Assembly (NCBI RefSeq): GCF_024213555.1
Contig: NZ_JANAVO010000018.1
Coordinates: forward strand, 1-64,000
Length of the DNA: 64,000 nucleotides
Direction: 5' to 3'
Origin: Allokutzneria sp. A3M-2-11 16
GTDB lineage: Bacteria > Actinomycetota > Actinomycetes > Mycobacteriales > Pseudonocardiaceae
Positions 1 through 64,000 of the stretch are shown in pieces. The translations under genes and the position numbers were made by a program. Each line of letters begins with the position of its first letter. Positions within the stretch are counted from its first letter, which is position 1. Below the pieces are notes generated by a model. It saw only the letters and a program-made list of their open reading frames with translations, was not told where the DNA came from and did not search any database.

Positions 1-61
1 TGAAAGGCCCAAGGGCACGCGCAAGGGGCCCCAGGTCAAGCCGACCCACGCTGGTACCGGC

Positions 62-145
62 GCGAGCTGGAAGCCCAGCCCCGCTGGAAGCCCCAGCCCA
101 CGAACGCTGAAAGCCCAGCCGCGCAAGCCGGAAGCCCCGCCTGAA
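62..145. repeat. degenerate short tandem repeat
   Basis: Four loose copies of a unit like GCTGGAAGCCCAGCC lie side by side at the left edge of the window, before the first gene. No credible coding frame covers them. They could be a hairpin-rich 3' region of the gene that ends at 155, or decayed sequence. Only the repeat is seen; no function is inferred. Confidence 0.35.
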
Positions 146-154
146 CCCCCAATC

Positions 155-787
155 TCAAGCCACGACAACAAGATCCCGCACACCACGCGGATCGATCTCG
201 TAGTGATCGTCGTACTGACTGCTGAAGCCGACCACGCGCACCCACCGCCCCACCGCCAGCCGACCCACGTCAATCCCCGTCTGCGTGTTCACGAAAACGA
301 TCACCTCGCCGGACCCGTCATCGACGTACACCTTGTGCCCATAAGGCAAATCGTTCTCCACCGGCTTGACGATCTTCGCGACTCCCCGCACCACGCGGCC
401 TTCGGTGGACTCGCCGACGGAGCCGGTGCGCACAGGTTCGGGCAACACGAACGCGCCGCGTCGGCCGAGCGCGACACCGGAGGCGGGAGGCACGATGGTG
501 CGCAGGCCCGAGCTGTCGGTGAGCACTCCGGTCACCCGGGCTCGGCGGCCGGGGCGCACTCCGAGGTTCTCCGCTGTCTTCACGTAGATCCCCGCACTGC
601 GGTCCTGGAGCGCGAATCCCTTGTCGTAGAAGCTTGATTCGAAGACTCCGCTCGGCGTGGTCGCGGTGCCCTCGACGGTCACGGTCGTTCCGAGTGGCAG
701 CGCGCGGGCCTCGGCGACGGTGTGCACGGCCGGTGCGGCGGTGAGGAGCCCCGCGAGCAACGTGGCGGCAGACAGGGAAGCGAGCAT
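155..787 (-). CDS. secreted OB-fold-like protein
   Basis: About 210 residues. The ATG at 787 was chosen because it is followed directly by a signal peptide (hydrophobic LASLSAATLLAGLLTAAPA, then a likely cleavage near residues 21-24). The rest is rich in beta-strand and reads like bacterial OB-fold (nucleic-acid-binding-fold) proteins: a valine/glycine pattern 'GTTVTVEGTA', then 'ALQDRSAGIYV', then 'VRVVGFSSQYDDHYEIDPR'. Two OB-like halves are plausible. Proteins of this kind often sit as C-terminal domains of secreted nucleases; here the domain stands alone. It is divergent from the protease at 1028. The fold call is from pattern recognition only. Confidence 0.6.
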   Translation of the reverse strand: MLASLSAATLLAGLLTAAPAVHTVAEARALPLGTTVTVEGTATTPSGVFESSFYDKGFALQDRSAGIYVKTAENLGVRPGRRARVTGVLTDSSGLRTIVPPASGVALGRRGAFVLPEPVRTGSVGESTEGRVVRGVAKIVKPVENDLPYGHKVYVDDGSGEVIVFVNTQTGIDVGRLAVGRWVRVVGFSSQYDDHYEIDPRGVRDLVVVA

Positions 788-1027
788 GTTCTCAGCGTGA
801 CAGGCCCGCAAATGGCGTACAACGCTTCCCAGGTTCTCCTACAGAAGTAGGGATGCGGAGCCCACGTTCACCGTGCAGGCGGGAACCGGCTGCCGATCCC
901 CGGAATGGCGGGTACCGGGCGTTGATATCGATCCCTAACGTCCCGCGGCAGCAGTTCGGCCCCCACCGTGAGCCACCGTGGGCGAGCGGCTCTGCCCACA
1001 AACCCTGCAGCAAATAGGGAGAACGTC

Positions 1028-2149
1028 ATGAAGCCGAAATCCGCGGTCCGCTATGCCGGAACTGCGCTCTTGGCGATCACGTCCGCTGCGGCCCTCACCC
1101 TGCCCGCCGCGGCCTCGCCCGTCGCTTCGCCGGAGATGCTCACCGCGATGCAGCGCGACCTCGGCCTGAGCGCCGAGGAGGCCACTGCGAGGGCCGCCAA
1201 CGAGATGAAGGCCGCCGAGGTCGACGCGGGCCTGCGCGGTGTGCTCGGCGGCAGCTACGCAGGTTCCCACTTCGCCAACGGCAACCCGAAGCTCATCGTG
1301 TCGGTGACCGACGCGAGCAAGGTCGACGCGATCCGCGCCGCCGGCGCCGAGGCCAGGGTGGTCGCGCGCAGCAACGCGCAGCTCGACACGGTCATGTCCA
1401 CTTTGGACAGTGCGGACAAGCACGCGAAGGGCGTCAGCGGCTGGTACGTCGACACCGTCGGCAACCGCGTCGTGGTGACCGCGAAGGTCGTCGCGGACGG
1501 GGAGAACTTCCGCAAGGCCAGCGGCGCCGACCCCGCCGTGGTCGCCGTCGAGCAGAGCGACGTGGTGCCGAGGACGCTCCACGACACCCGGGGCGGCGAC
1601 GCCTACCACCTGATGTTCGGCCTGGCGCGGTGCTCGATCGGCTTCTCCGTCCAGGGCGGCTTCGTCACCGCCGGGCACTGCGGTCCCGCTGGTGAGGCGA
1701 CCTGGGGCCACAACATGGTCGCCCAGGGCACGGTGCGCGGCTCCAGCTTCCCCGGCAACGACTACGGCTGGGTCGGCACGAACTCCAACTGGGTCTCCCG
1801 TGGCGTGGTCAACCGCTACAACGGCGGCACCGTCGCGGTGAAGGGCTCGACCGAGGCGGCCGTCGGCGCGTCGGTCTGCCGGTCCGGTTCCACCACCGGC
1901 TGGCGCTGCGGCGTCATCCAGGCGAAGAACCAGACCGTCGTCTACGAGCAGGGCACGGTCAAGGGCATGACCAAGACCAACGCCTGCGCCGAGGGCGGTG
2001 ACTCCGGCGGCTCCTGGCTCGCGGGCAACCAGGCCCAGGGCGTCACCTCCGGTGGTTCCGTCGAGGGCTGCAAGGCCCCCGCCACCACGTTCTTCTTCCC
2101 GGTCAACCCGATCCTCAAGGCCTACGGCCTGCGGTTGGTCACCAGCTGA
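1028..2149 (+). CDS. streptogrisin-type secreted serine protease (S1E) with pro-domain
   Basis: 373 residues starting at ATG 1028 (purine-rich GGGAGAA just upstream). A signal peptide occupies about residues 1-30. An alpha-lytic-protease-type pro-region follows to about residue 175. The mature chymotrypsin-fold domain begins near 'GGDAYHLMFGLARCSIGF'. The catalytic triad is visible: His in TAGHCG (about residue 215), Asp in GNDYGWVG (about 244), Ser in EGGDSGGSW (about 325). Cysteine pairs around the His and Ser loops match streptogrisins. The pro-region should fold the enzyme and be removed after export. It is a single gene, followed at once by a strong hairpin terminator. Confidence 0.95.
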   Translation: MKPKSAVRYAGTALLAITSAAALTLPAAASPVASPEMLTAMQRDLGLSAEEATARAANEMKAAEVDAGLRGVLGGSYAGSHFANGNPKLIVSVTDASKVDAIRAAGAEARVVARSNAQLDTVMSTLDSADKHAKGVSGWYVDTVGNRVVVTAKVVADGENFRKASGADPAVVAVEQSDVVPRTLHDTRGGDAYHLMFGLARCSIGFSVQGGFVTAGHCGPAGEATWGHNMVAQGTVRGSSFPGNDYGWVGTNSNWVSRGVVNRYNGGTVAVKGSTEAAVGASVCRSGSTTGWRCGVIQAKNQTVVYEQGTVKGMTKTNACAEGGDSGGSWLAGNQAQGVTSGGSVEGCKAPATTFFFPVNPILKAYGLRLVTS

Positions 2150-2157
2150 CGCGCGGC

Positions 2158-2184
2158 GGGCACCCACGCACCCCGTGGGTGCCC
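2158..2184 (+). terminator. intrinsic-type hairpin after protease
   Basis: GGGCACCCACG (2158-2168) and CGTGGGTGCCC (2174-2184) form a perfect 11-bp stem with a 5-nt loop, 8 nt after the protease stop codon. There is no T-tract, as is usual for actinomycetes. It also lies next to the 3' end of the opposing gene at 2197. Confidence 0.85.
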
Positions 2185-2196
2185 GCTCCCGTGTCG

Positions 2197-2553
2197 TCAG
2201 CCCACGCCCGCTGGGTTGTCGATGACGTAGCGCCACCGCCCGTCCGCGTCGCGCCGCAGGACATCGGTCGCGGTGCCCTTCATGCCGACGCCTTCCAGCG
2301 ACCAGTCCACGATGAGCAAAGCGATATCGCCCGCCACGTAGCAGTGGCGGACCTCGGCGCTCATGCGCGCGCCCTGGTCGATCAGGTATTGGGTCGCCGC
2401 GGCTCGCGCGGGACCGGAAACGGGATGTCCGGGCACCGGCACCAGCAGGCCGTCGTCCGCGTACAACGCGTCCACGGCGGCGGTGTCTCCCCGGTTGAAC
2501 AGCTCCACCCAGTCGGCGATGTGCTGTCGCAGAACGTCATGTTCGAGTGTCAT
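2197..2553 (-). CDS. SnoaL/NTF2-like small protein
   Basis: 118 residues, ATG at 2553. The N-terminal helix 'WVELFNRGDTAAVDALYADDGLLVPVPG' followed by 'RAAATQYLIDQGARMSAEV' and a C-terminal beta-sheet ending 'DVLRRDADGRWRYVIDNPAG' is the usual SgcJ/EcaC-SnoaL cone fold (NTF2 superfamily). Members bind small hydrophobic ligands or isomerise polyketides; the ligand cannot be told from sequence. It converges on the protease terminator and its 5' end overlaps the remnant methyltransferase frame on the other strand. Confidence 0.75.
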   Translation of the reverse strand: MTLEHDVLRQHIADWVELFNRGDTAAVDALYADDGLLVPVPGHPVSGPARAAATQYLIDQGARMSAEVRHCYVAGDIALLIVDWSLEGVGMKGTATDVLRRDADGRWRYVIDNPAGVG

Positions 2554-3012
2554 GACTACGAAATCATATCGTGGCTATGGTCCTCGGCGACCCTGCGCCT
2601 CGCCGGTGACGTCTCCGGTAAGCGTGTGCTGGAACTGGGCTGTGCGGGCGGAGTGCTCACCGGACAGCTCCTCGCCCGCGGAGCCGACGTGCTCGCCGTG
2701 GACCGCGAACCCCGACTGGTCGCCATCGCCCGCGAACGGCTCGGCGAGCGCGCCCGCGTCGAGGTGGCCGATCTCGAACGGCCGCTGGACCTCGTGCCGA
2801 CCGGCTCCGTCGACCTGGTCGTGGCGTCGCTCATCCTGCACTACATCGAGGACTGGACGCCCCTGTTCGCGGAGCTGCGCCGGGCCGGGTTCACCGTGGA
2901 CGTCGTGGACGAGCCGCGGCCCGAGCCCGGCCCGGACTCCGACCCCGGGATGTTCGAGGTGCTCAGCACCAAGCCAGTGTTCCTCTACGTCCGGGCCGTG
3001 CTCGCTAGCTGA
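2539..3012 (+). pseudogene. truncated, internally deleted SAM methyltransferase
   Basis: The frame gives a convincing class I methyltransferase core: motif I 'VLELGCAGGVLTGQLLARGA', the acidic strand 'VLAVDREPRLV', then 'VDLVVASLILHYIEDWTPLF'. Two parts are missing. The N-terminal helices before 'LAGDVSGKRVLELG' are absent: the frame begins inside the opposing SnoaL-like gene. The text also jumps from 'FAELRR' directly to 'AGFTVDVVDEPRP', losing the 'VLRPGG' loop and the following strands present in complete relatives. The end 'LSTKPVFLYVRAV' is the normal C-terminus. I read this as a decayed gene with a 5' truncation and an in-frame deletion of the order of 80 codons. Confidence 0.75.
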
Positions 3013-3267
3013 GTCCCGAAGAACTGCATGTAGTTCGTGTTCGGCGAGAACTGGTAGCCGGAGGCGCCGAAGTCATAGCCCCAGACGTCGACCCCGGACA
3101 CGGTGGCGGCCTTGCGGACGTTCTGGATGTAGAGGCTGCCGCCGACCGCGGGCAGCTCGGCGGCGGTGAAGCACGACCGGCGGCGGCAGCGGGATCGCCG
3201 CCTGCGCCGCACCGGTCATCGTCAGGGTGACCGCCGCCGCGATCGCGGCCACGTGCCGGGCGAACAT
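2985..3267 (-). pseudogene. frameshifted small secreted protein
   Basis: ATG at 3267 opens a clear signal peptide (FARHVAAIAAAVTLTMTGAAQA) that then runs into arginine-rich nonsense. A one-base shift near 3175-3185 restores a protein-like tail: 'CFTAAELPAVGGSLYIQNVR', then 'WGYDFGASGYQFSPNTNYMQ', ending at 2985. The two halves together would be a secreted protein of about 90 residues. The tail overlaps the end of the opposing methyltransferase remnant. Family unknown. A sequencing error could mimic the frameshift. Confidence 0.55.
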
Positions 3268-3427
3268 TCCCTTGGCTTTGTTCGACGTGCCTCTCCATCC
3301 CCAGAGAAAGAAGGGCAATGTAGTTGAATTCTTCACCGGAGCACGACGGCCATCCGGACCAGCGAATGCCACGGGAAAAGGGACTGGGCCACCGGCATCC
3401 CGAGCCTGAGCGCGGCTCGTCTTCGGG

Positions 3428-3715
3428 GTGAAAAAAGATCAACTCTGGTTGACCCGTTTGTATCCTGCGGCCCATGTCCGCGACCGGAACACGGCTTTCC
3501 CCGACCGGGCCCACCGGTCTGGGCACGTCGGCGTCGCGCTTGCGGCCGCAGTGCCCACCCCGCCGTCGACCGACGCCTACGCGTGGACGTTCGACCGAGG
3601 CACGGCCTCTTACGACAAAATCCTTGAACTCGCGAACCGGGAACAACGGCCGCACGTCGAGCGCTACCTCAAGGGATACGTGCATTGGCACCTGACAAGC
3701 GCAAGATATCGATGA
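3428..3715 (+). CDS. unrecognised ORF, doubtful
   Basis: 95 codons from GTG 3428. The second half ('TASYDKILELANREQRPHVE', then 'RYLKGYVHWHLTSARYR') looks like real protein; the first half is low-complexity. A TATCCT -10 box at 3461-3466 with ATG at 3474 (7 nt later) would start a different frame, so this could be a frameshifted leaderless gene. I do not recognise a family. It sits in a 750-bp stretch that otherwise contains only decayed genes, which lowers confidence. Confidence 0.3.
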   Translation: MKKDQLWLTRLYPAAHVRDRNTAFPDRAHRSGHVGVALAAAVPTPPSTDAYAWTFDRGTASYDKILELANREQRPHVERYLKGYVHWHLTSARYR

Positions 3716-3812
3716 CAGGAGTTTCTGCGGCCGACTAACGCGTAGCCGATTCACGTTCACCGCCACTACCGTGTTTCCCCCACCGCGGCAACGACGAGCT
3801 ACTGGATTCCCG

Positions 3813-6803
3813 ATGACAGTGCACTGCGACGTGCGACTCCTGGGACCGCTGGAACTCCGGTGCGCCGAACGGCGCGTCCCGGTTCCGGCCGGGAAAGTGC
3901 GCGTGGTGCTCGCGGCCCTCCTGCTGCAACCGGGGCGGATGGTGACCGGCGACCGGCTGGCCGAGTACCTGGGCGATTCGCCCGCCGATCCGGGCTGGTC
4001 GGCGCGGCTGCACTCCTACGTCAACCGGCTGCGCAAGCTCCTCGCGGCCGCGCCGGGGGGCACCGAGCTGATCCGCACCGGGCCCGGTGGCTACCTGGCC
4101 GACCTCGCCCCCGCCATGGCCGACCACGTCCGCTTCCAGGAGCTCGTCCGCGCCGCCGACGCCAGCCGGGCGGGCGGTCTGCTCCCCCAGGCCCGCGACC
4201 AGCTGGACACCGCGCTGGAGCTCTGGCGGGGCCCGGCGCTGGTCGACGTGGACTCCTCCGTGCTGCACCAGGAGGTCGCTGCCGCGCTGGACGAGGAATA
4301 CCTGTGGGCGTTGGAGAAGCGGATCGACCTGGACCTCGAGCTCGGCAGGCACGCCACGGTCGTCAGCGAGCTGCGGACGCTGGTCCAGCAGCACCCGCTG
4401 CGCGAGGAGTTCTGGCGCTTCCTGATGCTCGCGCTGCACCAGGGCGGGCGGCAGGCCGAGGCGCTGGACACCTACCGGACGGTCCGGGACCTGCTCAACG
4501 ACGACCTGGGGATCGAGCCCGGCGCGGGCTTGCGCGCCGCCCACCAGGCGGTGCTCAGCGGCTCGGACCAGCGCGCCCGGCCCGAGTCCGATCAGCAGGC
4601 CGCGAGCCCGGTCCCGGACGGGATCAGCCAGGTCCTGACCCGGCCGTGGGCCACCACGTGTTCCCTGCCGCCGCCGGTCACCGACTTCACCGGCCGGGAC
4701 AAGACCGTCGACGACGTCGTCGGCTGGCTCACCGCCATTCCCGACGAACCGGCCAGCCCGCGGGTCGCCGTGGTGCACGGACTGCCGGGCATCGGCAAGA
4801 GCACGCTCGCGCTGCACGTGGCGCACGCGCTCCGGGAGAGCTTCCCGGACGGGCAGTACTGGATCCGCGTCGGCGGCACCGACGACACGGCGAAGCGGGC
4901 CCACGACCTGATGGGCGACATCCTCTACCTGACCGGGCTGCCCGACGGGTCGGTCCCGGCCACCGCGGCGGCCCGCGAATCCGTCTACCGCAACCGGCTC
5001 CAGGGCAAACGGGTCCTCGTGGTGCTCGACGACGCGCAGAACGCGGCGCAGGTCAACGAGATCCTCCCCGCTTCGGCCGAGTGCGCGTTCATCGTGACCG
5101 GGCAACGCGCGCTGCGCTCCGTGGACGGCCGGTCCCAGCTGTTCTCCCTGGCCGGGCTGGACCTGGCCGAGGGCTGCACGCTGCTGGAGCGGATGGTCGG
5201 CAGCTCCAGGACCGCCCGCGAGCAGGACGTCGCGCAGGAGATCGTCGCGCACTGCGCGGGCCACCCGCTCGCGCTGCGGATGATCGGCTCCCGCCTGGCG
5301 GCGTTACCGGACCGCAGGCTGGGCGCGGTCCTGCCGAAGCTGCGCGACTCCCTCGCCCGGCTGGACCAGCTGGCGACGGCCGAGTGCCAGGTGCGGACCA
5401 GCTTCGCGCTCGGCTACTCGTCGATGCGGGAGGAGCTGCGGCGGACCTTCCGCGGGCTCAGCGCCTTTCAGGACCGGACGTTCGCCGCGTGGGTGGTCGG
5501 CCTGCTCGGCGGTGACGACGACGGCGACCGGGTGGTGGAACAGCTCCTCGACCACGGCATGCTCACCCCCGCCGGAACCGACGAGACCGGCGAACCGCGC
5601 TACCAGCTGCACAGCCTGCTCGCCCTCTACGGGGAGGAGCTGGCGCAGGAGGGCCCCGCGGCCGAACGGGACCAGGCCCTGCACATCGCGGTCGACGGCT
5701 ACCTCCTGCTGAGCGAGCGCGCCACCGCGCACATGGTCGTCCTGATCGCCGACGACGTTCCCGCTGTTCCGTGGCACCACGCCGTCGCGGTCTCCGAGTA
5801 CGACATCGAGCGCGTCACCGCGAGCCCGGAAGCGTGGTTCCGGTCCGAACGCGACAACATCCTCGACGTCGCGCTCCGGGCCGCCGTCGCCGGGCGCCTC
5901 CGGGACGCGAACGTCCTGCTCGACCGCGTGGCCCAGACGGAGTACAGCAACGGCAACTGGAAGCGCCTCGCCCACCTGCACGAGACCTTCCGCGACCTGG
6001 CGCGCGAGCGCGGGGAGGATGAGATCGCGCTGGTCTCCGAGGTGGCGCGGGTCAACAGCCAGCTGGTCGGCGGTGACGTCGCGGTGTGCGCCGCCTGGTA
6101 CGAACGGTGCGTCCGCGAGCTGGAGAAGATCGCGCTCATCTCCGACCACCCGCGCGCGCTGTCCTCGCTGGCGCTCTGCCGCTACGAGCAGGGCGACTAC
6201 CCGGCCGCGTTCGCCGCCGCCGAGCGCGGGCTGCGGCTGGCCGAGGAGCTGGGCAGGCCACGGGTGCTCGTGCTGTGCCTGCGGGTGCTGGCGACCATCG
6301 CGGGCAGGCTCGGCGACCTGCCGCTGGCGCTTGCCTCGTTCGAGCGGGCCATGGGCATCGTCGAGCACAGTTCCTTCAACGAGATCAGCGCGGTCGTCGC
6401 CGAGGCCACCCTGCGCCGCGGGCTCGGCCAGGTCCTGCTCGACACCGGGCAGCACGAGCGGGCCAGGCAGGAGGCGCGGCACGCGTTCGAGTTGCAGTCG
6501 CGGTCCGATCGCCAGCTCGGCAAGGGCTACGTGTCCCTGCTGCTGTCCGAGATCGAGTTCGCCGACGGGCGGCCCGCCGACGCGGCGCGGTGGGCGATGC
6601 GGGCGAAGAAGGTCTTCGCGTTCCTCGGTGACCGGCGCGGACGGGCGCAGGCCGCGCACCACCTCGGGCGGGCGCTGCTGGCGCAGGGAGCGCACGAGCG
6701 CGCGGCGAAGGAGCTGGAGGCCGCGCTCACCCCGATGCGCGAGATGAACCTCGCGCTGGCCGACAAGACCGCGGAACTCCTCACCCTGGCCCGAAAACCC
6801 TAG
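3813..6803 (+). CDS. SARP-type regulator with NB-ARC and TPR domains (AfsR-like)
   Basis: About 996 residues from ATG 3813 (upstream starts add only non-conserved residues). Domains in order: OmpR-type winged helix (about 1-95, 'DVRLLGPLELRC'), bacterial transcriptional activator domain (95-250), NB-ARC ATPase with P-loop 'GLPGIGKSTLA' near residue 322 and 'RVLVVLDDAQNA' as Walker B, then helical TPR-like repeats to the end. It should act as an ATP-switched DNA-binding activator, as AfsR does for antibiotic genes. It is a close paralogue of the gene at 8426-11374, sharing long identical stretches such as 'VRTSFALGYSS' against 'VRTSLALGYSS'. Target genes unknown. Confidence 0.9.
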   Translation: MTVHCDVRLLGPLELRCAERRVPVPAGKVRVVLAALLLQPGRMVTGDRLAEYLGDSPADPGWSARLHSYVNRLRKLLAAAPGGTELIRTGPGGYLADLAPAMADHVRFQELVRAADASRAGGLLPQARDQLDTALELWRGPALVDVDSSVLHQEVAAALDEEYLWALEKRIDLDLELGRHATVVSELRTLVQQHPLREEFWRFLMLALHQGGRQAEALDTYRTVRDLLNDDLGIEPGAGLRAAHQAVLSGSDQRARPESDQQAASPVPDGISQVLTRPWATTCSLPPPVTDFTGRDKTVDDVVGWLTAIPDEPASPRVAVVHGLPGIGKSTLALHVAHALRESFPDGQYWIRVGGTDDTAKRAHDLMGDILYLTGLPDGSVPATAAARESVYRNRLQGKRVLVVLDDAQNAAQVNEILPASAECAFIVTGQRALRSVDGRSQLFSLAGLDLAEGCTLLERMVGSSRTAREQDVAQEIVAHCAGHPLALRMIGSRLAALPDRRLGAVLPKLRDSLARLDQLATAECQVRTSFALGYSSMREELRRTFRGLSAFQDRTFAAWVVGLLGGDDDGDRVVEQLLDHGMLTPAGTDETGEPRYQLHSLLALYGEELAQEGPAAERDQALHIAVDGYLLLSERATAHMVVLIADDVPAVPWHHAVAVSEYDIERVTASPEAWFRSERDNILDVALRAAVAGRLRDANVLLDRVAQTEYSNGNWKRLAHLHETFRDLARERGEDEIALVSEVARVNSQLVGGDVAVCAAWYERCVRELEKIALISDHPRALSSLALCRYEQGDYPAAFAAAERGLRLAEELGRPRVLVLCLRVLATIAGRLGDLPLALASFERAMGIVEHSSFNEISAVVAEATLRRGLGQVLLDTGQHERARQEARHAFELQSRSDRQLGKGYVSLLLSEIEFADGRPADAARWAMRAKKVFAFLGDRRGRAQAAHHLGRALLAQGAHERAAKELEAALTPMREMNLALADKTAELLTLARKP

Positions 6804-6825
6804 CCCGCGCCCTGCAAGCCACCCA

Positions 6826-6982
6826 CCACGTACACTGAGGCCATGCGCCCCAACCGCCCCCAGACCCAACCCAGGGCGGCCGCAACCTAGAGATCTCCCG
6901 TTTCGTACTCATAACGGGGAAGAGAGCGCTCCCAAATCCCGGCAAGAGTACGAAACGGAAAACTTGGCGGCCTCAGCGCGGG
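6826..6982 (+). repeat. palindromic repeat element, copy 1
   Basis: Reference copy of the dispersed repeat. In order: CACCACG-TACACT (-10-like, 6831-6836), start codon at 6843, a 15-codon ORF, AGATCT, then a long inverted repeat with arms CCGTTTCGTACTC (6898-6910) and GAGTACGAAACGG (6946-6958), an inner CGGG/CCCG stem and a central GAGCGCTC (6924-6931), then the conserved right flank GGCGGCCTCAGCGCGGGTT. It fills the whole gap between the convergent SARP and kinase genes, with its right end touching the kinase stop codon. Confidence 0.85.
6843..6890 (+). CDS. leaderless 15-codon ORF of repeat copy 1
   Basis: MRPNRPQTQPRAAAT then TAG. ATG is exactly 6 nt after TACACT, the spacing of actinobacterial leaderless genes. 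Length, start distance and stop codon agree with copies at 30743, 41584(-), 48612 and 63924, although residues differ. Translation is inferred, not shown. Confidence 0.45.
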   Translation: MRPNRPQTQPRAAAT

Positions 6983-8413
6983 TTAGCTGCTGCTCAACGG
7001 TTCGCGGACGAACAGGAACTGCGGGCCGGAGAGTTCGATCGTGACGGGTGTGGTGAGTGCGACCGGCGAACCCCACGCCTTCAGCCGCAGCGAAACGCGC
7101 ACGGTGTTGCCCCCGGCGTGCGTGGCGCTGACGACGCTGACCGTTTCGATCTTCGCCCAGTACGCCTGGAACTGGCCCAGTGGGGGACGCGTCGCGGGCA
7201 AGATCCGTTGGTGCGCCGCGGATGTGCCCCGTGGCAGCAGTCCGTAGAACTGGCGCACCGCCTCGACCATCTGCTGCTCGCGGGTCTGCGGCGGCGCGGT
7301 CGTGGTGGTCGTCGGCCGGGTGACGGGTACCTCCGCGGAACGGCTCGGCCGCGATGACGTCGTCGGCGGGGCCGCCGTGAAGGTGGGGGCGGGCTTGCCC
7401 CTCTCGACGATCGTCGTTGGCGGGGCCGGGTTGTTCTGCGCCGCGACGGTCACGGCGTTCCACTCCCCCTTCGGCGCCCCCATGATCGCCACCGCGACCG
7501 CACCGGCCCCGGCGAGCACCGCCGCCACAGATGCCGCGGTGTCGACGAAGTGGGTCCCCTTGCGCGGCGGCGGAGCCTGCTTGACCGTCGGTTCCTCCGG
7601 CAGCACGAGCAGAGCCGCCGCTTCGGCCGCCGTCGGCCGCACGGCAGGCACCAGGTCGAGCAGGCGGCGCAGCACCGGAGCGAGCGCGCCGGCCTGCCGC
7701 GGCGGCCTCATCTCCCCCGCGGCGACCCTGTGCAGCAACGCGTAGGTGTTGTCCGATCGGCCGAACGGCGGTTCGCCCTCCACCGCCGCGTAGAGCGTGG
7801 CGCCCAACGAGAAGATGTCCGAGGACGGCTCAGGATCCTTGCCCCGCGCGGTTTCCGGGGCGAAGTAGGCGGGAGTCCCGTACAGGGCACCGGTCTGCGT
7901 CAGCACGTCGTCGCCGTGCGCCCGGGAGATGCCGAAGTCGGTCAGCTTCACCGTGCCGTCGTCGCCGATCAACACGTTGCCGGGCTTGATGTCGCGGTGC
8001 ACCACGCCCGCCGAGTGCGCCGCGGCCAGCGCGAGCGCGAGGAAGTGGCCCAGCCGGGCGACCTCCGCGGGCGCCAGCGGGCCGGACTCGTCGATGACGT
8101 CGGCGAGGCTGCGGGACGGCAGGTACTCCATCACCAGCCACGGCACGCCGCCCTCGGTGCGGACGACGTCGAAGACGCTGATCGCGTTGGGGTGGTGCAG
8201 GCGCGCGGCGATGCGGCCCTCGCGCATCGCGCGCAGCCCGGCCTCGGCCGCCTGGGCCTGGTTCAGGCCGGGCGGCAGGACGAGCTGCTTCACCGCGACG
8301 GTGCGCCCCAGCAAGGCATCGGTGGCCAGCCAGACGACGCCCATCGCCCCGCTGCCGATGCGGTTGTGCAGTCGGTAGCGGCCGTTGAGCAGAGTTGATG
8401 TGTGGACATCCAT
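6983..8413 (-). CDS. transmembrane Ser/Thr protein kinase (PknB-like)
   Basis: 476 residues. The N-terminal Hanks kinase domain (about 10-270) has the glycine loop GSGAMG, 'VAVKQ' lysine, catalytic loop 'VVHRDIKPGNVLI' (about residue 136), 'LTDFGISR' and 'GTPAYFAPE'. A single membrane helix lies near 291-313. The outer part (about 315-476) begins with a Pro/Thr-rich linker ('RPTTTTTAPPQTREQQ') and ends in a small folded domain, so it is likely a sensor facing the wall. The gene begins 12 bp after the SARP gene 8426-11374 ends and is probably co-transcribed with it. Kinase-SARP partnership, as AfsK/AfsR, is inference. Confidence 0.93.
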   Translation of the reverse strand: MDVHTSTLLNGRYRLHNRIGSGAMGVVWLATDALLGRTVAVKQLVLPPGLNQAQAAEAGLRAMREGRIAARLHHPNAISVFDVVRTEGGVPWLVMEYLPSRSLADVIDESGPLAPAEVARLGHFLALALAAAHSAGVVHRDIKPGNVLIGDDGTVKLTDFGISRAHGDDVLTQTGALYGTPAYFAPETARGKDPEPSSDIFSLGATLYAAVEGEPPFGRSDNTYALLHRVAAGEMRPPRQAGALAPVLRRLLDLVPAVRPTAAEAAALLVLPEEPTVKQAPPPRKGTHFVDTAASVAAVLAGAGAVAVAIMGAPKGEWNAVTVAAQNNPAPPTTIVERGKPAPTFTAAPPTTSSRPSRSAEVPVTRPTTTTTAPPQTREQQMVEAVRQFYGLLPRGTSAAHQRILPATRPPLGQFQAYWAKIETVSVVSATHAGGNTVRVSLRLKAWGSPVALTTPVTIELSGPQFLFVREPLSSS

Positions 8414-8425
8414 TGCACCGGAGAT

Positions 8426-11374
8426 CTAAGTGCGGCCACCGGTTCCGGGACAAATCGGCGGGTTCTCGGTCGAACACCGCTCCAGCAGCCGCGCCGCCTC
8501 CTCGCGCTTGGCCAGGCCCAGTTCCTCCATCACCGGCAGCGCCAGCAGCAGCTCGGCGATCGCGTCCTCGTGCTTTCCTTGCGCGGCAAGTGCTTCAGCC
8601 AGGTGGAAGCGCGCGTAGGACTGTCCGCGCCGGTCGTCGAGGGGCTCCAGGACGCGCAGCGCGCGGACCGCCCAGGTCTCGGCGTCGGCCCAGTTCCCGG
8701 ACGCGCAGTGCAGCTGGGACAACAGCTTTGACGCGTATCCCCTGGTGAGCTGCCGATTCGACCGCGCGAGCAGTGCGAACACCGCCTCCGCCTCGGCGCG
8801 CGCCCGCTCCAGGTCCTCGTGCTGCAACGCGCTGGTGGCCAGGCAGTAGCGGACGTTCGCCTCGGTGACCGCCAGGCTGGGCTCGTTCACGGCATGCTCC
8901 CTGGCCACCGCGATCGCGCGCTCGAACAGGGCGACGGCTTCCTCGTAGGAGCCCGTCTTGCTGACCACCGTGCCGAGCATGCGCAGGCAGAAGACCAGGA
9001 CTCGTCCGTCGTCCGCGCTCCGTGCCAGCTCGACCCCGCGCCGGGCGGCCTCCAGCGCCTCGGCGTACCTGCTCTGTTCGTAGTAGCAGAACGCCAGGGT
9101 GGCAACGGTGCGGGCGTGGTCCGCGGTGAACGACGTCCTCGCCAGGAGGCCAACGCACTTCTCGTAGTCGGCGATCTGCTGCTGGAGATCCGCGCCGACC
9201 ATGCCCACGTTGATCCGGCCCACCTCGGCGTACAGGGCGGTGTTCTCGTCGCCCCGCTCGCGCGCCCGGTCCCGGATGACGGAGAACAGCCGGGTGATCA
9301 ACCGCCAGTTCCCGTCATCGTCCTCAGTGGACGCGAGCCGGTTGAGCAGCGCGATGGCTTCGGCGAACAGACCCGCGTCCGCGGCGTGCCCGACGAGCGC
9401 CGCGAGGTTGTGGCGTTCGGAGCGGAACCACGCCACGGGGTCCGCGGTGTTGCGGTCCACCTCGTGCTCGGCGATCCCGGTCCGCTCGCGCAGCCCGGGA
9501 TGCCGGGTGATGTCGGTGATCACCACGACCATCCCGGCGTTGGCCCGCTCGCTGAACACCAGGTACCCGTCGACGAGCAGCCGCACGGCCGCGCGGCGGT
9601 CCTCGGGGTCCTCGGCGGCCAGTTCCCCCGCATAGAGGGCGAGCAGGCTGTGCAGCTGGTAGCGCGGCTCCCCGGTCTCGTCGACCCCGGCTGGCGTGAG
9701 CATCCCCCGGTCGACCAGCGCCGCCACCACCCGGTCCCCGTCGGCGTCCCCGGCCAGCAGACCGGCCACCCACGAGGCGAAGGTGTTCTCGCCCAACGGG
9801 CTCAGCCGCCGGAAGGCGCGCCGCAGCTCGGCGGGCAGGCTGGAGTAGCCGAGCGCGAGGCTCGTCCGGACCTGGTGGTCCGGGGTGGCGAGCTGGTCCA
9901 GCCGACCGCGGAGGTCGCGCAGGCGGGGCACGATCGCGCCGATCCGCCGGGCGGGCAGCGCGCCGAGGCGGGCGCCGAGCACCCGGAGGGCGAGCGGGTG
10001 ACCGCCGCAGTACGAGACGATCTCGCGGGTGGCGGGCTCCTCCCTGCCGACGCGGCCCGTGCCGACCGTCCGCGCGAACAGCTCGTAGGAGTCGGCCGGG
10101 CTCAGCTCGTCGACGCGGAAGTTCCGCACGCGCCCGGACAGCGCCCGCAGCGCGCGCTGGGCGGTCACGATGAACGCGCAGCGGGTCGATCCGGTGATCA
10201 GCGCGCTCGCCTCGGCGGCGTCGGTCACGTCGTCGAGCACGATGAGCAACCGCTTGCCGTACAAGCGATTCCGGTAAGCCGACTCCCGTGCCTCCGGCGC
10301 GCTGGGAATCGCGGGCGCCGTGACGCCGGTCGCGTAGAGGAGGTCTCCCATCGCGGCCGACGCGCGCTGGTCGCGTGAGCGGAGCCAGTGCAGGCCGTCC
10401 GGGTAGCGCTCACGGAGGTGGTGGGCCAGCCGCAGCGCGAGCGCGCTCTTGCCGATGCCGGACAGGCCGTGCACCACCGCGACCGGCGGCCCGTCGTCCT
10501 CGGCGGTGAGCCAGCGGGCGATCTCCGCGAGGAGCTCGTCCCTGCCGACCAGGTCCGGCACGTCCGGCGGGAGCGAGCACGCGGCCACCCACGGGCTCGT
10601 CGCCACGTGCCCGCCCTCCCCGGCTTCGCCACCGACCCCGCCGAGGACGCGGGCGTGCGCCTCGCGCAGCGCCGGGCCAGGGTCGATGCCCAGGGTCTCG
10701 GCCAGGTGCCGCTGGACTTCCCGGTACGCCGCAAGGGCTTCGGCCTGCCTGCCGGTGTCGTGCAGCGCGAGCACGAGCGAGCGCCACAGGCCCTCGCGCA
10801 GCGGGTACCGGCGGACCAGCGCCTGGAGCTCGCCGACGAGGAAGGCGTGCCTGCCCAGTGCCAGCTCGTGCTCGATCCGCCGTTCCAGCGCGGTCAGCCG
10901 GTCCTCCTCCAGCTGCGGACCGACCTCGCGCAGCAGCTCCGGGGACGGGACGCCGGTCAGGGCCGGTCCGCGGTACAGCTCCAGTGCCGTCGCCAGCGTG
11001 CCGGCCGCGTCCGCGGCGCCCGCCCGCTCGGCGGCCCGGATCAGCTCGACGAACCGGAATCTGTCCACAGTGGACGGATCGACGTCGATCAGGTACCCGC
11101 CCGCCAGGGTCTTGATCAGCTCGCGCCCGCCCGGGTACGGCGCCAGGATCTCCCGCAGCCGCCCGATGTAGCTCTGCAACCGGGCGGGCCACCCGTCGTG
11201 CTCGGCCGCGTCGCCGAGCCAGTGCGCGAACCGGTCGCCGGTGACGATCTCCCCCGGTGCCAGCAGCAGCGCGGCCAGGACCACGCGGAGCTTGCCGGAG
11301 GGGATGTCGACCAGGTCCTCCCCGCACCGGACTTCGAAGGGCCCCAGCAACCCGAACTCGAATCCTGCGCCCAT
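8426..11374 (-). CDS. SARP-type regulator with NB-ARC and TPR domains
   Basis: 982 residues. Winged helix and BTAD domain (about 1-245; 'FGLLGPFEVRCGEDLVDIPS'), NB-ARC module with P-loop 'GLSGIGKSALA' near residue 300 and 'LLIVLDDVTDA', then TPR-like repeats. It is paralogous to 3813-6803 over its whole length, pointing to a local duplication. The downstream kinase gene follows after 12 bp and could phosphorylate this protein (inference from AfsK-AfsR). The start at 11374 is supported by the usual start-to-winged-helix distance. Target genes cannot be named from sequence. Confidence 0.9.
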   Translation of the reverse strand: MGAGFEFGLLGPFEVRCGEDLVDIPSGKLRVVLAALLLAPGEIVTGDRFAHWLGDAAEHDGWPARLQSYIGRLREILAPYPGGRELIKTLAGGYLIDVDPSTVDRFRFVELIRAAERAGAADAAGTLATALELYRGPALTGVPSPELLREVGPQLEEDRLTALERRIEHELALGRHAFLVGELQALVRRYPLREGLWRSLVLALHDTGRQAEALAAYREVQRHLAETLGIDPGPALREAHARVLGGVGGEAGEGGHVATSPWVAACSLPPDVPDLVGRDELLAEIARWLTAEDDGPPVAVVHGLSGIGKSALALRLAHHLRERYPDGLHWLRSRDQRASAAMGDLLYATGVTAPAIPSAPEARESAYRNRLYGKRLLIVLDDVTDAAEASALITGSTRCAFIVTAQRALRALSGRVRNFRVDELSPADSYELFARTVGTGRVGREEPATREIVSYCGGHPLALRVLGARLGALPARRIGAIVPRLRDLRGRLDQLATPDHQVRTSLALGYSSLPAELRRAFRRLSPLGENTFASWVAGLLAGDADGDRVVAALVDRGMLTPAGVDETGEPRYQLHSLLALYAGELAAEDPEDRRAAVRLLVDGYLVFSERANAGMVVVITDITRHPGLRERTGIAEHEVDRNTADPVAWFRSERHNLAALVGHAADAGLFAEAIALLNRLASTEDDDGNWRLITRLFSVIRDRARERGDENTALYAEVGRINVGMVGADLQQQIADYEKCVGLLARTSFTADHARTVATLAFCYYEQSRYAEALEAARRGVELARSADDGRVLVFCLRMLGTVVSKTGSYEEAVALFERAIAVAREHAVNEPSLAVTEANVRYCLATSALQHEDLERARAEAEAVFALLARSNRQLTRGYASKLLSQLHCASGNWADAETWAVRALRVLEPLDDRRGQSYARFHLAEALAAQGKHEDAIAELLLALPVMEELGLAKREEAARLLERCSTENPPICPGTGGRT
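11063..11075. repeat. iterated palindrome GTCCACAGTGGAC (in SARP gene)
   Basis: Exact copy of the recurring 13-nt palindrome, inside the BTAD-coding part of the SARP gene 8426-11374. Other exact copies: 24493, 28947, 45317, 54504; many one- or two-base variants. Confidence 0.8.
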
Positions 11375-11400
11375 CGCGATGTCCTACTCGGGTCGGCGGC

Positions 11401-11544
11401 CTACTTACCGGGAAGGGCATCCTCCGCTATTGGTACGCAGAAGACCACGGTCTCCTCGCGGATCGAGGTCCACACCCCCAGGAGGAACGCTCCGGCCGCA
11501 GCGACGGCGAGCAGCGTGGCGAGCGCGAGCCGGGCGTCGTCCAC
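11401..11544 (-). CDS. 47-residue single-pass membrane peptide coupled to StrR-like gene
   Basis: GTG at 11544 lies 3 nt after the stop codon of the upstream StrR-like gene. The product starts with a short acidic end (VDDARLA), then one hydrophobic helix 'LATLLAVAAAGAFLLGVWT', then 'SIREETVVFCVPIAEDALPG'. Such close spacing suggests translational coupling. No family recognised; it could be a membrane partner of the regulator. The neighbouring SARP start is 26 bp further on. Confidence 0.55.
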   Translation of the reverse strand: MDDARLALATLLAVAAAGAFLLGVWTSIREETVVFCVPIAEDALPGK

Positions 11545-11547
11545 GGC

Positions 11548-12549
11548 TCACCCCGCGCTGGGCGTCTGGTCCAGGCGTTCCAACCGATCCGCGAACTCCT
11601 GCCACGCGTGCGCGCTCATCCGCGCCATCACCGCGATCGTGGCCCTGCTGTGCGCGGGCACGCCCGCCACCACCCGCTGCTGGTCGTCGGCGCGGTGCGG
11701 CCCGGCGTCCAGCCACCGCAGCAGCGCCCGCCCCGTCTCGCTGAACCGCAGCGAGGGATCGGTGCGCAGGCTCTCCAGGGCGTCGGCCCAGGCGATCCGG
11801 GGCGGCTCCCGCCTCGGCGGGGCGGCGGGGACGGCGCGGCGCCGCTCCTCCTGCCGCTGGTCGGTCACCCGCGTCTGGTCGGGCAGCACGTCGCGGCCCG
11901 CCCGCATCCGGTCCCGGACGTCGAGCACGGTGGACGGGGCCACCCCCGCCTCCTTGGCGATCTGCCGCAGCGACGCGTCCGGGTACCTGGTCAGCAGCTC
12001 GCTGGCGCGCAACCGGCCCTGCGCGCTGCTCAGCGGCCGGACCCGGCCGTCCCGGCCGAGGCGGGTCGGCGCGTGCGGCAGCTCCCCGGCCGAGCGGCCG
12101 CGGATGGCCGAGACCGTCCTCGGCGACATGCCGGTGACCGAGGCGATCATCCGGTCCGACCACTGCGGGTGCGAGCCGATGATCCGCCGCGCCGCGCTCG
12201 ACCGCTCCGCGAGCGACAGCGGCAGCCCGTGCGAGATGTTGGCCAGGACCCCGACCACGAAGGCGTCCTCGACGTCGCCCTCGTAGAACACCACCTTGAT
12301 CTCCGCCTGCCCCCGCACCATCGCGGCGCGCAGCCGGTGCATCCCGTCGATCACCCGCATCGACGGCCGGTGCACGATGATCGGCGGCAGCTCGGCCTCC
12401 GACTCCACCAGCACCCGCACGTGCTCGCCGCTGACGCCTTCGGCCCTCGGCGAGGCCGTGCACGGCAGCAACGCCCGCACCGGCACCGGCACCGCGGACG
12501 ACGCGTCCAGGGTGCCGTGCGCCACGAGAGACAGCGAATCGTCCTGCAT
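11548..12549 (-). CDS. StrR-like ParB/Srx-fold pathway regulator
   Basis: 333 residues from ATG 12549, which has GAGG 8 nt upstream; an ATG at 12567 would add six residues but lacks a ribosome-binding site. The N-terminal half carries the ParB-like nuclease/Srx fold ('VIDGMHRLRAAMVRGQAEIK', then 'VFYEGDVEDAFVVGVLANIS'), followed by a helix-turn-helix ('IASVTGMSPRTVSAIRGRS') and a second one ('LRQIAKEAGVAPSTVLDVRD'). This layout is that of StrR, NovG and related activators of antibiotic clusters. No obvious aminoglycoside or glycopeptide genes are adjacent, so its targets are unknown. The 47-residue peptide follows directly. Confidence 0.85.
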   Translation of the reverse strand: MQDDSLSLVAHGTLDASSAVPVPVRALLPCTASPRAEGVSGEHVRVLVESEAELPPIIVHRPSMRVIDGMHRLRAAMVRGQAEIKVVFYEGDVEDAFVVGVLANISHGLPLSLAERSSAARRIIGSHPQWSDRMIASVTGMSPRTVSAIRGRSAGELPHAPTRLGRDGRVRPLSSAQGRLRASELLTRYPDASLRQIAKEAGVAPSTVLDVRDRMRAGRDVLPDQTRVTDQRQEERRRAVPAAPPRREPPRIAWADALESLRTDPSLRFSETGRALLRWLDAGPHRADDQQRVVAGVPAHSRATIAVMARMSAHAWQEFADRLERLDQTPSAG

Positions 12550-12648
12550 CGCCCCTACCTCACTCATGGGTTGCGCCCGGTGATCCCGGGACCGACCACA
12601 CGGTAGGAACGGCCTCTTACACCTCACCCATACTCGGCCCACACCTGC

Positions 12649-13422
12649 TCAGGCGATCCGCCCGAGCGCGCGCATCGCGGTGAACCACTCCTCGCGGCTG
12701 CGCAGGCGCAGCCGGTCCAGCTCCCGCACCTTCTCCTGGGCGACGACCAGGAACTCGCCCCGCTCGAACTCGGCGAGCGCGAAGCGGCCGAACTCCTCGG
12801 CGTCCAGCGGCGACCCCGTGGCCCACACGAGCGAGTCCTCCGGAAGGTGCGCGGTCATCGCCGTGCGCACGCCCGCCGGGCACAGGCAGCTGACCTGGAT
12901 GCCGTGCCGCGCCTCCCTGATCCGCAGGTGCTCCGCCAGGGCCACCGCGGCGGTCTTGGTCACCCCGTACGGCAACCCGTCCAGGTAGCCGAGGAGTCCC
13001 GCCGCCGAGGAGGTGATGATCAGCCCGCCCCGGCCGCGCTCGCGCATGGCGGGCACCACGACGCGCGCGGCCCGCACGATCGACATCAGGTTGAGGTCCC
13101 AGGACTTCAGCCAGAGCGCGTCGTCGGTCTCCAGGTCACCGGACACCGCGACGCCCACGTTGGCGCAGAAGACGTCGATCGGCCCGAGCCCGGCCTCGAC
13201 GCGGCCGAGGGCATCGCGCATGCCGTCCTCGTCGGAGGCGTCGGCGACGCAGCTCAGCACCGGAACATCGCCCAGCTCACGGCTGACCTCGTCCATGCCG
13301 CCAGCGTCGATGTCGATGAGCCCGACCGCGCGCGCCCCCGCGGTCACCGCGGCCCGCACCAAACCCCGGCCGATGCCGTTCGCCGCACCCGTCACGACGA
13401 CGAGCGACCCCGCAATCCTCAT
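12649..13422 (-). CDS. short-chain dehydrogenase/reductase
   Basis: 257 residues from ATG 13422. Classical SDR: cofactor loop 'VVVTGAANGIGRGLV' (about 8-22), acidic 'LIDIDAGGMDE' favouring NAD(H), 'CANVGVAVSG', catalytic Ser in 'LIITSSAAGLL' and 'YGVTKTAAVALAE' (Tyr-x3-Lys). The substrate is not predictable; many relatives oxidise fatty or steroid alcohols. It stands alone, between the StrR-like gene and repeat copy 2. Confidence 0.88.
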   Translation of the reverse strand: MRIAGSLVVVTGAANGIGRGLVRAAVTAGARAVGLIDIDAGGMDEVSRELGDVPVLSCVADASDEDGMRDALGRVEAGLGPIDVFCANVGVAVSGDLETDDALWLKSWDLNLMSIVRAARVVVPAMRERGRGGLIITSSAAGLLGYLDGLPYGVTKTAAVALAEHLRIREARHGIQVSCLCPAGVRTAMTAHLPEDSLVWATGSPLDAEEFGRFALAEFERGEFLVVAQEKVRELDRLRLRSREEWFTAMRALGRIA

Positions 13423-13452
13423 TCCCACGCCACTTCTCCTCCTCCGACGACT

Positions 13453-13581
13453 TAGAATCTCCTCGTGCGCCCCCTCCACCCCGTGCCCCCCAACCCCGGC
13501 CGGGCTGGCTGGAGAACTCCCGTTTCGTACTCATAGCGGGATTTGGGAGCGCTCTCTTCCCGGCTTTGAGTACGAAACGGG
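13453..13581 (+). repeat. palindromic repeat element, copy 2 (interior inverted)
   Basis: TAGAAT (13453-13458), GTG 6 nt later, then palindrome arms CCCGTTTCGTACTC (13519-13532) and GAGTACGAAACGGG (13568-13581). The asymmetric interior reads in the opposite direction relative to its ORF compared with copies 1, 3 and 6, as if the stretch between the arms had been flipped. The right arm ends 1 nt before the stop codon of the gene at 13583, so it could also serve as that gene's terminator. Confidence 0.8.
13465..13536 (+). CDS. leaderless mini-ORF of repeat copy 2, reads into the palindrome
   Basis: GTG follows TAGAAT after 6 nt. The ORF begins VRPLHPVPPNP, has no stop at the usual place and runs into the left palindrome arm, ending with ...PVSYS at the TAG that follows TACTCA. 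23 residues. Coding status is inferred only. Confidence 0.3.
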   Translation: MRPLHPVPPNPGRAGWRTPVSYS

Positions 13582-13582
13582 C

Positions 13583-13960
13583 TCAAGCGCGGGTGCAGGC
13601 GGGGGTGGTGCGGGCGGGAGCGTCCTTGGCGATCTGGAAGGACACGCAGTACTGCGTGCGCGCCGGGAGCACGCGGGTGAACAGGAACTCGGCCAGGCGT
13701 TCACCGTTGTGGGCGCAGATGTCCTCGCGCGCGGCGAACTCGCCGCCGTTCACGCGCAGCTCCGCCCGCCCGCAGCCGGGCGCTGCACCGCGCCACTCCC
13801 CCAGCACTCGCGGTCCGGTGCCCTCGCGGGGCTGGACGGTCACGCACACCAGCCCGCCGAACCCTCCACTCCGGACGCATTCCGGGGCGGCCTCGGCGAT
13901 TCCCTGCGGCACCAACGAGCCCAGGACCAGCGCGCCGACCACGACCGACGACCTCAGCAC
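13583..13960 (-). CDS. small secreted cysteine-containing protein
   Basis: 125 residues. A signal peptide (LRSSVVVGALVLGSLVPQG, cleavage near IAEAAP) is followed by a compact domain of about 100 residues with six cysteines ('PECVRSG', 'GLVCVTV', 'PGCGRAEL', 'DICAHNGE', 'TQYCVSF', 'PACTRA'), likely three disulfides. Beta-rich, no recognised family. It is followed by repeat copy 2 and preceded by the wHTH gene at 13980 on the same strand (19 bp), so the two may be co-transcribed. Confidence 0.7.
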   Translation of the reverse strand: MLRSSVVVGALVLGSLVPQGIAEAAPECVRSGGFGGLVCVTVQPREGTGPRVLGEWRGAAPGCGRAELRVNGGEFAAREDICAHNGERLAEFLFTRVLPARTQYCVSFQIAKDAPARTTPACTRA

Positions 13961-13979
13961 AACGCCTCCACAAGGTGGT

Positions 13980-14501
13980 TCAGGATGGTGATCTGACCCA
14001 GTACACGCCGCGGCTGCTGGCGAGGATCTCCATGTCCACCAGGAAGTCGCGCATCGTCGAGTAGTGCGTCCCGCTGCCCTCGCACCACCGCCGGAGCCGG
14101 TCGTTCACCGACCGCTCCAGGTAGCGGGCGTTCGGCGTGAACGAGCGGGCGGCGATGTGTTCGAGCACCGCCCGGCGCCTGCACTCCTGCTCGGGCAGCT
14201 TCACCAGCCGCGGGCCGCGGATGAACGGCCGCAGCTGCAACGGGGTCCGGTCCCCGGGCCCGCGCTGGTCGGGCACGCAGGAAAGCCGGTCGAGCAGCTC
14301 GTAGGAAACGAACAGGCCATTCTCGCCGTGCCGGACGAGACCGTGATCGCGAAGTCTTCTCGATGCCACCGCGACCTCTCGCTCGGCCATTCCGGTGATC
14401 TCCGCTATCGCTCTCGGGGTGCGCGCTCCGAGAGCGACAGCACCGAGAACTCGCAATCTGTTCGGCTCCGACAGCAGACCAGCGAAGGATTCCGGAGTCA
14501 T
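13980..14501 (-). CDS. winged-helix regulator with DUF2087 domain
   Basis: 173 residues from ATG 14501 (ACAGGT upstream). An ArsR-like winged helix (about 1-75: 'GLLSEPNRLRVLGAVALGA', 'EREVAVASRRLRDHGLV') is joined to a DUF2087 domain (about 100-173) with the characteristic end 'THYSTMRDFLVDMEILASSR' and 'GVYWV'. DUF2087 proteins are DNA-associated regulators of unknown ligand. It is divergent from the lysozyme gene with a 379-bp gap and could regulate it (inference). Confidence 0.8.
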   Translation of the reverse strand: MTPESFAGLLSEPNRLRVLGAVALGARTPRAIAEITGMAEREVAVASRRLRDHGLVRHGENGLFVSYELLDRLSCVPDQRGPGDRTPLQLRPFIRGPRLVKLPEQECRRRAVLEHIAARSFTPNARYLERSVNDRLRRWCEGSGTHYSTMRDFLVDMEILASSRGVYWVRSPS

Positions 14502-14556
14502 GACCTGTCCCAGCAGAAGGGGGGCTCGCGAAAAACGACCGACGTGTATGAAGAAC

Positions 14557-14606
14557 GACCCGGACACCGGCCCTCCCCGGGGGGAGGAGAGGTCGGCGTC
14601 CGGGTC
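14557..14606. promoter_or_regulatory. long inverted repeat in divergent gap
   Basis: GACCCGGAC (14557-14565) and GTCCGGGTC (14598-14606) are perfect complements, with further GC-rich pairing between them. The site lies 56 bp upstream of the DUF2087 regulator, inside the 379-bp gap to the lysozyme gene. It could be a 5'-UTR hairpin of the regulator mRNA or an operator. The rest of the gap holds GTTCGA/TCGAAC half-sites near 14715-14745 and no ORF that I credit. Confidence 0.4.
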
Positions 14607-14880
14607 TTCACTGGTGACCCGGGTCTCCTGGGGGGAGTCGGGCTGCCAAGAAGTGAAACGACCGCGCCGCACCACGTCAAGCCCGCGCCCCCCTCGAACA
14701 CATTGTTTACCGACGTTCGAGTGCACCATCCTCCTGGTCGAACAGTAAATTCCAACGTACTGCACCGAAAGGCCGATTGCCCACGCCCGAAACAGGACGG
14801 AAACTCGAAAAAGCGGTTGTCGACCACTGCTTCTTTCCTTACCCCTGCAATGCCGCCACGCGGCACAAGGAGAGATCAGA

Positions 14881-15714
14881 GTGTCTTCTTCGTGGAAATC
14901 ATTGATCGTTACGGCGCTCGTCGCGGTGGCCACCGCGGCGGTCACCACCGTCCCCGCCGCCGCCCAGCCCTCCGGCGCGGTCAGCCACCCCGACCAGGAC
15001 TACGCGGGCTCCACCCTGGCCGCCAACGAGGGGCACCGCGTCTCCCCGTTCGGACCGGACCAGGCCCCCGCCGGGATTCCCGGCATCGACGTCAGCCACC
15101 ACCAGGGCGGTATCAACTGGGGCGCGGTCGCCCGGGAGGCGCGCTGGGTCTACATGAAGGCCACCGAGGGCACGGGTTTCCGTGACTCCGCCTTCAACCG
15201 CAACTACACCGGCTCCTACAACGCCGGGATGATCCGCGGCGCCTACCACTTCGCCCTGCCGGACCGCTCCAACGGGATCACCCAGGCCCGGTTCTTCGTC
15301 GCCAACGGCGGCGGCTGGTCGCCGGACGGCCGGACGCTGCCGCCCATGCTCGACATCGAGTACAACCCCTACGGCGCCACCTGCTACGGCAAGTCGCACG
15401 GGCAGATGGTGGGCTGGATCCGGGAGTTCCACAACGAGGTGCACCGGCTGACCGGACGGTTCCCGACCATCTACACCACGCGTGACTGGTGGTCGCGCTG
15501 CACCGGGAACAACGGCGGCTTCGGCGCGACCAGCCCGCTGTTCATCGCCTGCTACTGCGCCACCCCGGGCGTCATGCCCAACGGGTGGGGATTCCACACC
15601 TTCTGGCAGTACACCGATCGCGGCCGGATCGGCGGGATCTCCGGCAACGTCGACCGCGACGTGTTCAACGGTTCCGAGGCCCGGTTGCGCGCACTGGCCC
15701 TCGGGCGCGGCTGA
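14881..15714 (+). CDS. secreted GH25 lysozyme (N-acetylmuramidase)
   Basis: 277 residues from GTG 14881, preceded by AAGGAGAG. Signal peptide about 1-28. The GH25 catalytic barrel runs from 'GIPGIDVSHHQGGINWGAVA' (first catalytic Asp) through 'YMKATEGTGFRDSAF', 'GAYHFALP' and 'PPMLDIEYNPYG' (Asp-x-Glu pair near residues 158-160) to 'FHTFWQYTDRGRIGG'. It matches Streptomyces M1-type muramidases that cleave peptidoglycan glycan strands. No wall-binding domain is present. A strong terminator follows. Confidence 0.95.
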   Translation: MSSSWKSLIVTALVAVATAAVTTVPAAAQPSGAVSHPDQDYAGSTLAANEGHRVSPFGPDQAPAGIPGIDVSHHQGGINWGAVAREARWVYMKATEGTGFRDSAFNRNYTGSYNAGMIRGAYHFALPDRSNGITQARFFVANGGGWSPDGRTLPPMLDIEYNPYGATCYGKSHGQMVGWIREFHNEVHRLTGRFPTIYTTRDWWSRCTGNNGGFGATSPLFIACYCATPGVMPNGWGFHTFWQYTDRGRIGGISGNVDRDVFNGSEARLRALALGRG

Positions 15715-15720
15715 CCTCGC

Positions 15721-15756
15721 GGCACGGCCGCGGTGCGATCGCGCCGCGGCCGTGCC
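15721..15756 (+). terminator. hairpin terminator after lysozyme gene
   Basis: GGCACGGCCGCGG (15721-15733) and CCGCGGCCGTGCC (15744-15756) form a perfect 13-bp stem with a 10-nt loop, starting 6 nt after the stop codon. The remaining gap to 16037 holds nothing that I credit as a gene. Confidence 0.88.
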
Positions 15757-16023
15757 CGCCTCGGCACATCGACAAAGGCGGATGCGCCACCGAAAAGCGG
15801 AGGACTTTCCGGGATGGAATGGGAGCGACCCCGACATTTCGGACTGGACCGGTGCGCGGCGGGGCGCGTGGCCTGCGCCGAGCCCGGCCGCCGCCGTCAG
15901 CGCGACCGTTCGTCCCAGGTCATACCCGGAAGTACGCCGCCTGAGAGTTCGTACGGGCAAACAAACGCATTACCGCGTTTTCCCGCGACCGAGGGCAGCT
16001 ATTTACTTCCACCGCCGAACCGC

Positions 16024-16036
16024 TACCCTCTGCGCC
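16024..16036 (+). promoter_or_regulatory. leaderless promoter of permease gene
   Basis: TACCCT at 16024-16029 lies 7 nt before GTG 16037, the distance at which transcription would start on the start codon itself. No ribosome-binding site is present, in line with a leaderless mRNA. Confidence 0.5.
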
Positions 16037-17572
16037 GTGCCGCTGAATTCCCACTCCACAATGCCCAAACGAGCAGGCGATGTCTCGCGAGCATTGGCCG
16101 CGAATCGCCTCGGCGTCTCGGCGGTGACATATTTCGCCATCGCTGTCGGCGCCCCACTGACAATCATGGCGGGCGCGGTGACGACCGGTTACGCCATCAC
16201 CGGCCAGGTCGGCATCCCGCTGGGTTTCGTGCTCATGGGCGTGGTGCTCGGCCTGTTCTGCGTCGGCTACGTGACCATGGCCCCGCACGTGCCCAACGCC
16301 GGCGCGTTCAACGCCTACATCAGCAAGGGCCTCGGCAGGCCGGCCGGGGTGGCGGGCGGCTGGGCGTCGCTGGTCGCCTACAACACGATGCAGATCGGCT
16401 TCTTCGGCACCCTCGGCGACGCCGCCGAACCGCTGTTCCGCGGCTGGTTCGGGCTGGAGCTGGCCTGGTGGGTGTACTCGCTGGCGGGCTGGGCGATCGT
16501 GGCCTACCTGGGACTCCAGCACATCGACCTCAACGGCCGCATCCTCTGCGTGCTGATGATCGCCGAGTGCCTGGTGATCATCATCTACAGCGTGGCGAAC
16601 CTGGCCAACCCGGCGGGCGGCGCGGTCACCATGGACACCCTGTCCCTGGCCAACCTGTTCGAACCCGGCGTCGGCGTGCTCTTCGCCATCGCGATCCTGG
16701 GCTTCGTCGGCTTCGAGACCACGGTGGTCTTCTGCGAGGAGGCCAGGAGCCCGCGCCGGACCGTCCCCGTCGCCACCTACCTCTCGCTCGGCGTGATGAC
16801 CGTGCTCTACGCGCTGGGCTCGTGGTCGATGAGCGTGGCCACCGGGCCGGACCGGATCGCCACCATGGCGCACGACCAGGGCTCCAACCTGATCTTCAAC
16901 CTGGCCGGGGACAACCTCGGCGGCGCCTGGGTGGTCATCGGCAGGCTGCTCTACGTGACCAGCGTGCTGGCCGCGCTGATCGCCTTCCACAACACCACCG
17001 CCCGCTACGCGTTCTCCCTCGGCCGCGAGCGGCTGCTGCCCTCCGCACTCGGCACGACCTCCCAGCGCACCAGCTCGCCCAGGCTCGGATCGCTGGCGCA
17101 GAGCGCCGTCGCGGGCACGGTGATCCTCATCTACGGCCTCGCGGGCGGGCACCCCGTGCGCGACCTGTTCTTCATCTGGACCGCCTCGGGCAGCCTGGGA
17201 ATCCTGATGCTCATCGCCACCACCTCGGTGGCAATCGTGGTGTTCTTCGCCCGCGAGCCCTCCGGGGAGACCGCCTGGCGCCGCGTGATCGCCCCGGTGC
17301 TGGCCGCCGCGGGCTGCCTGACCTCGGTGGTGCTGGTGCTGGCCAACTTCGACAAGATGCTCGAGGTCGACCAGAGCTCGCCGCTGCGGTGGGGGGTCCC
17401 CGGGATCTACCTGGCCATCGCCGTCCTCGGCGTGCTCTGGGGGCTGCGGCTGCGCACGCGGCGCCCCGACGTCTACGCCATGATCGGCCTCGGCGCGAAG
17501 AGCGCGGCCGGGACCGGCCTGGGAATTCTCTCCGAGGACAGCACAGCCGGGACGACGCGGCGCGTGCGCTGA
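16037..17572 (+). CDS. amino-acid permease, APC superfamily
   Basis: 511 residues from GTG 16037 (ATG 16061 is an alternative). About 12 hydrophobic helices. The first has the APC signature 'VSAVTYFAIAVGAPLTIMAG', and helix 6 'LFAIAILGFVGFETTVVFCE' with 'EARSPRRTVP' is typical of the family. It probably imports an amino acid or amine by cation symport; substrate unknown. It stands between the lysozyme and the biosynthetic operon, with its own leaderless promoter, so it is probably not part of the operon. Confidence 0.88.
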   Translation: MPLNSHSTMPKRAGDVSRALAANRLGVSAVTYFAIAVGAPLTIMAGAVTTGYAITGQVGIPLGFVLMGVVLGLFCVGYVTMAPHVPNAGAFNAYISKGLGRPAGVAGGWASLVAYNTMQIGFFGTLGDAAEPLFRGWFGLELAWWVYSLAGWAIVAYLGLQHIDLNGRILCVLMIAECLVIIIYSVANLANPAGGAVTMDTLSLANLFEPGVGVLFAIAILGFVGFETTVVFCEEARSPRRTVPVATYLSLGVMTVLYALGSWSMSVATGPDRIATMAHDQGSNLIFNLAGDNLGGAWVVIGRLLYVTSVLAALIAFHNTTARYAFSLGRERLLPSALGTTSQRTSSPRLGSLAQSAVAGTVILIYGLAGGHPVRDLFFIWTASGSLGILMLIATTSVAIVVFFAREPSGETAWRRVIAPVLAAAGCLTSVVLVLANFDKMLEVDQSSPLRWGVPGIYLAIAVLGVLWGLRLRTRRPDVYAMIGLGAKSAAGTGLGILSEDSTAGTTRRVR

Positions 17573-17610
17573 TCCCGGACTCGATTTGTCCGACCGGGCA
17601 ACGTGCGCCC

Positions 17611-17670
17611 TCGAACAGTTCGGATCTGCCACTCGAACAATAGATATTTCAATCATTCGGCTGTGTTCGA
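17611..17670. promoter_or_regulatory. three TCGAACA half-sites upstream of the biosynthetic operon
   Basis: TCGAACA occurs at 17611-17617 and 17633-17639 in direct orientation, and its complement TGTTCGA at 17664-17670. They sit in an AT-rich stretch (TAGATATTTCAATCATT) 40-100 bp before the KAS III gene, a typical place for an operator. The spacing does not fit a LexA box. The regulator is unknown. Confidence 0.45.
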
Positions 17671-17710
17671 AGCTTGCGAGGTTTTCTCTCGTTCCAGTTA
17701 GTTCTAGCTC

Positions 17711-18760
17711 GTGCTTCCTTCGAGTGGAGAGGAAGAGGCGCATTCACGCGGTGGGCCGGTCGCGGTCGTGGCGGGCATCGGACGCCACGTCCCGCCGACC
17801 GTGCTCACCAATGCGGACCTCTGCCAACGTTTCGACACCAGCGACGAGTGGATCCGTGCCCGCACCGGTATCCGGTCCCGGCACGTGGTCCGGCTCGACG
17901 AGGCCACCTCGGACCTCGCCGTGCACGCCGCGTCCGCCGCGCTGCGCTCCGCCGACGCGACGGCCGGGTCCTCGGAGGCTTCAGCGGACGTGGACCTCGT
18001 CGTCCTGGCGACGGCCACCCCGGACCACCCCTGCCCGGCCACCGCGCCGCTGATCGCCGCGCGGCTGGGCCTGGGCGCCGTGCCCGCCTTCGACGTCGGC
18101 GCGGTCTGCTCGGGCTTCGTCTACGGGCTGGCCGTGGCCGACGGCATGATCCGCAACGGGGTCGCCCGCCGGGTGCTGCTGATCGGCGCCGACGCGTTCA
18201 CCACGCTGCTCAACCCCGCGGACCGCTCGGCCGCCGTCGTCTTCGGTGACGCCGCCGCCGCGCTGGTGCTTCGCGCGGGCCGGGCCGACGAGCCGGGCGC
18301 GGTGCAATCGCTGGCCCTGGGCTCCGACGGCCGCCTGGCGGAGCTGATCAGCATCCCCGCCGGTGGTTCGCGGGCGCCCCGGGGTGAGCCCGAGGACCGC
18401 TGGATCGCCATGCAGGGGCAGGCGGTCTACCGGCACGCGGTCGAGCGGATGGGCGAGGTGGCGCTGACCGCGCTGGAGCGGGCGGGCTGGAGCGTCGACG
18501 ACGTGGACAAGTTCGTTGCGCACCAAGCCAACCAGCGCATCCTCGACACCGTCGCGGGCAAGCTCGGGCTGCCCGCCGACCGGGTCTACTCCAACGTCGC
18601 CGAGCGCGGCAACACCGTGGCCGCCTCCATCCCGCTCGCCCTCGACGAGGCCGACGAGTCCGGGGAGCTCAGGGCGGGCGATCGCGTGCTGCTGTCGGCG
18701 TTCGGCGCGGGGGCGACATGGGGGGCGGCCACCCTCACCTGGCCGCGACTGGGGAGATGA
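17711..18760 (+). CDS. ketoacyl-ACP synthase III (FabH-like)
   Basis: 349 residues from GTG 17711; a later GTG near residue 20 is an alternative because FabH homologues begin around '[18 protein letters not shown]'. The catalytic triad is present: Cys133 in '[11 protein letters not shown]', His near 271 in 'VAHQANQRI', Asn near 300 in '[11 protein letters not shown]'. KAS III enzymes condense an acyl-CoA with malonyl-ACP. First gene of an eight-gene run with ATGA-type overlaps. It is not part of the known ScoA-E set, so it may build or start the acyl chain that the later enzymes modify. Confidence 0.92.
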
Positions 18761-19032
18761 CACGCATGGAACACCAGGAGACGGGCACGCGGGTGCTCGA
18801 ACTCGTCCAGGACTTCGTCACCACGGCGGATCCGGACCGCACCGGGCCGGTGCCCGCCACCGCCACCCTCGACGAGCTGGGCGTGGACTCGCTGGCCTTC
18901 GTCGACCTCCTCTCGCTCGTCGAGCGGGAGCTGGGCGTCGAGGTGCCGGACGAGGCGCTGCCGCGGATCGCCACCGTCCAGGACCTCGTCGACCACATCA
19001 GCAGCAGCCCGGAAAGGGACGGCACCTCATGA
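18757..19032 (+). CDS. acyl carrier protein
   Basis: 91 residues; ATG overlaps the KAS III stop by 4 nt. The phosphopantetheine site is Ser45 in '[19 protein letters not shown]', and the length and acidic helices are those of a free ACP. It probably works with the adjacent KAS III. A second free ACP lies at 22021, so the operon has two distinct carriers, one perhaps for chain building and one for loading the NRPS (inference). Confidence 0.9.
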
Positions 19033-19889
19033 AGATCACCCAGCAGGACGGCATCGGCGTCGTGGTGGAGGGCTTCGACTCCTCCTCCGACGAGCACGTG
19101 CGCCTGCTCCGCCGCGCCGTCTACCGCGAGAAGATCGTCGTGCTCAAGCACCAGGACCTCGACCCGAACGGGTTCCTGGAGCTGGGCCGCCGCTTCGGCA
19201 GGCCGGAGAAGTACTACGAGCCGATCTACCACCACCCCGAGGTCCCGGAGGTCTTCGTCTCCTCCAACGTGGGCGAGGGCGAACAGCGCGTCGGGGTGCC
19301 CAAGACCGGCAAGTTCTGGCACTCCGACTACCAGTTCATGCGGCGCCCCTTCGACATCACCTTCATCTACCCGCAGGTGGTGCCGACCAAGAACCGCGGC
19401 ACCTACTTCGTCGACATGTGCAAGGCCTACGACGGCCTCGGCGAGGACCTGAAGGTCGCCATCAAGGGCACCAGCGCGGTGCACAGCGTCCGCCGTTACT
19501 TCAAGATCCGGCCGAGCGACGTCTACCGGCCGCTGTCGGAGATCGCGGCGGAGGTGCACGAGAAGACGCCGCCGGTGTCGATGCCGACCGCGCAGCCGCA
19601 CCGCTTCACCGACGAGACCGTGCTCTACGTCAGCGAGGGCTTCACCGAGTCCATTGTGGACGGTGAAGGGAACCAGCGGCCGGACCTGCTGGAGGCGCTG
19701 CTGGAGGTCAGCGGGCAGCGGGACCCGAGCTTCAGCCACCCCGCGATCCACCTCCAGACCTTCGAGCAGGGCGACATGCTGGTGTGGGACAACCGGAGCC
19801 TGGTGCACCGCGCGCTGCACACCAGCACGCCGGAGCCCGCGGTGTCGTTCCGGGTCACGGTGCACGACGACACCGAACCGGAGGCGTGA
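19029..19889 (+). CDS. scoE: Fe(II)/2-oxoglutarate oxygenase, ScoE-like isonitrile-forming
   Basis: 286 residues, TauD/TfdA family; start ATG 19029 overlaps the ACP stop. Metal ligands: His98 and Asp100 in '[10 protein letters not shown]', His260 in '[10 protein letters not shown]'; Arg275 in 'VSFRVTV' would bind 2-oxoglutarate. In ScoE and Rv0097 this fold oxidatively decarboxylates an N-carboxymethyl-3-aminoacyl acid to a 3-isocyano acid. The assignment rests on the family plus the exact downstream order FcoT-ligase-ACP-NRPS, which is diagnostic for isonitrile lipopeptide loci. The product here is inferred. Confidence 0.87.
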
Positions 19890-19895
19890 TCGGTG

Positions 19896-20459
19896 ATGCG
19901 GGTCCGGCGGGGACACCGAACCGAGGAGGACCTGCTGCGCGAGGTGCTGCGGGTCTACAAGCCGCATTGCCGCTACGTCAAGGAGATCGGCGTCTCCACC
20001 AGCGGACGGCTGAGCGCCACCGCGGTGCTGGAGATCCCGGAGTCCTGCTACATCGACGACACCGGTCACCTCAACGCCGCCGAGGTCAACATCTGCTTCA
20101 ACCAGATGCTGTACCACCTCGTCGCCTACTCGGTGAAGCACCGGGCGGGCGAGGTGTTCGGGGACTGGACGATGGCGGACTTCCGGCGGCGCCAGCTCGC
20201 TGACATCGTGATCACCAGGTTCGCCTGCGCGTTCCGGCGGCCGATCGATCCGCTGCGCTTCCAGGCCGAGCTGGTCGTCGAACGCGTGGCCCGCAGGGGA
20301 ACCCGCCGCGACGGCGCGCCGCTGGTGCTCATGGAGACAGCGTTCAGGTTCTGGGACGAGGGCGGCGGGGCGGCCAGCGGCAACGCCCAGGTCATCCTCG
20401 TCGAGACCGGTGGGCCCAGTGCTCCCGGTGCTCCCGGTGAACAAGGACGGAACCCATGA
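19896..20459 (+). CDS. scoD: FcoT/ScoD-type hot-dog thioesterase
   Basis: 187 residues from ATG 19896 (a GTG three bases earlier is possible). It shares the FcoT hallmarks: 'RVYKPHCRY', 'ESCYIDDTGHLNAAEV', 'CFNQML' and the closing 'FWDEGGGAASGNAQ', covering the Tyr/Tyr/Asn positions described for Rv0098. ScoD/FcoT adds glycine to an alpha,beta-unsaturated acyl-ACP and releases the adduct, the substrate of ScoE. It lies 6 nt after the oxygenase and overlaps the ligase start by 4 nt. Confidence 0.9.
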   Translation: MRVRRGHRTEEDLLREVLRVYKPHCRYVKEIGVSTSGRLSATAVLEIPESCYIDDTGHLNAAEVNICFNQMLYHLVAYSVKHRAGEVFGDWTMADFRRRQLADIVITRFACAFRRPIDPLRFQAELVVERVARRGTRRDGAPLVLMETAFRFWDEGGGAASGNAQVILVETGGPSAPGAPGEQGRNP

Positions 20460-22021
20460 GCCCCCGACAGCTGCGCCACTTCCCCGAACTGCGGTCGGTC
20501 GCCGAGATCCCCGCCTTCCACGCGGGGATGCAACCGAACACCGCCGCGATCCTCTGCGCGGGCAAGGTACTGAGCTACGCGGAGCTCGACCGCGCCAGCA
20601 GCAAGCTGGCGCGGGCCCTGCTCGCCGAGGGCGTGCGCCAGGGCGAGCGGGTGGCCTTCCTCGGCAAGGAGTCGGTCGACTACTACGTGGCCTTCTTCGG
20701 CTGCGCCCGTGCCGGGGCCGTGCTGGTGCCGATCAACTTCCGGTTGACCAGCCACGAGGTCGGGCACATCCTGCGCGACTCCGGCAGCCGCGTGCTCCTC
20801 GTCGACCGCGATCTCGCCGAGGTGGTCCGGCCGCTGCTGCCGGAACTGCCCGAGCTGCGGGTGATCGGGCTGGACCGGCTGGGCGAGTGGATCAGCCCGT
20901 ACCCGGACACCGCGCCCTCGCGCTGGGCCGATCCCGAGCAGCCGGTGGTGCAGCTCTACACCAGCGGCACCACCGGGCTGCCCAAGGGCGTCGTGCTCGC
21001 CCAGCGCAGCTTCTTCGCGATCCGCGACGCGCTGGCCGATCGGGGGCTGACCTGGATCGACTGGCGCGAGGACGACCGCAACCTGATCGGCATCCCCGGC
21101 TTCCACGTCGGCGGGATCTGGTGGGCGACCCAGGCTTTCGCCGCCGGGGTCACCAACATCGCCATGCCGCGCTTCGACAGCGCCGAGGCGGTCCGGCTGA
21201 TCCACGGGCACGGCGTGACGACCGTCTGCGTGGTGCCGTCGATGCTGCGGCTGCTGCTGGCCGAACCGGACGTGGACGCGGAGACCTTCCGGTCCGTGCG
21301 CAAGGTCGTCTACGGCGGCTCGCCGATCGCCGAAGCGCTGCTGCGGGAAGCACTTCCGGTGCTCGACTGCGATTTCGCCCAGATCTACGGGTTGACCGAG
21401 ACCGGCAACACCGCGGTCTGCCTGCCCCCTGCCGACCACGACCCGCGGCTGGGCAGGCTGCGCGCGGCGGGCCGGGCCTACCCCGGCGTGCAGATCAAGA
21501 TCATCGACCCGGACGGCGCCGAGCTGCCCCCGGGTGAGGTCGGCGAGGTCTGCCTGCGCACCCCGGCGCGGATGGTGGAGTACTGGCGGCTGCCGGAGGC
21601 CACCGAGCGGACGCTGCGCGAGGGCTGGGTGCACACCGGCGACGCCGGGCACCTCGACGCCGACGGGTACCTGTTCATCCAGGACCGGCTCAAGGACATG
21701 ATCATCGTCGGCGGGGAGAACGTCTACCCGACCGAGATCGAGAACGTGCTCGCCCAGCACCCCGGTGTCGCCGACTCCGCCGTCGTCGGCGTCCCGGACG
21801 ACCGCTTCGGCGAGGCGGTGCACGCCTTCGTCGCCCGGCGGCCGGGCGAGCAGGTGGGCCCGCGCGAGCTGCTCTCGCTGTGCACCGAGCGGCTCGCCGG
21901 GTTCAAGATCCCCCGGCGGTTCGAGTTCGTCGAGCGCATCCCGCGCAACCCCAGCGGCAAGATCCTGCGCCGCGAGCTGCGCGATCCCTTTTGGTCCACA
22001 AAGGACAGACAGGTCAACTGA
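20456..22021 (+). CDS. scoC: acyl-ACP ligase, ScoC/FadD10-like
   Basis: 521 residues, ANL superfamily. Motifs: 'QLYTSGTTGLPKGVV' (P-loop, about 165-180), 'QIYGLTETGN' (about 300), 'EGWVHTGDAGHLDADGYLF', 'DMIIVGGENVYP' and the C-terminal 'NPSGKILRREL' lysine. FadD10 and ScoC activate a beta-modified fatty acid and pass it straight to a stand-alone ACP, without CoA. That fits its position directly before an ACP gene (1-nt overlap). It should load the isonitrile or amino acid-modified acyl chain. Confidence 0.9.
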   Translation: MSPRQLRHFPELRSVAEIPAFHAGMQPNTAAILCAGKVLSYAELDRASSKLARALLAEGVRQGERVAFLGKESVDYYVAFFGCARAGAVLVPINFRLTSHEVGHILRDSGSRVLLVDRDLAEVVRPLLPELPELRVIGLDRLGEWISPYPDTAPSRWADPEQPVVQLYTSGTTGLPKGVVLAQRSFFAIRDALADRGLTWIDWREDDRNLIGIPGFHVGGIWWATQAFAAGVTNIAMPRFDSAEAVRLIHGHGVTTVCVVPSMLRLLLAEPDVDAETFRSVRKVVYGGSPIAEALLREALPVLDCDFAQIYGLTETGNTAVCLPPADHDPRLGRLRAAGRAYPGVQIKIIDPDGAELPPGEVGEVCLRTPARMVEYWRLPEATERTLREGWVHTGDAGHLDADGYLFIQDRLKDMIIVGGENVYPTEIENVLAQHPGVADSAVVGVPDDRFGEAVHAFVARRPGEQVGPRELLSLCTERLAGFKIPRRFEFVERIPRNPSGKILRRELRDPFWSTKDRQVN

Positions 22022-22251
22022 TGACGCACCAGCTCAGCCGCGCGGGCATCCGCGCGGAGGTCGCCGAACTGCTCTACCTCGCCCCCGACGAGGTCCCGCC
22101 CGGGGAGAACCTGTTCGCGCTCGGCCTGGACTCGGTCGGGCTGATCGGCCTGGTGGAGCGGTGGCGCGCGGCGGGCGCGCGGGTGAGCTTCGTCGAGCTC
22201 GCCGAGCGGCCGACGCTGGCCGAGTGGTGGGAGCTGCTGGCCGGTGGCTGA
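22021..22251 (+). CDS. scoB: acyl carrier protein, ScoB-like
   Basis: 76 residues, ATG overlapping the ligase stop by one base. Phosphopantetheine Ser38 in '[17 protein letters not shown]'. The gene corresponds to Rv0100/ScoB in order and size. It should receive the activated acyl chain from the ligase and present it to the NRPS condensation domain. Its stop overlaps the NRPS start by 8 nt, so expression is tightly coupled. Confidence 0.9.
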
Positions 22252-25200
22252 ACCGCGCTGGTGGCCGCTCACCGCGGCGCAGGCGGGGATCTGGACCGGG
22301 CAGCAGATCGACCCGGCCTCCCCCATCTACAACACCGCCGAGTACGTCGACATCGACGGCCACCTCGACACCGGCCTGCTCGTCGCGGCGATCCGCCGCA
22401 CCGTGGAGGAGGCCGAGGCGCTGTCGGTGCGCTTCGTCGAGCACGACGACGGCCCCCGCCAGGTCGCCGACCCGGTGCCGTGGCACGTGCACGTCGCCGA
22501 CCTGCGGGAGCACTCCTCGCCGGTGGGGTTCGCGCTGCGGTGGATGGCCGAGGACATCGCCCGCCCGGTGGACCTGGGCGCCGACGCGCTCTTCGGGCAC
22601 GCGGTCTTCCGCGTCGGGGAACGTCGTTTCCTGTGGTACCACCGGGTTCACCACATCCTGCTGGACGGCTACGGCCTCGCGCTCATCGCTCGCCGGGTGG
22701 CCGAGCTCTACACGGCGCTGGCCGAGGGGACGCCGCCGGAGCCGTCCGGGTTCGGCGAGCTGGGCGCGGTCGTGGCCGAGGACGCCGCCTACGCCGAATC
22801 CGACCAGTACACCGAGGATCGGCGGTTCTGGGCGGAGTACACCCGCGACCGCCCCGAGCCGGTCACCCTGGCCGGACGGACCGCGCCCATGGCCCGGCAC
22901 GTCGTGCGCGCGGAGGGCGACATCGGTCGTGAGCTGTCCAGCATGCTCTCCGGTGTTGCCAGGACGGCACGGGCGAACTGGACCGAACTGCTCTACGCCG
23001 CGGTCACCGGCTACGTCCACCGGATGACCGGTGCGTCGCCGGTTTCCCTTGCCATGCCGGTGATGGGGCGCACGGGCTCGGTCGCGCTGCGGGTGCCGTG
23101 CACAGTACTCAACGTGGTGCAGCTGTGGGTCGACATCGAGCCGGGAACGACCCTGCTCGACCTCATGTGCCAGTTCTCCGGGCGCGTGCGGCGCAGTCGC
23201 AGGCACCACCGCTACCGCTATGAAGAGCTGCGGCGGGACCTGCGGGTGGTCGGCGGCGACCGCAAGCTCTTCGGCACCTCCGCCAACATCATGCCCTTCG
23301 ACTACGGCCTGAGCTTCGCCGGTGCGCGGTCGGTGGTGCGCAACGTGTCGGCGGGCCCGATCGAGGACATGGCGTTCAACATCTACCACCGGGCGGACGG
23401 CGACGGACTGCGCATCGCCTTGGACGGCAACCCGAACCTGTACACCGCCGAGGAGCTGACCCTCCACATAGGACGCTTCTGCACGTTCCTGCGGCGCATG
23501 GTCGACGCGCCGGAGACCCCGATCGGCGAGCTCGACCTGCTCGACGTCAACGAGCTGCACGGGTGGAACCACACGATGCGGCTGTGGCCGAAGCAGAACG
23601 TGGCGCGGCTGTTCAACGACCAGGTCCACGAGACACCCGATCAGTCCGCACTGGTCGACCAGCACACCACGATGTCCTTCGCCGAGCTGAACCGTCGCGT
23701 GAACCGCTTGGCCTGGCTGCTGCTCCGGCGCGGTGTGGAGCCCGGCCAGTTCGTGGGGTTGCTGTTGCCGCGGACCGCCGACGCGATCATCTCCTTGCTG
23801 GCGGTGGTGAAGGCGGAAGCGGCGTACGTGCCGATCGATCCGGACCACCCGGCGGAACGGATCGCGTTCGTGCTCGACGACGCGGAGCCGGTCATGGTGA
23901 TCACCACGTCGGACCTGGCCTCGCGGCTCCCGGCCGAGGTGACGGCTCTGGTGCTCGACGCTCCCGAGACGGCCGAAATGCTGGCGCAGGAACCACATCT
24001 GGACCCGCTCAACACACAGTTGAGCCAGCTGCTGCCGTTGTGCCTGATCTACACCTCGGGCTCGACCGGCCGCCCCAAGGGCGTCGTGGTGACCCATCGG
24101 GCGATGGTGAACCTGTTCCACCACCACCGCACCACCATGATCGAGCCCGAGTCGGACGGGCGGCGGTTCCGCGCGGCGCTGACCGCGTCGCTGTCCTTCG
24201 ACACCTCGTGGGAGGGCTTGTTCTGGCTGCTGGCCGGGCACGAGCTGCACCTCGTCGACGACGAGGTGCGCAGGAATCCCGCTGAGCTGCTGCACTACAT
24301 CACCTCGCACCGGATCGACTTCCTCGACATCACGCCCACCTACGCGGAGGAGCTGCTGTCAGCGGGGTTGCTCACCAGTGCGCATCGTCCCGCGGTCATC
24401 GCGCTCGGCGGGGAGGCGGCGGGCTCCGCGCTCTGGTCGGCACTGCGCGCGGAACCGGAGATCTCCGCATACAACCTTTATGGCCCAACGGAGTCCACAG
24501 TGGACGCTACGTGGGCCTTGCTCGACACCGAGATCCCGGTGATCGGCAGGCCCGTGGCGAACGGCCAGTGCCACGTTTTGGACGCGGCGCTGAGGCGCGT
24601 GCCCGTGGGCGTCGTCGGCGAGCTGTACGTAGCGGGCACGCCCCTGGCGAACGGCTACCACCGCCGCCCCGGACTGACCGCGGAACGCTTTGTCGCCAAC
24701 CCTTTCGGCAAGCCGGGCGCGCGGATGTACCGCACTGGCGATCTCGCCCGCTGGCGCCCGGACGGCACGTTGGAGTACCACGCCAGAGCTGACGACCAGG
24801 TCAAGATCCGTGGCTACCGCGTCGAACTCGGCGAGATCGACGCGGTCCTGGGCACCCATCCCGCCGTTGTCCAGGCAGCGGTGCTCGCCCGCGACGCGCG
24901 CCTCGTGGGCTATGTGGTCCCCCAGCCCGGTTCCACCGTCCCCGAGCCCGCCGAGCTGCGCCGCCATATCGCCAAGCAGCTGCCGGACTACATGGTTCCG
25001 TCGGCATACGTGGTCCTGGATCGGTTGCCCGCCAACACGAACGGCAAGCTCGACCGCGCAGCGTTGCCCGCGCCGTCGAATGACGCGGCGTCCGGTAGAG
25101 CACCGCGCAGTGAGCGGGAGCGCGTGCTGTGCGGGCTCTTCGCGGAGACGCTCGGATTGCCCGAGGTCGGCATCGACGACGACTTCTTCGTACTGGGTGG

Positions 25201-26095
25201 GCATTCGCTCCTGGTGGCGCGCTTGCAGAACCGGGCGCGCGCGGAACTCGGTCTCCGGCTGAGCATCGCGGACGTCTTCGCCGCGCCCACCGTCGCCGCG
25301 CTTGCCGACCGACTGGGCTCTTCCCGCGCGAGCGATGACGACTACGCCGTGCTGCTTCCCTTGCGGCGCGAGGGAAATCAGGCTCCGTTGTTCTGCGTTC
25401 ACCCTGCCGCGGGCATCAGCTGGGTCTACGCCGGGTTGCTGCGGCACGTCACCGATCGGCCCGTCTACGGGCTCCAGGCGCGCGGACTGTCCCAACCGGA
25501 CAATCGACCATCCACAATGGACGAAATGGTCAAGGACTACCTCGACCAGATCCGCTCTGTGCAGCCGCGCGGCCCCTACCACCTGCTCGGTTGGTCCTTC
25601 GGCGCCGGGGTCGCCCACGCCATGGCGAGTGCCCTCCGCGCTGAAGGTGAGGACGTTGCGTTGCTGGCGCTGCTCGACGGCTACCCGCACACGGCTGCGC
25701 CGCACGCTGCGGACACCCTTGTCGCACTGCTCGATTCCCTGGGCTACGAGCCCGCCGCGCCGATGACCTACGCCGAGTTCGAGGAACGGGTGTTGTCCGG
25801 CGAAGGCCCGCTGGCGATCCTCGACCGGCCCCGGCTGGCCGCGCTGACCCGGGTCTTCGCCGACTCGCTGGCACTGGCCGGAACCTCGGCGACCCCGCGC
25901 TTCGACGGCGAGGCCCTGTTCTTCCACGCCACGGCCGGTCGCGCCGAGCACCACCCGGAGCCCGGGGAATGGTTGCCGCACCTGGGTGGCGGCCTGCGGC
26001 TGCACTCGATCGACTGCACCCACGGTCAGTTGACCGACCCGGCCGCGATGGCCCGGATCGGCCAGGTGCTCACCGAGTACCTGGCAGGATCATGA
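22244..26095 (+). CDS. scoA: single-module NRPS, C-A-T-TE
   Basis: 1283 residues from GTG 22244. Condensation domain (about 1-430) with 'HHILLDG' at 136-142; adenylation domain (about 455-940) with '[15 protein letters not shown]' near 600, '[15 protein letters not shown]' and '[11 protein letters not shown]'; carrier Ser near 987 in 'GGHSLLVA'; thioesterase (about 1040-1283) with 'GWSFGAG' near 1115 and the His in 'DCTHGQL'. By hand alignment to GrsA the pocket reads roughly D-T-W-D-I-L-L-V-D-K; the acidic residues suggest a basic amino acid (Lys, Orn or Arg). ScoA and Rv0101 have a reductase end; here a thioesterase would release an acid, ester or lactam. Confidence 0.9.
24493..24505. repeat. 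iterated palindrome GTCCACAGTGGAC (in NRPS gene)
   Basis: Exact copy, inside the adenylation domain just after GPTE, where it encodes STVDA. Confidence 0.8.
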
Positions 26096-27423
26096 AGACC
26101 AAGGCGGGCCTCGCGGTCGTGCTCGCCGCCGCGTTCATGGGGCAGGTGGACGGGTTCGTCGTCACCGTGGCGTCTCCGGTGATCCAGCGCGAGCTGCCCG
26201 CGAGCTTCGGACAGGTGCAGCTGATCGGCGCCGCCTACGTGATCGCCGCCGCGGCCGGGCTGATCACCGGCGCCCGGCTGGGCGACCGCTACGGCCGTCG
26301 CCGGGTCTTCCTGGTGGGCGTCGCCGGGTTCACCGCGGCGTCGGCGGTGTGCGGCCTGGCCCCGACCGCGGAGCTGCTGATTGCCGCGCGGTTCGCCCAG
26401 GGCGCGGCGGCCTCGCTGCTGCTCCCCCAGTTGCTCGCGCTGATCCGCTCGATGTTCCTCGACGAGACCGAGCGCGCCCGCGCCATCGGGTGGTACGGCG
26501 TGGTGATCGGTCTTGGCGTGATCTCCGGTCTCGCCGGTGGCGGGCTGGTGACGCGGCTGGACTGGCGGCTGGCGTTCCTGATCAACGTGCCGGTCGGCGT
26601 GGTGATCCTCGCGTTGGGGCCCAAGGTGATCGCCGAGACCGACCGCGGTCTCACCCGCCTCGATCCCACGGGTGCCGGGCTGACCGTGCTCGCGCTGCCC
26701 GCCTTGGTGGCACCGCTCGTGCTCGGCGCGGAGTCCGGCGGCGCGGTGTGGCCGTGGCTCAGCGTTCTGCTCGGCGCCCTCACCCTGGCGGTTTTGGCCG
26801 TCCAGCAACGAAAATCGTCCAGCCCGCTGTTCCCTCCGCGAGTGGTGACCGCGCCCGGCACGCGGACCGGGCTGCTGGCGATCATGGCCTTCTTCGGTGG
26901 CAACGCCGGGTTGTTCTTCGTGTTCACCTTCCACACGCAGGCCGCACTCGGCGTGGAGCCGTTCGCCGCCGGACTGATGTTCGTGCCGCTCGGGATCGGC
27001 TTCGCGGTGGGGTCGTGGTGGGGCGGCCGGTTGGCCCCCCGCCTCGGCGGACGCCTGCCGGTGCTGGGTTGCCTCGGGCTGGCCACCGCCCTGTCCGCGC
27101 ATCTCCTTGTGGGCCAACTGGTTCCGCACGCCCAGCACGTGCTGCTGGCCGTCGCGATCGGGCTCACCGGGCTGGCCCAGGGACTCGTGGTGTCGTCCCT
27201 GGTGACGTCACTGTTCGGCCGGGTGTCGGTCGCGGACGCGGGAACGGTTTCCGGCCTTGCTGCCACCGCGACGCAGGTGGGCCTCGCGACCGGTTACGCC
27301 GCGGTCGGCGCCTGGTACCGGCTCGTTCTCGGTGCGGCCCCGGGCCAGGCTTATTCGGCCGCCATGGCGGTGCTCATCGTGCTCGCCCTCGGCACAGCGG
27401 CGTTGTGTCACCGAAGGCGCTGA
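26092..27423 (+). CDS. MFS exporter (DHA2-like)
   Basis: 443 residues, start ATG 26092 overlapping the NRPS stop. Hydrophobicity suggests 13-14 helices; '[14 protein letters not shown]' is the loop 2-3 motif A and '[17 protein letters not shown]' the motif-C-like helix region of drug:proton antiporters. As the last gene of the operon it is the likely exporter of the lipopeptide or its metal complex. Its 3' end overlaps the convergent gene at 27408 by 16 bp. Confidence 0.9.
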
Positions 27424-27926
27424 CAGTTCGGGCAGGTGCGCAGCGACAACGTGTCCGCGCCGCGCACCTTCGCCTCGACCTCGTACAGCACCGCGCGCAA
27501 CCACCGCAGCTCCACCGAGGCGGGCATCCGCACGGTGGCAACCCGATGCGGCTCGCAACCGCCCACCACACCGGCCAGCTCGACCTCGACGACGAGCTGA
27601 CCCACTGCGTCGACGATCAGCGCGCAGCTCGGCAGCTGGAGCCTGCCGACCCAGCCGGGCCGCGGCGGGTGCAGCCACACCACGGTCAGCCCGGCCAGGC
27701 CGCCGAACTCCTCGCGGTCGGTGTCGTCGTACACCGACCAGCCACGATCGGCCAGCTCGCCGTGCAGGCGCCCGCACAGCCGCAGCGCGCGCCGCTCCTC
27801 CGCCGTCAACGGGGCGATCGGCTCATCCGGTTCGGTGACAAGGGATTCCAGCGCGGCCAGGTACGACTCACCCGTGCGGCTCGCCCGCGTTCTCGCCGCA
27901 CGCCTGCGGAAGTCCCTCGACAGCAC
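27408..27926 (-). CDS. hypothetical protein with C-terminal CxxC
   Basis: 172 residues from GTG 27926, which sits just past the stop of the HAF-repeat gene. The protein begins with basic residues (VLSRDFRRRAARTRAS), contains several tryptophans ('VVWLHPPRPGWVGRLQLPS') and ends with '[14 protein letters not shown]', a lone CPNC pair that could be half a zinc knuckle. No family recognised. It is probably transcribed with the upstream secreted HAF-repeat protein and converges on the exporter gene with a 16-bp overlap. Confidence 0.6.
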   Translation of the reverse strand: MLSRDFRRRAARTRASRTGESYLAALESLVTEPDEPIAPLTAEERRALRLCGRLHGELADRGWSVYDDTDREEFGGLAGLTVVWLHPPRPGWVGRLQLPSCALIVDAVGQLVVEVELAGVVGGCEPHRVATVRMPASVELRWLRAVLYEVEAKVRGADTLSLRTCPNCQRLR

Positions 27927-27928
27927 GG

Positions 27929-28897
27929 TTATCGCGGGAGCGTCCACCGCACCGGCAGGGAACCCGATGTCCCCACGGCGACGCCGGTGTTGCTGAGCGA
28001 GTAGGGATAGCTGTGGTCGCCGAGCCCGTTCAAGGTGGTGATGACGCCCGCCGGGGTCCACGCGGTCGCCGTTCGCCTGCCGCCCTCGTCCTCGATGCTG
28101 CCGAGAACGCGTCCCGAGTCGTCGATGTCGTTCGCGTCCGGGATGAAACCGGCAGGCGCCGGGATGTCGCTGATCTCACCGGCTCGACTCCACTTCACCG
28201 CCCCGACCGTCCCGTCGAGCCGCCAGGCCGACCCGACGATCGTCCCGTCGCGGTTGATCGCGTTCGCCGTGCTGTAGCGGTCCTTGCCCGGGTGCGTCGC
28301 GAGCGCGGTGACGGCGCCACTGGGATCCCAGCGCACGGCTTTCCATTCGCCACCAATGCGATCAGAGACACCTACGGCCACACCGCTGTCGTTGATCGCC
28401 GCCGGCCTGCTCCCCGTGTCGCCCGGGAGGACCTGGAGATCGCTGCGCTGCCCCTCGTTCGACCAGCGAACCGGTCGCGAGTTGCCCCGGCCGTCGCTCA
28501 TCGTGCCGATGACCGTGCCGTGCTCGTTGATCGCGGTCGCGCGGGTGTCCTTGCCGTCCAACGCTTTCACGGCGCCGCTGCGGTCCCACCGCACCGCGAC
28601 GCCCGACTTGTGGTCCGGTGTCAGGCTCAACCCCACGACGGTGCCCGAGGCGTTGATCGCCTCCGCCCGGCCGATGCCGCGATCCGACAGGGTGGGGAGC
28701 AGCCTGGGCTTGCCGTCGCGTCCCCACAGCACGGCGCGGGACAGGGTCGTCGGACTGTAGCTGTAGCCCGCGATCAGGCCGGAGTCGTTCACCGCAACGG
28801 GTTCGACGGACGCGTCAGCGCTGATGTCCGCGGGTCGTTCCAGCTGAGTGGGCGCGACCGGGGCAAGGGCCAGCAGCGCCACTACAACAGTGTTCAT
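27929..28897 (-). CDS. secreted HAF-repeat beta-propeller-like protein
   Basis: 322 residues with a short N-terminal signal (NTVVVALLALAPVAP). The rest is a series of about seven repeats of the form 'AINxxGTVVGxxxxxxG...AVRWD': 'VAVNDSGLIAGYS', 'AINASGTVVGLSL', 'AINEHGTVIGTMS', 'AINDSGVAVGVSD', 'AINRDGTIVGSAW', 'DIDDSGRVLGSIE' and 'SLSNTGVAVGTSG'. This is the HAF repeat, thought to form a beta-propeller outside the cell; ligands are unknown. It precedes the CPNC protein on the same strand. Confidence 0.82.
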   Translation of the reverse strand: MNTVVVALLALAPVAPTQLERPADISADASVEPVAVNDSGLIAGYSYSPTTLSRAVLWGRDGKPRLLPTLSDRGIGRAEAINASGTVVGLSLTPDHKSGVAVRWDRSGAVKALDGKDTRATAINEHGTVIGTMSDGRGNSRPVRWSNEGQRSDLQVLPGDTGSRPAAINDSGVAVGVSDRIGGEWKAVRWDPSGAVTALATHPGKDRYSTANAINRDGTIVGSAWRLDGTVGAVKWSRAGEISDIPAPAGFIPDANDIDDSGRVLGSIEDEGGRRTATAWTPAGVITTLNGLGDHSYPYSLSNTGVAVGTSGSLPVRWTLPR

Positions 28898-28906
28898 CCG
28901 CTTCTT

Positions 28907-29596
28907 CTACAGGGGTTCGGCGACGTTCGCGAAGGACCGCCCGAACGTCCACTGTGGACTGTTCAGCGCGCCGAGCGCCTCGGCGAGCGCGTCCCGCACC
29001 CGCTGCTCGGTGGGAACATCACGGCCAAGGTCCCATGCCCACTCGCGGAGCGACGTGGTGGGCTCGGCCAGTCCGCAGGCCGTAAACCGTTCGTAGACGC
29101 CCATGTCCGGATCGACGTTCAGCGCAAAGCCGTGCGTGCTGACACCGCCGCGGATGCGCATGCCGATCGCGGCCACCTTGCGGTCGTCCGGCGTCCAGAC
29201 CCCGACCAGGCTCGTGCCGCCCGGTGGGGTGTCGCGGCGGCGGGCGGGGAAACCGAGGCCGGTCAACGCGGCGATGATGCCGTTCTCCAGCCACCGCACC
29301 ACGTCGGCCGGTCCGCGTTCCCGGACGTCGGCGACGAGATAGCCGACGATCTGGCCGGGCCCGTGGTAGGTGGCCAGGCCGCCGCGGTCGACGGGCACGA
29401 TCGGCAGATCGGCCGGAAGGTGCTCCCGTGGGGTTCGCGGGCCGTACGTGACGACAGGCGGGTGCGACAACAGGAACAGCCGATCACCCGCCGCGCCCGC
29501 CCGGCACTGCTCCGCCCATTCCGCCATCTCCACCACGGCCACGTCGTAAGGAAGCTCACCGAGATCGACCCGTGCCAGCGACCGGAATCCCTGCAT
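28907..29596 (-). CDS. lipB: lipoyl(octanoyl) transferase
   Basis: 229 residues from ATG 29596. LipB moves the octanoyl group from octanoyl-ACP to lipoyl domains. Conserved parts are present: 'LLSHPPVVTYGPR', 'VPVDRGGLATYHGPGQIVGY', catalytic Lys in 'DRKVAAIGMRI' (about residue 139) and catalytic Cys in 'FTACGLAEPTTS' (about 174). No lipA is adjacent, unlike the usual actinobacterial lipB-lipA pair, so this may be an extra copy. It overlaps the end of the GNAT gene by 41 bp and is probably co-transcribed with PadR and GNAT. Confidence 0.93.
   Translation of the reverse strand: MQGFRSLARVDLGELPYDVAVVEMAEWAEQCRAGAAGDRLFLLSHPPVVTYGPRTPREHLPADLPIVPVDRGGLATYHGPGQIVGYLVADVRERGPADVVRWLENGIIAALTGLGFPARRRDTPPGGTSLVGVWTPDDRKVAAIGMRIRGGVSTHGFALNVDPDMGVYERFTACGLAEPTTSLREWAWDLGRDVPTEQRVRDALAEALGALNSPQWTFGRSFANVAEPL
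28947..28959. repeat. iterated palindrome GTCCACTGTGGAC (in lipB)
   Basis: Exact copy in the 3' end of lipB. Confidence 0.8.
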
Positions 29597-30137
29597 CACC
29601 CACTCCTAGCCTCGAGCCGATCCACACCTCGCGCAGCTCGCCGCGATGAGTGTCCACCGCCGTGCCGTCCATGCTGAACCCGGTAGCCAGCGCCACTCTA
29701 CGAGAAGGCCAATTGCCCACAGTGGCACGCCAAAGCACCACGGTGACCGCGCGCTCGCGAATGCCCCAGTCCATCACCAGCCGGGCAGCCCTGCCGCACA
29801 CCCCGCGGCCCCGGACGCCGGGATGCACGCCGAAAGCGATCTCGTACACGCCCTCACCGCGATCACGGAGACCGATCGAACCCGAGAACCGAAACCGGCC
29901 GTCGCTGTGCTCGGCCTCGATGGCGAACAACGCCTCGCTGCCGTCGGCCCACACCGCTGGTGCTCTCTCGGACACGAACTTCACCGCGTCCTCGCGACGA
30001 TACGGGGAAGGCACGGCGGTCCACCGCTGCGTTTCCGGGTCCGCGCACTGCACAACGACATCGTCCACATCGGACAGTCGATGCGCGCGCAGGGTCACCA
30101 CGCCATCCGTCAGCGCGGGTACGTTCGCCGGGCTCAC
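29556..30137 (-). CDS. GNAT acetyltransferase, RimJ/RimL-like
   Basis: 193 residues. The GTG at 30137 overlaps the PadR stop (GTGA), which decides the start. 'VTLRAHRLSDVDDVVVQC' opens an Acetyltransf_3-type domain; 'YEIAFGVHPGVRGRGVCGRAA' is the acetyl-CoA-binding motif A, and 'NWPSRRVALATGF' the usual motif B region. It probably acetylates a protein N-terminus or a small molecule. The C-terminal tail overlaps lipB. Confidence 0.85.
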   Translation of the reverse strand: MSPANVPALTDGVVTLRAHRLSDVDDVVVQCADPETQRWTAVPSPYRREDAVKFVSERAPAVWADGSEALFAIEAEHSDGRFRFSGSIGLRDRGEGVYEIAFGVHPGVRGRGVCGRAARLVMDWGIRERAVTVVLWRATVGNWPSRRVALATGFSMDGTAVDTHRGELREVWIGSRLGVGDAGIPVAGTGRSR

Positions 30138-30682
30138 CGACGCTCCAGAAGCCGCAGCACGGTGGTGGACCACTCGATGTTCGCCTGCTCGTAAGCACGC
30201 CCGCCGAGCAAAGTCAGATACGTGCCGATCCCCTCGGCCTCGCGCACGTACGAGTCCTCGTCCCTGCCGTCGAGGAGGTCCTCGCGGAGCCGGTCGTAGC
30301 GGGCGAGCTTGTCACGGGCCTGCTCCAGGCGTGCGGACATGGCTTCGCACAAGGCTTCCCGGTCTCCGACGTCCAGCGCCCGCAGCTTGACCAGGAGGTC
30401 GTCGCGCATCGCCGCGGGGCGGGTCGGCTCCGCGGTGAACGCCCGCAGCTCCGCGCGGCCGGTCGCGGTGAGGGCGAACACGCGCTTGTTGGGGCGCCGC
30501 TGCTGCTCGACGACCCGCCCGCTCACCAGCCCGGCCTGCTCGAGCTGGTCGAGCTCGCGGTAGAGCTGCTGGGGCGTGGCCGACCAGAAGTTCGCCACGG
30601 ACACGTCGAAGCGCTTCGCGAGCTCGTAGCCGGACGCGTCCCCGTCCAGCAGCGCGGCGAGCACCGCATGACGCAGAGCCAT
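30134..30682 (-). CDS. PadR-family repressor
   Basis: 182 residues: an N-terminal winged helix ('LRHAVLAALLDGDASGYELA', 'LYRELDQLEQAGLVSGR', then 'RPNKRVFALTATGRAEL') and a C-terminal helical dimerisation region (about 95-182), the normal two-domain PadR layout. It heads a three-gene run with GNAT and lipB. Its own 5' side carries repeat copy 3, so any operator would be within about 50 bp of its start; none is obvious. Confidence 0.9.
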   Translation of the reverse strand: MALRHAVLAALLDGDASGYELAKRFDVSVANFWSATPQQLYRELDQLEQAGLVSGRVVEQQRRPNKRVFALTATGRAELRAFTAEPTRPAAMRDDLLVKLRALDVGDREALCEAMSARLEQARDKLARYDRLREDLLDGRDEDSYVREAEGIGTYLTLLGGRAYEQANIEWSTTVLRLLERR

Positions 30683-30720
30683 CTCTGTTCAGCCTCCCCA
30701 AGCGAGCCCGCACCCGTCCC

Positions 30721-30892
30721 GCACACCAAGTAAACTCTGCCCGTGCACTCCACCCGCCCGTCCACCCCATCCCCGGCGCGCGCGGTCTAGAGAACCCCGT
30801 TTCGTACTCATAACGGGAAAAAGAGCGCTCCAAAATCCCGACAAGAGTACGAAACGGGTTCTTCGGCGACCTCAGCACAGGATGAGGGGGTC
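30721..30892 (+). repeat. palindromic repeat element, copy 3
   Basis: GCACACCAAG-TAAACT (30731-30736), GTG after 6 nt, the 15-codon ORF, TCTAGAGAACC, then palindrome arms CCCGTTTCGTACTC (30796-30809) and GAGTACGAAACGGG (30845-30858) with CGGG/CCCG and GAGCGCTC inside, and the right flank GGCGACCTCAGCACAGGATG. It lies in a divergent gap between PadR and the NTF2-like gene. Confidence 0.85.
30743..30790 (+). CDS. leaderless 15-codon ORF of repeat copy 3
   Basis: Start GTG, then HSTRPSTPSPARAV and TAG. It is most like copy 5 (MPLIRPSTPSTARAV). The differences between these two are amino-acid-changing, so the peptide sequence itself seems under weak constraint while length and stop are kept. Confidence 0.4.
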   Translation: MHSTRPSTPSPARAV

Positions 30893-30950
30893 CCGCCGAG
30901 GTTCTGGGGCGAGCACGGACGGCGTCACGACCAGGTACGAGCACAGGCTA

Positions 30951-30963
30951 GTGTCGGTGACAC
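30951..30963. promoter_or_regulatory. inverted repeat GTGTCGGTGACAC before NTF2-like gene
   Basis: GTGTC-GGT-GACAC is a perfect 5-bp inverted repeat 35 bp before GTG 30998, followed by TTGTTGAC and AGGAGG. The position suits an operator or promoter element for the two-gene unit 30998-31824. Regulator unknown; PadR at 30134 is the nearest candidate. Confidence 0.4.
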
Positions 30964-30997
30964 CTATTCAACTTGTTGACTATCCAGGAGGCAAGCC

Positions 30998-31369
30998 GTG
31001 CGCGCGTTCCGACTCGCGGTCGAAGCACAGGACATGGAGGCGGCCGTCGCGTTGCTGGCCGACGACGTCGTCTTCCGCAGCCCCGTCGTCTTCCGCCCCT
31101 ACCAGGGTCGCGCCGCGGTGGCGACGATCTTGCGAGCCGTGTTCCGGGTGTTCGAGGACTTCCGCTACGAGCGCGAGATCGGTGCTCCGGACGCGGCCGA
31201 CCAGGTGCTCGTCTTCCGCGCCCGCGTCGGGGATCGCGAGATCGAGGGAGCGGACTTCCTGCACCTCGACGAGAACGGCCGGATCGGCGAGTTCACCGTG
31301 ATGGTCCGTCCGCTCAGCGCGGCACACGCGCTGGCCGACGCGATGCGGGCGGAGCTGGAGGCGGGATGA
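30998..31369 (+). CDS. SnoaL/NTF2-like protein
   Basis: 123 residues from GTG 30998, chosen because AGGAGG lies 7 nt upstream. 'RLAVEAQDMEAAVALLADDV', 'VVFRPYQGRAAVATILRAVF' and 'HLDENGRIGEFTVMVRPL' are the usual pattern of nuclear-transport-factor-2-like cone folds. Its role is unknown; such proteins are often isomerases or ligand binders. It overlaps the next gene by 4 nt (ATGA), so the two are co-expressed. Confidence 0.85.
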   Translation: MRAFRLAVEAQDMEAAVALLADDVVFRSPVVFRPYQGRAAVATILRAVFRVFEDFRYEREIGAPDAADQVLVFRARVGDREIEGADFLHLDENGRIGEFTVMVRPLSAAHALADAMRAELEAG

Positions 31370-31824
31370 CGGGCGGGATGGCACCGCCCCACCTGGACGA
31401 GCACGCGGTCACCGTCGACGCCGCGCCGGAAGCGGTCTGGGCCGCGCTCGGCGACGTGCTCGACCGCACCTTCTCCGGGGCCGTCGCGCAGACCTACGCA
31501 CGGCTCGTCGGCTGCCCGGACCACGCCGCCTCGGGGCCGCGCCCGCTGGCGGAGGGCTCGACCATCGCCGGATTCCGGGTGACAGCGGCGGTGCCGCCCT
31601 CCGAGTTGCTCCTCGAAGGACGGCACCGTTTTTCCACTTACGCCCTCGTCTTCCGCATCGACCGCGTGGCCCCGAACCGAACGCGGCTGCGAGCCGAGAG
31701 CCGGGCCGCCTTCCCCGGAGCCGCGGGCCGCCTCTACCGCGCGCTCGTCATCGGGACCGGCGGCCACGTGTTCGGCGTCCGCAGGCTGCTCTCCGGCGTC
31801 GCTACGCGGGCCCGCTCCAGGTGA
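31366..31824 (+). CDS. SRPBCC/DUF2867-like small protein
   Basis: 152 residues, ATG overlapping the previous stop. 'EHAVTVDAAPEAVWAALGDV' is the typical first strand-helix of START/SRPBCC ligand-binding folds; 'GSTIAGFRVTAAVPPSELL', 'GRHRFSTYALVFRIDRVAPN' and 'ESRAAFPGAAGRLYRALVIG' continue the pattern. It probably binds a hydrophobic ligand. Together with the NTF2-like partner it may form a small ligand-handling pair; there is no evidence of substrate. Its end overlaps the convergent lipoprotein gene by 23 bp. Confidence 0.75.
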   Translation: MTGGMAPPHLDEHAVTVDAAPEAVWAALGDVLDRTFSGAVAQTYARLVGCPDHAASGPRPLAEGSTIAGFRVTAAVPPSELLLEGRHRFSTYALVFRIDRVAPNRTRLRAESRAAFPGAAGRLYRALVIGTGGHVFGVRRLLSGVATRARSR

Positions 31825-32443
31825 TCTGGGTCCGGTCGAGGTCCACGTAGAAGTCGAACACGACCTTGTCCAGCCGCTGCCCGGCGGGAGCGATGTACAC
31901 GCCGCACTCGGTGTAGGACGCGCCGACCGCGAGGGACTCCGGCGAGTCGCCCTCGCAGAGCCGGAACTTGCCGAGGAGGGTGAGCCTGCTCATCTCGTCA
32001 CCGGCGGGGTTGAGCGCCTCGATGAGCCCGAAGATGCCGCCCGGCTCCATCGCGGTGGGCCCGATGTTGCGGAACTTCATGGTGACGTAGTACGGCTCCC
32101 CGTTCTTCGACGAGGCGTCGAGCTCGAAGTTCTTGAGGTCGGAGATCGCGCCCTTCTTCGCCGAGACCGCGGTGACCTCCAGCGTGGTCGTCTCCTTGCT
32201 GAGGGTCTTGACCGAGTAGCGGACCTTGGCGGCCTGCCCGACGGTGAGCGTGCTCCCGGTGGGGGTGAGCGAGGAGTCCGGGGCCGCGGCCGTCGTGGTG
32301 CGCTCCGTCGTCGTGTTCACCGAAGACGTCGGGTTCAGCGAGGACGGGGGTTCGGCGGCGGACGGCTGACCCACCGTGGCGCCGCAGCCGGTCACCGCGA
32401 ACGCGGCGACGCACACGACGGCGAGGATGTTCTTGTGCTGCAT
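31802..32443 (-). CDS. secreted lipoprotein, DUF4352-like
   Basis: 213 residues with a lipobox (signal QHKNILAVVCVAAFAV then TGC), so the Cys at about residue 20 should be lipidated. A Ser/Thr/Pro-rich linker (about 25-60) precedes a beta-sandwich domain with 'VGQAAKVRYSVKTLSKETTT' and 'PYYVTMKFRNIGPTAMEP', as in DUF4352/telomeric-repeat-like immunoprotective extracellular domains. It has two further cysteines ('FRLCEGD', 'YTECGV') that may pair. Function unknown. It is followed on the same strand by nothing, and preceded by the membrane gene at 32514. Confidence 0.75.
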   Translation of the reverse strand: MQHKNILAVVCVAAFAVTGCGATVGQPSAAEPPSSLNPTSSVNTTTERTTTAAAPDSSLTPTGSTLTVGQAAKVRYSVKTLSKETTTLEVTAVSAKKGAISDLKNFELDASSKNGEPYYVTMKFRNIGPTAMEPGGIFGLIEALNPAGDEMSRLTLLGKFRLCEGDSPESLAVGASYTECGVYIAPAGQRLDKVVFDFYVDLDRTQITWSGPA

Positions 32444-32513
32444 GGTGTTCCTTCATCCGGGAAACCCGTCGCCCGACCGCGTCGATGGCGCGGCCGGGCG
32501 ACCGGTCGTCGAG

Positions 32514-33251
32514 TCAGCTGCTGCGGCGGGCCCTGCGGAACTGCTTGCGCGCCTTGACGTAGGCGTTGCTCGGGCCGAGCCAGACCAGCACGACGGCCAC
32601 GACGGCGAACCCGAGGTTGAACCCGTTGAGGACCTTGGTGAGCGTCGGCGTCGCGTCCATCATGTCCCAGACCAGCAGCCAGCCCATCAACGGGACGAAC
32701 AGGCTGTACAGCACCCGCGCCCAGGTCTGGCCGATCCGCAGCGACGCCACCAGCGCCAGGAAGATCCCCGCGAAGATCAGCCAGAAGACCGCCCGGTTCC
32801 ACAGGATCTCGTAGCCGGCCGCGTCGGCCAGCTCCGTCACGTCGCCGCTGGTGTCCAGGCCCATCGAGGCCACCAGCAGCGACGGGCCGATGGTCATGAT
32901 CACCGCCGCGGTGATGATCCCGGTCAGCGCCGACGCCGCGGCGGACAACGCCCCGTACAGCAGCGTTTTCGGGACCTGCGGGGCCTCCGGCTCCACCGCG
33001 GCCGTGGCCACCGTGGGACCGTCGTCGGTCACCTGGAACCCCCGCGGCGGGGTGGGCTGCGGCCGGGGCTGGTGCTGCTGTGCCTGGTGCTGCTGTTGCG
33101 GCTGCACCCGGTGCTGCTGGGGGTGCGGCGGCCGCTGCTGCGCGCCCGGGTTGGCGCCGTAGTGCTGCTGCCCGGTCTGGGGGCGGCCGGGGTACTGCTG
33201 CGGTGCCGGCCCCCGGCGCGGTGCAGCCGGGGGGTGGTGATGCGCGTTCAC
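32514..33251 (-). CDS. four-helix membrane protein with Gln/Pro/His-rich N-terminus
   Basis: 245 residues from GTG 33251 (GGAAAGGA upstream). Residues 1-75 are low-complexity (runs of Gln, Pro and His such as 'PQQQHQAQQHQPRPQ'), probably cytoplasmic. Four hydrophobic helices follow: near 'LYGALSAAASALTGIITAAV', 'FWLIFAGIFLALVASL', 'VLYSLFVPLMGWLLVW' and 'LGFAVVAVVLVWLG', ending with a basic tail. This layout is common among actinobacterial wall/division-associated hypotheticals; no function is known. The next gene on the strand is the lipoprotein. Confidence 0.75.
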   Translation of the reverse strand: MNAHHHPPAAPRRGPAPQQYPGRPQTGQQHYGANPGAQQRPPHPQQHRVQPQQQHQAQQHQPRPQPTPPRGFQVTDDGPTVATAAVEPEAPQVPKTLLYGALSAAASALTGIITAAVIMTIGPSLLVASMGLDTSGDVTELADAAGYEILWNRAVFWLIFAGIFLALVASLRIGQTWARVLYSLFVPLMGWLLVWDMMDATPTLTKVLNGFNLGFAVVAVVLVWLGPSNAYVKARKQFRRARRSS

Positions 33252-33354
33252 GTGCTTCCTTTCCGGGCGCCCCAACGAGGAGCGACTGTCCTTCATGCGT
33301 GAGGCCGCGAAGCTAGGAGGAGGCGCCACACAGCCACCACATGGCGGAACCGGC

Positions 33355-36300
33355 TCACCCGCCCGCGGCGAGGTCGAACAGGATTCGCATCCGCACCCGG
33401 GCGCTGTCCTCGGCCTGCGGACCCAGGCGGTCGGCGTCCCGGGTGGCCGCCGCGGCGGCGGCGCGGTCCCCGAGCCGGGTGTGCGCCAGGGCCAGCAGCC
33501 GCAGGCTCAGCACCTCCTCCGAGGCCAGGCCGAACCGGGAGAACGTCGCCGCGGTCGACCGCAGCACGGCGAGGGCCTCGCCGTGCCGCCCGGTGCCCAG
33601 CCACACGGCGGCGAGGTCGCGTTGGGTCTGGGCGATCATCAGCGGGCTGCGCATCAGCTCCGCGTAGGCGTGGCTCTCCTCGAACTGCCGCTCGGCCAGG
33701 GCGTGGTTGCCCGCCGCCGCCTCGATGTAGGCGCGGACGTGCAGCAGGTTCGACCGCAGTTCGCTGCGATCGGCGGAGGAGCCCAGCAGCTCCATCGCCT
33801 CGGTCACCCCGGCCCGCGCCTCACGGGGCCTGCCCGCCTGGAGGTACATCCACACCAGCGTGTTCAGCACGATCATCAGCCACCGGTTCTCGCGCGACTT
33901 GCGCGCCAGCACCAGCGCCCGCTCCGAGGTCTCCAGTGCCTCCTCGACGCGGCCGAGCAGGCGCAGCGCGACGGCGCAGTTCTGCATGGAGCACGCCTGG
34001 CCGCCGAACTCGGTGAGCCCGTCGAAGATCCGCACCGCCTCACCGGCCAGGCCCAGCGCCTCCTCCAACCGCCCGAGCCGGATGAGCGTGCCCGCGTAGT
34101 CGTTGAGCACGAACGCCGCGTCCCGCCGCTCTCCCAGCCCCAACAGCGTTGCCGCGCACCGTCTTTGGGTCCGCGCGGCCTGTTCGACGTCCCCGTCCAG
34201 GATGTCGATCCAGGTCATCGCGAACTCCGCCCGCGCGCGCAACCGCTCGTCGCCGAGCAGGCTCAGGTCGTCCAGGCTCGCCGGGACCAGCTCGCGGATC
34301 TCGTCGTTTCCCCCGCACAGCAGGAAGAACCGCACGAGCCGATCGGTCAGCACGACCGCCCGCCGGTGCCATCCCGTCGCCCGCGCGAGGCGGATCAGGT
34401 GGACGAGCAGGCGGCGCTCCGCGGTCAGCCACAGCAGGGGATCGTGCTCCAGCTGCCTGGCCACCCGGGGCAGCGAGCGCACCGTGTCCGCGCCCGCTCT
34501 CGGCTCGAACGGGCCGAACGTGGTCGGCAGCCCGCGATTGGCCAGCTCGGTGAGGTCGATCGCCCGCTCCACCAAGCGAAGCAGCCCGGCGAGCCGGTCA
34601 GCGCCGACGTCCTCCTCGACCGCTCGTTCCTCCGCGAACACCAGGAGCAGGTCGTGGATCCGGTACCTCGGCTCGCCCACCTCGTCCCGCCCGCTCGGTT
34701 CGAGCAGGTTCGCCTCGACCAGCTCCTCCAGCACCGAGTCGGGATCGGCGACGTCGAGCAGCACGGCCACCGTCCACGCGGCGACCTCGCGCGCCCGCAG
34801 CGTTCCCAGCGACCGCAACGCGCGGCGGGCGAGCGCGGACAGGCCGTGGTAGCTGGTCGCGAGGGAGGCGCGCACTTGGAGATCGCTGGTCGTCAGCTCG
34901 TCGAGGCGCCGGTGCGCGTCCTCCAGGCGCTCCGCGAGGTGGGCCAGCGGCAGGTGCGGCCGCGCGGCCAGCCTGCACGCGGCGACGCGCAGCGCCAGCG
35001 GAAGCCCGCCGCAGGCGGCGACGATCCGCGCGGCGCCCTCGGGTTCCTCGTCGACCCGCTCCTCGCCGATGACGCGGCGCAGCAGGTCGTCGGCGGCCGA
35101 GTCGGCGAGCGGGCGCACCGGTTCGGTGAGGGTTCTGGCGAGCCCGCTCAGCCTGCTGCGGCTCGTCACGATCACCGCGCTCCCCGGTGTTCCCGGCAGG
35201 AACGGCCGCACCTGCCCGGCGTCGGCGGCGTCGTCGAGCACGACCAGCACGGAGCGCCCGGCCAGCGCGGCGCGGAACGCCGCCGCCCTCGCCTCCACCC
35301 CCTCGGGCACGGCCGAGGCCGGAACACCAAGGGAGGTAAGGAGATGCCCGAGGAGCTGCCCGGGTCCGACGCCGCGCCCGGATGCCCCCTCCAGCGGCAC
35401 GAACAGCTGACCGTCGCGGTAGACCTCGCTCACCGAGTGCGCGACGTGCACGGCCAGGGCGGACTTGCCCGCGCCGGGATTGCCCGAGAGCACCACGACC
35501 GGGACGACGTCACCCGCCTCGCGCAGGTGCGCCCTGATCGCGTCGGCCTCCGCCTCCCGCCCGGTGAGGTCGGTGACGTCGAGGGGCAGCTGGCGCACCG
35601 GAGCCGCCTTCGGTCCCGGCTCGGCCGATTCTCCTTCTCCGGCAAGGATTTCCGCGTGCAGCCGTTGCAGTTCCGGCCCCGGTTCGGTGCCGAGCTCGTC
35701 GACCAGCACCATCCGGCCCTCGCGGTAGACCTCCAGGGCGACGGCTTGGTCGCCGGAGCGCCACAGCGCGGTCATCAGCAGCGCCCGCAGCCGCTCGCGC
35801 AGCGGGTGCTCCACGACCAGGCGCCGCAGCTCCGAGATCACCTCGGCGTGCCTGCCCATGCGCAGCTCGGCGTCCAGGCACTCCTCCAGCACCAGGACGC
35901 GTTCCGATTGCAGGCGCAGGATTTCGGGCTCCAGCGCGGGGATCACCAGTCCCGCCAGCGGACGCCCGCGCCACTCGGCGAGTGCCTGGCGGAAGTGCCG
36001 GACCGCCAGCTCGAGCTGTCCGAGCCGGGCGGCTTCCCGCCCCGCCGCCACCTCGCTGGCGAACACCAGCGTGTCCAGTCGCCGCGGATCGACCTCCAGC
36101 CGGTAGGAGTGGTCCAGGTGCACCAGCGGTGTGTCCGTGAGCTGCCTGCGCAGCCGGGAGACGTAGGTGTGCAGGTTGGACAGATAGGACTTCGGCGGGT
36201 TCTCCCCCCACAGCGCGTCGACCAGTTCGTCGAGCGACACCGCGCGGTTGGCGTGGAAGAGCAGCACCGCCAACAGGGTCCGCGGTTGAACACCAGTCAG

Positions 36301-36360
36301 CGAAACCGGCTCCCCTGCGGAGGTCCACACGGCCAGAGGGCCCAGAACGCTGTAGTGCAC
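33355..36360 (-). CDS. SARP-type regulator with NB-ARC and TPR domains (third copy)
   Basis: 1001 residues from GTG 36360, preceded by GGGAG and matching the start of family winged helices ('VHYSVLGPLAVWTSAG'). Winged helix and BTAD to about 250, NB-ARC with P-loop 'GNPGAGKSALA' near 291 and 'SVLVVLDDAADAGQV', then TPR repeats. It is more distant from the other two SARPs of the window than they are from each other. It follows the FAD oxidase gene by 34 bp on the same strand. Targets unknown. Confidence 0.9.
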   Translation of the reverse strand: MHYSVLGPLAVWTSAGEPVSLTGVQPRTLLAVLLFHANRAVSLDELVDALWGENPPKSYLSNLHTYVSRLRRQLTDTPLVHLDHSYRLEVDPRRLDTLVFASEVAAGREAARLGQLELAVRHFRQALAEWRGRPLAGLVIPALEPEILRLQSERVLVLEECLDAELRMGRHAEVISELRRLVVEHPLRERLRALLMTALWRSGDQAVALEVYREGRMVLVDELGTEPGPELQRLHAEILAGEGESAEPGPKAAPVRQLPLDVTDLTGREAEADAIRAHLREAGDVVPVVVLSGNPGAGKSALAVHVAHSVSEVYRDGQLFVPLEGASGRGVGPGQLLGHLLTSLGVPASAVPEGVEARAAAFRAALAGRSVLVVLDDAADAGQVRPFLPGTPGSAVIVTSRSRLSGLARTLTEPVRPLADSAADDLLRRVIGEERVDEEPEGAARIVAACGGLPLALRVAACRLAARPHLPLAHLAERLEDAHRRLDELTTSDLQVRASLATSYHGLSALARRALRSLGTLRAREVAAWTVAVLLDVADPDSVLEELVEANLLEPSGRDEVGEPRYRIHDLLLVFAEERAVEEDVGADRLAGLLRLVERAIDLTELANRGLPTTFGPFEPRAGADTVRSLPRVARQLEHDPLLWLTAERRLLVHLIRLARATGWHRRAVVLTDRLVRFFLLCGGNDEIRELVPASLDDLSLLGDERLRARAEFAMTWIDILDGDVEQAARTQRRCAATLLGLGERRDAAFVLNDYAGTLIRLGRLEEALGLAGEAVRIFDGLTEFGGQACSMQNCAVALRLLGRVEEALETSERALVLARKSRENRWLMIVLNTLVWMYLQAGRPREARAGVTEAMELLGSSADRSELRSNLLHVRAYIEAAAGNHALAERQFEESHAYAELMRSPLMIAQTQRDLAAVWLGTGRHGEALAVLRSTAATFSRFGLASEEVLSLRLLALAHTRLGDRAAAAAATRDADRLGPQAEDSARVRMRILFDLAAGG

Positions 36361-36394
36361 GACATCTCCCGGCGAGCCTGATGGGAGGCGTTGT

Positions 36395-37990
36395 CTACCA
36401 GGGAGAACCGGTGTTCGACAAAAGGACGCCAGGGTTGAGCACCCAGGCCGGGTCGAGCGCGGACTTGGCGGCGGCCAGGGCCGCGGCGAACGGTTCCGGC
36501 CGCTGCTGGTCGTACCACGAGCGGTGATCACGGCCGACCGCGTGGTGGTGGGTGATCGTCCCGCCCTGCGCGAAGATCGCCTCCGACACCGCCGCCTTGA
36601 CCTCGTCCCATTGCGCGACAGTGCTTCCCCACCGCCCGGCGGCGTAGACACCGAAGTACGGAGCGGGCCCGTCCGGGTAGACGTGGGTGAACCGGCAGGT
36701 GACGACTCCGACGCCGCAGACCTCGGCGATCGCGTTCCGAGCCGCCGTCATGACCGCGGAGTGCAAGGCGGGGAAGCGATCCCACGTGCAGGCCGTCTCG
36801 AACGTCTCGACGACGACGCCGACGCGGGCCAGGGCGTCGCGCTGATAAGGCATGCGCAGGAACGAAGAGCGCCACTCCGCGGAAGTGCCGGTCTTCTCCG
36901 CGGCGGTGCCACCGTGATCGCGGCACAGCTCGATCGCCCGCGCCAGCGGAGCTTCCACGGGGTGGTCGGCCGACTCGAACCCGAGGATCAGCACGCCACC
37001 GCTGACGCTCACCCCGGCGTTGAGGAAAGACTCCGCGGCGTCGAGCAACCGGCAGTTCGACGGGTGCAGTCCGGCTTGCGCGATCGCCCGCGTGGCCGCC
37101 ACCGCGCTGTCGTAGTCGGCGAAGTGCACCGACGCGCCTGCCTTGTGCCGCGGCCGATCCTGCAACCGCATCCACGCCTCGGTGATCACGCCCAATGTGC
37201 CTTCGGAGCCGAGGAACACGCGATCCGGCGAGGGGCCCGCACCGGACCCGGGCAGGCGACGGGACTCGCTCACGCCAACGGGGGTGACCACGCGCATCGA
37301 CTCGACGAGGTCGTCGATGTGGGTGTACAGCGTGGCGAAGTGCCCGCCCGCCCGCGTGGCCAGCCACCCGCCGAGCGTGGAGAACTCGAAAGACTGCGGG
37401 AAGTGCCGCAGCGTCAGGGAATGCGGCCGCAGCTGGTTTTCCAGGTGTGGACCGAACACCCCGGCCTCGATCCGCGCCGCGCGGCTCACGGTGTCGACCT
37501 CGATCACGCGGTCGAGCCTGGACAGGTCGAGCGAAACCGCTCCGGGGTAGTCCGCGCACCGCGGCTCGACTCCCCCGACGACCGAGCTGCCGCCGCCGTA
37601 GGGGATGACCGCGAGACCCGCGCGGCCACACCAGTCCAGCACGTCGATCACGTGCTGCTCCGTCTCCGGCCGCACCACCAGATCCGGGACGTGCCGGAGT
37701 TCGCCGTGCAGGTTGCGCACCACATCGCGGAACGCTTTGCCGTGGGCGTGCGCCGCCCGATCCACCGCGTCGTCGGAACACAGTCCCGCCAAGGCGTTCG
37801 GCGGGTGCACGCGCGTCGCGGGCAACGCGAGCTGGCGCGGATCGGGAGGCTGGTGGTCGGTGAGGTCCTGTCCCGGCAGCAGCGCCGCCACGCGCTCGAC
37901 CAGCGCGGCGCGTTCAGCTCCCGCGACCGCGTCCTCGGCATAGCCCCAGCCCCACCACGACCGCGTCTTCGCCTCCGTCACCGTGGTCAC
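36395..37990 (-). CDS. FAD-binding oxidase/dehydrogenase, AGPS-like
   Basis: 531 residues from GTG 37990 (a second GTG lies three codons on). It opens with 'RSWWGWGYAEDAV', common in alkyldihydroxyacetonephosphate-synthase-like proteins. The FAD_binding_4 domain (about 100-290) has 'VIPYGGGSSVVGGVEP' and 'GHFATLYTHIDDLVES' around the flavin site; the C-terminal FAD-oxidase domain ends with 'HHHAVGRDHRSWYDQQRPEP', where conserved histidines line the active site. It may oxidise a 2-hydroxy acid or make an ether lipid. The partner gene downstream is the SARP. Confidence 0.88.
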   Translation of the reverse strand: MTTVTEAKTRSWWGWGYAEDAVAGAERAALVERVAALLPGQDLTDHQPPDPRQLALPATRVHPPNALAGLCSDDAVDRAAHAHGKAFRDVVRNLHGELRHVPDLVVRPETEQHVIDVLDWCGRAGLAVIPYGGGSSVVGGVEPRCADYPGAVSLDLSRLDRVIEVDTVSRAARIEAGVFGPHLENQLRPHSLTLRHFPQSFEFSTLGGWLATRAGGHFATLYTHIDDLVESMRVVTPVGVSESRRLPGSGAGPSPDRVFLGSEGTLGVITEAWMRLQDRPRHKAGASVHFADYDSAVAATRAIAQAGLHPSNCRLLDAAESFLNAGVSVSGGVLILGFESADHPVEAPLARAIELCRDHGGTAAEKTGTSAEWRSSFLRMPYQRDALARVGVVVETFETACTWDRFPALHSAVMTAARNAIAEVCGVGVVTCRFTHVYPDGPAPYFGVYAAGRWGSTVAQWDEVKAAVSEAIFAQGGTITHHHAVGRDHRSWYDQQRPEPFAAALAAAKSALDPAWVLNPGVLLSNTGSPW

Positions 37991-38124
37991 GCTAGTGCCG
38001 GTTCCCGCGTCTTCAAGTACCACCAACCCACTTCCAGGCAGTCGCCAACCGCCACAAACCCGACAGCGCACGCGAGGTCGGAGGCGACGTCCCGTAAACG
38101 GTCAGCAGCGATCCCGCCACCACC

Positions 38125-38240
38125 TACGCTCCCCCACCCCCCTCATCCACCCCCACGACATCAGCGTCGGCAGCCCCGAGAACCCCGTTTCGTACTCATA
38201 ACGGGGTCACCGAAATCCCGCTATGAGTACGAAACGGGAA
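38125..38240 (+). repeat. palindromic repeat element, copy 4 (degenerate ORF)
   Basis: Palindrome arms CCCGTTTCGTACTCATA (38184-38200) and TATGAGTACGAAACGGG (38222-38238) are 17 bp and perfect, the longest of the family. The inner CGGG/CCCG stem is kept but the GAGCGCTC core is replaced. Upstream, ACCACCTACGCT (TACGCT 38125-38130) matches the promoter part of other copies, but the start codon is lost (CCC at 38137). It sits between divergent genes. The rest of the gap 38241-38429 holds nothing that I recognise. Confidence 0.75.
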
Positions 38241-38429
38241 ATGCGGCGCCGAGCCCAAGGGGGGTTGGGGGCGGTTGACGATCGTCGCAGGCGGGGTTCG
38301 CTGGACTTGAAGACGCACCAACCTCGGCGGGCACAGGTTTCGGCGGCGTCGCGGGGGCAGTGCGACCGCGTTGGTTTGCGCGGTCGAACTCGGCGCCCTT
38401 CCCTTTCCCCGCGTGATCCGCGATGGTCT

Positions 38430-38442
38430 TTAGCAAAGCTAA
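38430..38442. promoter_or_regulatory. palindrome TTAGCAAAGCTAA before PIG-L gene
   Basis: TTAGC-AAA-GCTAA is a perfect 13-nt inverted repeat ending 1 nt before the AGAAGGAG ribosome-binding site of the gene at 38455. It is AT-rich in a GC-rich background and well placed for a repressor that would control the PIG-L/epimerase pair. Confidence 0.45.
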
Positions 38443-38454
38443 GAAGGAGATCCC

Positions 38455-39147
38455 GTGCGGTTGATGGTGTTCGCACCGCATCCCGATGACGACCTCATCG
38501 GGTGCGGAGGCATGCTGATCAAGGCGGTGCGCGCAGGCTGGTCGGTCCGGGTGGTCTACCTGACCAACGGTGAGGCGGGTGGAACCCGGGTGCGCCCCGA
38601 GGAGCTGGCCGAGACCCGTGTCGGGGAGGCACGGGCGGCCGCGGGCTCGATCGGCGTCACCGACCTGGTCTTCCTCGGGCAGCCGGACGGAACGCTGCGG
38701 CAGACGCCGGACCTGCTCGTCCAGCTGATCAACCAGCTGCGGATCTGGCGGCCCACCACCGTGTGCGCTCCGCACCGCCACGACGCCCATCCCGACCACA
38801 TCGCCACCCACGACGTGGTCGCGCAGGCGGTCGCCTCCGCGGCCGGGCCGTGGTTCCCCGAGGCCGTCCCCCAGCGCTGGCAGGTGCCCACGGTGCTCGC
38901 CTACGAGGTCTGGACCCCGATCCGGCACGTGGCGTACCTCGAAGACATCACCGAGGTCTACGACGACAAGCTCCAAGCGTTGCGGATGCACCGGTCCCAG
39001 CTGAGCTCCTTCTCCTACGACGATCTCGTCGGCGGGCTCGCCACCTACCGCGGAACCGCGCTCGGCACGGGACGCCGCGCGGAGGCGTTCGAGGTCCTCC
39101 GCCTCGGCGGCCCACTGATCACGTCACCCGGGACTGCTGACAGGTGA
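38455..39147 (+). CDS. PIG-L family N-acetylglucosaminyl deacetylase
   Basis: 230 residues from GTG 38455 (AAGGAG 8 nt before). Zinc-site motifs are complete: 'FAPHPDDDLIGCGG' (residues 6-19) and 'HDAHPDHIATHDVV' (about residue 109), the LmbE/PIG-L pattern of MshB, Mca and BshB. It would remove an acetyl group from a GlcNAc-containing substrate. It overlaps the downstream UDP-GlcNAc 2-epimerase by 4 nt (GTGA), so the pair should act in one sugar pathway. The exact substrate is not known. Confidence 0.92.
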   Translation: MRLMVFAPHPDDDLIGCGGMLIKAVRAGWSVRVVYLTNGEAGGTRVRPEELAETRVGEARAAAGSIGVTDLVFLGQPDGTLRQTPDLLVQLINQLRIWRPTTVCAPHRHDAHPDHIATHDVVAQAVASAAGPWFPEAVPQRWQVPTVLAYEVWTPIRHVAYLEDITEVYDDKLQALRMHRSQLSSFSYDDLVGGLATYRGTALGTGRRAEAFEVLRLGGPLITSPGTADR

Positions 39148-40286
39148 ACGAGAAGATCCTCTTGGTGACCGGCACGAGGTCCGAGTCCGTGAAGCTGGCG
39201 CCCGTCGCCCTGGCGATGCGCGACGATCCGCGGACCACGCCCGTCATCGTGAACAGCGGACAGCACGAGCGCGGTGTCGCCGAGACGCTCGGCGTCTTCG
39301 GCCTCGCACCGGATGTTGTCCTGCGGCCACGACGAAATACCGGCGGTCAGGGCGAACTGGTCACCGCCGTCGCCAACGAACTGGACGCGGTGCTGACGGC
39401 TCACGCGCCCGCGGCCGTGCTCGTCCAGGGCGACACCGCCACCGGACTCGCCGCCGCACTCGCCGCGTTCTGGCGGCGAATCCCCATCGTGCACTTGGAA
39501 GCGGGGCTGCGCACACGACGGCTGGACGCGCCGTTCCCGGAAGAGGGCAACCGGCAGATGATCGCGCGGATCGCCTCGTTGCACCTCGCTCCCACCTCGG
39601 CCGCCGCAGCCGAACTCCAAGCGGAAAGCCTTGCCTCGCAAGACATTGTCGTCACCGGCAACACCGTCTTCGACGCGCTGGACCACGTCAGCCGCACCGC
39701 GGGCCCGACACCGGGGCTGAGGGTGAGCCGTGCCGACGACGAACTCCGCCTGGGACGGCGGCTGGTCGTCGCGACCGCGCACCGCCGGGAGTCCTGGGGT
39801 CAGCCGCTGCGCCAGATCCTCTCCGGCATCCTCGGCATCGCCGAGGACCACCCCGACGTGCTCGTGCTCTTTCCCGTGCACCCCAATCCCGCGCTCGTCG
39901 AAGAGGTTCTTCCGGTGCTCGGCGGCCATCCGCGGATCATGCTGACCCCGGCCCTGTCCTATCCCGACATGGTGTGGGCGCTACGGCACGCCGCGCTCGT
40001 GGTCTCCGATTCCGGTGGACTCCAAGAGGAATCCGCGATCGTCGGCGTGCCGATGCTGGTGACCCGCGAGGCCACCGAGCGCCCAGAGTCTATTGTGGAC
40101 GGACAGGCGACGTTGGTCGGCGCCGATACCGGGCTGATCCGCGCCACGGCGAGGGCCCGGCTGGCCGAGCGCGCGAATCCCCGACCGGTGCGCGGTTCCC
40201 ACGCCGCCCCCAAGGTGGTCGAGGCCGTACTGGGGATGCTGCGCCGCCCTGATCAGGTTGCGCTCAGCGGGTGCCCGAGGCGATGA
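39144..40286 (+). CDS. wecB: UDP-N-acetylglucosamine 2-epimerase
   Basis: 380 residues. 'LLVTGTRSESVKLAPVALAM', 'PAAVLVQGDTATGLAAALAA', 'IPIVHLEAGLRT', 'PFPEEGNRQMIARIA', 'TAHRRESWGQPL' and 'ALVVSDSGGLQEESAIVGVP' are the sequence landmarks of WecB/MnaA enzymes (GT-B fold), which interconvert UDP-GlcNAc and UDP-ManNAc. Coupling with the PIG-L deacetylase suggests a modified amino-sugar for a glycan or antibiotic (inference). Its end overlaps the convergent methyltransferase gene by 23 bp. Confidence 0.93.
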   Translation: MNEKILLVTGTRSESVKLAPVALAMRDDPRTTPVIVNSGQHERGVAETLGVFGLAPDVVLRPRRNTGGQGELVTAVANELDAVLTAHAPAAVLVQGDTATGLAAALAAFWRRIPIVHLEAGLRTRRLDAPFPEEGNRQMIARIASLHLAPTSAAAAELQAESLASQDIVVTGNTVFDALDHVSRTAGPTPGLRVSRADDELRLGRRLVVATAHRRESWGQPLRQILSGILGIAEDHPDVLVLFPVHPNPALVEEVLPVLGGHPRIMLTPALSYPDMVWALRHAALVVSDSGGLQEESAIVGVPMLVTREATERPESIVDGQATLVGADTGLIRATARARLAERANPRPVRGSHAAPKVVEAVLGMLRRPDQVALSGCPRR

Positions 40287-40974
40287 CGACCGGGGCCATG
40301 CCGAAGAAGCGGCCGCGCTCGTCCCGGTCGAGCTGATCGGCGAGCCAGGACGCGCCGTCGGCATCGTTGGACGCGCGGCGCAGCAGGTGCATCATCACGC
40401 CCGCCTCGGTGAACACCGCCAGCCGTCCCTCCACCTCGACATCGCGGAAACCCGCGTCCAGCAACAGGTTCCGCGAGCTGCGCGCGATCATGGGATGCGG
40501 GATGCCCTCGGCGAGCGCGGCCAGCAGGCGGCGGGTCAGCGCCGGATCGTCGGAGTCCACGGCGATCCCGCCCCAGTCCTGGCCCAGCACCACGATCCGC
40601 CCGCCCGGCGCCAGCACCCTGGCCGCCTCGGCGAGCGCGGCCACCGGGTCGGTCATGGCGTGCAGCACCTTGTCGGCCCGGTACCCGCGCAGCGAACCGT
40701 CCGCGTGCAGCAGCGCCTCCGCCGGGCCCAGGTGGAACTCCGCCCCCGGATAGCGCCGCCGGGCGAGCCCGATCATCTCCGGGCTCGGGTCCAGTCCCTC
40801 CGCCGCCACCCCGAGCGCGGCGAGTTCGGCCACCGCCAGCCCGGCGCCGCAGCCCACGTCGAGCACGGCCTCCCCCGCTCCGGCACCCAGCAGTTCGTAG
40901 GAGCGCCGCCGGAGGTCCACCGCCTCGGGCATCGCGTCGAGCCGGTCGAGTGCGTGAATCAAGTCGTTGACCAT
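40264..40974 (-). CDS. SAM-dependent methyltransferase, MerR-controlled
   Basis: 236 residues. The start at 40974 (MVNDLIHALDRL) is preferred over ATG 40995 because a MerR-type promoter places transcription on this codon. Class I motifs: 'VLDVGCGAGLAVAELAALGV', 'EGLDPSPEMIGLARRRY', 'YRADKVLHAMTDPVAALAEA' and 'LAPGGRIVVLG'; the fold is that of UbiE-like methyltransferases. It is divergent from the MerR gene with starts 27 bp apart. It may methylate or detoxify the inducer of the MerR protein (inference). Confidence 0.88.
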   Translation of the reverse strand: MVNDLIHALDRLDAMPEAVDLRRRSYELLGAGAGEAVLDVGCGAGLAVAELAALGVAAEGLDPSPEMIGLARRRYPGAEFHLGPAEALLHADGSLRGYRADKVLHAMTDPVAALAEAARVLAPGGRIVVLGQDWGGIAVDSDDPALTRRLLAALAEGIPHPMIARSSRNLLLDAGFRDVEVEGRLAVFTEAGVMMHLLRRASNDADGASWLADQLDRDERGRFFGMAPVVIASGTR

Positions 40975-40980
40975 GCGTCG

Positions 40981-41011
40981 AGCGTGCAATTTCATGTCGA
41001 CATGAAGTCAA
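40981..41011 (-). promoter_or_regulatory. MerR-type promoter/operator (19-bp spacer, 16-bp palindrome)
   Basis: On the minus strand: -35 TTGACT (41011-41006), a 19-bp spacer, -10-like CACGCT (40986-40981), then 6 nt to ATG 40974. The perfect palindrome TTCATGTCGACATGAA (40991-41006) overlaps the end of the -35 box and fills the spacer, with the same geometry as the SoxR site of soxS. The MerR start codon (41002) is itself inside the palindrome, so the protein should also control its own gene. Confidence 0.75.
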
Positions 41012-41382
41012 GCATCACCATCGGGGAACTCGCCGCGCGCTTCGGGCTGGCCACGCACGTGCTGCGGCACTGGGAGTCGATGGGGCTGCTCGAACCGTCC
41101 CGGCAGTCCGGCGGGCACCGCAGGTACGGCGAGCACGACCTGGAGCGCGTGATGTTCATCCTCAAGGCCAAGGAGGTCGGCCTGAGCCTGGAGGACATGC
41201 GCGAGTTCCTGCGCGCGCCCGCGGGCGCCGATCGCGTCGCCCTGCTCAGGGACCAGCAGGCCCGGCTCGAAGAACGGGTCCGCGCCGCCCAGGAAGCACT
41301 GGAACTGCTCGCGCACGTGTTGCGGTGCGAGCACCACGACGTCATGCAGTGCCCGAACTTCCGGGCGATGCTGCACAACTAG
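41002..41382 (+). CDS. MerR-family regulator
   Basis: 126 residues from ATG 41002. 'ITIGELAARFGLATHVLRHW', then 'ESMGLLEPSRQSGGHRRYGE', is the MerR winged helix (1-70); a long dimer helix follows ('ALLRDQQARLEERVRAAQEA'); the short C-terminus 'HVLRCEHHDVMQCPNFRAML' carries two cysteines and two histidines that could bind a metal or thiol-reactive ligand. It should twist the divergent 19-bp-spaced promoter at 40981-41011. Effector unknown. Confidence 0.92.
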   Translation: MKSSITIGELAARFGLATHVLRHWESMGLLEPSRQSGGHRRYGEHDLERVMFILKAKEVGLSLEDMREFLRAPAGADRVALLRDQQARLEERVRAAQEALELLAHVLRCEHHDVMQCPNFRAMLHN

Positions 41383-41463
41383 CTCCGCGCCCGCGCCCCC
41401 CACGCAGCCCCCAACGACCGCACGCCCCCCGTCCCCTCCCCCACAACATCACCACCGCAGCCC

Positions 41464-41600
41464 AAAATCCCGTTTCGTACTCAAAACGGGTTTTTGGAGC
41501 GCTCTTTTTCCCGTTATGAGTACGAAACGGGGTTCTCTAGACCGCGCGCGCCGTGGATGGGGTGGACGGGCGGATGAGGGGCATGGCCACAGTTTACTTG
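41464..41600 (-). repeat. palindromic repeat element, copy 5
   Basis: On the minus strand: CACACCAAG-TAAACT (41596-41591), ATG 41584 after 6 nt, 15-codon ORF, TCTAGAGAACC, then palindrome arms CCCGTTTCGTACTC (complement of 41518-41531) and GAGTACGAAACGGG (complement of 41469-41482), with CGGG/CCCG and GAGCGCTC inside. It lies between the convergent MerR and AlkB genes. Confidence 0.85.
41537..41584 (-). CDS. leaderless 15-codon ORF of repeat copy 5
   Basis: MPLIRPSTPSTARAV then TAG, with ATG 6 nt after TAAACT. Same length and stop as the ORFs of copies 1, 3, 6 and 7. No direct evidence of translation. Confidence 0.42.
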   Translation of the reverse strand: MPLIRPSTPSTARAV

Positions 41601-41670
41601 GTGTGCGGAGTGCTGGGAGGACTTGCAGGAAGCGGCCTAGGTCTGCGGCCGCGTCTCCGTCGGGACCACC

Positions 41671-41715
41671 TGAACGAGTCATTGGGGCGGCTCAGCGCAC
41701 CGAATGACTCATTCA
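41671..41715 (-). terminator. inverted repeat with AATGACTCATT arms after AlkB-like gene
   Basis: TGAACGAGTCATTGG (41671-41685) pairs with CCGAATGACTCATTCA (41700-41715) with two defects. The right arm includes the AlkB-like stop codon, so the site is a likely terminator; the core TGAATGACTCATTCGG is also nearly palindromic by itself and could be a protein site. Confidence 0.5.
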
Positions 41716-42291
41716 GCCCGAAGTGGCCGCGCTGAGGACGGTGCGGAACGTGATCGAGACCCGCCTGCCCCGTGGTTGGCGGCCAGTGGGAGTGGGGTCG
41801 GACTTCCTGGCGGCGATGGCGTGGCGCCACCGGTACCGCGCGGCCCCGGTCATCACGCACAGGCTGCCCGGTTCGAGCCGGACGGGCACCCGTTCGCCGT
41901 TGTCCGGGTCGGAGAAGTCCATGGTGCAGGCGGAGCCGATGCTGATGGCCGCGACCTGCGGGCCGAAGCACGGCACGCAGTCCACGTGCGCGCTGATCCC
42001 CTGTCCCGGCAGGTATTCGTTGACGATCGCCTGGTTCGCCAGGTCGGCCATGAACCCCTCCCGGTGCAGCCGGGCGGCCAGCGCCTGGCTCCAGACGGGC
42101 AGCGGAGGTGCCGAGTCCGCGGCGGTCACCGCGCGCCGACCGTAGTCGTAGCGATGTCCGTAGTGCTGCACGCGTCGCCTCAGCGCGCTCGACCAGACCT
42201 CGGCGTCGATGCCGGACAGCAGCTCTCGCTGCTGTCCGGGCGTGAGCCAACCGGCTTGGTAGATCAATCCTTCGACAAGGGTCGTCACCAA
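41713..42291 (-). CDS. AlkB-like 2-oxoglutarate/Fe(II) dioxygenase
   Basis: 192 residues. 'IVNEYLPGQGISAHVDCVPC' holds the metal-binding His-x-Asp, 'VMTGAARYRWRHAIAAR' the distal His, and 'RRVSITFR' the 2-oxoglutarate-binding arginines, as in the AlkB/2OG-FeII_Oxy_2 family. It probably repairs alkylated nucleic acid, or demethylates another macromolecule. The N-terminal nucleotide-recognition lid is short ('RRRVQHYGHRYDYGRR'), as in ALKBH8-like bacterial proteins. It stands 21 bp from the small monooxygenase-like gene. Confidence 0.88.
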   Translation of the reverse strand: MVTTLVEGLIYQAGWLTPGQQRELLSGIDAEVWSSALRRRVQHYGHRYDYGRRAVTAADSAPPLPVWSQALAARLHREGFMADLANQAIVNEYLPGQGISAHVDCVPCFGPQVAAISIGSACTMDFSDPDNGERVPVRLEPGSLCVMTGAARYRWRHAIAARKSDPTPTGRQPRGRRVSITFRTVLSAATSG

Positions 42292-42312
42292 GGGATGACA
42301 TCACAGCGTGCT

Positions 42313-42606
42313 TCATCTGAACCCGTATGAACCGACTTCGCTCAGCGTGGTCATCACCGGCGGCTCCTCGCACCGCTCCTCCAGCGTCGACCGGTAGCGC
42401 TGGAACGCCTCCAGCTGACCGAGCGCCGCCGTGCCCTCGGCCAGCTCCGCGAAGGCCACGAAGGTGACCCCGTCGTCGAGCTGGAAGGTGGCGTAGCGCA
42501 GGCCCTCCGGGCGGACCGACCCCAGCTCAGCGTATAGCTCGCGCAGCAGCGCCAGGTTGTGCTCCACCTCGGTGGGCTTGATCTTGCAACGGAACATCAC
42601 GTGCAC
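42313..42606 (-). CDS. small ferredoxin-like-fold protein (ABM/Dabb-like)
   Basis: 97 residues starting 'HVMFRCKIKPTEVEHNLALL' and continuing 'YATFQLDDGVTFVAFAELAE', then 'LGQLEAFQRYRSTLEERCEE'. The strand-helix-strand pattern is that of dimeric alpha-beta barrel proteins such as antibiotic-biosynthesis monooxygenases. It is divergent from the TetR gene at 42683 with a 76-bp gap holding two operator-like sites, so it is probably the repressor's target. Reaction unknown. Confidence 0.72.
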   Translation of the reverse strand: MHVMFRCKIKPTEVEHNLALLRELYAELGSVRPEGLRYATFQLDDGVTFVAFAELAEGTAALGQLEAFQRYRSTLEERCEEPPVMTTLSEVGSYGFR

Positions 42607-42630
42607 GGTGAGCCTCCCTAGTTTCAGGCA

Positions 42631-42658
42631 ACAGACTGTCTTTCGAAATACAGCCTGT
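42631..42658. promoter_or_regulatory. paired ACAGNCTGT sites in TetR divergent gap
   Basis: ACAGACTGT (42631-42639) and ACAGCCTGT (42650-42658) are two 9-nt inverted repeats with centres 19 bp apart, both extended by a C. They lie between the ABM-like gene and TetR start and probably bind the TetR protein. TAGGGT at 42670-42675, 7 nt before ATG 42683, is a likely leaderless -10 box. Confidence 0.6.
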
Positions 42659-42682
42659 CAAGCGAATGCTAGGGTTCCGGTC

Positions 42683-43300
42683 ATGGCCACCCGGAGGTAC
42701 GAGCAACGACTGCGCGCGGAATCGGCGGAGCAGACCCGGCGCCGCATCCTCGACGCCCTCCGCCGGCGCCTGCGCGAGGCACCGGCCGAACCGGTCAGCC
42801 TCGACCGCATCGCCAAGATCGCCCGCGTGGCCCGGCCCACCGTCTACGCCACCTTCGGATCACGCGCCGGGCTGTTCGAGGCGTTCAGCGCGGATCTCCT
42901 GCGGCGCAGCGGTTTCAACCAGGTGCTCGAAGCCTCGGCGCACCCGGACGCGCGCGAGGCGCTGCGCGGCGCCATCGGCGGCGTCGTCGCCATGTACGCC
43001 GCGAACCGGGACGAGATGCGCGTGCTGTCGTCGATGGCCCTGCTCGACGCCGCTGCGGCCGGTGGAGCGGTCGAGCAGATGGAGCGGGAGCGGGCGCACG
43101 GGATGGCGCGCCTCGCACAACGCCTGAGCGACCAAGGAACTCTGCGCGCCGGCGTCACCGTCGACCGGGCGACGGACGTGCTCTGGCTCCTCACGAGCTT
43201 CAACGGCTTCGACGTGCTCCACACCGGCCGCGCCCGCTCCGCCCCGGACATCACGCAGATCTTGGTCGACACCGCCGAGCGGAGCCTGTGCCGCGACTAG
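42683..43300 (+). CDS. TetR-family regulator
   Basis: 205 residues from ATG 42683 (TAGGGT 7 nt upstream, no ribosome-binding site). The DNA-binding domain is 'RRRILDALRRRLREAPAEPV', then 'SLDRIAKIARVARPTVYATF' and 'GSRAGLFEAFSADLL'; the C-terminal ligand domain (about 75-205) is helical. It probably represses the divergent ABM-like gene and itself through the ACAGNCTGT pair. Ligand unknown. Confidence 0.9.
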   Translation: MATRRYEQRLRAESAEQTRRRILDALRRRLREAPAEPVSLDRIAKIARVARPTVYATFGSRAGLFEAFSADLLRRSGFNQVLEASAHPDAREALRGAIGGVVAMYAANRDEMRVLSSMALLDAAAAGGAVEQMERERAHGMARLAQRLSDQGTLRAGVTVDRATDVLWLLTSFNGFDVLHTGRARSAPDITQILVDTAERSLCRD

Positions 43301-43359
43301 CGGTCGCGATTGCTAATCTCGGCCGACTTTCCCAGCTCTTCCACGGAGAACCACCCTCG

Positions 43360-44448
43360 ATGCCAGACACATCCGGCCGGATCGCTCACCGCGCGGCACT
43401 ACTCGCATTCGTCGCGTGCACCGCGCTGGCCGGATGGCTGGCGTTCACCGTGACCGAAAGAGCGCCGTTCTTCGATCTTGAGATCTACCGGGCTGGCGGT
43501 GACGCCTGGCTGCGCGGACTGCGGCTGTACGAGACCGGCTTCCCCTACCTCCCCACCGGGATGCACCTGCCGTTCACCTACCCGCCCTTCGCCGCGATCC
43601 TGTTCAGCCCGCTGGCGCTGGTTCCCCTGCCCACGGCGGCGGTGGCGACCTCGGTCCTCACCGTGGCCGCGCTGATCGCCACCTGTGCGCTGACCGCCCG
43701 CCACCACGGCCTGCGGGTCCCGTCCGCGCTCGCCGTCGGGGCCGGGGCCGCCGCGATCATGGTGCTGAGCGAACCGATGGTGATCACCCTGATCCTCGGT
43801 CAGGTCAACGCGGTGCTGATGCTGCTGGTGGTGGCCGACTGCCTGCTGCCGAGGACTCCCTGGCCGCGCGGTCTGCTGATCGGGATCGCCGCCGCGATCA
43901 AGCTGACCCCGGCCGCGTTCCTGCTCTACTTCCTGGTGGCCCGACAGTGGCGACCGATGCGCACGGCCGCGTTGACCTTCCTCGCGGCGACACTGACCGC
44001 CCTGGTCCTCGCCCCTCAGGACTCGCTGAGGTACTGGTTCGGCACCCTGTTGCACACCGACCGCATCGGCACCCCGCACTTCTACACCAACCAGTCGCTG
44101 CGCGCGTTGCTCGGCCGGTTGGGTCTACCGGACACCGTGCTCTTCCCGCTCTGGATCACCTGTGCCGCCGCCACCGCGGCCGTGGCGTACGTGGCCGCGC
44201 GCCGGCTCCGCGCACGCGGCCACGACCTGGCAGCGCTGCTGGTGGTGGCCATCGCCGGGTTGCTGTGCTCTCCGGTCTCCTGGAGCAACCACTGGGTCTG
44301 GGTGGCACCGGCACTGGTCGGGGGCGCGCTGGCCGCCCGCCGTCCGGGCAACCGGTGCATGGCCGCGCTCGCCGGTACCGCCGTCCTTGTGCTTTTTCTC
44401 GGTCCGCACCAGTACGTGCCCGGCGGCGCCGACCGCGAACTCCGGTGA
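43360..44448 (+). CDS. GT87-like integral-membrane mannosyltransferase, truncated by TGA
   Basis: 362 residues from ATG 43360 (GGAG upstream; TAATCT -10 box at 43314). It has about nine membrane helices; the periplasmic loop 'FFDLEIYRAGGDAWLRG' carries the acidic residues typical of polyprenyl-phosphate-mannose-dependent GT87 enzymes, and 'AAIKLTPAAFLLYFLVARQW' is the conserved helix. The frame stops at TGA 44446-44448 after 'GADRELR', yet the same frame continues with 'SLGEHLIGNGFLLVAIAVLA' to 44586, a final helix expected in the family. One change of a Trp TGG to TGA would explain it. Confidence 0.85.
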   Translation: MPDTSGRIAHRAALLAFVACTALAGWLAFTVTERAPFFDLEIYRAGGDAWLRGLRLYETGFPYLPTGMHLPFTYPPFAAILFSPLALVPLPTAAVATSVLTVAALIATCALTARHHGLRVPSALAVGAGAAAIMVLSEPMVITLILGQVNAVLMLLVVADCLLPRTPWPRGLLIGIAAAIKLTPAAFLLYFLVARQWRPMRTAALTFLAATLTALVLAPQDSLRYWFGTLLHTDRIGTPHFYTNQSLRALLGRLGLPDTVLFPLWITCAAATAAVAYVAARRLRARGHDLAALLVVAIAGLLCSPVSWSNHWVWVAPALVGGALAARRPGNRCMAALAGTAVLVLFLGPHQYVPGGADRELR

Positions 44449-44586
44449 TCACTCGGCGAACACCTGATCGGCAACGGGTTCCTGCTCGTCGCCATCGCCG
44501 TGCTCGCGACCGCGTTCTTCCGAAGCAGGCCGCTCGAAACGTCCCGATCAGACGTTGCCGAACATGTCGGCGGCGTCGAGCAATAA
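44449..44586 (+). pseudogene. disconnected C-terminal helix of the GT87 gene
   Basis: In frame with the truncated GT87 gene, directly after its TGA, the reading continues 'SLGEHLIGNGFLLVAIAVLA', 'TAFFRSRPLETSRSDV', to a TAA at 44584-44586. It reads as the last membrane helix and tail of that enzyme. There is no start codon of its own near the beginning. It overlaps the 3' end of the opposing gene at 44548. Confidence 0.65.
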
Positions 44587-45060
44587 CGCGGCGGTGTGCT
44601 CCACGGCGGCCCGGTCCATCGGTTCCCACACCAACTCGGCGCAGATCTGGAAGGCGAACCCGTGCCGCGGCGCGTGTCCGCTCGGCTGGAGGATCAGGTA
44701 TTCGGGCCCGTCGTCCTCGTCGCGGCCGAGGATGATCTCGACGGTGAGTTCGGTGTCCTCGACGCGCTCGGCCTCGGTGGAGTCCGGGGCCAGCCACGAG
44801 ATGGCCCGGCCGGGGGTCGGCTCGTCATCGAGCAGCACGAAGTCCTTCTCGTACCGCCGTCGCGGTGGCGGAGCGAGCAGCCACCGGGCGAACGCGGCGG
44901 CATGCTCGGCTCCACCGCTCAGCGGGAGGCGGCCGAGGAAGTAGGCGTCGAACAACCAGTCCCCGCGCTCGTCCCGGTCGAGCGCGAACCACAGCTCCTC
45001 CACCGGCCGTCCCGAGTAGTGGGAGCCCCGCCACGCGAACCGGAAACCCGCCGCGCTCAT
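44548..45060 (-). CDS. hypothetical protein
   Basis: 170 residues, 'RFAWRGSHYSGRPVEELWFA', 'LDRDERGDWLFDAYFLGRLP' and 'DTELTVEIILGRDEDDGPEY' being the clearest stretches; soluble, acidic, beta-rich. The C-terminal helix 'AVEHTAALLLDAADMFGN' is amphipathic. No family recognised. Its ATG 45060 overlaps the end of the GNAT remnant, and its 3' end overlaps the GT87 tail, which suggests that the GT87 C-terminus has become free to drift. Confidence 0.65.
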   Translation of the reverse strand: MSAAGFRFAWRGSHYSGRPVEELWFALDRDERGDWLFDAYFLGRLPLSGGAEHAAAFARWLLAPPPRRRYEKDFVLLDDEPTPGRAISWLAPDSTEAERVEDTELTVEIILGRDEDDGPEYLILQPSGHAPRHGFAFQICAELVWEPMDRAAVEHTAALLLDAADMFGNV

Positions 45061-45457
45061 GCGGCGAGGTGTGCCGCGGTGAGCGGGCTGAGCACCGTCC
45101 AGCCCAGGCGGCCGTAGAGACCGAGTCCGGCTTCCGTCGCGACCAGGACCGCCCGCACCGCACCGAGTTCGGCCGCGAGCACGTCGAGTTCGCTCATCAC
45201 CACGCTGCCCAAGCCCTTCCGCCGGTGCTCCGGCTCGGTGATCACCTTGTCCACGACGGAGGCTTCACCCCACACCGCCCAGGTCCTTGCCCATCAGGTA
45301 CTCCGGCTCACCAACTGTCCACAGTGGACACATCGGGTAGCACGTACCGGACGCGGTGCCCGTCCGGCTCGACGACCGGAGCGGGCGTGCCCCTGGTCGA
45401 CGCCCAGCCGTGAACCCACTCCCGCACCGCACGTCCGACGCTCACGCCGAAAATCAT
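45057..45457 (-). pseudogene. decayed GNAT acetyltransferase
   Basis: The N-terminal part from ATG 45457 ('REWVHGWASTRGTPAPVVEP', 'DGHRVRYVLPDVSTV') ends at TGA 45308. Immediately downstream another frame gives the GNAT core: 'WAVWGEASVVDKVITEPEHR', 'RKGLGSVVMSELDVLAAELG', 'YGRLGWTVL'. Complete relatives have about 80-100 residues between these parts, lost here together with the frame. The acetyl-CoA motif RRKGLG is intact but the fold is not. An exact GTCCACAGTGGAC palindrome (45317-45329) lies next to the deletion junction. Confidence 0.8.
45317..45329. repeat. iterated palindrome GTCCACAGTGGAC (GNAT pseudogene)
   Basis: Exact copy directly at the point where the two halves of the decayed GNAT gene meet. 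Confidence 0.8.
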
Positions 45458-45483
45458 GCCGCACCGCGTGACAGGATGCGGAT

Positions 45484-45855
45484 GTGATCTACCTCCGCTA
45501 CGAGTCGCCATCGCCCAACGCACGCGGTGCCCACACCGGAGTCTTCGGGCTGGCCAACGGCCTGGCGCGGGCGGGCACCCTCTCGCCAGACGATTGGGCC
45601 TGGTGGCGGGCGAACAACGACTGGTTCGACGAGGCGTACCCGGACCCGGGGAAGGCTGATCCCACGCTCTTCGACAAGTCCGTGCACCCGGTCACGGCGT
45701 GCTGGTTCAAGCCCACGGCGACCCACCTGCTGGAGCGCGTGCCCGGTTACCTGGCGTTGCTCGACCGCTACGGAGTCGCGTGCGTCGAACGCACGTCGAC
45801 CGCGCCCGGCAGGGTTCTCTACGAGGACGACGTGCAGATCGTGGTCGCCGCGTGA
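45484..45855 (+). CDS. hypothetical protein
   Basis: 123 residues from GTG 45484. 'MIYLRYESPSPNARGAHTGV', 'LSPDDWAWWRANNDWFDEAY' and 'HPVTACWFKPTATHLLERVP' are rich in aromatic residues. The pattern is that of a small family found next to unrelated genes in actinomycetes; I cannot name a function. The downstream SGNH hydrolase starts at the GTGA overlap, so the two are translated together. Confidence 0.72.
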   Translation: MIYLRYESPSPNARGAHTGVFGLANGLARAGTLSPDDWAWWRANNDWFDEAYPDPGKADPTLFDKSVHPVTACWFKPTATHLLERVPGYLALLDRYGVACVERTSTAPGRVLYEDDVQIVVAA

Positions 45856-46973
45856 TCACCACGCCCATCACCGAGGCGATCCTGCGCGGAGCGCTCGACC
45901 TGGAGCGCACCGAGAACGGCGTCCTGCCGCACCGCTTGCCCGCCTGGGCCCGCGCGCAGTGCGACGATCCGCAGCTCGCCATGGTCGAAGCGCAGCCCTC
46001 CGGCGTGCGGCTGGTTTTCCGCACCCGGGCGACGGCCGTCGAGCTGGACGTCCTCGCCACGAGGAACACCTACCGAGGGATGCCACCCCGCCCCGCCGGG
46101 GTGTACGACCTGCTCGTCGGCGGCGAGCTCACCGCGCGGGCCGACGCCTCCGACGCCACGCTCCTGATCCTGGACATGGCCACCGGCGCCGTCGAGACGC
46201 GCCCGGGACCGGTCAGCACGCTGCGCTTCGGCGACCTCTCCCCCGCCGCCAAGGGCATCGAGATCTGGTTGCCGCACAAGGAGATCATCGAACTGGTCGC
46301 TCTGCGCACGGACGCGTCGATCGAGCCGGTGCCGGACCGCGGGCGCCGGGTGTGGCTGCACCACGGCAGCTCGATCAGCCACGGCTCCGACGCCGAGAGC
46401 CCGACCACGACGTGGCCCGCGATCGCCGCGTCCCGCCGCGGGGTGGACTTGATCAACCTGGGGTTCGGCGGCGGCGCGCTGCTCGACCCGTTCGTCGCGC
46501 GCACCATGCGCGACATCCCCGCCGACATGATCAGCGTCAAGATCGGCATCAACCTCGTCAACACCGATCTGATGCGGCTGCGCGCGTTCGGCCCGGCCGT
46601 CCACGGCTTCCTCGACACGATCCGCGACGGGCACCCGGACACGCCGCTGCTGGTCGTCTCGCCGATCCACTGCCCGATCCACGAGCACACGCCGGGGCCC
46701 GGCGCGCTGGACATGAGCAGCGGCAGGCTCCAGTTCCGCGCCACCGGAGATCCGGCCGAGCGCGGCAAGCTCACGCTCTCGGTCATCCGCGAGGAGCTGG
46801 CCCGGATCGCCGCCGCCCGCGCGGCCGACGACCCCGCGCTGCGCTACCTCGACGGCCGCGAGCTCTACGGCGAGGACGACTTCGCCGAACTGCCGCTGCC
46901 CGACCGGCTGCACCCCGACGCGGCGGCGCACGTGCGCATGGGCGAGCGTTTCGCCGAGCTCAGCGCGTTCTGA
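45852..46973 (+). CDS. SGNH/GDSL-type hydrolase with N-terminal jelly-roll domain
   Basis: 373 residues from GTG 45852, overlapping the previous stop. Residues about 1-165 form a beta-rich N-terminal domain; the SGNH domain begins 'VWLHHGSSISHGSDAE' (block I Ser), with Gly in 'LINLGFGGGALLD' (block II), Asn in 'VKIGINLVNTD' (block III) and 'PDRLHPDAAAH' (block V Asp/His). It should deacylate or de-esterify a carbohydrate or lipid; no signal peptide, so it acts in the cytoplasm. Its end overlaps the convergent MFS gene by 14 bp. Confidence 0.87.
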   Translation: MITTPITEAILRGALDLERTENGVLPHRLPAWARAQCDDPQLAMVEAQPSGVRLVFRTRATAVELDVLATRNTYRGMPPRPAGVYDLLVGGELTARADASDATLLILDMATGAVETRPGPVSTLRFGDLSPAAKGIEIWLPHKEIIELVALRTDASIEPVPDRGRRVWLHHGSSISHGSDAESPTTTWPAIAASRRGVDLINLGFGGGALLDPFVARTMRDIPADMISVKIGINLVNTDLMRLRAFGPAVHGFLDTIRDGHPDTPLLVVSPIHCPIHEHTPGPGALDMSSGRLQFRATGDPAERGKLTLSVIREELARIAAARAADDPALRYLDGRELYGEDDFAELPLPDRLHPDAAAHVRMGERFAELSAF

Positions 46974-48093
46974 CGCAGGCCAGCATCACCAGCGCGGCGA
47001 CGACGAACGTGCCCGGCGCGGAGATCCACTCCACCAGCACGCCGCCCAGCGCCGAGCCCGCGGCATCGGCCAGGAAGGAGCCGCTGAGCACCACGCCGAG
47101 CACGACGCCCAGCGACTCCTTCGGGGCGTCGCGCTGGAGCAAAGTGTTGCCGCACACCGATTCCAGGCCATTGCCGACGCCCGCGACCAGTGCGCCGAGC
47201 ACCACCACCGCGGCCAGCGGAGCGAGCCCCATCACCAGGTGCCCGGCCGCCTGCGCGAGGATTCCCGCGCTGAACAACGCGAGCACTCGCCCCTCGAATC
47301 CCCGGTGGCTCAACGACGCCAGCAGAACACCGAGCGAGATCCCGCCGAGCGCCAGGCCGTACCACAGCGCCGACGCGCCGAGGTCCTCGCGCACCAACAC
47401 GATCAACGCGGGCCGGTCCAACGCGGCCGCGAACGCGACCCCCACCAGGCCGATCACGACCGGCCGCACATCGGCGCCACGGCGCAACACCGCAAGGCCC
47501 GCCTTCGTCTCGGCGAAGAACGACCGCTCGGTCCGCGGCTCCGGGACCGCCGGAGGAAGCAGCGTCAGCAAGAGGATCGAGATGGCGAACGACACGGCGT
47601 TGATCACCAAGGCCCACCGGTAGTCACCCATCCCCGCGAGCAGCCCGCCCACCGCGGAGCCGCTCGCGAACCCGATCGCCGTCGCGGCGAGCAACATCCC
47701 GTTCGCCTCGGCCAGGTGCTCCTTCGGGACCGTCCGGCCGACCATCGTGCGCGCGGCGGGCAGGGTGATCGTCGCCGCGGACTCGGCCACGAACACCAAA
47801 GCCAGCAGCAGCGGATAGGCCGGGTCCACCAGCGCGATCACCAGGAACACCGCCCCGCACGCGGCGTCGCAGACCATCAGCAGGCCGCGAAGCTCCGTCC
47901 GGTCCCCGATCGCCCCCGCGACCAGGCCGAGGATTCGCGGCAGCATGCGGACCACGAACAACGCGCCCACCGCCACCGGGGAGCCCGTGCTCTCGTGGAT
48001 GTGCACCGTGAGCGCGGTGAGCGCCGCCATGTCCCCGGTCTGCGAGATCAACCGGGACGCGACGAACACCGGATAGCGGTTGCCTCTCCACAT
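46960..48093 (-). CDS. MFS transporter (enterobactin-exporter-like)
   Basis: 377 residues, about 11-12 helices. It begins 'RYPVFVASRLISQTGDMAAL'; 'VVRMLPRILGLVAGAIGDRT' is the motif A region, and 'AATITLPAARTMVGRTVPKE' is typical of the MFS_3/EntS-like group. It may export a siderophore or other metabolite, substrate unknown. It is convergent with the SGNH gene and divergent from the MmcQ-like gene. Confidence 0.87.
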   Translation of the reverse strand: MWRGNRYPVFVASRLISQTGDMAALTALTVHIHESTGSPVAVGALFVVRMLPRILGLVAGAIGDRTELRGLLMVCDAACGAVFLVIALVDPAYPLLLALVFVAESAATITLPAARTMVGRTVPKEHLAEANGMLLAATAIGFASGSAVGGLLAGMGDYRWALVINAVSFAISILLLTLLPPAVPEPRTERSFFAETKAGLAVLRRGADVRPVVIGLVGVAFAAALDRPALIVLVREDLGASALWYGLALGGISLGVLLASLSHRGFEGRVLALFSAGILAQAAGHLVMGLAPLAAVVVLGALVAGVGNGLESVCGNTLLQRDAPKESLGVVLGVVLSGSFLADAAGSALGGVLVEWISAPGTFVVAALVMLACVRTR

Positions 48094-48170
48094 GCCCTGA
48101 TCATCTGGCCTCGCGGCGTCCGAAGCGACCGATCTCGCGCGCAGCGAACAAGACTGTCGGTGCGGACGCT

Positions 48171-48182
48171 CATAATGGCCCG
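48171..48182 (+). promoter_or_regulatory. leaderless promoter CATAAT of MmcQ-like gene
   Basis: CATAAT at 48171-48176, one mismatch from consensus, lies 6 nt before GTG 48183. There is no ribosome-binding site, so the mRNA is probably leaderless. Confidence 0.55.
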
Positions 48183-48530
48183 GTGACTGTGCAGGCGAAC
48201 GAGTTCCACCGCATCATCGACGCGCTCGGCGACGTCAAGCGTGGCCAGGGCAGCGACTACACCTCGTTCAGCGTGCGCGGGAAGCGGTTCGGCTACTACT
48301 GGCCGCGCACGCGGACGGTCGGCCTGAAGCAGACCCTGACCGAGCAGCTGGCGCTGGTCTCCGAGCGCCCCGACGTCTTCGAGGAGCAGTTCACCGCGGG
48401 CGGCTTCGGCTGGGTCGTGGTGCACCTGGCCGGGATCGAGCTCGACGAGCTGACCGAACTGGTCTACGAGGCGTGGCGGCTCTCCGCCCCGGAGGACCTC
48501 ATCGCCACCCTCCCCTTCCCCGCACTCTGA
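48183..48530 (+). CDS. MmcQ/YjbR family protein
   Basis: 115 residues. 'YTSFSVRGKRFGYYWPRTRT', then 'VGLKQTLTEQLALVSERPDV', 'GGFGWVVVHLAGIELDELTE' and 'EAWRLSAPEDLIA' make up the whole MmcQ/YjbR fold, a CyaY-like small DNA-binding-type domain of uncertain role. The start GTG 48183 is set by the CATAAT box. It is a single gene, divergent from the MFS gene, followed by repeat copy 6. Confidence 0.82.
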   Translation: MTVQANEFHRIIDALGDVKRGQGSDYTSFSVRGKRFGYYWPRTRTVGLKQTLTEQLALVSERPDVFEEQFTAGGFGWVVVHLAGIELDELTELVYEAWRLSAPEDLIATLPFPAL

Positions 48531-48592
48531 GATCCATCCACCGTGGACTGACGAACCCCCTTGTCCCACAAGTCATCCACGCGCCCCGCAGG

Positions 48593-48764
48593 CACCACGT
48601 ACACTCTGCCCATGCGCCCCAACCGCCCCCACACCCAACGCGAGGCGGCCTCAACCTAGAGATCTCCCGTTTCGTACTCTTAACGGGGAAGAGAGCGCTC
48701 CCAAATCCCGGCAAGAGTACGAAACGGAGTTCTCTAGCGACCTCAGCGCGGGTTGAGGGGGCGG
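48593..48764 (+). repeat. palindromic repeat element, copy 6
   Basis: CACCACG-TACACT (48600-48605), ATG after 6 nt, 15-codon ORF, AGATCT, arms CCGTTTCGTACTC (48667-48679) and GAGTACGAAACGG (48715-48727), CGGG/CCCG and GAGCGCTC inside, and the right flank GCGACCTCAGCGCGGGTTGA. It is almost identical to copy 1 and lies downstream of the MmcQ gene. Confidence 0.88.
48612..48659 (+). CDS. leaderless 15-codon ORF of repeat copy 6
   Basis: MRPNRPHTQREAAST then TAG; ATG 6 nt after TACACT. It differs from copy 1 at four codons, all amino-acid-changing, while start, length and stop are the same. Confidence 0.45.
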   Translation: MRPNRPHTQREAAST

Positions 48765-48839
48765 GGGTGGGTGGGTCCGCATGTCGCGTTTTGGACGCAT
48801 AACGGGTTCGGCGCGGTGCGCGGCGGGTCTTGAAGCACC

Positions 48840-48956
48840 GTGGTGATCGTGTCGGCGACCGAGGGCTCCGACAAACCGCTGAAGTACCCGCACATGTTCC
48901 GCGGCGACGCCATGACCCACCGGCACGGCTGGCTGCGCGGGCGCCGGTCCGCGTGA
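48840..48956 (+). pseudogene. hypB: remnant of hydrogenase nickel-incorporation GTPase HypB
   Basis: The short frame VVIVSATEGSDKPLKY-PHMFRGD (hyphen added) matches the HypB/UreG-type G-domain segment 'EGxDKPLKYPxMF' that precedes the 'TKxDL' guanine motif. Nothing of HypB remains on either side: the frame is closed by TGA upstream, and downstream it passes into unrelated residues and stops at 48954. It lies just after repeat copy 6. No other hyp or hydrogenase gene is in the window. Confidence 0.65.
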
Positions 48957-48965
48957 GGCCCAGCG

Positions 48966-49352
48966 CTAGGGCGTGACGGCGTCGATCTCGATCTCCACGA
49001 GCCATTCCGGGTCGATGAACCGCGAGACCTCGACGAAGGTGCACACCGGGCGAACGGCGCTGAACCGCTCGCCGTGCGCGCGAGCCGCTTCTTCCCACCG
49101 GGTGATGTCGGTGAGCATGATCCTCGTCCGGATCACGTCCTCGATCGTGGCGCCCACCTCGCGGAGCGCGCGTTCGGCGATTTCGAGGCAGCGCACGGTC
49201 TGCGCGTACACGTCGCCCACCCCGGTGGTCCCGCCGCCCTCACCGATGGGCGCGGTGCCCGCGATCGCGACGTGCTGCCCGATCCGGGTCGCGCGGGAGA
49301 AACCGATCCGCGCTTCCAGGGGCGATCCGGAGCCCGCACTCACGCGCGTCAC
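48966..49352 (-). CDS. RidA/YjgF family protein
   Basis: 128 residues from GTG 49352, overlapping the upstream stop (GTGA). 'SRATRIGQHVAIAGTAPIGE', 'DVYAQTVRCLEIAERALREV', 'IEDVIRTRIMLTDITRWEEA' and 'RPVCTFVEVSRFIDPEWLVE' are the RidA trimer signature, including the Arg (RTRIML) and Glu near the end that line the active site. RidA proteins deaminate reactive enamine/imine intermediates. It is the last gene of a likely unit with the PPOX-like and dehydratase genes upstream. Confidence 0.9.
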   Translation of the reverse strand: MTRVSAGSGSPLEARIGFSRATRIGQHVAIAGTAPIGEGGGTTGVGDVYAQTVRCLEIAERALREVGATIEDVIRTRIMLTDITRWEEAARAHGERFSAVRPVCTFVEVSRFIDPEWLVEIEIDAVTP

Positions 49353-49753
49353 TGCGCGACGCCGCTGAGCAGCCACTTCGTCATCCGGACCTCGACGAGC
49401 ACGCGCGCGCCCTCGCCCGCCCAGGTCGCCGTCACGTCCCACCCGTCGTACTTCGCCGCGAAGGCCGCGACGATGTCGTCGGGGAAGCCGTCCTGGTGCA
49501 CCGTCGCCAGCCCTTCGGCGACCACCGGCGCCATGCCGTCCTCCAGCGCCAGCGAGACGCGCGGATCGTTGATCATGTTGTGCACCTTGCGGTTGCGCTC
49601 GCTACTGCCGATCCACCAGGTGTCCTCGCGGTAGATGAACCACACCGGGGTCACATGCGGGGAGCCGTTGGGGCGCAGCGTGCACAACCACGCGTTTCGC
49701 TCCCGTTCCAGGCGTTCGCCGAGGTTCGTGTCCACACCCTCATCCTGCCGCAC
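49349..49753 (-). CDS. PPOX-class flavin/F420-binding oxidoreductase
   Basis: 134 residues from GTG 49753 (a GTG six codons on, giving 'VDTNLGERLERERNAWLCTL', may be the true start). The split beta-barrel shows 'LRPNGSPHVTPVWFIYREDT', 'RNRKVHNMINDPRVSLALED' and 'AFAAKYDGWDVTATW', as in the pyridoxamine-5'-phosphate-oxidase-like superfamily. The cofactor could be FMN or F420. It begins 7 bp after the PfaC-like gene and overlaps RidA by 4 nt. Confidence 0.85.
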   Translation of the reverse strand: MRQDEGVDTNLGERLERERNAWLCTLRPNGSPHVTPVWFIYREDTWWIGSSERNRKVHNMINDPRVSLALEDGMAPVVAEGLATVHQDGFPDDIVAAFAAKYDGWDVTATWAGEGARVLVEVRMTKWLLSGVAQ

Positions 49754-49760
49754 TACGCGG

Positions 49761-51932
49761 TCATGAGGTGCTGACCGACCGGACGATCACCTTGTCCCGC
49801 ACCCGCGTGACGTGGACGTAGAACCGGCGCGAGTCCACCGAGGCACTGCGCAGGTCCTCGCTGACATCCACAGTGGACGGATGCACCCGGGCAATCCGGC
49901 CGACGTGGTCCTTCACCGCGAGCACTTCCGCGTGGTCGGCGGCCCTTCCGGGGGCGGTCAGGTTCCAGCCGTGCGCCACGGTGCCGGGCAGCCAGTCGAC
50001 GGTCGCGATGTCGGCGACGCTGAGCCGGGTGATGCCGTCCGTCGTCGTGGACAGCGCCATCCCGTTCACCTTGCGCTCGCGGAGGAAGTCCCGCCACACC
50101 GCCGGGGACGGCGCCGCAGTGCCCCCGAGCGGGAGCAGGATGGCGACCAGCCGGAACGCGGCGAGCACCCGTCCGGCGGCGCACAGCTGGACGTCGGCGA
50201 CCGGGAAGAGACCGTCCTCGTCGTCGAACCCGGCGAAGCGGGCCACCACCTCGACCTCGCCGGTGCCCGGCAGCTCGGCGAAGATCTCCAGGGAGTCCAC
50301 CCGCCACGGGAAGCCGACGGTTCCCCTGCCGATCTCCGGCGCCCACTTCGCGAGGTTCGCGTGCGGGATCACCTGCACGGCCGCGTCCAGCAGCCCCTGG
50401 TTCAGGCAGCCGCGCGGCACTGTCCCCCGCGCGGCGTCGAGCACGGCGCACGAACCCGTCGAACCGACTTTCCATTCCGTCAAGTACTGGAAGGCCGGGC
50501 CGTGGAACAGGGCCGCCGTCCCGTACGGGTCGGGCTGAGGCACCGCGTCCGGCGGGGCGGCGAACCGCTCGGGGCTCGCCCTCCACCGGGAGCCCACCAC
50601 GACCGTGGCCGTCGCGACCTCCTCGAACCAGGACTCCCGCCACACCAGCAGCCGCACCGCGAACCCGCCGTCGAGCTCCTCGACCTCCGTGCGCGTCCGC
50701 AGCGGCTCCGGAACCAGAACCCATCGGCGCAGCCGGACATCCCGGACGGCGAGCACGTCCAGCCCGCTGTACTCCGCGGCCGCCCGCGCCATGATGTCCA
50801 CAATGGACATCATGGGCGCGGTCGGGACCGTCCAAGTAGGACAGTGGTCGGCCAGCCAGGTGTCCACGGCCGGGTCGAGTACCGATTCCACGACAGCGGG
50901 CGGCCCCTCACCGGCGACGACGCGCACACCGATCCGCCGCACGTGGCAGACGCAGGTGTCGTCGACCCACAACTTCGCCTCGGCGACCACCTCGCGGCCG
51001 GAGGCGCCCTCGACGACCTCCAGCACCTCCGCCTCGACCCGGATCAACCGGTTCGCCGGGGTGAGCCGACCGCGGTACCTCCAGGAGATCTCCGTGCCGA
51101 GCGCCGCCGTTTCGAAGCGGGGGTGCGGAATTCCCCGCGTCAGCCCGCGTTCGATCACGTAGAGCTGGAGCAGCTGGCACACGGCCTCGACGCCCAGCGA
51201 GCCGGGCTGGACCGAGTCCCGCAAGAACCGCGCGACGTCCGTCTCCGCCCGCAGCCGCCCCAGGCCCGCCGCGCCCGCCTCCGGCCAGTAGCCGGTGATC
51301 CGGTCGAGCACCGACAGCGCGGGACCGGGCAGCCGGATCGGGCCGTCGCGGTGGCGAGCCGGGTCGATCATGCGATCACTGGGCGCGCCCAGCCACTCCC
51401 GCGACGCCGCGAGCCCCGGCTGGTCCTCGAACGCCGCGTCCGGGAGGGCGCCGATCACCGCGGACAGCGCGAAGACCGCCAACCCGTCGGCGACGCAGCG
51501 CACAGTGAACGACTCGACGACCATGTCGCCGCCGCGCGAGACCGAGGTGATCTCGGCGAGCGTGCGCACGATCCGGGTGGCCGGAGTGACCTCGCCGGTG
51601 ACCACCGCGGCGCAGTCGAGGTCGCGGAACACCGGCCCGACCTCGCTGCCGAGGCAGGAGGCCAGCCAGCCGCACGACTGCAGGGCGATCTCCAGCAACA
51701 CCGCGACGGGCATGACGTCCTGCTCGAAGTACCACGCCGCGTCCGGGACGTCGTACTCCGCGATCACTCCGCTACCGGGTTCGAGTTCCCCGTCCGCCGG
51801 ATCGTCGCGCGCGTCCTTCACGGCGACGACGCGGGACAGGAGGTGGTAGGGCGGCTCCGGCCTGGCACCGTCGAGGTGGGAGTGGGAGCCGGTGGCGCCT
51901 GCGACAGCTACGTGCACGCGCCAAGTTCGCAC
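49761..51932 (-). CDS. PfaC-like multi-dehydratase (hot-dog) protein
   Basis: 723 residues from GTG 51932. First hot-dog unit (about 50-200): 'VIAEYDVPDAAWYFEQDVMP', 'VLLEIALQSCGWLAS', as in the FabA-like dehydratases of PUFA synthase PfaC. Second (about 205-350): 'FLRDSVQPGSLGVEAVCQLL'. Here the His usually found in HFxxDPVxPGSLG is Arg (about residue 230). Third PKS-type dehydratase-like unit (about 360-620). The last 80 residues ('AEVLAVKDHVGRIARVHPST') resemble a phosphopantetheinyl-transferase end, but weakly. No ketosynthase or chain-length domain is attached, unlike real PfaC. It precedes PPOX and RidA genes. Confidence 0.78.
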   Translation of the reverse strand: MRTWRVHVAVAGATGSHSHLDGARPEPPYHLLSRVVAVKDARDDPADGELEPGSGVIAEYDVPDAAWYFEQDVMPVAVLLEIALQSCGWLASCLGSEVGPVFRDLDCAAVVTGEVTPATRIVRTLAEITSVSRGGDMVVESFTVRCVADGLAVFALSAVIGALPDAAFEDQPGLAASREWLGAPSDRMIDPARHRDGPIRLPGPALSVLDRITGYWPEAGAAGLGRLRAETDVARFLRDSVQPGSLGVEAVCQLLQLYVIERGLTRGIPHPRFETAALGTEISWRYRGRLTPANRLIRVEAEVLEVVEGASGREVVAEAKLWVDDTCVCHVRRIGVRVVAGEGPPAVVESVLDPAVDTWLADHCPTWTVPTAPMMSIVDIMARAAAEYSGLDVLAVRDVRLRRWVLVPEPLRTRTEVEELDGGFAVRLLVWRESWFEEVATATVVVGSRWRASPERFAAPPDAVPQPDPYGTAALFHGPAFQYLTEWKVGSTGSCAVLDAARGTVPRGCLNQGLLDAAVQVIPHANLAKWAPEIGRGTVGFPWRVDSLEIFAELPGTGEVEVVARFAGFDDEDGLFPVADVQLCAAGRVLAAFRLVAILLPLGGTAAPSPAVWRDFLRERKVNGMALSTTTDGITRLSVADIATVDWLPGTVAHGWNLTAPGRAADHAEVLAVKDHVGRIARVHPSTVDVSEDLRSASVDSRRFYVHVTRVRDKVIVRSVSTS

Positions 51933-51996
51933 AATTGATCACCGGTTCCCAGTTGCCACACCGCCTTTTCACCCGAGCGAGTCCATTGAGGACAGT

Positions 51997-52386
51997 TCAC
52001 CCGGCGGGGGCTCGCCGGGCCGCGAGCACGATCAGCGCGCCCGGGACGACGCCCACGAAGAACGGCGAGGGCACCAGGAGAACGCCGCCGAGGACGCACC
52101 ACGCGGCATAGGCCCACCCGATTCCGGCGGGCACGGTGACGCCGCGCCCGGCGAGGTGCCAGATGAGGCAGCCCAGCAGGATCTGCGGAACGGAGAAGCT
52201 CCCCGGGCCGCCCCAGAAGGTGACCGCGTTCCGCAGATCCCCACCCAGGAGCGGCACGGCCGCCCACAACCCTTCCGCACCCCACCGGGCGACGTCGTCC
52301 CCGGAGAGGAGCACGAGCAGCACCAGGTGCCCCGCGCCGATGAAAATCATGATCCCGCTCGCCCAGCGGAGCAGCCGAGAAGTCAT
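51997..52386 (-). CDS. four-helix membrane protein, DUF6463-like
   Basis: 129 residues from ATG 52386. Four hydrophobic helices: 'ASGIMIFIGAGHLVLLVLLS', 'SFSVPQILLGCLIWHLAG', 'IGWAYAAWCVLGGVLLV' and 'FFVGVVPGALIVLAA'. It has the length and spacing of DUF6463 proteins, commonly next to a TetR repressor. It is divergent from the TetR gene and has the palindrome TGTTGGCCAACA 18 bp before its start, so it is the likely target. Function unknown. Confidence 0.75.
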   Translation of the reverse strand: MTSRLLRWASGIMIFIGAGHLVLLVLLSGDDVARWGAEGLWAAVPLLGGDLRNAVTFWGGPGSFSVPQILLGCLIWHLAGRGVTVPAGIGWAYAAWCVLGGVLLVPSPFFVGVVPGALIVLAARRAPAG

Positions 52387-52403
52387 CCCACGCTCGCTTT
52401 CTA

Positions 52404-52415
52404 TGTTGGCCAACA
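52404..52415. promoter_or_regulatory. operator-like palindrome TGTTGGCCAACA
   Basis: A perfect 12-bp palindrome in the 70-bp gap between DUF6463 and TetR, followed by AACAC...GTGTT (52412-52426). TAGGCT at 52445-52450 is 6 nt before the TetR GTG (leaderless). Position and symmetry suit a TetR binding site that controls both genes. Confidence 0.6.
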
Positions 52416-52456
52416 CAGGGAGTGTTGCACAGCAGTTGACGCGCTAGGCTCAGGGT

Positions 52457-53023
52457 GTGACGACCACTTCAGGGCGGCGCGCGGAGACGACGCGGGAGAG
52501 CCGCAGGCTGCTGATCACCGCGGCGGCCGGGCTGTTCGCCGAGCGGGGCTACCGGCAGACGACGTTCGAGGACATCGCGACGCGGTCCGGGGTGAGCCGC
52601 GGCTCGATCCCGTGGCACTTCGGCAACAAGGAGGGCCTGCTCGGCGCGGTCGTCGAACACGTCGTCGCGGAGCTGGAGCCGCCCGGGACCGGCACGCTCG
52701 GCGAGACCCTGGACGCGCTCGTCGAGTTCACCAAGAGCCCGTCGAGCAAGCTCTTCGTCACCCTGATCGCCGAGGCCGTCGAGCCGGACTCGCCGCTGCA
52801 CAAGTGGTACGCCGACCTGCACAGGGCGCTGCGCGGGCAGGTCAGCGCCTGGGTCGCGCGCGCGGACCTGCCGGACGGCGTCGGTGTCGAGGGACTGAGC
52901 ACAGTCGTGCTCGGCGTGATCATGGGCGTGCACCAGCAGTGGCGCATCGCCCCCGACGCGGTCGACCTCGACGCCACCTACGCCACCCTCGGCGCGCTGT
53001 TGCGCTCAGCAGGCGTGACCTAG
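52457..53023 (+). CDS. TetR-family regulator
   Basis: 188 residues from GTG 52457 (leaderless, TAGGCT 6 nt upstream). DNA-binding domain 'LLITAAAGLFAERGYRQTTF', 'EDIATRSGVSRGSIPWHFGN', 'KEGLLGAVVEHVVAEL'; the C-terminal helical domain (about 70-188) should bind a small ligand. It probably represses the divergent DUF6463 gene. It splits the PfaC-like gene from the PfaD gene, so the fatty-acid region is not one operon. Confidence 0.9.
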   Translation: MTTTSGRRAETTRESRRLLITAAAGLFAERGYRQTTFEDIATRSGVSRGSIPWHFGNKEGLLGAVVEHVVAELEPPGTGTLGETLDALVEFTKSPSSKLFVTLIAEAVEPDSPLHKWYADLHRALRGQVSAWVARADLPDGVGVEGLSTVVLGVIMGVHQQWRIAPDAVDLDATYATLGALLRSAGVT

Positions 53024-53029
53024 GGCCGC

Positions 53030-53125
53030 CCCCATCCCGCGCTGAGGTAGCTGGAGTTTGTCGACCACACCGGCGGAGGATCAGGGGGTGTGGGCGATGG
53101 GGCGCATGGACGTCGTTTACCTGGC
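53030..53125 (-). repeat. repeat element copy 8, palindrome-less
   Basis: On the minus strand: CCAGG-TAAACG (53119-53114), ATG 53107 after 6 nt, an 8-codon ORF, then directly the right flank CTACCTCAGCGCGGGATGGG found at the end of copies 1 and 6. The whole long palindrome is absent. The element separates the convergent TetR and NADAR genes and reaches the NADAR stop. Confidence 0.6.
53081..53107 (-). CDS. 8-codon ORF of repeat copy 8
   Basis: MRPIAHTP then TGA, ATG 6 nt after TAAACG. It shares the MRP start with copies 1 and 6 but is cut short. It is likely a relic. Confidence 0.25.
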   Translation of the reverse strand: MRPIAHTP

Positions 53126-53623
53126 TCAGCGCAGCGATGCGCGCACGTCCATGAGCGCCTTGCCTAGCAGGTTGAGGCCGGGCCAGCGCTCGGGAAAGGA
53201 CGCGTCGGGGTGGTCGGCGGCGAGGCCGATGCCCCACACCGCGTCGCGCGGGCTCGCCTCCACCAGCACGCGATCACCCGTGCCGACCAGGAATCGGCGC
53301 AGGTCCGCGTGCGCGCCGAACTTCGCCGTGTTGCCCGCGACCACGATGTCGTAGCGCTCGCGCTCCCACACCGCCGCGTCGAAGTCCGCGACTCCGCGCC
53401 CGAGGTCCTTGGCGACCTTGGGGTGCCCTGCGGTCAGCACCCGCTCCGCGATCGACGCGTCGCCGAACAGCATCGCCTTGCGCCACATCATGTAGTGCTC
53501 GGCGGTGGCGAAGCTGTGACCGTCCACTTCGAACGACGCGGGCCACCACTGGCTCAGGCAGCCCTTGCCCGCCCTGCCGTCGCGCTCCGGCTGATGCCCC
53601 CAGAAGAACAGGTAGTTGGCCAC
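53126..53623 (-). CDS. NADAR (YbiA-like) N-glycosidase
   Basis: 165 residues from GTG 53623; TAGTCT at 53636-53631 lies 7 nt before it (leaderless). 'LSQWWPASFEVDGHSFATAE', then 'HYMMWRKAMLFGDASIAERV' and 'AVWERERYDIVVAGNTAKFG' form the NADAR core with the acidic/aromatic pocket; 'DAVWGIGLAADHPD' is the conserved end. NADAR proteins hydrolyse N-glycosidic bonds of riboflavin intermediates or ADP-ribosyl groups on bases. It follows PfaD by 41 bp but has its own promoter. Confidence 0.88.
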   Translation of the reverse strand: MANYLFFWGHQPERDGRAGKGCLSQWWPASFEVDGHSFATAEHYMMWRKAMLFGDASIAERVLTAGHPKVAKDLGRGVADFDAAVWERERYDIVVAGNTAKFGAHADLRRFLVGTGDRVLVEASPRDAVWGIGLAADHPDASFPERWPGLNLLGKALMDVRASLR

Positions 53624-53664
53624 GGCGGCGAGACTATCGGCGAACCCGGCAGGGCGAACCCGAA

Positions 53665-55158
53665 TTACGGCAGCTCGCGCGGCGGGAAAGCGAACGAGGA
53701 CGTCGGCACGGGCACGCCGTAACCGCGCAGTTGCTGGGCGCGCGTGACCACGGCCGCGCCTTCGAGCAGGTTCAGCGCGATCTGCACGACGGAGCGATTC
53801 TCCTGCTCCGCGAGGAAAGTACCCGTGGTCCAGCGGTTGAAGGCGCCCATCGCGGGGCCGCACCGCAGCTGGTAGTCGGCCGCGCGCGCCGGATCGCCGT
53901 GCACCGCCCACAGCACGGACCTGTCGAGGTACCAACGGAACACCAGCGCCATCCGGTGCCGCGGGTCGTCGGTGGCGGGGACCTCGGCCAGCACCTCGGA
54001 GATGGGGCGGCCGAGGATGTCCTCCAGCCCGGCCAGCTCGACGGGCGGGATCTCCTCCAGGGACTGGTGATCGCGGTAGAGCTGGTGCAGCCGGCTCGCG
54101 CGCGCGGCGAACTCGGTGCCCTTGCACAGCACCTGTGCCTGCTCACCGCGCTCGAAGCCGTCCGAACGCGGTGCGAGGCAGGTGTCGGCGAGGTCGGTGT
54201 CGGCCAGCAACCGCTTGCCGACCGCGGACAGCCCGGACTCCACGGCGGCCTGGTTCACCGAGCCCGTCACCACGTAGTCCGCGCCGAGGGTGAAGGCCGC
54301 CGCGACCGACTGCGGGGTACCGATCCCGCCCGCCGCGCCGACCCGGACCGGGCGGGTGTAGCCGAAGCGCGCGGCGAGCTCGTCGCGCAGCGCCAGGATG
54401 GCCGGGAGCAACGACAACAGCGGGCGCGCGCTGCCGGAGGAGGCGGTGACGTCCTCGGCGACCGGGACCAGCGCGGCCAGCTCCGCCTCCTCCGCGGTGA
54501 TCTGTCCACTGTGGACGAGATCGCGGAGCACGCGCTGCGGCGCCGGGGACAGGAAGCGCTCGGCCAGCTCCGGGCTGTTGACCTTGGCGAAGATGTTGGT
54601 GCGGCGCTGGATCCGCCCCTCGGGGTCGCGGATGAGGCCCACCGCGGAGCAGCGCACCACGGCCGGGGTGAGCGCGCGGAACCCGGAGACCGACACGCAC
54701 GGCACCCCGTGGGCCAGCAGCAGGTCCACGACCGCGTCCTCGGTGGCCGGGTCGGCGGCCAGGTTGACGCCCCAGTTCGGCCTGCCGCCCACCGAGGCGG
54801 CCAGCTCCGCGACGGCTCGCTCCACTGTGGACAGCGGGAGGCCCGCGGCGCCGAAGAAGCCCAGCAGTTCCGCGCGCGCCAACGCGATCACCATCGAGGT
54901 GGTGGCGACGCCGTGGCCCATCTCCCCCGCCACGTAGGGGTAGCGCGTGCCGTGCGCGGTGCAGAAAGACCGGTCGCCCAGCCATTCCGGGTACAGCGGC
55001 GGCAGGGTCCCGACGACCACGCTGCCCGGCTTGACCTCACCGACCGCCAGGCCGATCTCGTCGCTGCCGGAGAGCACACCGGAGATCAGGTGCACGGGCT
55101 CGCGGATCCGGCGCGCGCACTCGGCGACGCCTTCCGCGGAGAACGCGAGAACGCTCAC
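53665..55158 (-). CDS. pfaD: PfaD-like enoyl reductase (2-nitropropane-dioxygenase fold)
   Basis: 497 residues from GTG 55158, overlapping the upstream stop. It matches PfaD: 'GSVVVGTLPPLYPEWLGDRS', 'RTNIFAKVNSPELAERFLSP', 'PVRVGAAGGIGTPQSVAAAF', 'LGADYVVTGSVNQAAVESGL' (FMN site) and 'KGTEFAARASRLHQLYRDHQ'. In PUFA synthases PfaD reduces the enoyl-ACP, using FMN and NADPH. Here it lies next to an acyl reductase/wax synthase and 1.7 kb from a PfaC-like dehydratase, without any KS gene in view. It may work with another synthase elsewhere. Confidence 0.9.
   Translation of the reverse strand: MSVLAFSAEGVAECARRIREPVHLISGVLSGSDEIGLAVGEVKPGSVVVGTLPPLYPEWLGDRSFCTAHGTRYPYVAGEMGHGVATTSMVIALARAELLGFFGAAGLPLSTVERAVAELAASVGGRPNWGVNLAADPATEDAVVDLLLAHGVPCVSVSGFRALTPAVVRCSAVGLIRDPEGRIQRRTNIFAKVNSPELAERFLSPAPQRVLRDLVHSGQITAEEAELAALVPVAEDVTASSGSARPLLSLLPAILALRDELAARFGYTRPVRVGAAGGIGTPQSVAAAFTLGADYVVTGSVNQAAVESGLSAVGKRLLADTDLADTCLAPRSDGFERGEQAQVLCKGTEFAARASRLHQLYRDHQSLEEIPPVELAGLEDILGRPISEVLAEVPATDDPRHRMALVFRWYLDRSVLWAVHGDPARAADYQLRCGPAMGAFNRWTTGTFLAEQENRSVVQIALNLLEGAAVVTRAQQLRGYGVPVPTSSFAFPPRELP
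54504..54516. repeat. iterated palindrome GTCCACTGTGGAC (in pfaD)
   Basis: Exact copy inside the pfaD-like coding sequence. Confidence 0.8.
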
Positions 55159-57506
55159 GCCGCCGCCCACACCGGAGTTGTCGCCCGGACCCGGGGCGCC
55201 AGCTCGTCGAGCGCCGCCGCCCACAGGTGGTCCAGCCCGTCGGAGGCCGGCAGCGCCGAGTCGGTGACCACGCACAGGCTCGCGGTGTCCCCGTGGGTGC
55301 CGAGGAAGACCCCGATCGGCCGATCCCGGTGCAGCATCCCGATGGGCACCACGCCGATCGCCTCCGCTCCCATCAGGTCCACCTTCCTGGTCCACCTGCT
55401 GTTGCCCGCCATCAGGTCCACGTGCCAGCGCGAGAAGGTCAGCGCGCAGGTCAGCCGGACCATCCAGGTGGGCAGCGAGCGCATACCCCTGGTCGTGCCG
55501 ATCACGTTCTTCTGCTCGACGCTGGACGCGCGGACCCGGGCCAGCCGCTTCAGCGGGTCCGGCTCGTCGCAGGGCAGCTCGACCCGCAGCGGCACCGCGT
55601 GGTTGCCCAGCTCGTCCGGCCCCGGGCTGCTGCCGACGGTCATCGGCACCAGCGCCCACATCCGCTCCGGCACCGTCCGCCACGGCATGCCCGGCCACTC
55701 GCGCAGCATCCCGCTCAGCGCGGCCAGGTAGATCTCGTTGATCGTCACGCGGTGCAACCGGGCCGCCCGGTACAGCCGGTCCGCACCGGTCGTGGTCCAC
55801 CACACCCGGCGCTCACCGGTGAGCCCGCGCGCGGAGAACGGCCGCGCCGACACCGGCCGGAACCCGCGCAGGTACCGCGCGATCCCGCTCCACACCGAGC
55901 GCAGCACCCTCGGCCTGCCCGACCACGGCTTCGGTGCCTCGGACTCGGCGGCCTCGCCGTCGAGCAGGCGGTAGAGCGCCTCCTCGGCCGACGCGCCGTC
56001 GAGCAGGGCGTGGTGCGGCTTGAACAGCACCGCGTACTCGCCGTCGCGGTAACCGTGGATCAACCAGAGCTGCCACAGCGGTTCGGTGCGGGCCAGCCGC
56101 TGCCCCAGGACGTCCTCCACCACCGCGCGCAGGCCCACGTCACCGGTCCCGCCCACCGTGGCGATCTCCCGCACGTGGTAGTCGAGGTCGAGGTCGTCGC
56201 GGCGCTGCCAGTCCCGCCCGGGACCGAGCGCGAGGGACAGGTCGGGCACCCGTGGCAGCCGCGCCGCGATGTACTCGCGCAGTTCGTCCACAGTGGGCGG
56301 TCGGCCGGCGAACCGGACGAACCCGCCCAGCTCCGCGCTGTTGGCGTGCCCGGCGTCGTAGTCGAGGTACACCCGGTCCAGCGAGCCGAGCCTGCGCGGT
56401 CCCAGTCCCACCGTCCGCACGCTCGCCAGCAGGTAGTCCAGGTCGATCGGGGTCTCCGCGCCGTGCGGGCCGAGCACCGCCCGCGCGCGGGCGTCGTCGA
56501 AGGTGCGGCGGTGGCTCAGGTAGGGCTCCAGGCTGGAGACCTGGGTGATCCGCTCCACCGCGCGCATCCGGTGCGGCGGCTGAGGAACGAGTTTGATCCG
56601 CAACGGGAAGCTCTTCTCCAGCACCGAGACCACGGCCTGCACCGGCACGTCGCTGCCGTGCACCACGTGGTAGGTCTCGACGACGCCGGACGGGCCGTTC
56701 TCCGCGACGGAGTCGGCGATCCTGGCCATCGCCGCGGCGGCGTCGGCGACCGGGATGAAGTTCAGCCGCGCGTCCTCCTGGCCGACCAGCCGCACGGTGG
56801 GCCGCAGCCACCTCGGCAGCCGCAGCCAGCCCAGCCGCATCCGGCGCTGCTGGGCCTTGCCGGAGCGCACCAGGTTCAGCAGCGGGTGCGACCACAGGTC
56901 ACCGGGGGCGGGCGCGTCGGTGATCATGAGGCTCGGCCGGTGCACCACCACCGGGCGGAAGCGCTCGTCGGCCCAGGCGCGGACCTCGGTCTCGGCCTCG
57001 TGCTTGGACCGCTCGTAGGCGTTCTCGAAGCCGGGCAGGTCGTCCAGCGCGTCCTCGTCGATCACGCCCTCGCGCCGCGATCCGGCGATGAACGCACTGC
57101 TGACGTAATGCAGTAACGGTTTGCGGGGCGCCGCGTCCATCAGGTCGAGCACGTTGCGCGTCGCGGTGACGTTGGCCAGCCGCAGTTTCTCGATGCCCAC
57201 TTCCGGGTCGACGCTGCCCGCGCAGTGCCACAGCACTTCCAGTTCCCCGGCCAGCGCCTCGTAGTCGTCGGCGGAGAGGCCGAGGCGGGGTTCGGTCAGC
57301 TCGACCGGGATCACCCGGACGCGGTCCGGCAGTGTGCTGATCACTGTGCGCGGGGTGCCCGAACGCTCCAGGAACCGTCCGATACGCTCGAGAGCGTCCG
57401 GCGATCCGGCGTGCGCCAGCACGAGCAGGCTCGGGTGCCGCTCCAGCAGCTCGCGAACGAGGCGCAGGCCGAGGAAGCCGGTCGCGCCGGTCACAGCGAC
57501 AGTCAC
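55155..57506 (-). CDS. fused fatty-acyl reductase and wax-ester synthase/DGAT
   Basis: 783 residues from GTG 57506 (GGAG upstream). Residues 1-360: extended SDR/NAD-binding_4 domain with 'VTGATGFLGLRLVRELLERH', 'VLWHCAGSVDPEVGIEKLRL' and 'YERSKHEAETEV' (Tyr-x3-Lys), as in thioester reductases. Residues about 400-783: a WS/DGAT acyltransferase with 'VLFKPHHALLDGASAEEALY' (HHxxxDG near 495), 'VTINEIYLAALSGMLREWPG' and the C-terminal 'IGVVPIGMLHRDRPIGVFLG'. One chain could reduce an acyl thioester to an alcohol and esterify it. It overlaps PfaD by 4 nt. Confidence 0.85.
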   Translation of the reverse strand: MTVAVTGATGFLGLRLVRELLERHPSLLVLAHAGSPDALERIGRFLERSGTPRTVISTLPDRVRVIPVELTEPRLGLSADDYEALAGELEVLWHCAGSVDPEVGIEKLRLANVTATRNVLDLMDAAPRKPLLHYVSSAFIAGSRREGVIDEDALDDLPGFENAYERSKHEAETEVRAWADERFRPVVVHRPSLMITDAPAPGDLWSHPLLNLVRSGKAQQRRMRLGWLRLPRWLRPTVRLVGQEDARLNFIPVADAAAAMARIADSVAENGPSGVVETYHVVHGSDVPVQAVVSVLEKSFPLRIKLVPQPPHRMRAVERITQVSSLEPYLSHRRTFDDARARAVLGPHGAETPIDLDYLLASVRTVGLGPRRLGSLDRVYLDYDAGHANSAELGGFVRFAGRPPTVDELREYIAARLPRVPDLSLALGPGRDWQRRDDLDLDYHVREIATVGGTGDVGLRAVVEDVLGQRLARTEPLWQLWLIHGYRDGEYAVLFKPHHALLDGASAEEALYRLLDGEAAESEAPKPWSGRPRVLRSVWSGIARYLRGFRPVSARPFSARGLTGERRVWWTTTGADRLYRAARLHRVTINEIYLAALSGMLREWPGMPWRTVPERMWALVPMTVGSSPGPDELGNHAVPLRVELPCDEPDPLKRLARVRASSVEQKNVIGTTRGMRSLPTWMVRLTCALTFSRWHVDLMAGNSRWTRKVDLMGAEAIGVVPIGMLHRDRPIGVFLGTHGDTASLCVVTDSALPASDGLDHLWAAALDELAPRVRATTPVWAAA

Positions 57507-57807
57507 GGTGGGGGGACTCCTCACGGAGAACGTGGCGGGGCGAATTCGGGGCCGTGGGATGGTCACACACCACCCGGCCGGGTTTGAAGATCCACTCAGC
57601 GGGAAACGCGATTGCCGCCCCGGGTTCACTCGGCAGGGGAACGCGCACGCAACCATCACCACGAAACGTGCACATCGTCACGGCCGCACTCACCTGTTCG
57701 GGGCAGGCGTTCTCCCGGGGCCCGCAGCCCGTCCGGCCCTGTCCGCGCGCCCCTGACAGCGGCCCGGACGTGCGAAAACGCGGTGGTACCGCCGTCCGGG
57801 TGAAGCC
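57507..57807. other. 301-bp intergenic region, no gene seen
   Basis: Upstream region of the acyl-reductase/PfaD operon and 3' side of the DUF2277 gene. No credible ORF, repeat copy or hairpin was noticed. Promoter elements for 57506 must lie here, but none is obvious. Confidence 0.5.
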
Positions 57808-58032
57808 TCAGTCGGCCGATCTGGCCGCGCCGCGCACCTCGATCGAGGCGAGCAGTTCCGCGGTCGCCTCCGCGACGGCGGCCACCGCGCGGTCGAAGGC
57901 CTCGGCGTTGTGCGCCGCCGGTTTCCGGAAGCCGGAGATCTTCCGGACGTACTGCAGCGCGGCGGCCTGGATGTCGATCTCGGTGACGTCCTCGGCGAAG
58001 GGCGGGCGAAGGGTCTTGATGCTCCTGCACAT
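57808..58032 (-). CDS. DUF2277 family protein
   Basis: 74 residues from ATG 58032; a longer upstream frame exists but family members begin with 'MCRSIKTLRPPFAEDVTEID', then 'IQAAALQYVRKISGFRKPAA' and 'HNAEAFDRAVAAVAEATAEL'. That is the complete DUF2277 unit, a common small actinobacterial protein with an N-terminal Cys. It may bind DNA or a cofactor; not known. It is a single gene between two divergent or opposing operons. Confidence 0.88.
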   Translation of the reverse strand: MCRSIKTLRPPFAEDVTEIDIQAAALQYVRKISGFRKPAAHNAEAFDRAVAAVAEATAELLASIEVRGAARSAD

Positions 58033-58122
58033 GCCCGGAGGTGTAGCACAGAGGCCCGACAACCGGCACTTTGTGCTGACCTGAAGGCACTTTTCGGTGT
58101 CCGGGTTCCGCGAAGTGCTTAC

Positions 58123-58192
58123 TTGACCGCCCGCTCCGGCGCTTGTTCCATAACGCCCACAGGGGAATTCCCCTTCTATTCCTGGGAATTCC
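58123..58192 (+). promoter_or_regulatory. promoter region with two GGAATTCC boxes
   Basis: TTGACC (58123-58128) is a likely -35 box; CATAAC (58149-58154) is a possible -10, though the 20-bp spacer is long. AGGGGAATTCCCCT (58161-58174) is a perfect 14-bp palindrome, and GGAATTCC recurs at 58185-58192, centres 21 bp apart (two helical turns). Both lie between promoter and ribosome-binding site of the sugar-acid operon, where a repressor would act. Confidence 0.6.
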
Positions 58193-58204
58193 GGAGGATC
58201 GGCC

Positions 58205-59485
58205 ATGAGCGGGACCGGCACGCTGCGCTGGAAGATCATCGCCCTGGCGTTCCTCGCGACGACGATCAACTACCTGGACCGGGCGAACCTCGGTGTCTCC
58301 CTGCCGTTCCTCGCCGAGGAGCTGGGCCTGTCCCCGGCCACGTCGGGGCTGGTGCTGGGCGCCTTCTTCTGGACCTACGCCGCGATGCAGTTCCCCGCGG
58401 GCTGGCTGGTCGACCGGTTCGGCCCCAGGGTCATGCTCGCGCTCGCGGTCCTGACGTGGTCGCTGTTCACCGCGTTGACCGGTCTGGCGACGGGCTTCGT
58501 GTCGCTGCTGGTGCTGCGGCTGCTGCTCGGGATGGGCGAGTCACCGTCCTACCCGGCCAACGCCAAGGTGGTGTCCCTGTGGTTCCCGGCCCAGGAGCGC
58601 GGGCTCGCCGCCTCGATCTTCGACAGCGGCGCCCGGTTCGGCACCGCGCTGGCCCTTCCGCTGATCACGCTGGTGATCGCCGCGTCGGGATGGCGCACGT
58701 CCTTCTTCGTCACCGGCGCGGTCGGAATCGTGTTCGTGGTGCTGTGGCTGCGGGTCTACCAAGATCCCGACCGGCACCCGAAGCTCACCCCGCACGAACT
58801 GACCCACATCCGGGGCGGCGAGCCGACGGCTCACGAAGCCGCCGTGGCCGTGCCGTGGCGGACGCTGTTCCGGTACCGGGCGACGTGGGGAATGAGCATC
58901 GGCATCTTCTGCGTGTCCTTCGTCCTGTACTTCTTCATCACCTGGTTCCCCTCCTACCTCGTCGCCGAGCGCGGGTTCGACCTGATGCGCCTCGGCAGCC
59001 TGGGAGCTGTGCCCGCGTTGCTCGCGATGCCCGCGCAGTGGGCGGGCGGGCTGCTCCAGGGCCGCCTGATCAAGCGCGGGCGCAGCGTTTCCTTCGCCAG
59101 GAAGGTCCCTCTGGTCAGCGGGCTGGTGCTGTCGTCGGTGATCGTCTTCGCCGCCGGAGCGCCCAGCGCCACGGTCGCGCTCGGCCTGTTCACGTTGTCC
59201 TACTGCGCTTTGGGCTTCGCGGCGTCGAGCCTGTGGGCCCTGCCCGCCGACCTGGCTCCGGCACCGGGCAACGTCGCCTCCCTCGCCGGTATCCAGGGCT
59301 TCGCCTCCAACCTCGCCGGGTTCGTCAGCCCGCTGCTGATCGGCCTGCTGCTCGGCGTCGGCGGCTCCTACGTGGTGCCGCTCGCGGTCGCGGGCGCGGT
59401 CAGCCTGCTGGGCGCGCTGACCTACCTGGTGCTCATGGGCCCCGTCCGGCCACTCGTCCCAGTCGTGAAGGGAGTTCCCGCATGA
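58205..59485 (+). CDS. MFS sugar-acid transporter (ACS family)
   Basis: 426 residues, ATG 58205 with GGAGG 7 nt before it. 'LAFLATTINYLDRANLGVSL', 'GLVLGAFFWTYAAMQFPAGW' and 'RLLLGMGESPSYPANAKVVS' are hallmarks of the anion:cation symporter family (GudP, GarP, ExuT). It probably imports a hexuronate, aldarate or galactonate. The downstream dehydrogenase and RraA genes, with the nearby KdgK, fit catabolism of such an acid. It overlaps the next gene by 4 nt. Confidence 0.92.
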   Translation: MSGTGTLRWKIIALAFLATTINYLDRANLGVSLPFLAEELGLSPATSGLVLGAFFWTYAAMQFPAGWLVDRFGPRVMLALAVLTWSLFTALTGLATGFVSLLVLRLLLGMGESPSYPANAKVVSLWFPAQERGLAASIFDSGARFGTALALPLITLVIAASGWRTSFFVTGAVGIVFVVLWLRVYQDPDRHPKLTPHELTHIRGGEPTAHEAAVAVPWRTLFRYRATWGMSIGIFCVSFVLYFFITWFPSYLVAERGFDLMRLGSLGAVPALLAMPAQWAGGLLQGRLIKRGRSVSFARKVPLVSGLVLSSVIVFAAGAPSATVALGLFTLSYCALGFAASSLWALPADLAPAPGNVASLAGIQGFASNLAGFVSPLLIGLLLGVGGSYVVPLAVAGAVSLLGALTYLVLMGPVRPLVPVVKGVPA

Positions 59486-60453
59486 AGGTCGTCGTCGTCG
59501 ACGCCGACTATCCGGACATCGCGGTCGAACGCGAGGTCCTCGCCGGGTGCACCGTCGTGCGCGCCGACGCCAGAGATCCCGGGGCGGTCGCCGAGGCGGC
59601 CCGTGGTGCCGACGCGCTGATCTACCAGTGGGCGCGGATCACCGCGGAGGTCTTCGACGCCGCGCCCAGCGTGGGACTCGTCGTGCGCTACGGCGTCGGC
59701 ACCGACAGCGTCGACCTCGACGCGGCGGCGGCGCGGGGCATCTGGGTCGCGAACGTCCCGGACTACGGGGCCGAGGAGGTCGCCGCTCACACCGCGGCCG
59801 GTCTGCTGGCCTGCGCGCGCAGGCTCAAGCCCCACGACGCTCTGCTCGCCTCGGGAACGTGGGACTACCTCGCGGCGGGGCCGATCCGCAGGATCAGCGA
59901 GCTCACCCTCGGCTGCCTCGGGCTGGGCCGCATCGGCCGCACGCTGGTGTCGCGGGTCGGAGCCTGGTTCGGCACCGTCGTCGCCCACGATCCGCACGTA
60001 CCGCACGAGGAGTGGCCGCGGGACGTCGAGCGAGTGGACCTCGACGCGCTGTTCGCGCGCAGCGACCTGCTCTCCCTGCACCTGCCGCTGACTGATTCGA
60101 CGCGGCACATCGCCGACGCCAGGCGGCTGTCACTGCTGCCGCAAGGGGCGTGCCTGGTCAACACCGCGCGCGGTGGCCTGGTGGACGAACGCGCTCTGGT
60201 GGAGCTGCTGGACTCCGGCCGGCTCGCCTGCGCGGCCCTGGACGTCTGGGCCGAGGAGCCGAGCGGGCCCGCGCACCCGCTCGTCGGCCACCCCAGGGTG
60301 ATCGCCACCCCGCACGTCGCGTGGTTCTCCCAGGAGTCCGAGGTGGAAGTGCGCCGCCGGGCCGCGGAGAACGTCCTGAGCTGGATCAGCTCCGGTGCCC
60401 CTGACCACGCCGTGGTCACCGGGACCCGGACCGCGCCCGTCCACCGATACTGA
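59482..60453 (+). CDS. D-2-hydroxyacid dehydrogenase
   Basis: 323 residues. NAD site 'LGCLGLGRIGRTLVSRV' (about 150-165), catalytic Arg in 'LVNTARGGLVDERALVELLD' (the conserved family loop), Glu in 'DVWAEEP' and His in 'VIATPHVAWFSQE'. 'VVRYGVGTDSVDLDAAAARG' is the usual substrate-side loop. It probably reduces a 2-keto acid (glyoxylate, hydroxypyruvate or a keto-sugar acid) made in the pathway. ATG overlaps the transporter stop. Confidence 0.93.
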   Translation: MKVVVVDADYPDIAVEREVLAGCTVVRADARDPGAVAEAARGADALIYQWARITAEVFDAAPSVGLVVRYGVGTDSVDLDAAAARGIWVANVPDYGAEEVAAHTAAGLLACARRLKPHDALLASGTWDYLAAGPIRRISELTLGCLGLGRIGRTLVSRVGAWFGTVVAHDPHVPHEEWPRDVERVDLDALFARSDLLSLHLPLTDSTRHIADARRLSLLPQGACLVNTARGGLVDERALVELLDSGRLACAALDVWAEEPSGPAHPLVGHPRVIATPHVAWFSQESEVEVRRRAAENVLSWISSGAPDHAVVTGTRTAPVHRY

Positions 60454-60462
60454 GGAGTACCC

Positions 60463-61116
60463 GTGCAGTCCGTCCACTCGGAACAGATCATCGCCGCTTT
60501 TCGTGATGTGGCAACGGCTTCGGTGTCCGATGCCCTGCAGGCGATGAACCTGCCGGGGCACCTGTCCACCGGCATCCGGCAGATCGTTCCCGGCAAGCTC
60601 GTCGGCCCCGCCGTCACGGTGCGGGAGGTGCCGACGACCGAGACCGAGCCGCCGACGCACGCCCTGCGGCTCATCGACGAGTCGCCCGCGGGCAGCGTGG
60701 TGTGCATCGACGCCGGGGGCACGCTCGACGTCGCGGTGTGGGGCGGCCTGATGACCGCGGGAGCCGTGGCCAACCAGCTCGCGGGTGCCGTCCTCGACGG
60801 CGCGGTCCGCGATGTCGAGGAGATCCTCCGCGACTACGACCTGCCGATCTACGCGCGCGGCACGTCACCGGGCACCACCCTGGGCAGCTACCGCACCGTG
60901 TCGGCGAACGAACCGGTGGTGTGCGGCGGGGTCACCGTGCACGCGGGCGACCTCATCGTCGCCGACACCGATGGCGTCGTCTGCGTCCCCGCGGCCCACG
61001 TGGCCGACGTGCTCGCCGCCGCCGTGGACATCGAGAACCGCGAACGCGAGCAGGCCAAGCTCATCCTCGCGTCGGGTTCCCTCGCCGAGGGATTGGCCCG
61101 GTACAACCGGATCTGA
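60463..61116 (+). CDS. RraA-family aldolase/decarboxylase
   Basis: 217 residues from GTG 60463 (GAGGAG upstream). 'ATASVSDALQAMNLPGHLST', then 'GGLMTAGAVANQLAGAVLDG' with 'AVRDVEEIL', carry the G...DGxxRD motif that binds divalent metal and keto acid in HMG/CHA-type aldolases and related RraA-like enzymes. It likely cleaves a 4-hydroxy-2-oxo acid or decarboxylates oxaloacetate. 9 bp after the dehydrogenase. Its 3' end overlaps the convergent HxlR gene by 56 bp. Confidence 0.9.
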   Translation: MQSVHSEQIIAAFRDVATASVSDALQAMNLPGHLSTGIRQIVPGKLVGPAVTVREVPTTETEPPTHALRLIDESPAGSVVCIDAGGTLDVAVWGGLMTAGAVANQLAGAVLDGAVRDVEEILRDYDLPIYARGTSPGTTLGSYRTVSANEPVVCGGVTVHAGDLIVADTDGVVCVPAAHVADVLAAAVDIENREREQAKLILASGSLAEGLARYNRI

Positions 61117-61432
61117 GCGGCCCCGACGTGAGCGCCCACTCGTGCACGTGCCGGAGCAGACCCAGCAGGCTCTCGCCGGTCCGGGTCAGGGAGTACTCGA
61201 CGGACAGGACCGCCTCCTCACCGACCTCGCGGCGCACCACGCGAGCCCGCTCCAGCTCCCGCAGGGTCTGGGTGAGCATCTTCTGGGAAACGCCGGAGAC
61301 CCGCCGCAGCAGCTGTCCGTGCCTGGCGGGCCCGTTCTCCAGTGCCAGCAACACTTCGACCGACCACTTTCCCCTGACCAAGTCCAGCACCAACACGGCC
61401 CCGCCCAGCGCCGTTCCCGCCACGTCCCGCAC
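61061..61432 (-). CDS. HxlR-type regulator
   Basis: 123 residues from GTG 61432, 10 bp after the kdgK stop. 'LVRGKWSVEVLLALENGPAR', then 'SGVSQKMLTQTLRELERARV' and 'SVEYSLTRTGESLLGLLRHV', is a complete HxlR winged helix. It lacks the usual cysteine near the N-terminus. It is a paralogue of 63501-63914, sharing 'GVSQKMLTQTLR' and more. Probably co-transcribed with kdgK; role in sugar-acid control is inference. Confidence 0.88.
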   Translation of the reverse strand: MRDVAGTALGGAVLVLDLVRGKWSVEVLLALENGPARHGQLLRRVSGVSQKMLTQTLRELERARVVRREVGEEAVLSVEYSLTRTGESLLGLLRHVHEWALTSGPLRSGCTGPIPRRGNPTRG

Positions 61433-61442
61433 CCCCTTCCGC

Positions 61443-62375
61443 TCAGTTCGGCAGGAGCAGCCGTCGCTCCACGTCCAACCGGACCGGGACGGAACCGATC
61501 GCCCCCTTGCCCGTCGTGGTCAGCGCGCCCGCGATCACCGCGAAGCGCGCGGCCTCCTCGGGCTCGAACCCCGCCAGCAGCCGCACCGCGAACGCGGCGG
61601 CGAACGCGTCGCCCGCCCCCGTGGCGTCCACGGCGACGACCTTGTAGGGCGGCACGTGCACATCCCCGCCCGGCAGGCCGAGCAGCACCCCGTCCGCGCC
61701 CAGCTTCAGCACCACGAGGCCGTCGGTGCGGTCGCGCAGCGCGGCGAGGACCTCCCGCGGCTCGTCGAGGCCGGTGAGCGCCCGGCCCTCGTCGAGGTTC
61801 GGCAGCACGATGTCGGCGGCCTGGATGCTCGCCAGGGCGATCGCCTTGGCCAGGGCGGGCGGCCACAGCGCGGGCCGCAGGTTCGGGTCGTAGGAGACCA
61901 ACGTGGCGTGCCGCTTCGCCAGCTCGATCGCGTGGAAGACGGCGTCGCAGGCGGAGGTGCTGATCGCCTGCGTCACCCCGCTGACGTGCAGCAGCCGCGC
62001 ATCGCGGACGACGTCCTCGGGAACGTCGGAGCTGCGCAGCCCGCTGGCCGCCGATCCCTTGCGGTAGTAGGTGAAATCGTGTCCCGTGTCGGTGCGGGAG
62101 ATGAAGTAGACGCCGGTGAAGGCTTCCGGGTCGACCAGGACGCCGGAGGTGTCGACCCCCTCGCATCGCCACGAGTCCAGCAACGCCGCGCCGAACTCGT
62201 CGTCGCCGATCCGGGTGAGGTACGCGGATCGGCCGCCCAGCCGGGCCGCGGCGACCGCGAAGTTGGCGGAGTCCCCGCCGTACGCGGTGAAGAACCCGCG
62301 CGCCGAGCGCAGCAGGCCCGGCACCTCGGCGTTGAACTCGACGAGCGGTTCACCCATGGACACGACATCGGTCAC
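61443..62375 (-). CDS. kdgK: 2-keto-3-deoxygluconate kinase (PfkB family)
   Basis: 310 residues. 'SMGEPLVEFNAEVPG', 'FFTAYGGDSANFAVAAARLG' and 'RIGDDEFGAALLDSWRCEGV' are the N-terminal PfkB parts; the Asp of 'AVDATGAGDAFAAAFAVRLL' is the catalytic base in the GAGD anion hole. The 'YYRKGSAAS' arginine loop is typical of KdgK. It phosphorylates KDG in sugar-acid breakdown. Divergent from the LysR gene with a 115-bp gap. Confidence 0.9.
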   Translation of the reverse strand: MTDVVSMGEPLVEFNAEVPGLLRSARGFFTAYGGDSANFAVAAARLGGRSAYLTRIGDDEFGAALLDSWRCEGVDTSGVLVDPEAFTGVYFISRTDTGHDFTYYRKGSAASGLRSSDVPEDVVRDARLLHVSGVTQAISTSACDAVFHAIELAKRHATLVSYDPNLRPALWPPALAKAIALASIQAADIVLPNLDEGRALTGLDEPREVLAALRDRTDGLVVLKLGADGVLLGLPGGDVHVPPYKVVAVDATGAGDAFAAAFAVRLLAGFEPEEAARFAVIAGALTTTGKGAIGSVPVRLDVERRLLLPN

Positions 62376-62490
62376 GACTTCTCCTCGGCGGCTCTCGTAG
62401 TCGGCAACGCCACCGTAGGTCGGGGGTTTTCCCAGCTGAAGCGCGTCTTCGCGATGAACTTATGCGCAGGACGAATAGTGAGGTGCTGAA

Positions 62491-63417
62491 GTGCTTCGGA
62501 GGGACCTGAGGCTGGAATGGGTCGTGTCCTTTCTCGCGGTGCTGGACACGGGCAGTTTCAGCGCCGCCGCCGAAGCGACGCACCGCTCCCAGCCCCGGGT
62601 CAGCACCTACGTGGGCGCCCTCGAACGCGCGGCGGGCCTGCCGCTGTTCGACCGAAGCACGCGCCCCGTCACCGTCACCGAGGCGGGCCGAGAGCTCGCC
62701 GGGCACCTGCGGAACATCCTGGGTGAGCTCGAAGCGGCGGACGCGGCGATGGCAGCTCTGCGCGACGGCACCCGCGGCCTGGTCACGCTCGGCAGCTTTC
62801 CCAGTCCCAGTGCGGCGTTCGTGCCCGCGGTGCTGGAGCGCTTCGCCGTGACGAACCCGGGTATCGAGGTGCGGCTGGTCGAACGGTCCACATTGGAGCT
62901 CGACGCGGCGCACGCGGCGGGCGAACTCGACTTCTACCTCCGCCCCGTGGCGCCACCACCCCACCCGGAGCCGTCGGGCCGCGCTCCACTGTGGAGCGAG
63001 TCACTCGTGGTGGCGCACCCGCACGAGCACCCGCTCGCGCGACTACCGGAACCGTTGCGAGTGCGGGACATCACGGACCACCCGTTGATCGTGATCGGCC
63101 GTAGGGGCTCACGGGAATGCGGCCCCGAGGTCTCCGCCCTGTTCCACGCACAGGGACTGGAGGCCCGCCCACGTCAAGCGACCACACAGCCGCAAACCCT
63201 GTTCGCGTTGGTCAAAGCCGGGCTGGGGGTGGGTGTCCTCAACGCGCTCGCCGCATCGATCTGCACCACCGCCGGTCTTGCCGTGCGCCAGTTGGACTCG
63301 GGAGCGCACCGGCGCCGGGTCGCGGTGTTCTGGGACAACGGCAGGCCGATGAGCACTGCGGCGCGCACGTTGTTCGACGCCGTGCTCAGCGCGCCACTGC
63401 CACCGGAATGCGAGTAA
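62491..63417 (+). CDS. LysR-type regulator
   Basis: 308 residues from GTG 62491 (GAGG upstream). The helix-turn-helix 'FLAVLDTGSFSAAAEATHRS', then 'QPRVSTYVGALERAAGLPLF', opens the protein; the periplasmic-binding-like effector domain (about 90-305) includes 'GLVTLGSFPSPSAAFVPAVL' and 'ALVKAGLGVGVLNALAASIC'. LysR regulators usually control the divergent gene, here kdgK, with a sugar acid as inducer (inference). The 115-bp gap has no clear T-N11-A site. Confidence 0.92.
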   Translation: MLRRDLRLEWVVSFLAVLDTGSFSAAAEATHRSQPRVSTYVGALERAAGLPLFDRSTRPVTVTEAGRELAGHLRNILGELEAADAAMAALRDGTRGLVTLGSFPSPSAAFVPAVLERFAVTNPGIEVRLVERSTLELDAAHAAGELDFYLRPVAPPPHPEPSGRAPLWSESLVVAHPHEHPLARLPEPLRVRDITDHPLIVIGRRGSRECGPEVSALFHAQGLEARPRQATTQPQTLFALVKAGLGVGVLNALAASICTTAGLAVRQLDSGAHRRRVAVFWDNGRPMSTAARTLFDAVLSAPLPPECE

Positions 63418-63463
63418 CCGTTTCCTTATCGGCGCAGCGGATAGCTCCATCCGGAACACGCGC

Positions 63464-63500
63464 TTCACGCTCTGGCAAGTCACCCATACGGTGACGTGCA
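63464..63500 (+). promoter_or_regulatory. promoter of second HxlR gene
   Basis: TTCACG (63464-63469), 17-bp spacer, TACGGT (63487-63492), then 8 nt to ATG 63501. It fits a promoter that starts transcription on or next to the start codon. Confidence 0.45.
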
Positions 63501-63914
63501 ATGACGGCTCGGCCGGTGTATCGGATGACGAGGATGATGACTGTTCAGCTTGGCGCGACAGCGCGCGATTCCGGCTCCTGCGGCGGGGACCTGGGCCCTT
63601 CGGGGTGCCAGGCGCACCGCGTCCTGGACCTGATCGACGGCAAGTGGTCGGTCGACGTGTTGCTCGCGCTCAAGCACGGGCCGGTGCGGCACGGTCAGCT
63701 GCGGCGCGCCATCGGCGGCGTGTCCCAGAAGATGCTCACCCAGACGCTGCGCGACCTGGAACGGGCCCGGCTGGTGAGCCGGGAGGTGCGGGAGTCGACG
63801 GTGACCACCGTCGAGTACTCCCTCGCTCCCGCCGGTCACAGCCTGCTCGCCCTGTTGCGCCAGATGCACGACTGGGCCGTGGAAAACATCAGCCGACCCG
63901 CGTACACCACGTAA
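63501..63914 (+). CDS. HxlR-type regulator
   Basis: 137 residues from ATG 63501; later ATGs near residues 9-13 are possible. 'LIDGKWSVDVLLALKHGPVR', then 'GGVSQKMLTQTLRDLERARL' and 'VEYSLAPAGHSLLALLRQM', is the HxlR winged helix. Two cysteines precede it ('SGSCGG', 'PSGCQAHRVLD'), as in redox- or aldehyde-sensing members. It is paralogous to 61061-61432. Its TAA stop is shared with the TAAACT box of repeat copy 7. Confidence 0.9.
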   Translation: MTARPVYRMTRMMTVQLGATARDSGSCGGDLGPSGCQAHRVLDLIDGKWSVDVLLALKHGPVRHGQLRRAIGGVSQKMLTQTLRDLERARLVSREVRESTVTTVEYSLAPAGHSLLALLRQMHDWAVENISRPAYTT

Positions 63915-64000
63915 ACTGTGCCCATGCCCCCCGACCGCCCCCACACCCCACCTCCGGCGGCCGCAACCTAGGTAACCCCGTTTCGTACTCATAGCGGGGA
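63905..64000 (+). repeat. palindromic repeat element, copy 7 (cut by window end)
   Basis: CACCACG-TAAACT (63912-63917), ATG after 6 nt, 15-codon ORF, then the left palindrome arm CCGTTTCGTACTC (63978-63990); the window ends inside the loop. The first three bases of TAAACT are the stop codon of the HxlR gene, so gene and element are fused. Confidence 0.82.
63924..63971 (+). CDS. leaderless 15-codon ORF of repeat copy 7
   Basis: MPPDRPHTPPPAAAT then TAG, with ATG 6 nt after TAAACT. Pattern M-x-P-x-R-P-x-T and final A-T agree with copies 1 and 6. Confidence 0.42.
   Translation: MPPDRPHTPPPAAAT

Follow-up and report, generated by a model that had tools for sequence, protein, structure and literature searches.

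Organization of the operon

The window analysed here, by which we mean the whole stretch of 64,000 nucleotides (64 kb), carries an operon at positions 17711-27423 with eight genes, all on the plus strand and with open reading frames. The features are as follows.

17711..18760, plus strand: KAS III (FabH-like 3-oxoacyl-ACP synthase), start uncertain; PF08541, E 1.6e-34, and PF08545, E 3.6e-25
18757..19032, plus strand: acyl carrier protein 1 (ACP1), motif GVDSL; PF00550, E 4.3e-12, on ORF 18718-19032
19029..19889, plus strand: predicted ScoE-type Fe(II)/2-oxoglutarate isonitrile-forming oxygenase/decarboxylase; TauD, with identity, residues and tree
19893..20459, plus strand: FcoT-type thioesterase, ScoD position; PF10862, E 4.6e-51
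20456..22021, plus strand: acyl-AMP/ACP ligase, ScoC / FadD10 position; PF00501, E 1.4e-82
22021..22251, plus strand: acyl carrier protein 2 (ACP2), ScoB position, motif GLDSV; PF00550, E 2.5e-10, on ORF 21880-22251
22244..26095, plus strand: one-module NRPS C-A-T-TE, 1283 aa; Pfam Condensation, AMP-binding, PP-binding and Thioesterase; motifs HHILLDG (C) and GGHSL (T)
25304..26095, plus strand: linker and TE domain past the join, occupying the position that the reductase has in relatives; sliding identity, TE tree, AU test and motifs
26092..27423, plus strand: predicted MFS exporter; PF07690, E 6.8e-42

The ATG of ACP1 overlaps the stop of KAS III, and start/stop overlaps (ATGA, TGATG or 8 nt) are found at the gene junctions throughout, except between the oxygenase and FcoT genes, which lie 3-6 nt apart. 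The overlap by a few bases described in the first-pass annotation thus holds for nearly all junctions, that one excepted. Considering the strong matches of the oxygenase and FcoT, together with the recurrence of the gene order in named genomes, the operon is real and not a chance arrangement. The relatives surveyed were the best 80 of 177 confirmed matches; 59 of these 80 loci are here called flanked, having an NRPS frame of more than 1200 aa with at least 2.5 kb behind it, and 56 of the 59 had oxygenase, FcoT, ligase and condensation domain.

Oxygenase, FcoT and ligase

The oxygenase matched ScoE (6dch) with an E-value of 7.6e-116 using phmmer, having 63% identity to ScoE, 59% to SfaA and 44% to 9p9p, a solved (carboxymethyl)amino fatty-acid oxygenase whose chain is presumably mycobacterial. 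The first reading of the locus as an isonitrile-lipopeptide-type operon was borne out, with the oxygenase grouping with ScoE and SfaA, inside and not outside the ScoE group, in a tree of 57 rows (Streptomyces thinned, 9p9p sequence as root), and with FcoT, ligase, ACP and NRPS in the sco order, which we take to be oxygenase, FcoT, ligase, ACP, NRPS. The triad His98/Asp100/His260 was present as annotated, numbered from the ATG, and each of the 14 ScoE residues compared (those of the facial triad, the CABA-binding ones and the mobile 2OG-binding ones, after PMC7949033) was identical. Glu94 of ScoE was dropped as a mark of short-chain substrates, because SfaA carries Val at that position.

For the FcoT-type thioesterase, E-values of 2.3e-47 against 5wsy and 6.5e-23 against Rv0098 agreed with the Pfam result in supporting the original assignment. 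The ligase was 54-68% identical to the same-place ligases of related loci; its designation as FadD10-type stood with regard to gene position but not with regard to the nearest solved structure, which was FadD13 (297 bits) rather than FadD10 (232 bits).

KAS III and ACP ahead of the oxygenase

The KAS III had intact Cys-His-Asn motifs and matched FabH structures, and three further copies with these motifs were found in the genome. Among the best 80 of the 177 matches, KAS III preceded the oxygenase in 60 loci, an ACP in 59 and both in 58, the count of 60 including L084 and L087 (37-40% identical, without ACP and probably another KAS III) as well as L036, with a short KAS III match alone. This head, regarded as new in the first-pass annotation, is hence commonplace among related loci. 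It was also seen in L038, L044, L068 and L085, the oxygenases of which group with ScoE or SfaA, and was lacking in L039, a Streptomyces locus of the ScoE/SfaA grouping. Loci L065, L072, L081 and L086 had KAS III, ACP, oxygenase and FcoT with no condensation-domain match in the fetched flank. A KAS III tree of 35 rows, with Streptomyces thinned, agreed with the oxygenase tree in its main groups; another KAS III of the same genome (own_L181) was placed, on a long branch and with support 83, within the cluster copies, so that the cluster copies need not be one clade. The co-occurrence in 58 of 80 loci, the agreement of the trees and the occurrence without a condensation domain point to acyl supply as the role of the KAS III-ACP pair.

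A chimaeric NRPS ending in a thioesterase

The thioesterase annotated in place of a reductase was confirmed by Pfam, and all 56 flanked relatives having oxygenase, FcoT, ligase and NRPS gave a reductase match with tblastn. Behind the condensation domain, the best 80 of the 177 loci had a reductase in 62 cases and a TE in three, with three being cut before the end and 12 giving no condensation-domain match; Pfam analysis of the terminal domain in 10 loci yielded eight reductases and two TEs. With a TE where a terminal reductase would be expected, the cluster is a variant and not a typical isonitrile-lipopeptide member. Its single module, also listed as a novelty at first, is the rule among related loci.

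Judged from its sequence, the NRPS is a chimaera of an isonitrile-type C-A-T and a foreign TE. The C-A-T part shared about 62% identity with isonitrile NRPSs of the reductase type (Kutzneria L011, G263 L118), with identities to L011 of 0.64 for C, 0.62 for A and 0.61 for T. The TE showed 0.60-0.61 identity to TEs of unrelated multimodular NRPSs and 0.36-0.42 to other isonitrile-locus TEs. Sliding identity placed the join near residue 1020, to about 30 residues. A shared origin with the TEs of L012, L013, L018 and L122 was rejected, a single clade of these with the window TE giving a p-AU of 0.007 in a TE tree that has long branches. The triad motifs of the TE were found as Ser in GWSFG, Asp in LLDGYP and His in THGQ. 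We judged an assembly chimaera at the TE unlikely, since both the T domain before it and the MFS after it are of isonitrile-cluster kind; the window is also free of N. A class-wide search with the condensation domain gave matches in 53 of 394 genomes at E 1e-70, mostly other NRPS kinds, and six NRPS frames with 47-50% identity and 1338-1464 aa.

The A-domain code, read by motif, was D-T-E-D-I-L-L-V-D. The form D-T-E-D-x-L-L-V/I-D is common to loci of Nocardia, Actinomadura, Micromonospora and Pseudonocardiaceae, and the Streptomyces code differs. The acidic code would fit a basic residue, possibly lysine or ornithine. According to PMC9600254, the known Streptomyces diisonitriles have lysine cores and SF2369, an Actinomadura compound, has an ornithine core. 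SF2369 is not tied to L014 or L015.

Export and import genes

An MFS gene followed the NRPS in six of the eight loci of the same gene order (L009, L010, L011, L017, L019 and L118, with L014 and L015 lacking it), and the MFS of the window was 52-62% identical to its positional equivalents in L009-L013, L017-L019 and L118. The terminal exporter, suggested initially as a further new trait, was therefore discarded as such. What appears new here is the TE-ended NRPS, the head, single module and MFS tail being ordinary among related loci.

Using tblastn at 1e-8, no match to importer genes (binding protein, FecCD) was obtained within the 64 kb window, nor any to FecCD on contig 9. Binding protein or FecCD was found in 58 of the 59 flanked relatives with NRPS, the exception being L014 with none, and a binding protein lay at most 3.2 kb after the NRPS in 56 of the 59 (not L010, L014 or L015). 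The genome had 15 FecCD matches, one of them under the cut-off, and on contig 33 a second isonitrile cluster of the reductase type, with binding protein and FecCD permease. A copper-type ATPase match was located beside this second cluster. Neither the domain exchange at the TE, nor the missing importer genes, nor the second cluster had been noted in the first-pass annotation.

Proposed pathway and alternative readings

We read the operon, with a probability of about 0.65, as a sco/sfa-type pathway to a short-chain isonitrile that has acquired a different offloading step. The sequence itself shows which enzymes are encoded, that their catalytic residues are present, that the NRPS is chimaeric and that the importer genes are missing; the chemistry of every step, the length of the chain, the identity of the amino acid and the preference for hydrolysis over cyclisation are inferred, as follows. 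KAS III would join an acetyl-type starter with malonate on ACP1, whereupon housekeeping reductase and dehydratase would form a 2-enoyl-ACP. FcoT would add glycine and release an N-carboxymethyl-3-amino acid, which the oxygenase would convert to a 3-isocyano acid, to be loaded onto ACP2 by the ligase. The single condensation domain would then acylate an NRPS-bound diamino acid, either ornithine or lysine. The TE would release the product by hydrolysis, as a free acid, or by ring closure, rather than reductively as an alcohol, and export would fall to the MFS. With the releasing domain swapped and the usual chelate-uptake genes missing, the pathway probably yields a new member of the copper-binding isonitrile family, an acid or a ring form.

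A ring could result if the TE cyclised the chain, for example through attack of a side-chain amine on the thioester, with a single isonitrile acyl chain carried; a lactam had been proposed in the first-pass annotation. The TE has its triad motifs and its nearest relatives terminate multimodular NRPSs, the TEs of which often cyclise. Against this stands the condensation domain, which shares 56-64% identity with its counterparts in L009, L010, L011, L017, L019 and L118 and 46-53% with those in most Streptomyces loci, all of which we take to be of the kind acylating both lysine amines; the donor-type multimodular NRPSs of the TE, when examined, gave no distinction between hydrolysis and cyclisation. 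A lactam is thus possible but not favoured, and we consider a ring product rather unlikely. It is more doubtful still that the KAS III is not biosynthetic but a FabH copy conferring self-resistance, the isonitrile then being one that targets fatty-acid synthesis in the manner of amycomicin, a FabH inhibitor (PMC13273461). The FabH-like character of this KAS III, its intact motifs and the three further motif-bearing copies would suit such a role, but the pairing with ACP in 58 of the best 80 of 177 loci, many of which carry importer genes, and the tree agreement argue for biosynthesis, as does the isonitrile locus L076 of Streptomyces virginiae, with no KAS III match in its fetched flanks.

The operon could also, tentatively, encode an ordinary chalkophore, with the TE-released product being re-imported with copper. 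The missing importer genes would then mean little, because the importer could be encoded elsewhere, such as in the contig 33 cluster with its binding protein, FecCD permease and adjacent copper-type ATPase match, or among the 15 FecCD matches (one under the cut-off). This is countered by the importer genes in the locus of 58 of 59 flanked relatives, in 56 with the binding protein no more than 3.2 kb beyond the NRPS, and by the absence of importer matches from the 64 kb window and of FecCD matches from contig 9.

Returning to the pathway with exchanged offloading, we would cautiously suggest, at no higher likelihood than the chalkophore reading, that the operon has left copper uptake, trading its reductase for a TE and losing its importer. 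Its product, an isonitrile acid or lactam, would be exported to deny copper to neighbouring cells or to act on a target enzyme, and the producer would be kept supplied by the reductase-type second cluster and its importer. If true, a single genome would harbour two versions of one chemistry, one for uptake and one for competition. The operon can also serve to test whether the loss of importer genes takes isonitrile clusters out of copper uptake. The NRPS is a very small assembly line with a natural, in-frame swap of its offloading domain, marking where a TE can replace the reductase in this family, with an isonitrile acid or lactam predicted as compared with the reduced products expected of reductase-type relatives. 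No TE-ended five-gene isonitrile cluster turned up in a literature search of incomplete coverage.

Comparison with known systems

The sco and sfa clusters (Streptomyces coeruleorubidus and S. thioluteus SF2768) share the order oxygenase, FcoT, ligase, ACP and one-module NRPS with the window, which differs from them in ending its NRPS with a TE instead of a reductase, in its A-domain code, in its MFS tail and in that importer genes were not found in the 64 kb. The loci of Kutzneria sp. 744 (L011), G263 (L118), Lentzea aerocolonigenes (L009) and Actinosynnema pretiosum (L010) have the same order from KAS III to MFS, a C-A-T 58-62% identical and the same A-code class, but a reductase at the NRPS end and binding-protein and/or FecCD matches in the fetched flanks. 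Those of Saccharothrix (L012), Micromonospora C31 (L013), Actinophytocola (L018) and G135 (L122) have a C-A-T-TE NRPS followed by MFS, with the same A-code class; unlike the window, they show no FcoT or ligase match in the locus, a TE of separate origin, and matches to binding protein, FecCD and copper-type ATPase. The mycobacterial nrp cluster, Rv0097-Rv0101, finally, has the same enzyme kinds as the window but is distinguished by an additional NRPS module, an ornithine core and C14-C20 chains (PMC9600254).

Gene content of the operon and residues of its oxygenase

An isonitrile-type operon had been claimed in the first-pass annotation at 17711-27423, and all eight of its genes were indeed found there:

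17711-27423 (+): eight-gene head-to-tail operon comprising KAS III, ACP, TauD-family oxygenase, FcoT thioesterase, AMP-dependent ligase, ACP, NRPS (1283 residues) and MFS exporter

The start codon overlaps the previous stop at every junction except that between the oxygenase and FcoT. The oxygenase shares 63% identity with ScoE and 59% with SfaA, the oxygenases of the sco and sfa diisonitrile clusters, and 44% with 9p9p, a solved (carboxymethyl)amino fatty-acid oxygenase. It keeps all eleven of the residues discussed in the account of ScoE in PMC7949033 (Tyr96, Tyr97, Tyr101, Arg157, Lys193, Arg195, Asp198, Arg201, Glu209, His299 and Arg310, ScoE numbering), together with the metal ligands His132, Asp134 and His295 (numbering from the alignment). 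An amino-acid permease gene lies immediately 5' of the operon (15482-17572), having no match among those listed in related loci.

Occurrence of the gene order in related loci

Screening GTDB species genomes for the oxygenase yielded 177 confirmed loci, and the window genes were mapped by tblastn onto the best 80 of these. KAS III lay at most 1.5 kb upstream of the oxygenase in 60 of these best 80 of 177, with an ACP between the two in 58. In the oxygenase tree, four loci (L038, L039, L044, L068) clustered with ScoE and one (L085, Streptomyces orinoci) with SfaA; KAS III was present in all of these five loci except L039. Because it is frequent in the 80 loci, including four of the five grouping with ScoE or SfaA, the head of KAS III and second ACP, earlier taken as non-standard, is the common head of the isonitrile family. 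One-module NRPSs were likewise the rule among related loci, and an MFS gene followed the NRPS in six of eight loci having the same gene order, so that neither feature can be upheld as new. The thioesterase (TE) is thereby the sole survivor of the novelties first proposed, to which we here add a domain exchange, missing importer genes and a second cluster.

A thioesterase in place of the reductase

Among the best 80 of 177 loci, 59 had a full NRPS with at least 2.5 kb behind it. FcoT and ligase were also present in 56 of these, every one with a reductase match, which bears out the novelty of a TE at this position; within this set, only the window combines the whole enzyme set with a TE. The remaining three (L012, Saccharothrix; L013, Micromonospora C31; L018, Actinophytocola) had a TE and lacked both FcoT and ligase. 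Domain assignment by Pfam bore out the reductase for eight loci and the TE for two.

Compared with the reductase-type NRPS of Kutzneria sp. 744 (L011), identities of the window NRPS were 0.64, 0.62 and 0.61 for the C, A and T domains and 0.24 for the TE region, whereas against the terminal module of a multimodular NRPS (G121, L174) they were 0.22, 0.47, 0.55 and, for the TE, 0.61. The identity thus switches near residue 1020. The five TEs nearest to that of the window across 390 genomes of the family (61–62%) terminate NRPS frames of 3501–5387 residues. Grouping of the window TE with those of L012, L013, L018 and L122 (a TE-type locus of genome G135) was rejected (p-AU 0.007, in a tree with long branches). 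Since the identity switches within the protein, the closest TEs belong to multimodular NRPSs and a shared TE origin was rejected, these sequence comparisons indicate that a TE of an unrelated assembly line most likely took the place of the reductase, and that this happened independently of the other TE loci.

Those four loci encode a C-A-T-TE NRPS and a copper-type ATPase, with no FcoT or ligase match, and L013 has an alpha/beta hydrolase gene in front.

Importer genes and a second cluster in the same genome

The genome also carries a reductase-type isonitrile cluster:

contig 33, L094:7079-16545: sigma-70-family (ECF-like) gene immediately before the cluster, oxygenase, FcoT, ligase, NRPS with reductase, binding protein, FecCD permease

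Of the 59 loci, 58 had a binding protein or a FecCD permease of the type adjoining this cluster, with the binding protein at most 3.2 kb after the NRPS in 56, and a copper-type ATPase in 41. The single relative without an importer match was L014 (Actinomadura roseirufa), having a short flank after the NRPS (3.2 kb). Binding protein, FecCD and copper-type ATPase all lacked a match within the 64 kb window, and none of the FecCD matches across the genome fell on its contig.

In each of two genus mates examined, a single oxygenase and a single FcoT were present, both of the contig-33 kind, and the window cluster was found in neither. The two isonitrile NRPSs differ in A-domain code: the contig-33 enzyme has the Streptomyces kind and the window enzyme the Nocardia/Actinomadura/Pseudonocardiaceae kind.

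Neighbouring genes and a Streptomyces virginiae locus

Further features of the window were as follows:

49761-51932 (-): FabA-like/PKS-dehydratase protein
55155-57662 (-): fatty-acyl-reductase-type domain fused to wax-ester-synthase-type domain
3771-6803 (+), 8426-11374 (-), 33355-36651 (-): three large SARP-type (BTAD-NB-ARC-TPR) regulators

The first two form a lipid locus separate from the operon; the regulators stand on both sides of it, all within one 64 kb window. Elsewhere, a Streptomyces virginiae locus (L076, 710-13067) has a ScoE-like oxygenase adjoining a P450, an ACP/FcoT region and a reducing type I PKS, and is possibly a candidate amycomicin cluster.

Predicted product and acyl chain supply

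The genes and residues were observed, and we infer the reactions of the pathway. Beyond its first acidic position, the window A code has three more (E, D, D), which would fit a basic residue. As Actinomadura loci share this code class and the Actinomadura compound SF2369 is described as having an ornithine core (PMC9600254), ornithine is, by analogy and as a first guess, the predicted substrate. Were both amines acylated, a lactam would be excluded and the TE would give the free acid; with one acyl chain only, a lactam would be possible.

The KAS III and oxygenase trees agree in their main groups, with one further KAS III copy from this genome falling among the cluster copies on a long branch. 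Four loci (L065, L072, L081, L086) had KAS III, ACP, oxygenase and FcoT, with no condensation-domain match in the fetched flank; in the three of these scanned (L065, L072, L086) a free-standing thioesterase gene (PF00975) follows, and such an NRPS-free cassette may yield a simple isonitrile fatty acid. Loci with an NRPS and no KAS III beside the oxygenase included seven from Nocardia, four from Streptomyces (L039, L060, L067, L080) and the second cluster of this genome. According to the description in PMC7949033, the substrate of ScoE is the C4 acid CABA, and PMC9600254 describes 4-carbon chains for a lysine congener related to SF2768 and C14–C20 chains for the mycobacterial compound; on these grounds KAS III would supply short acyl chains, a correlation over few cases.
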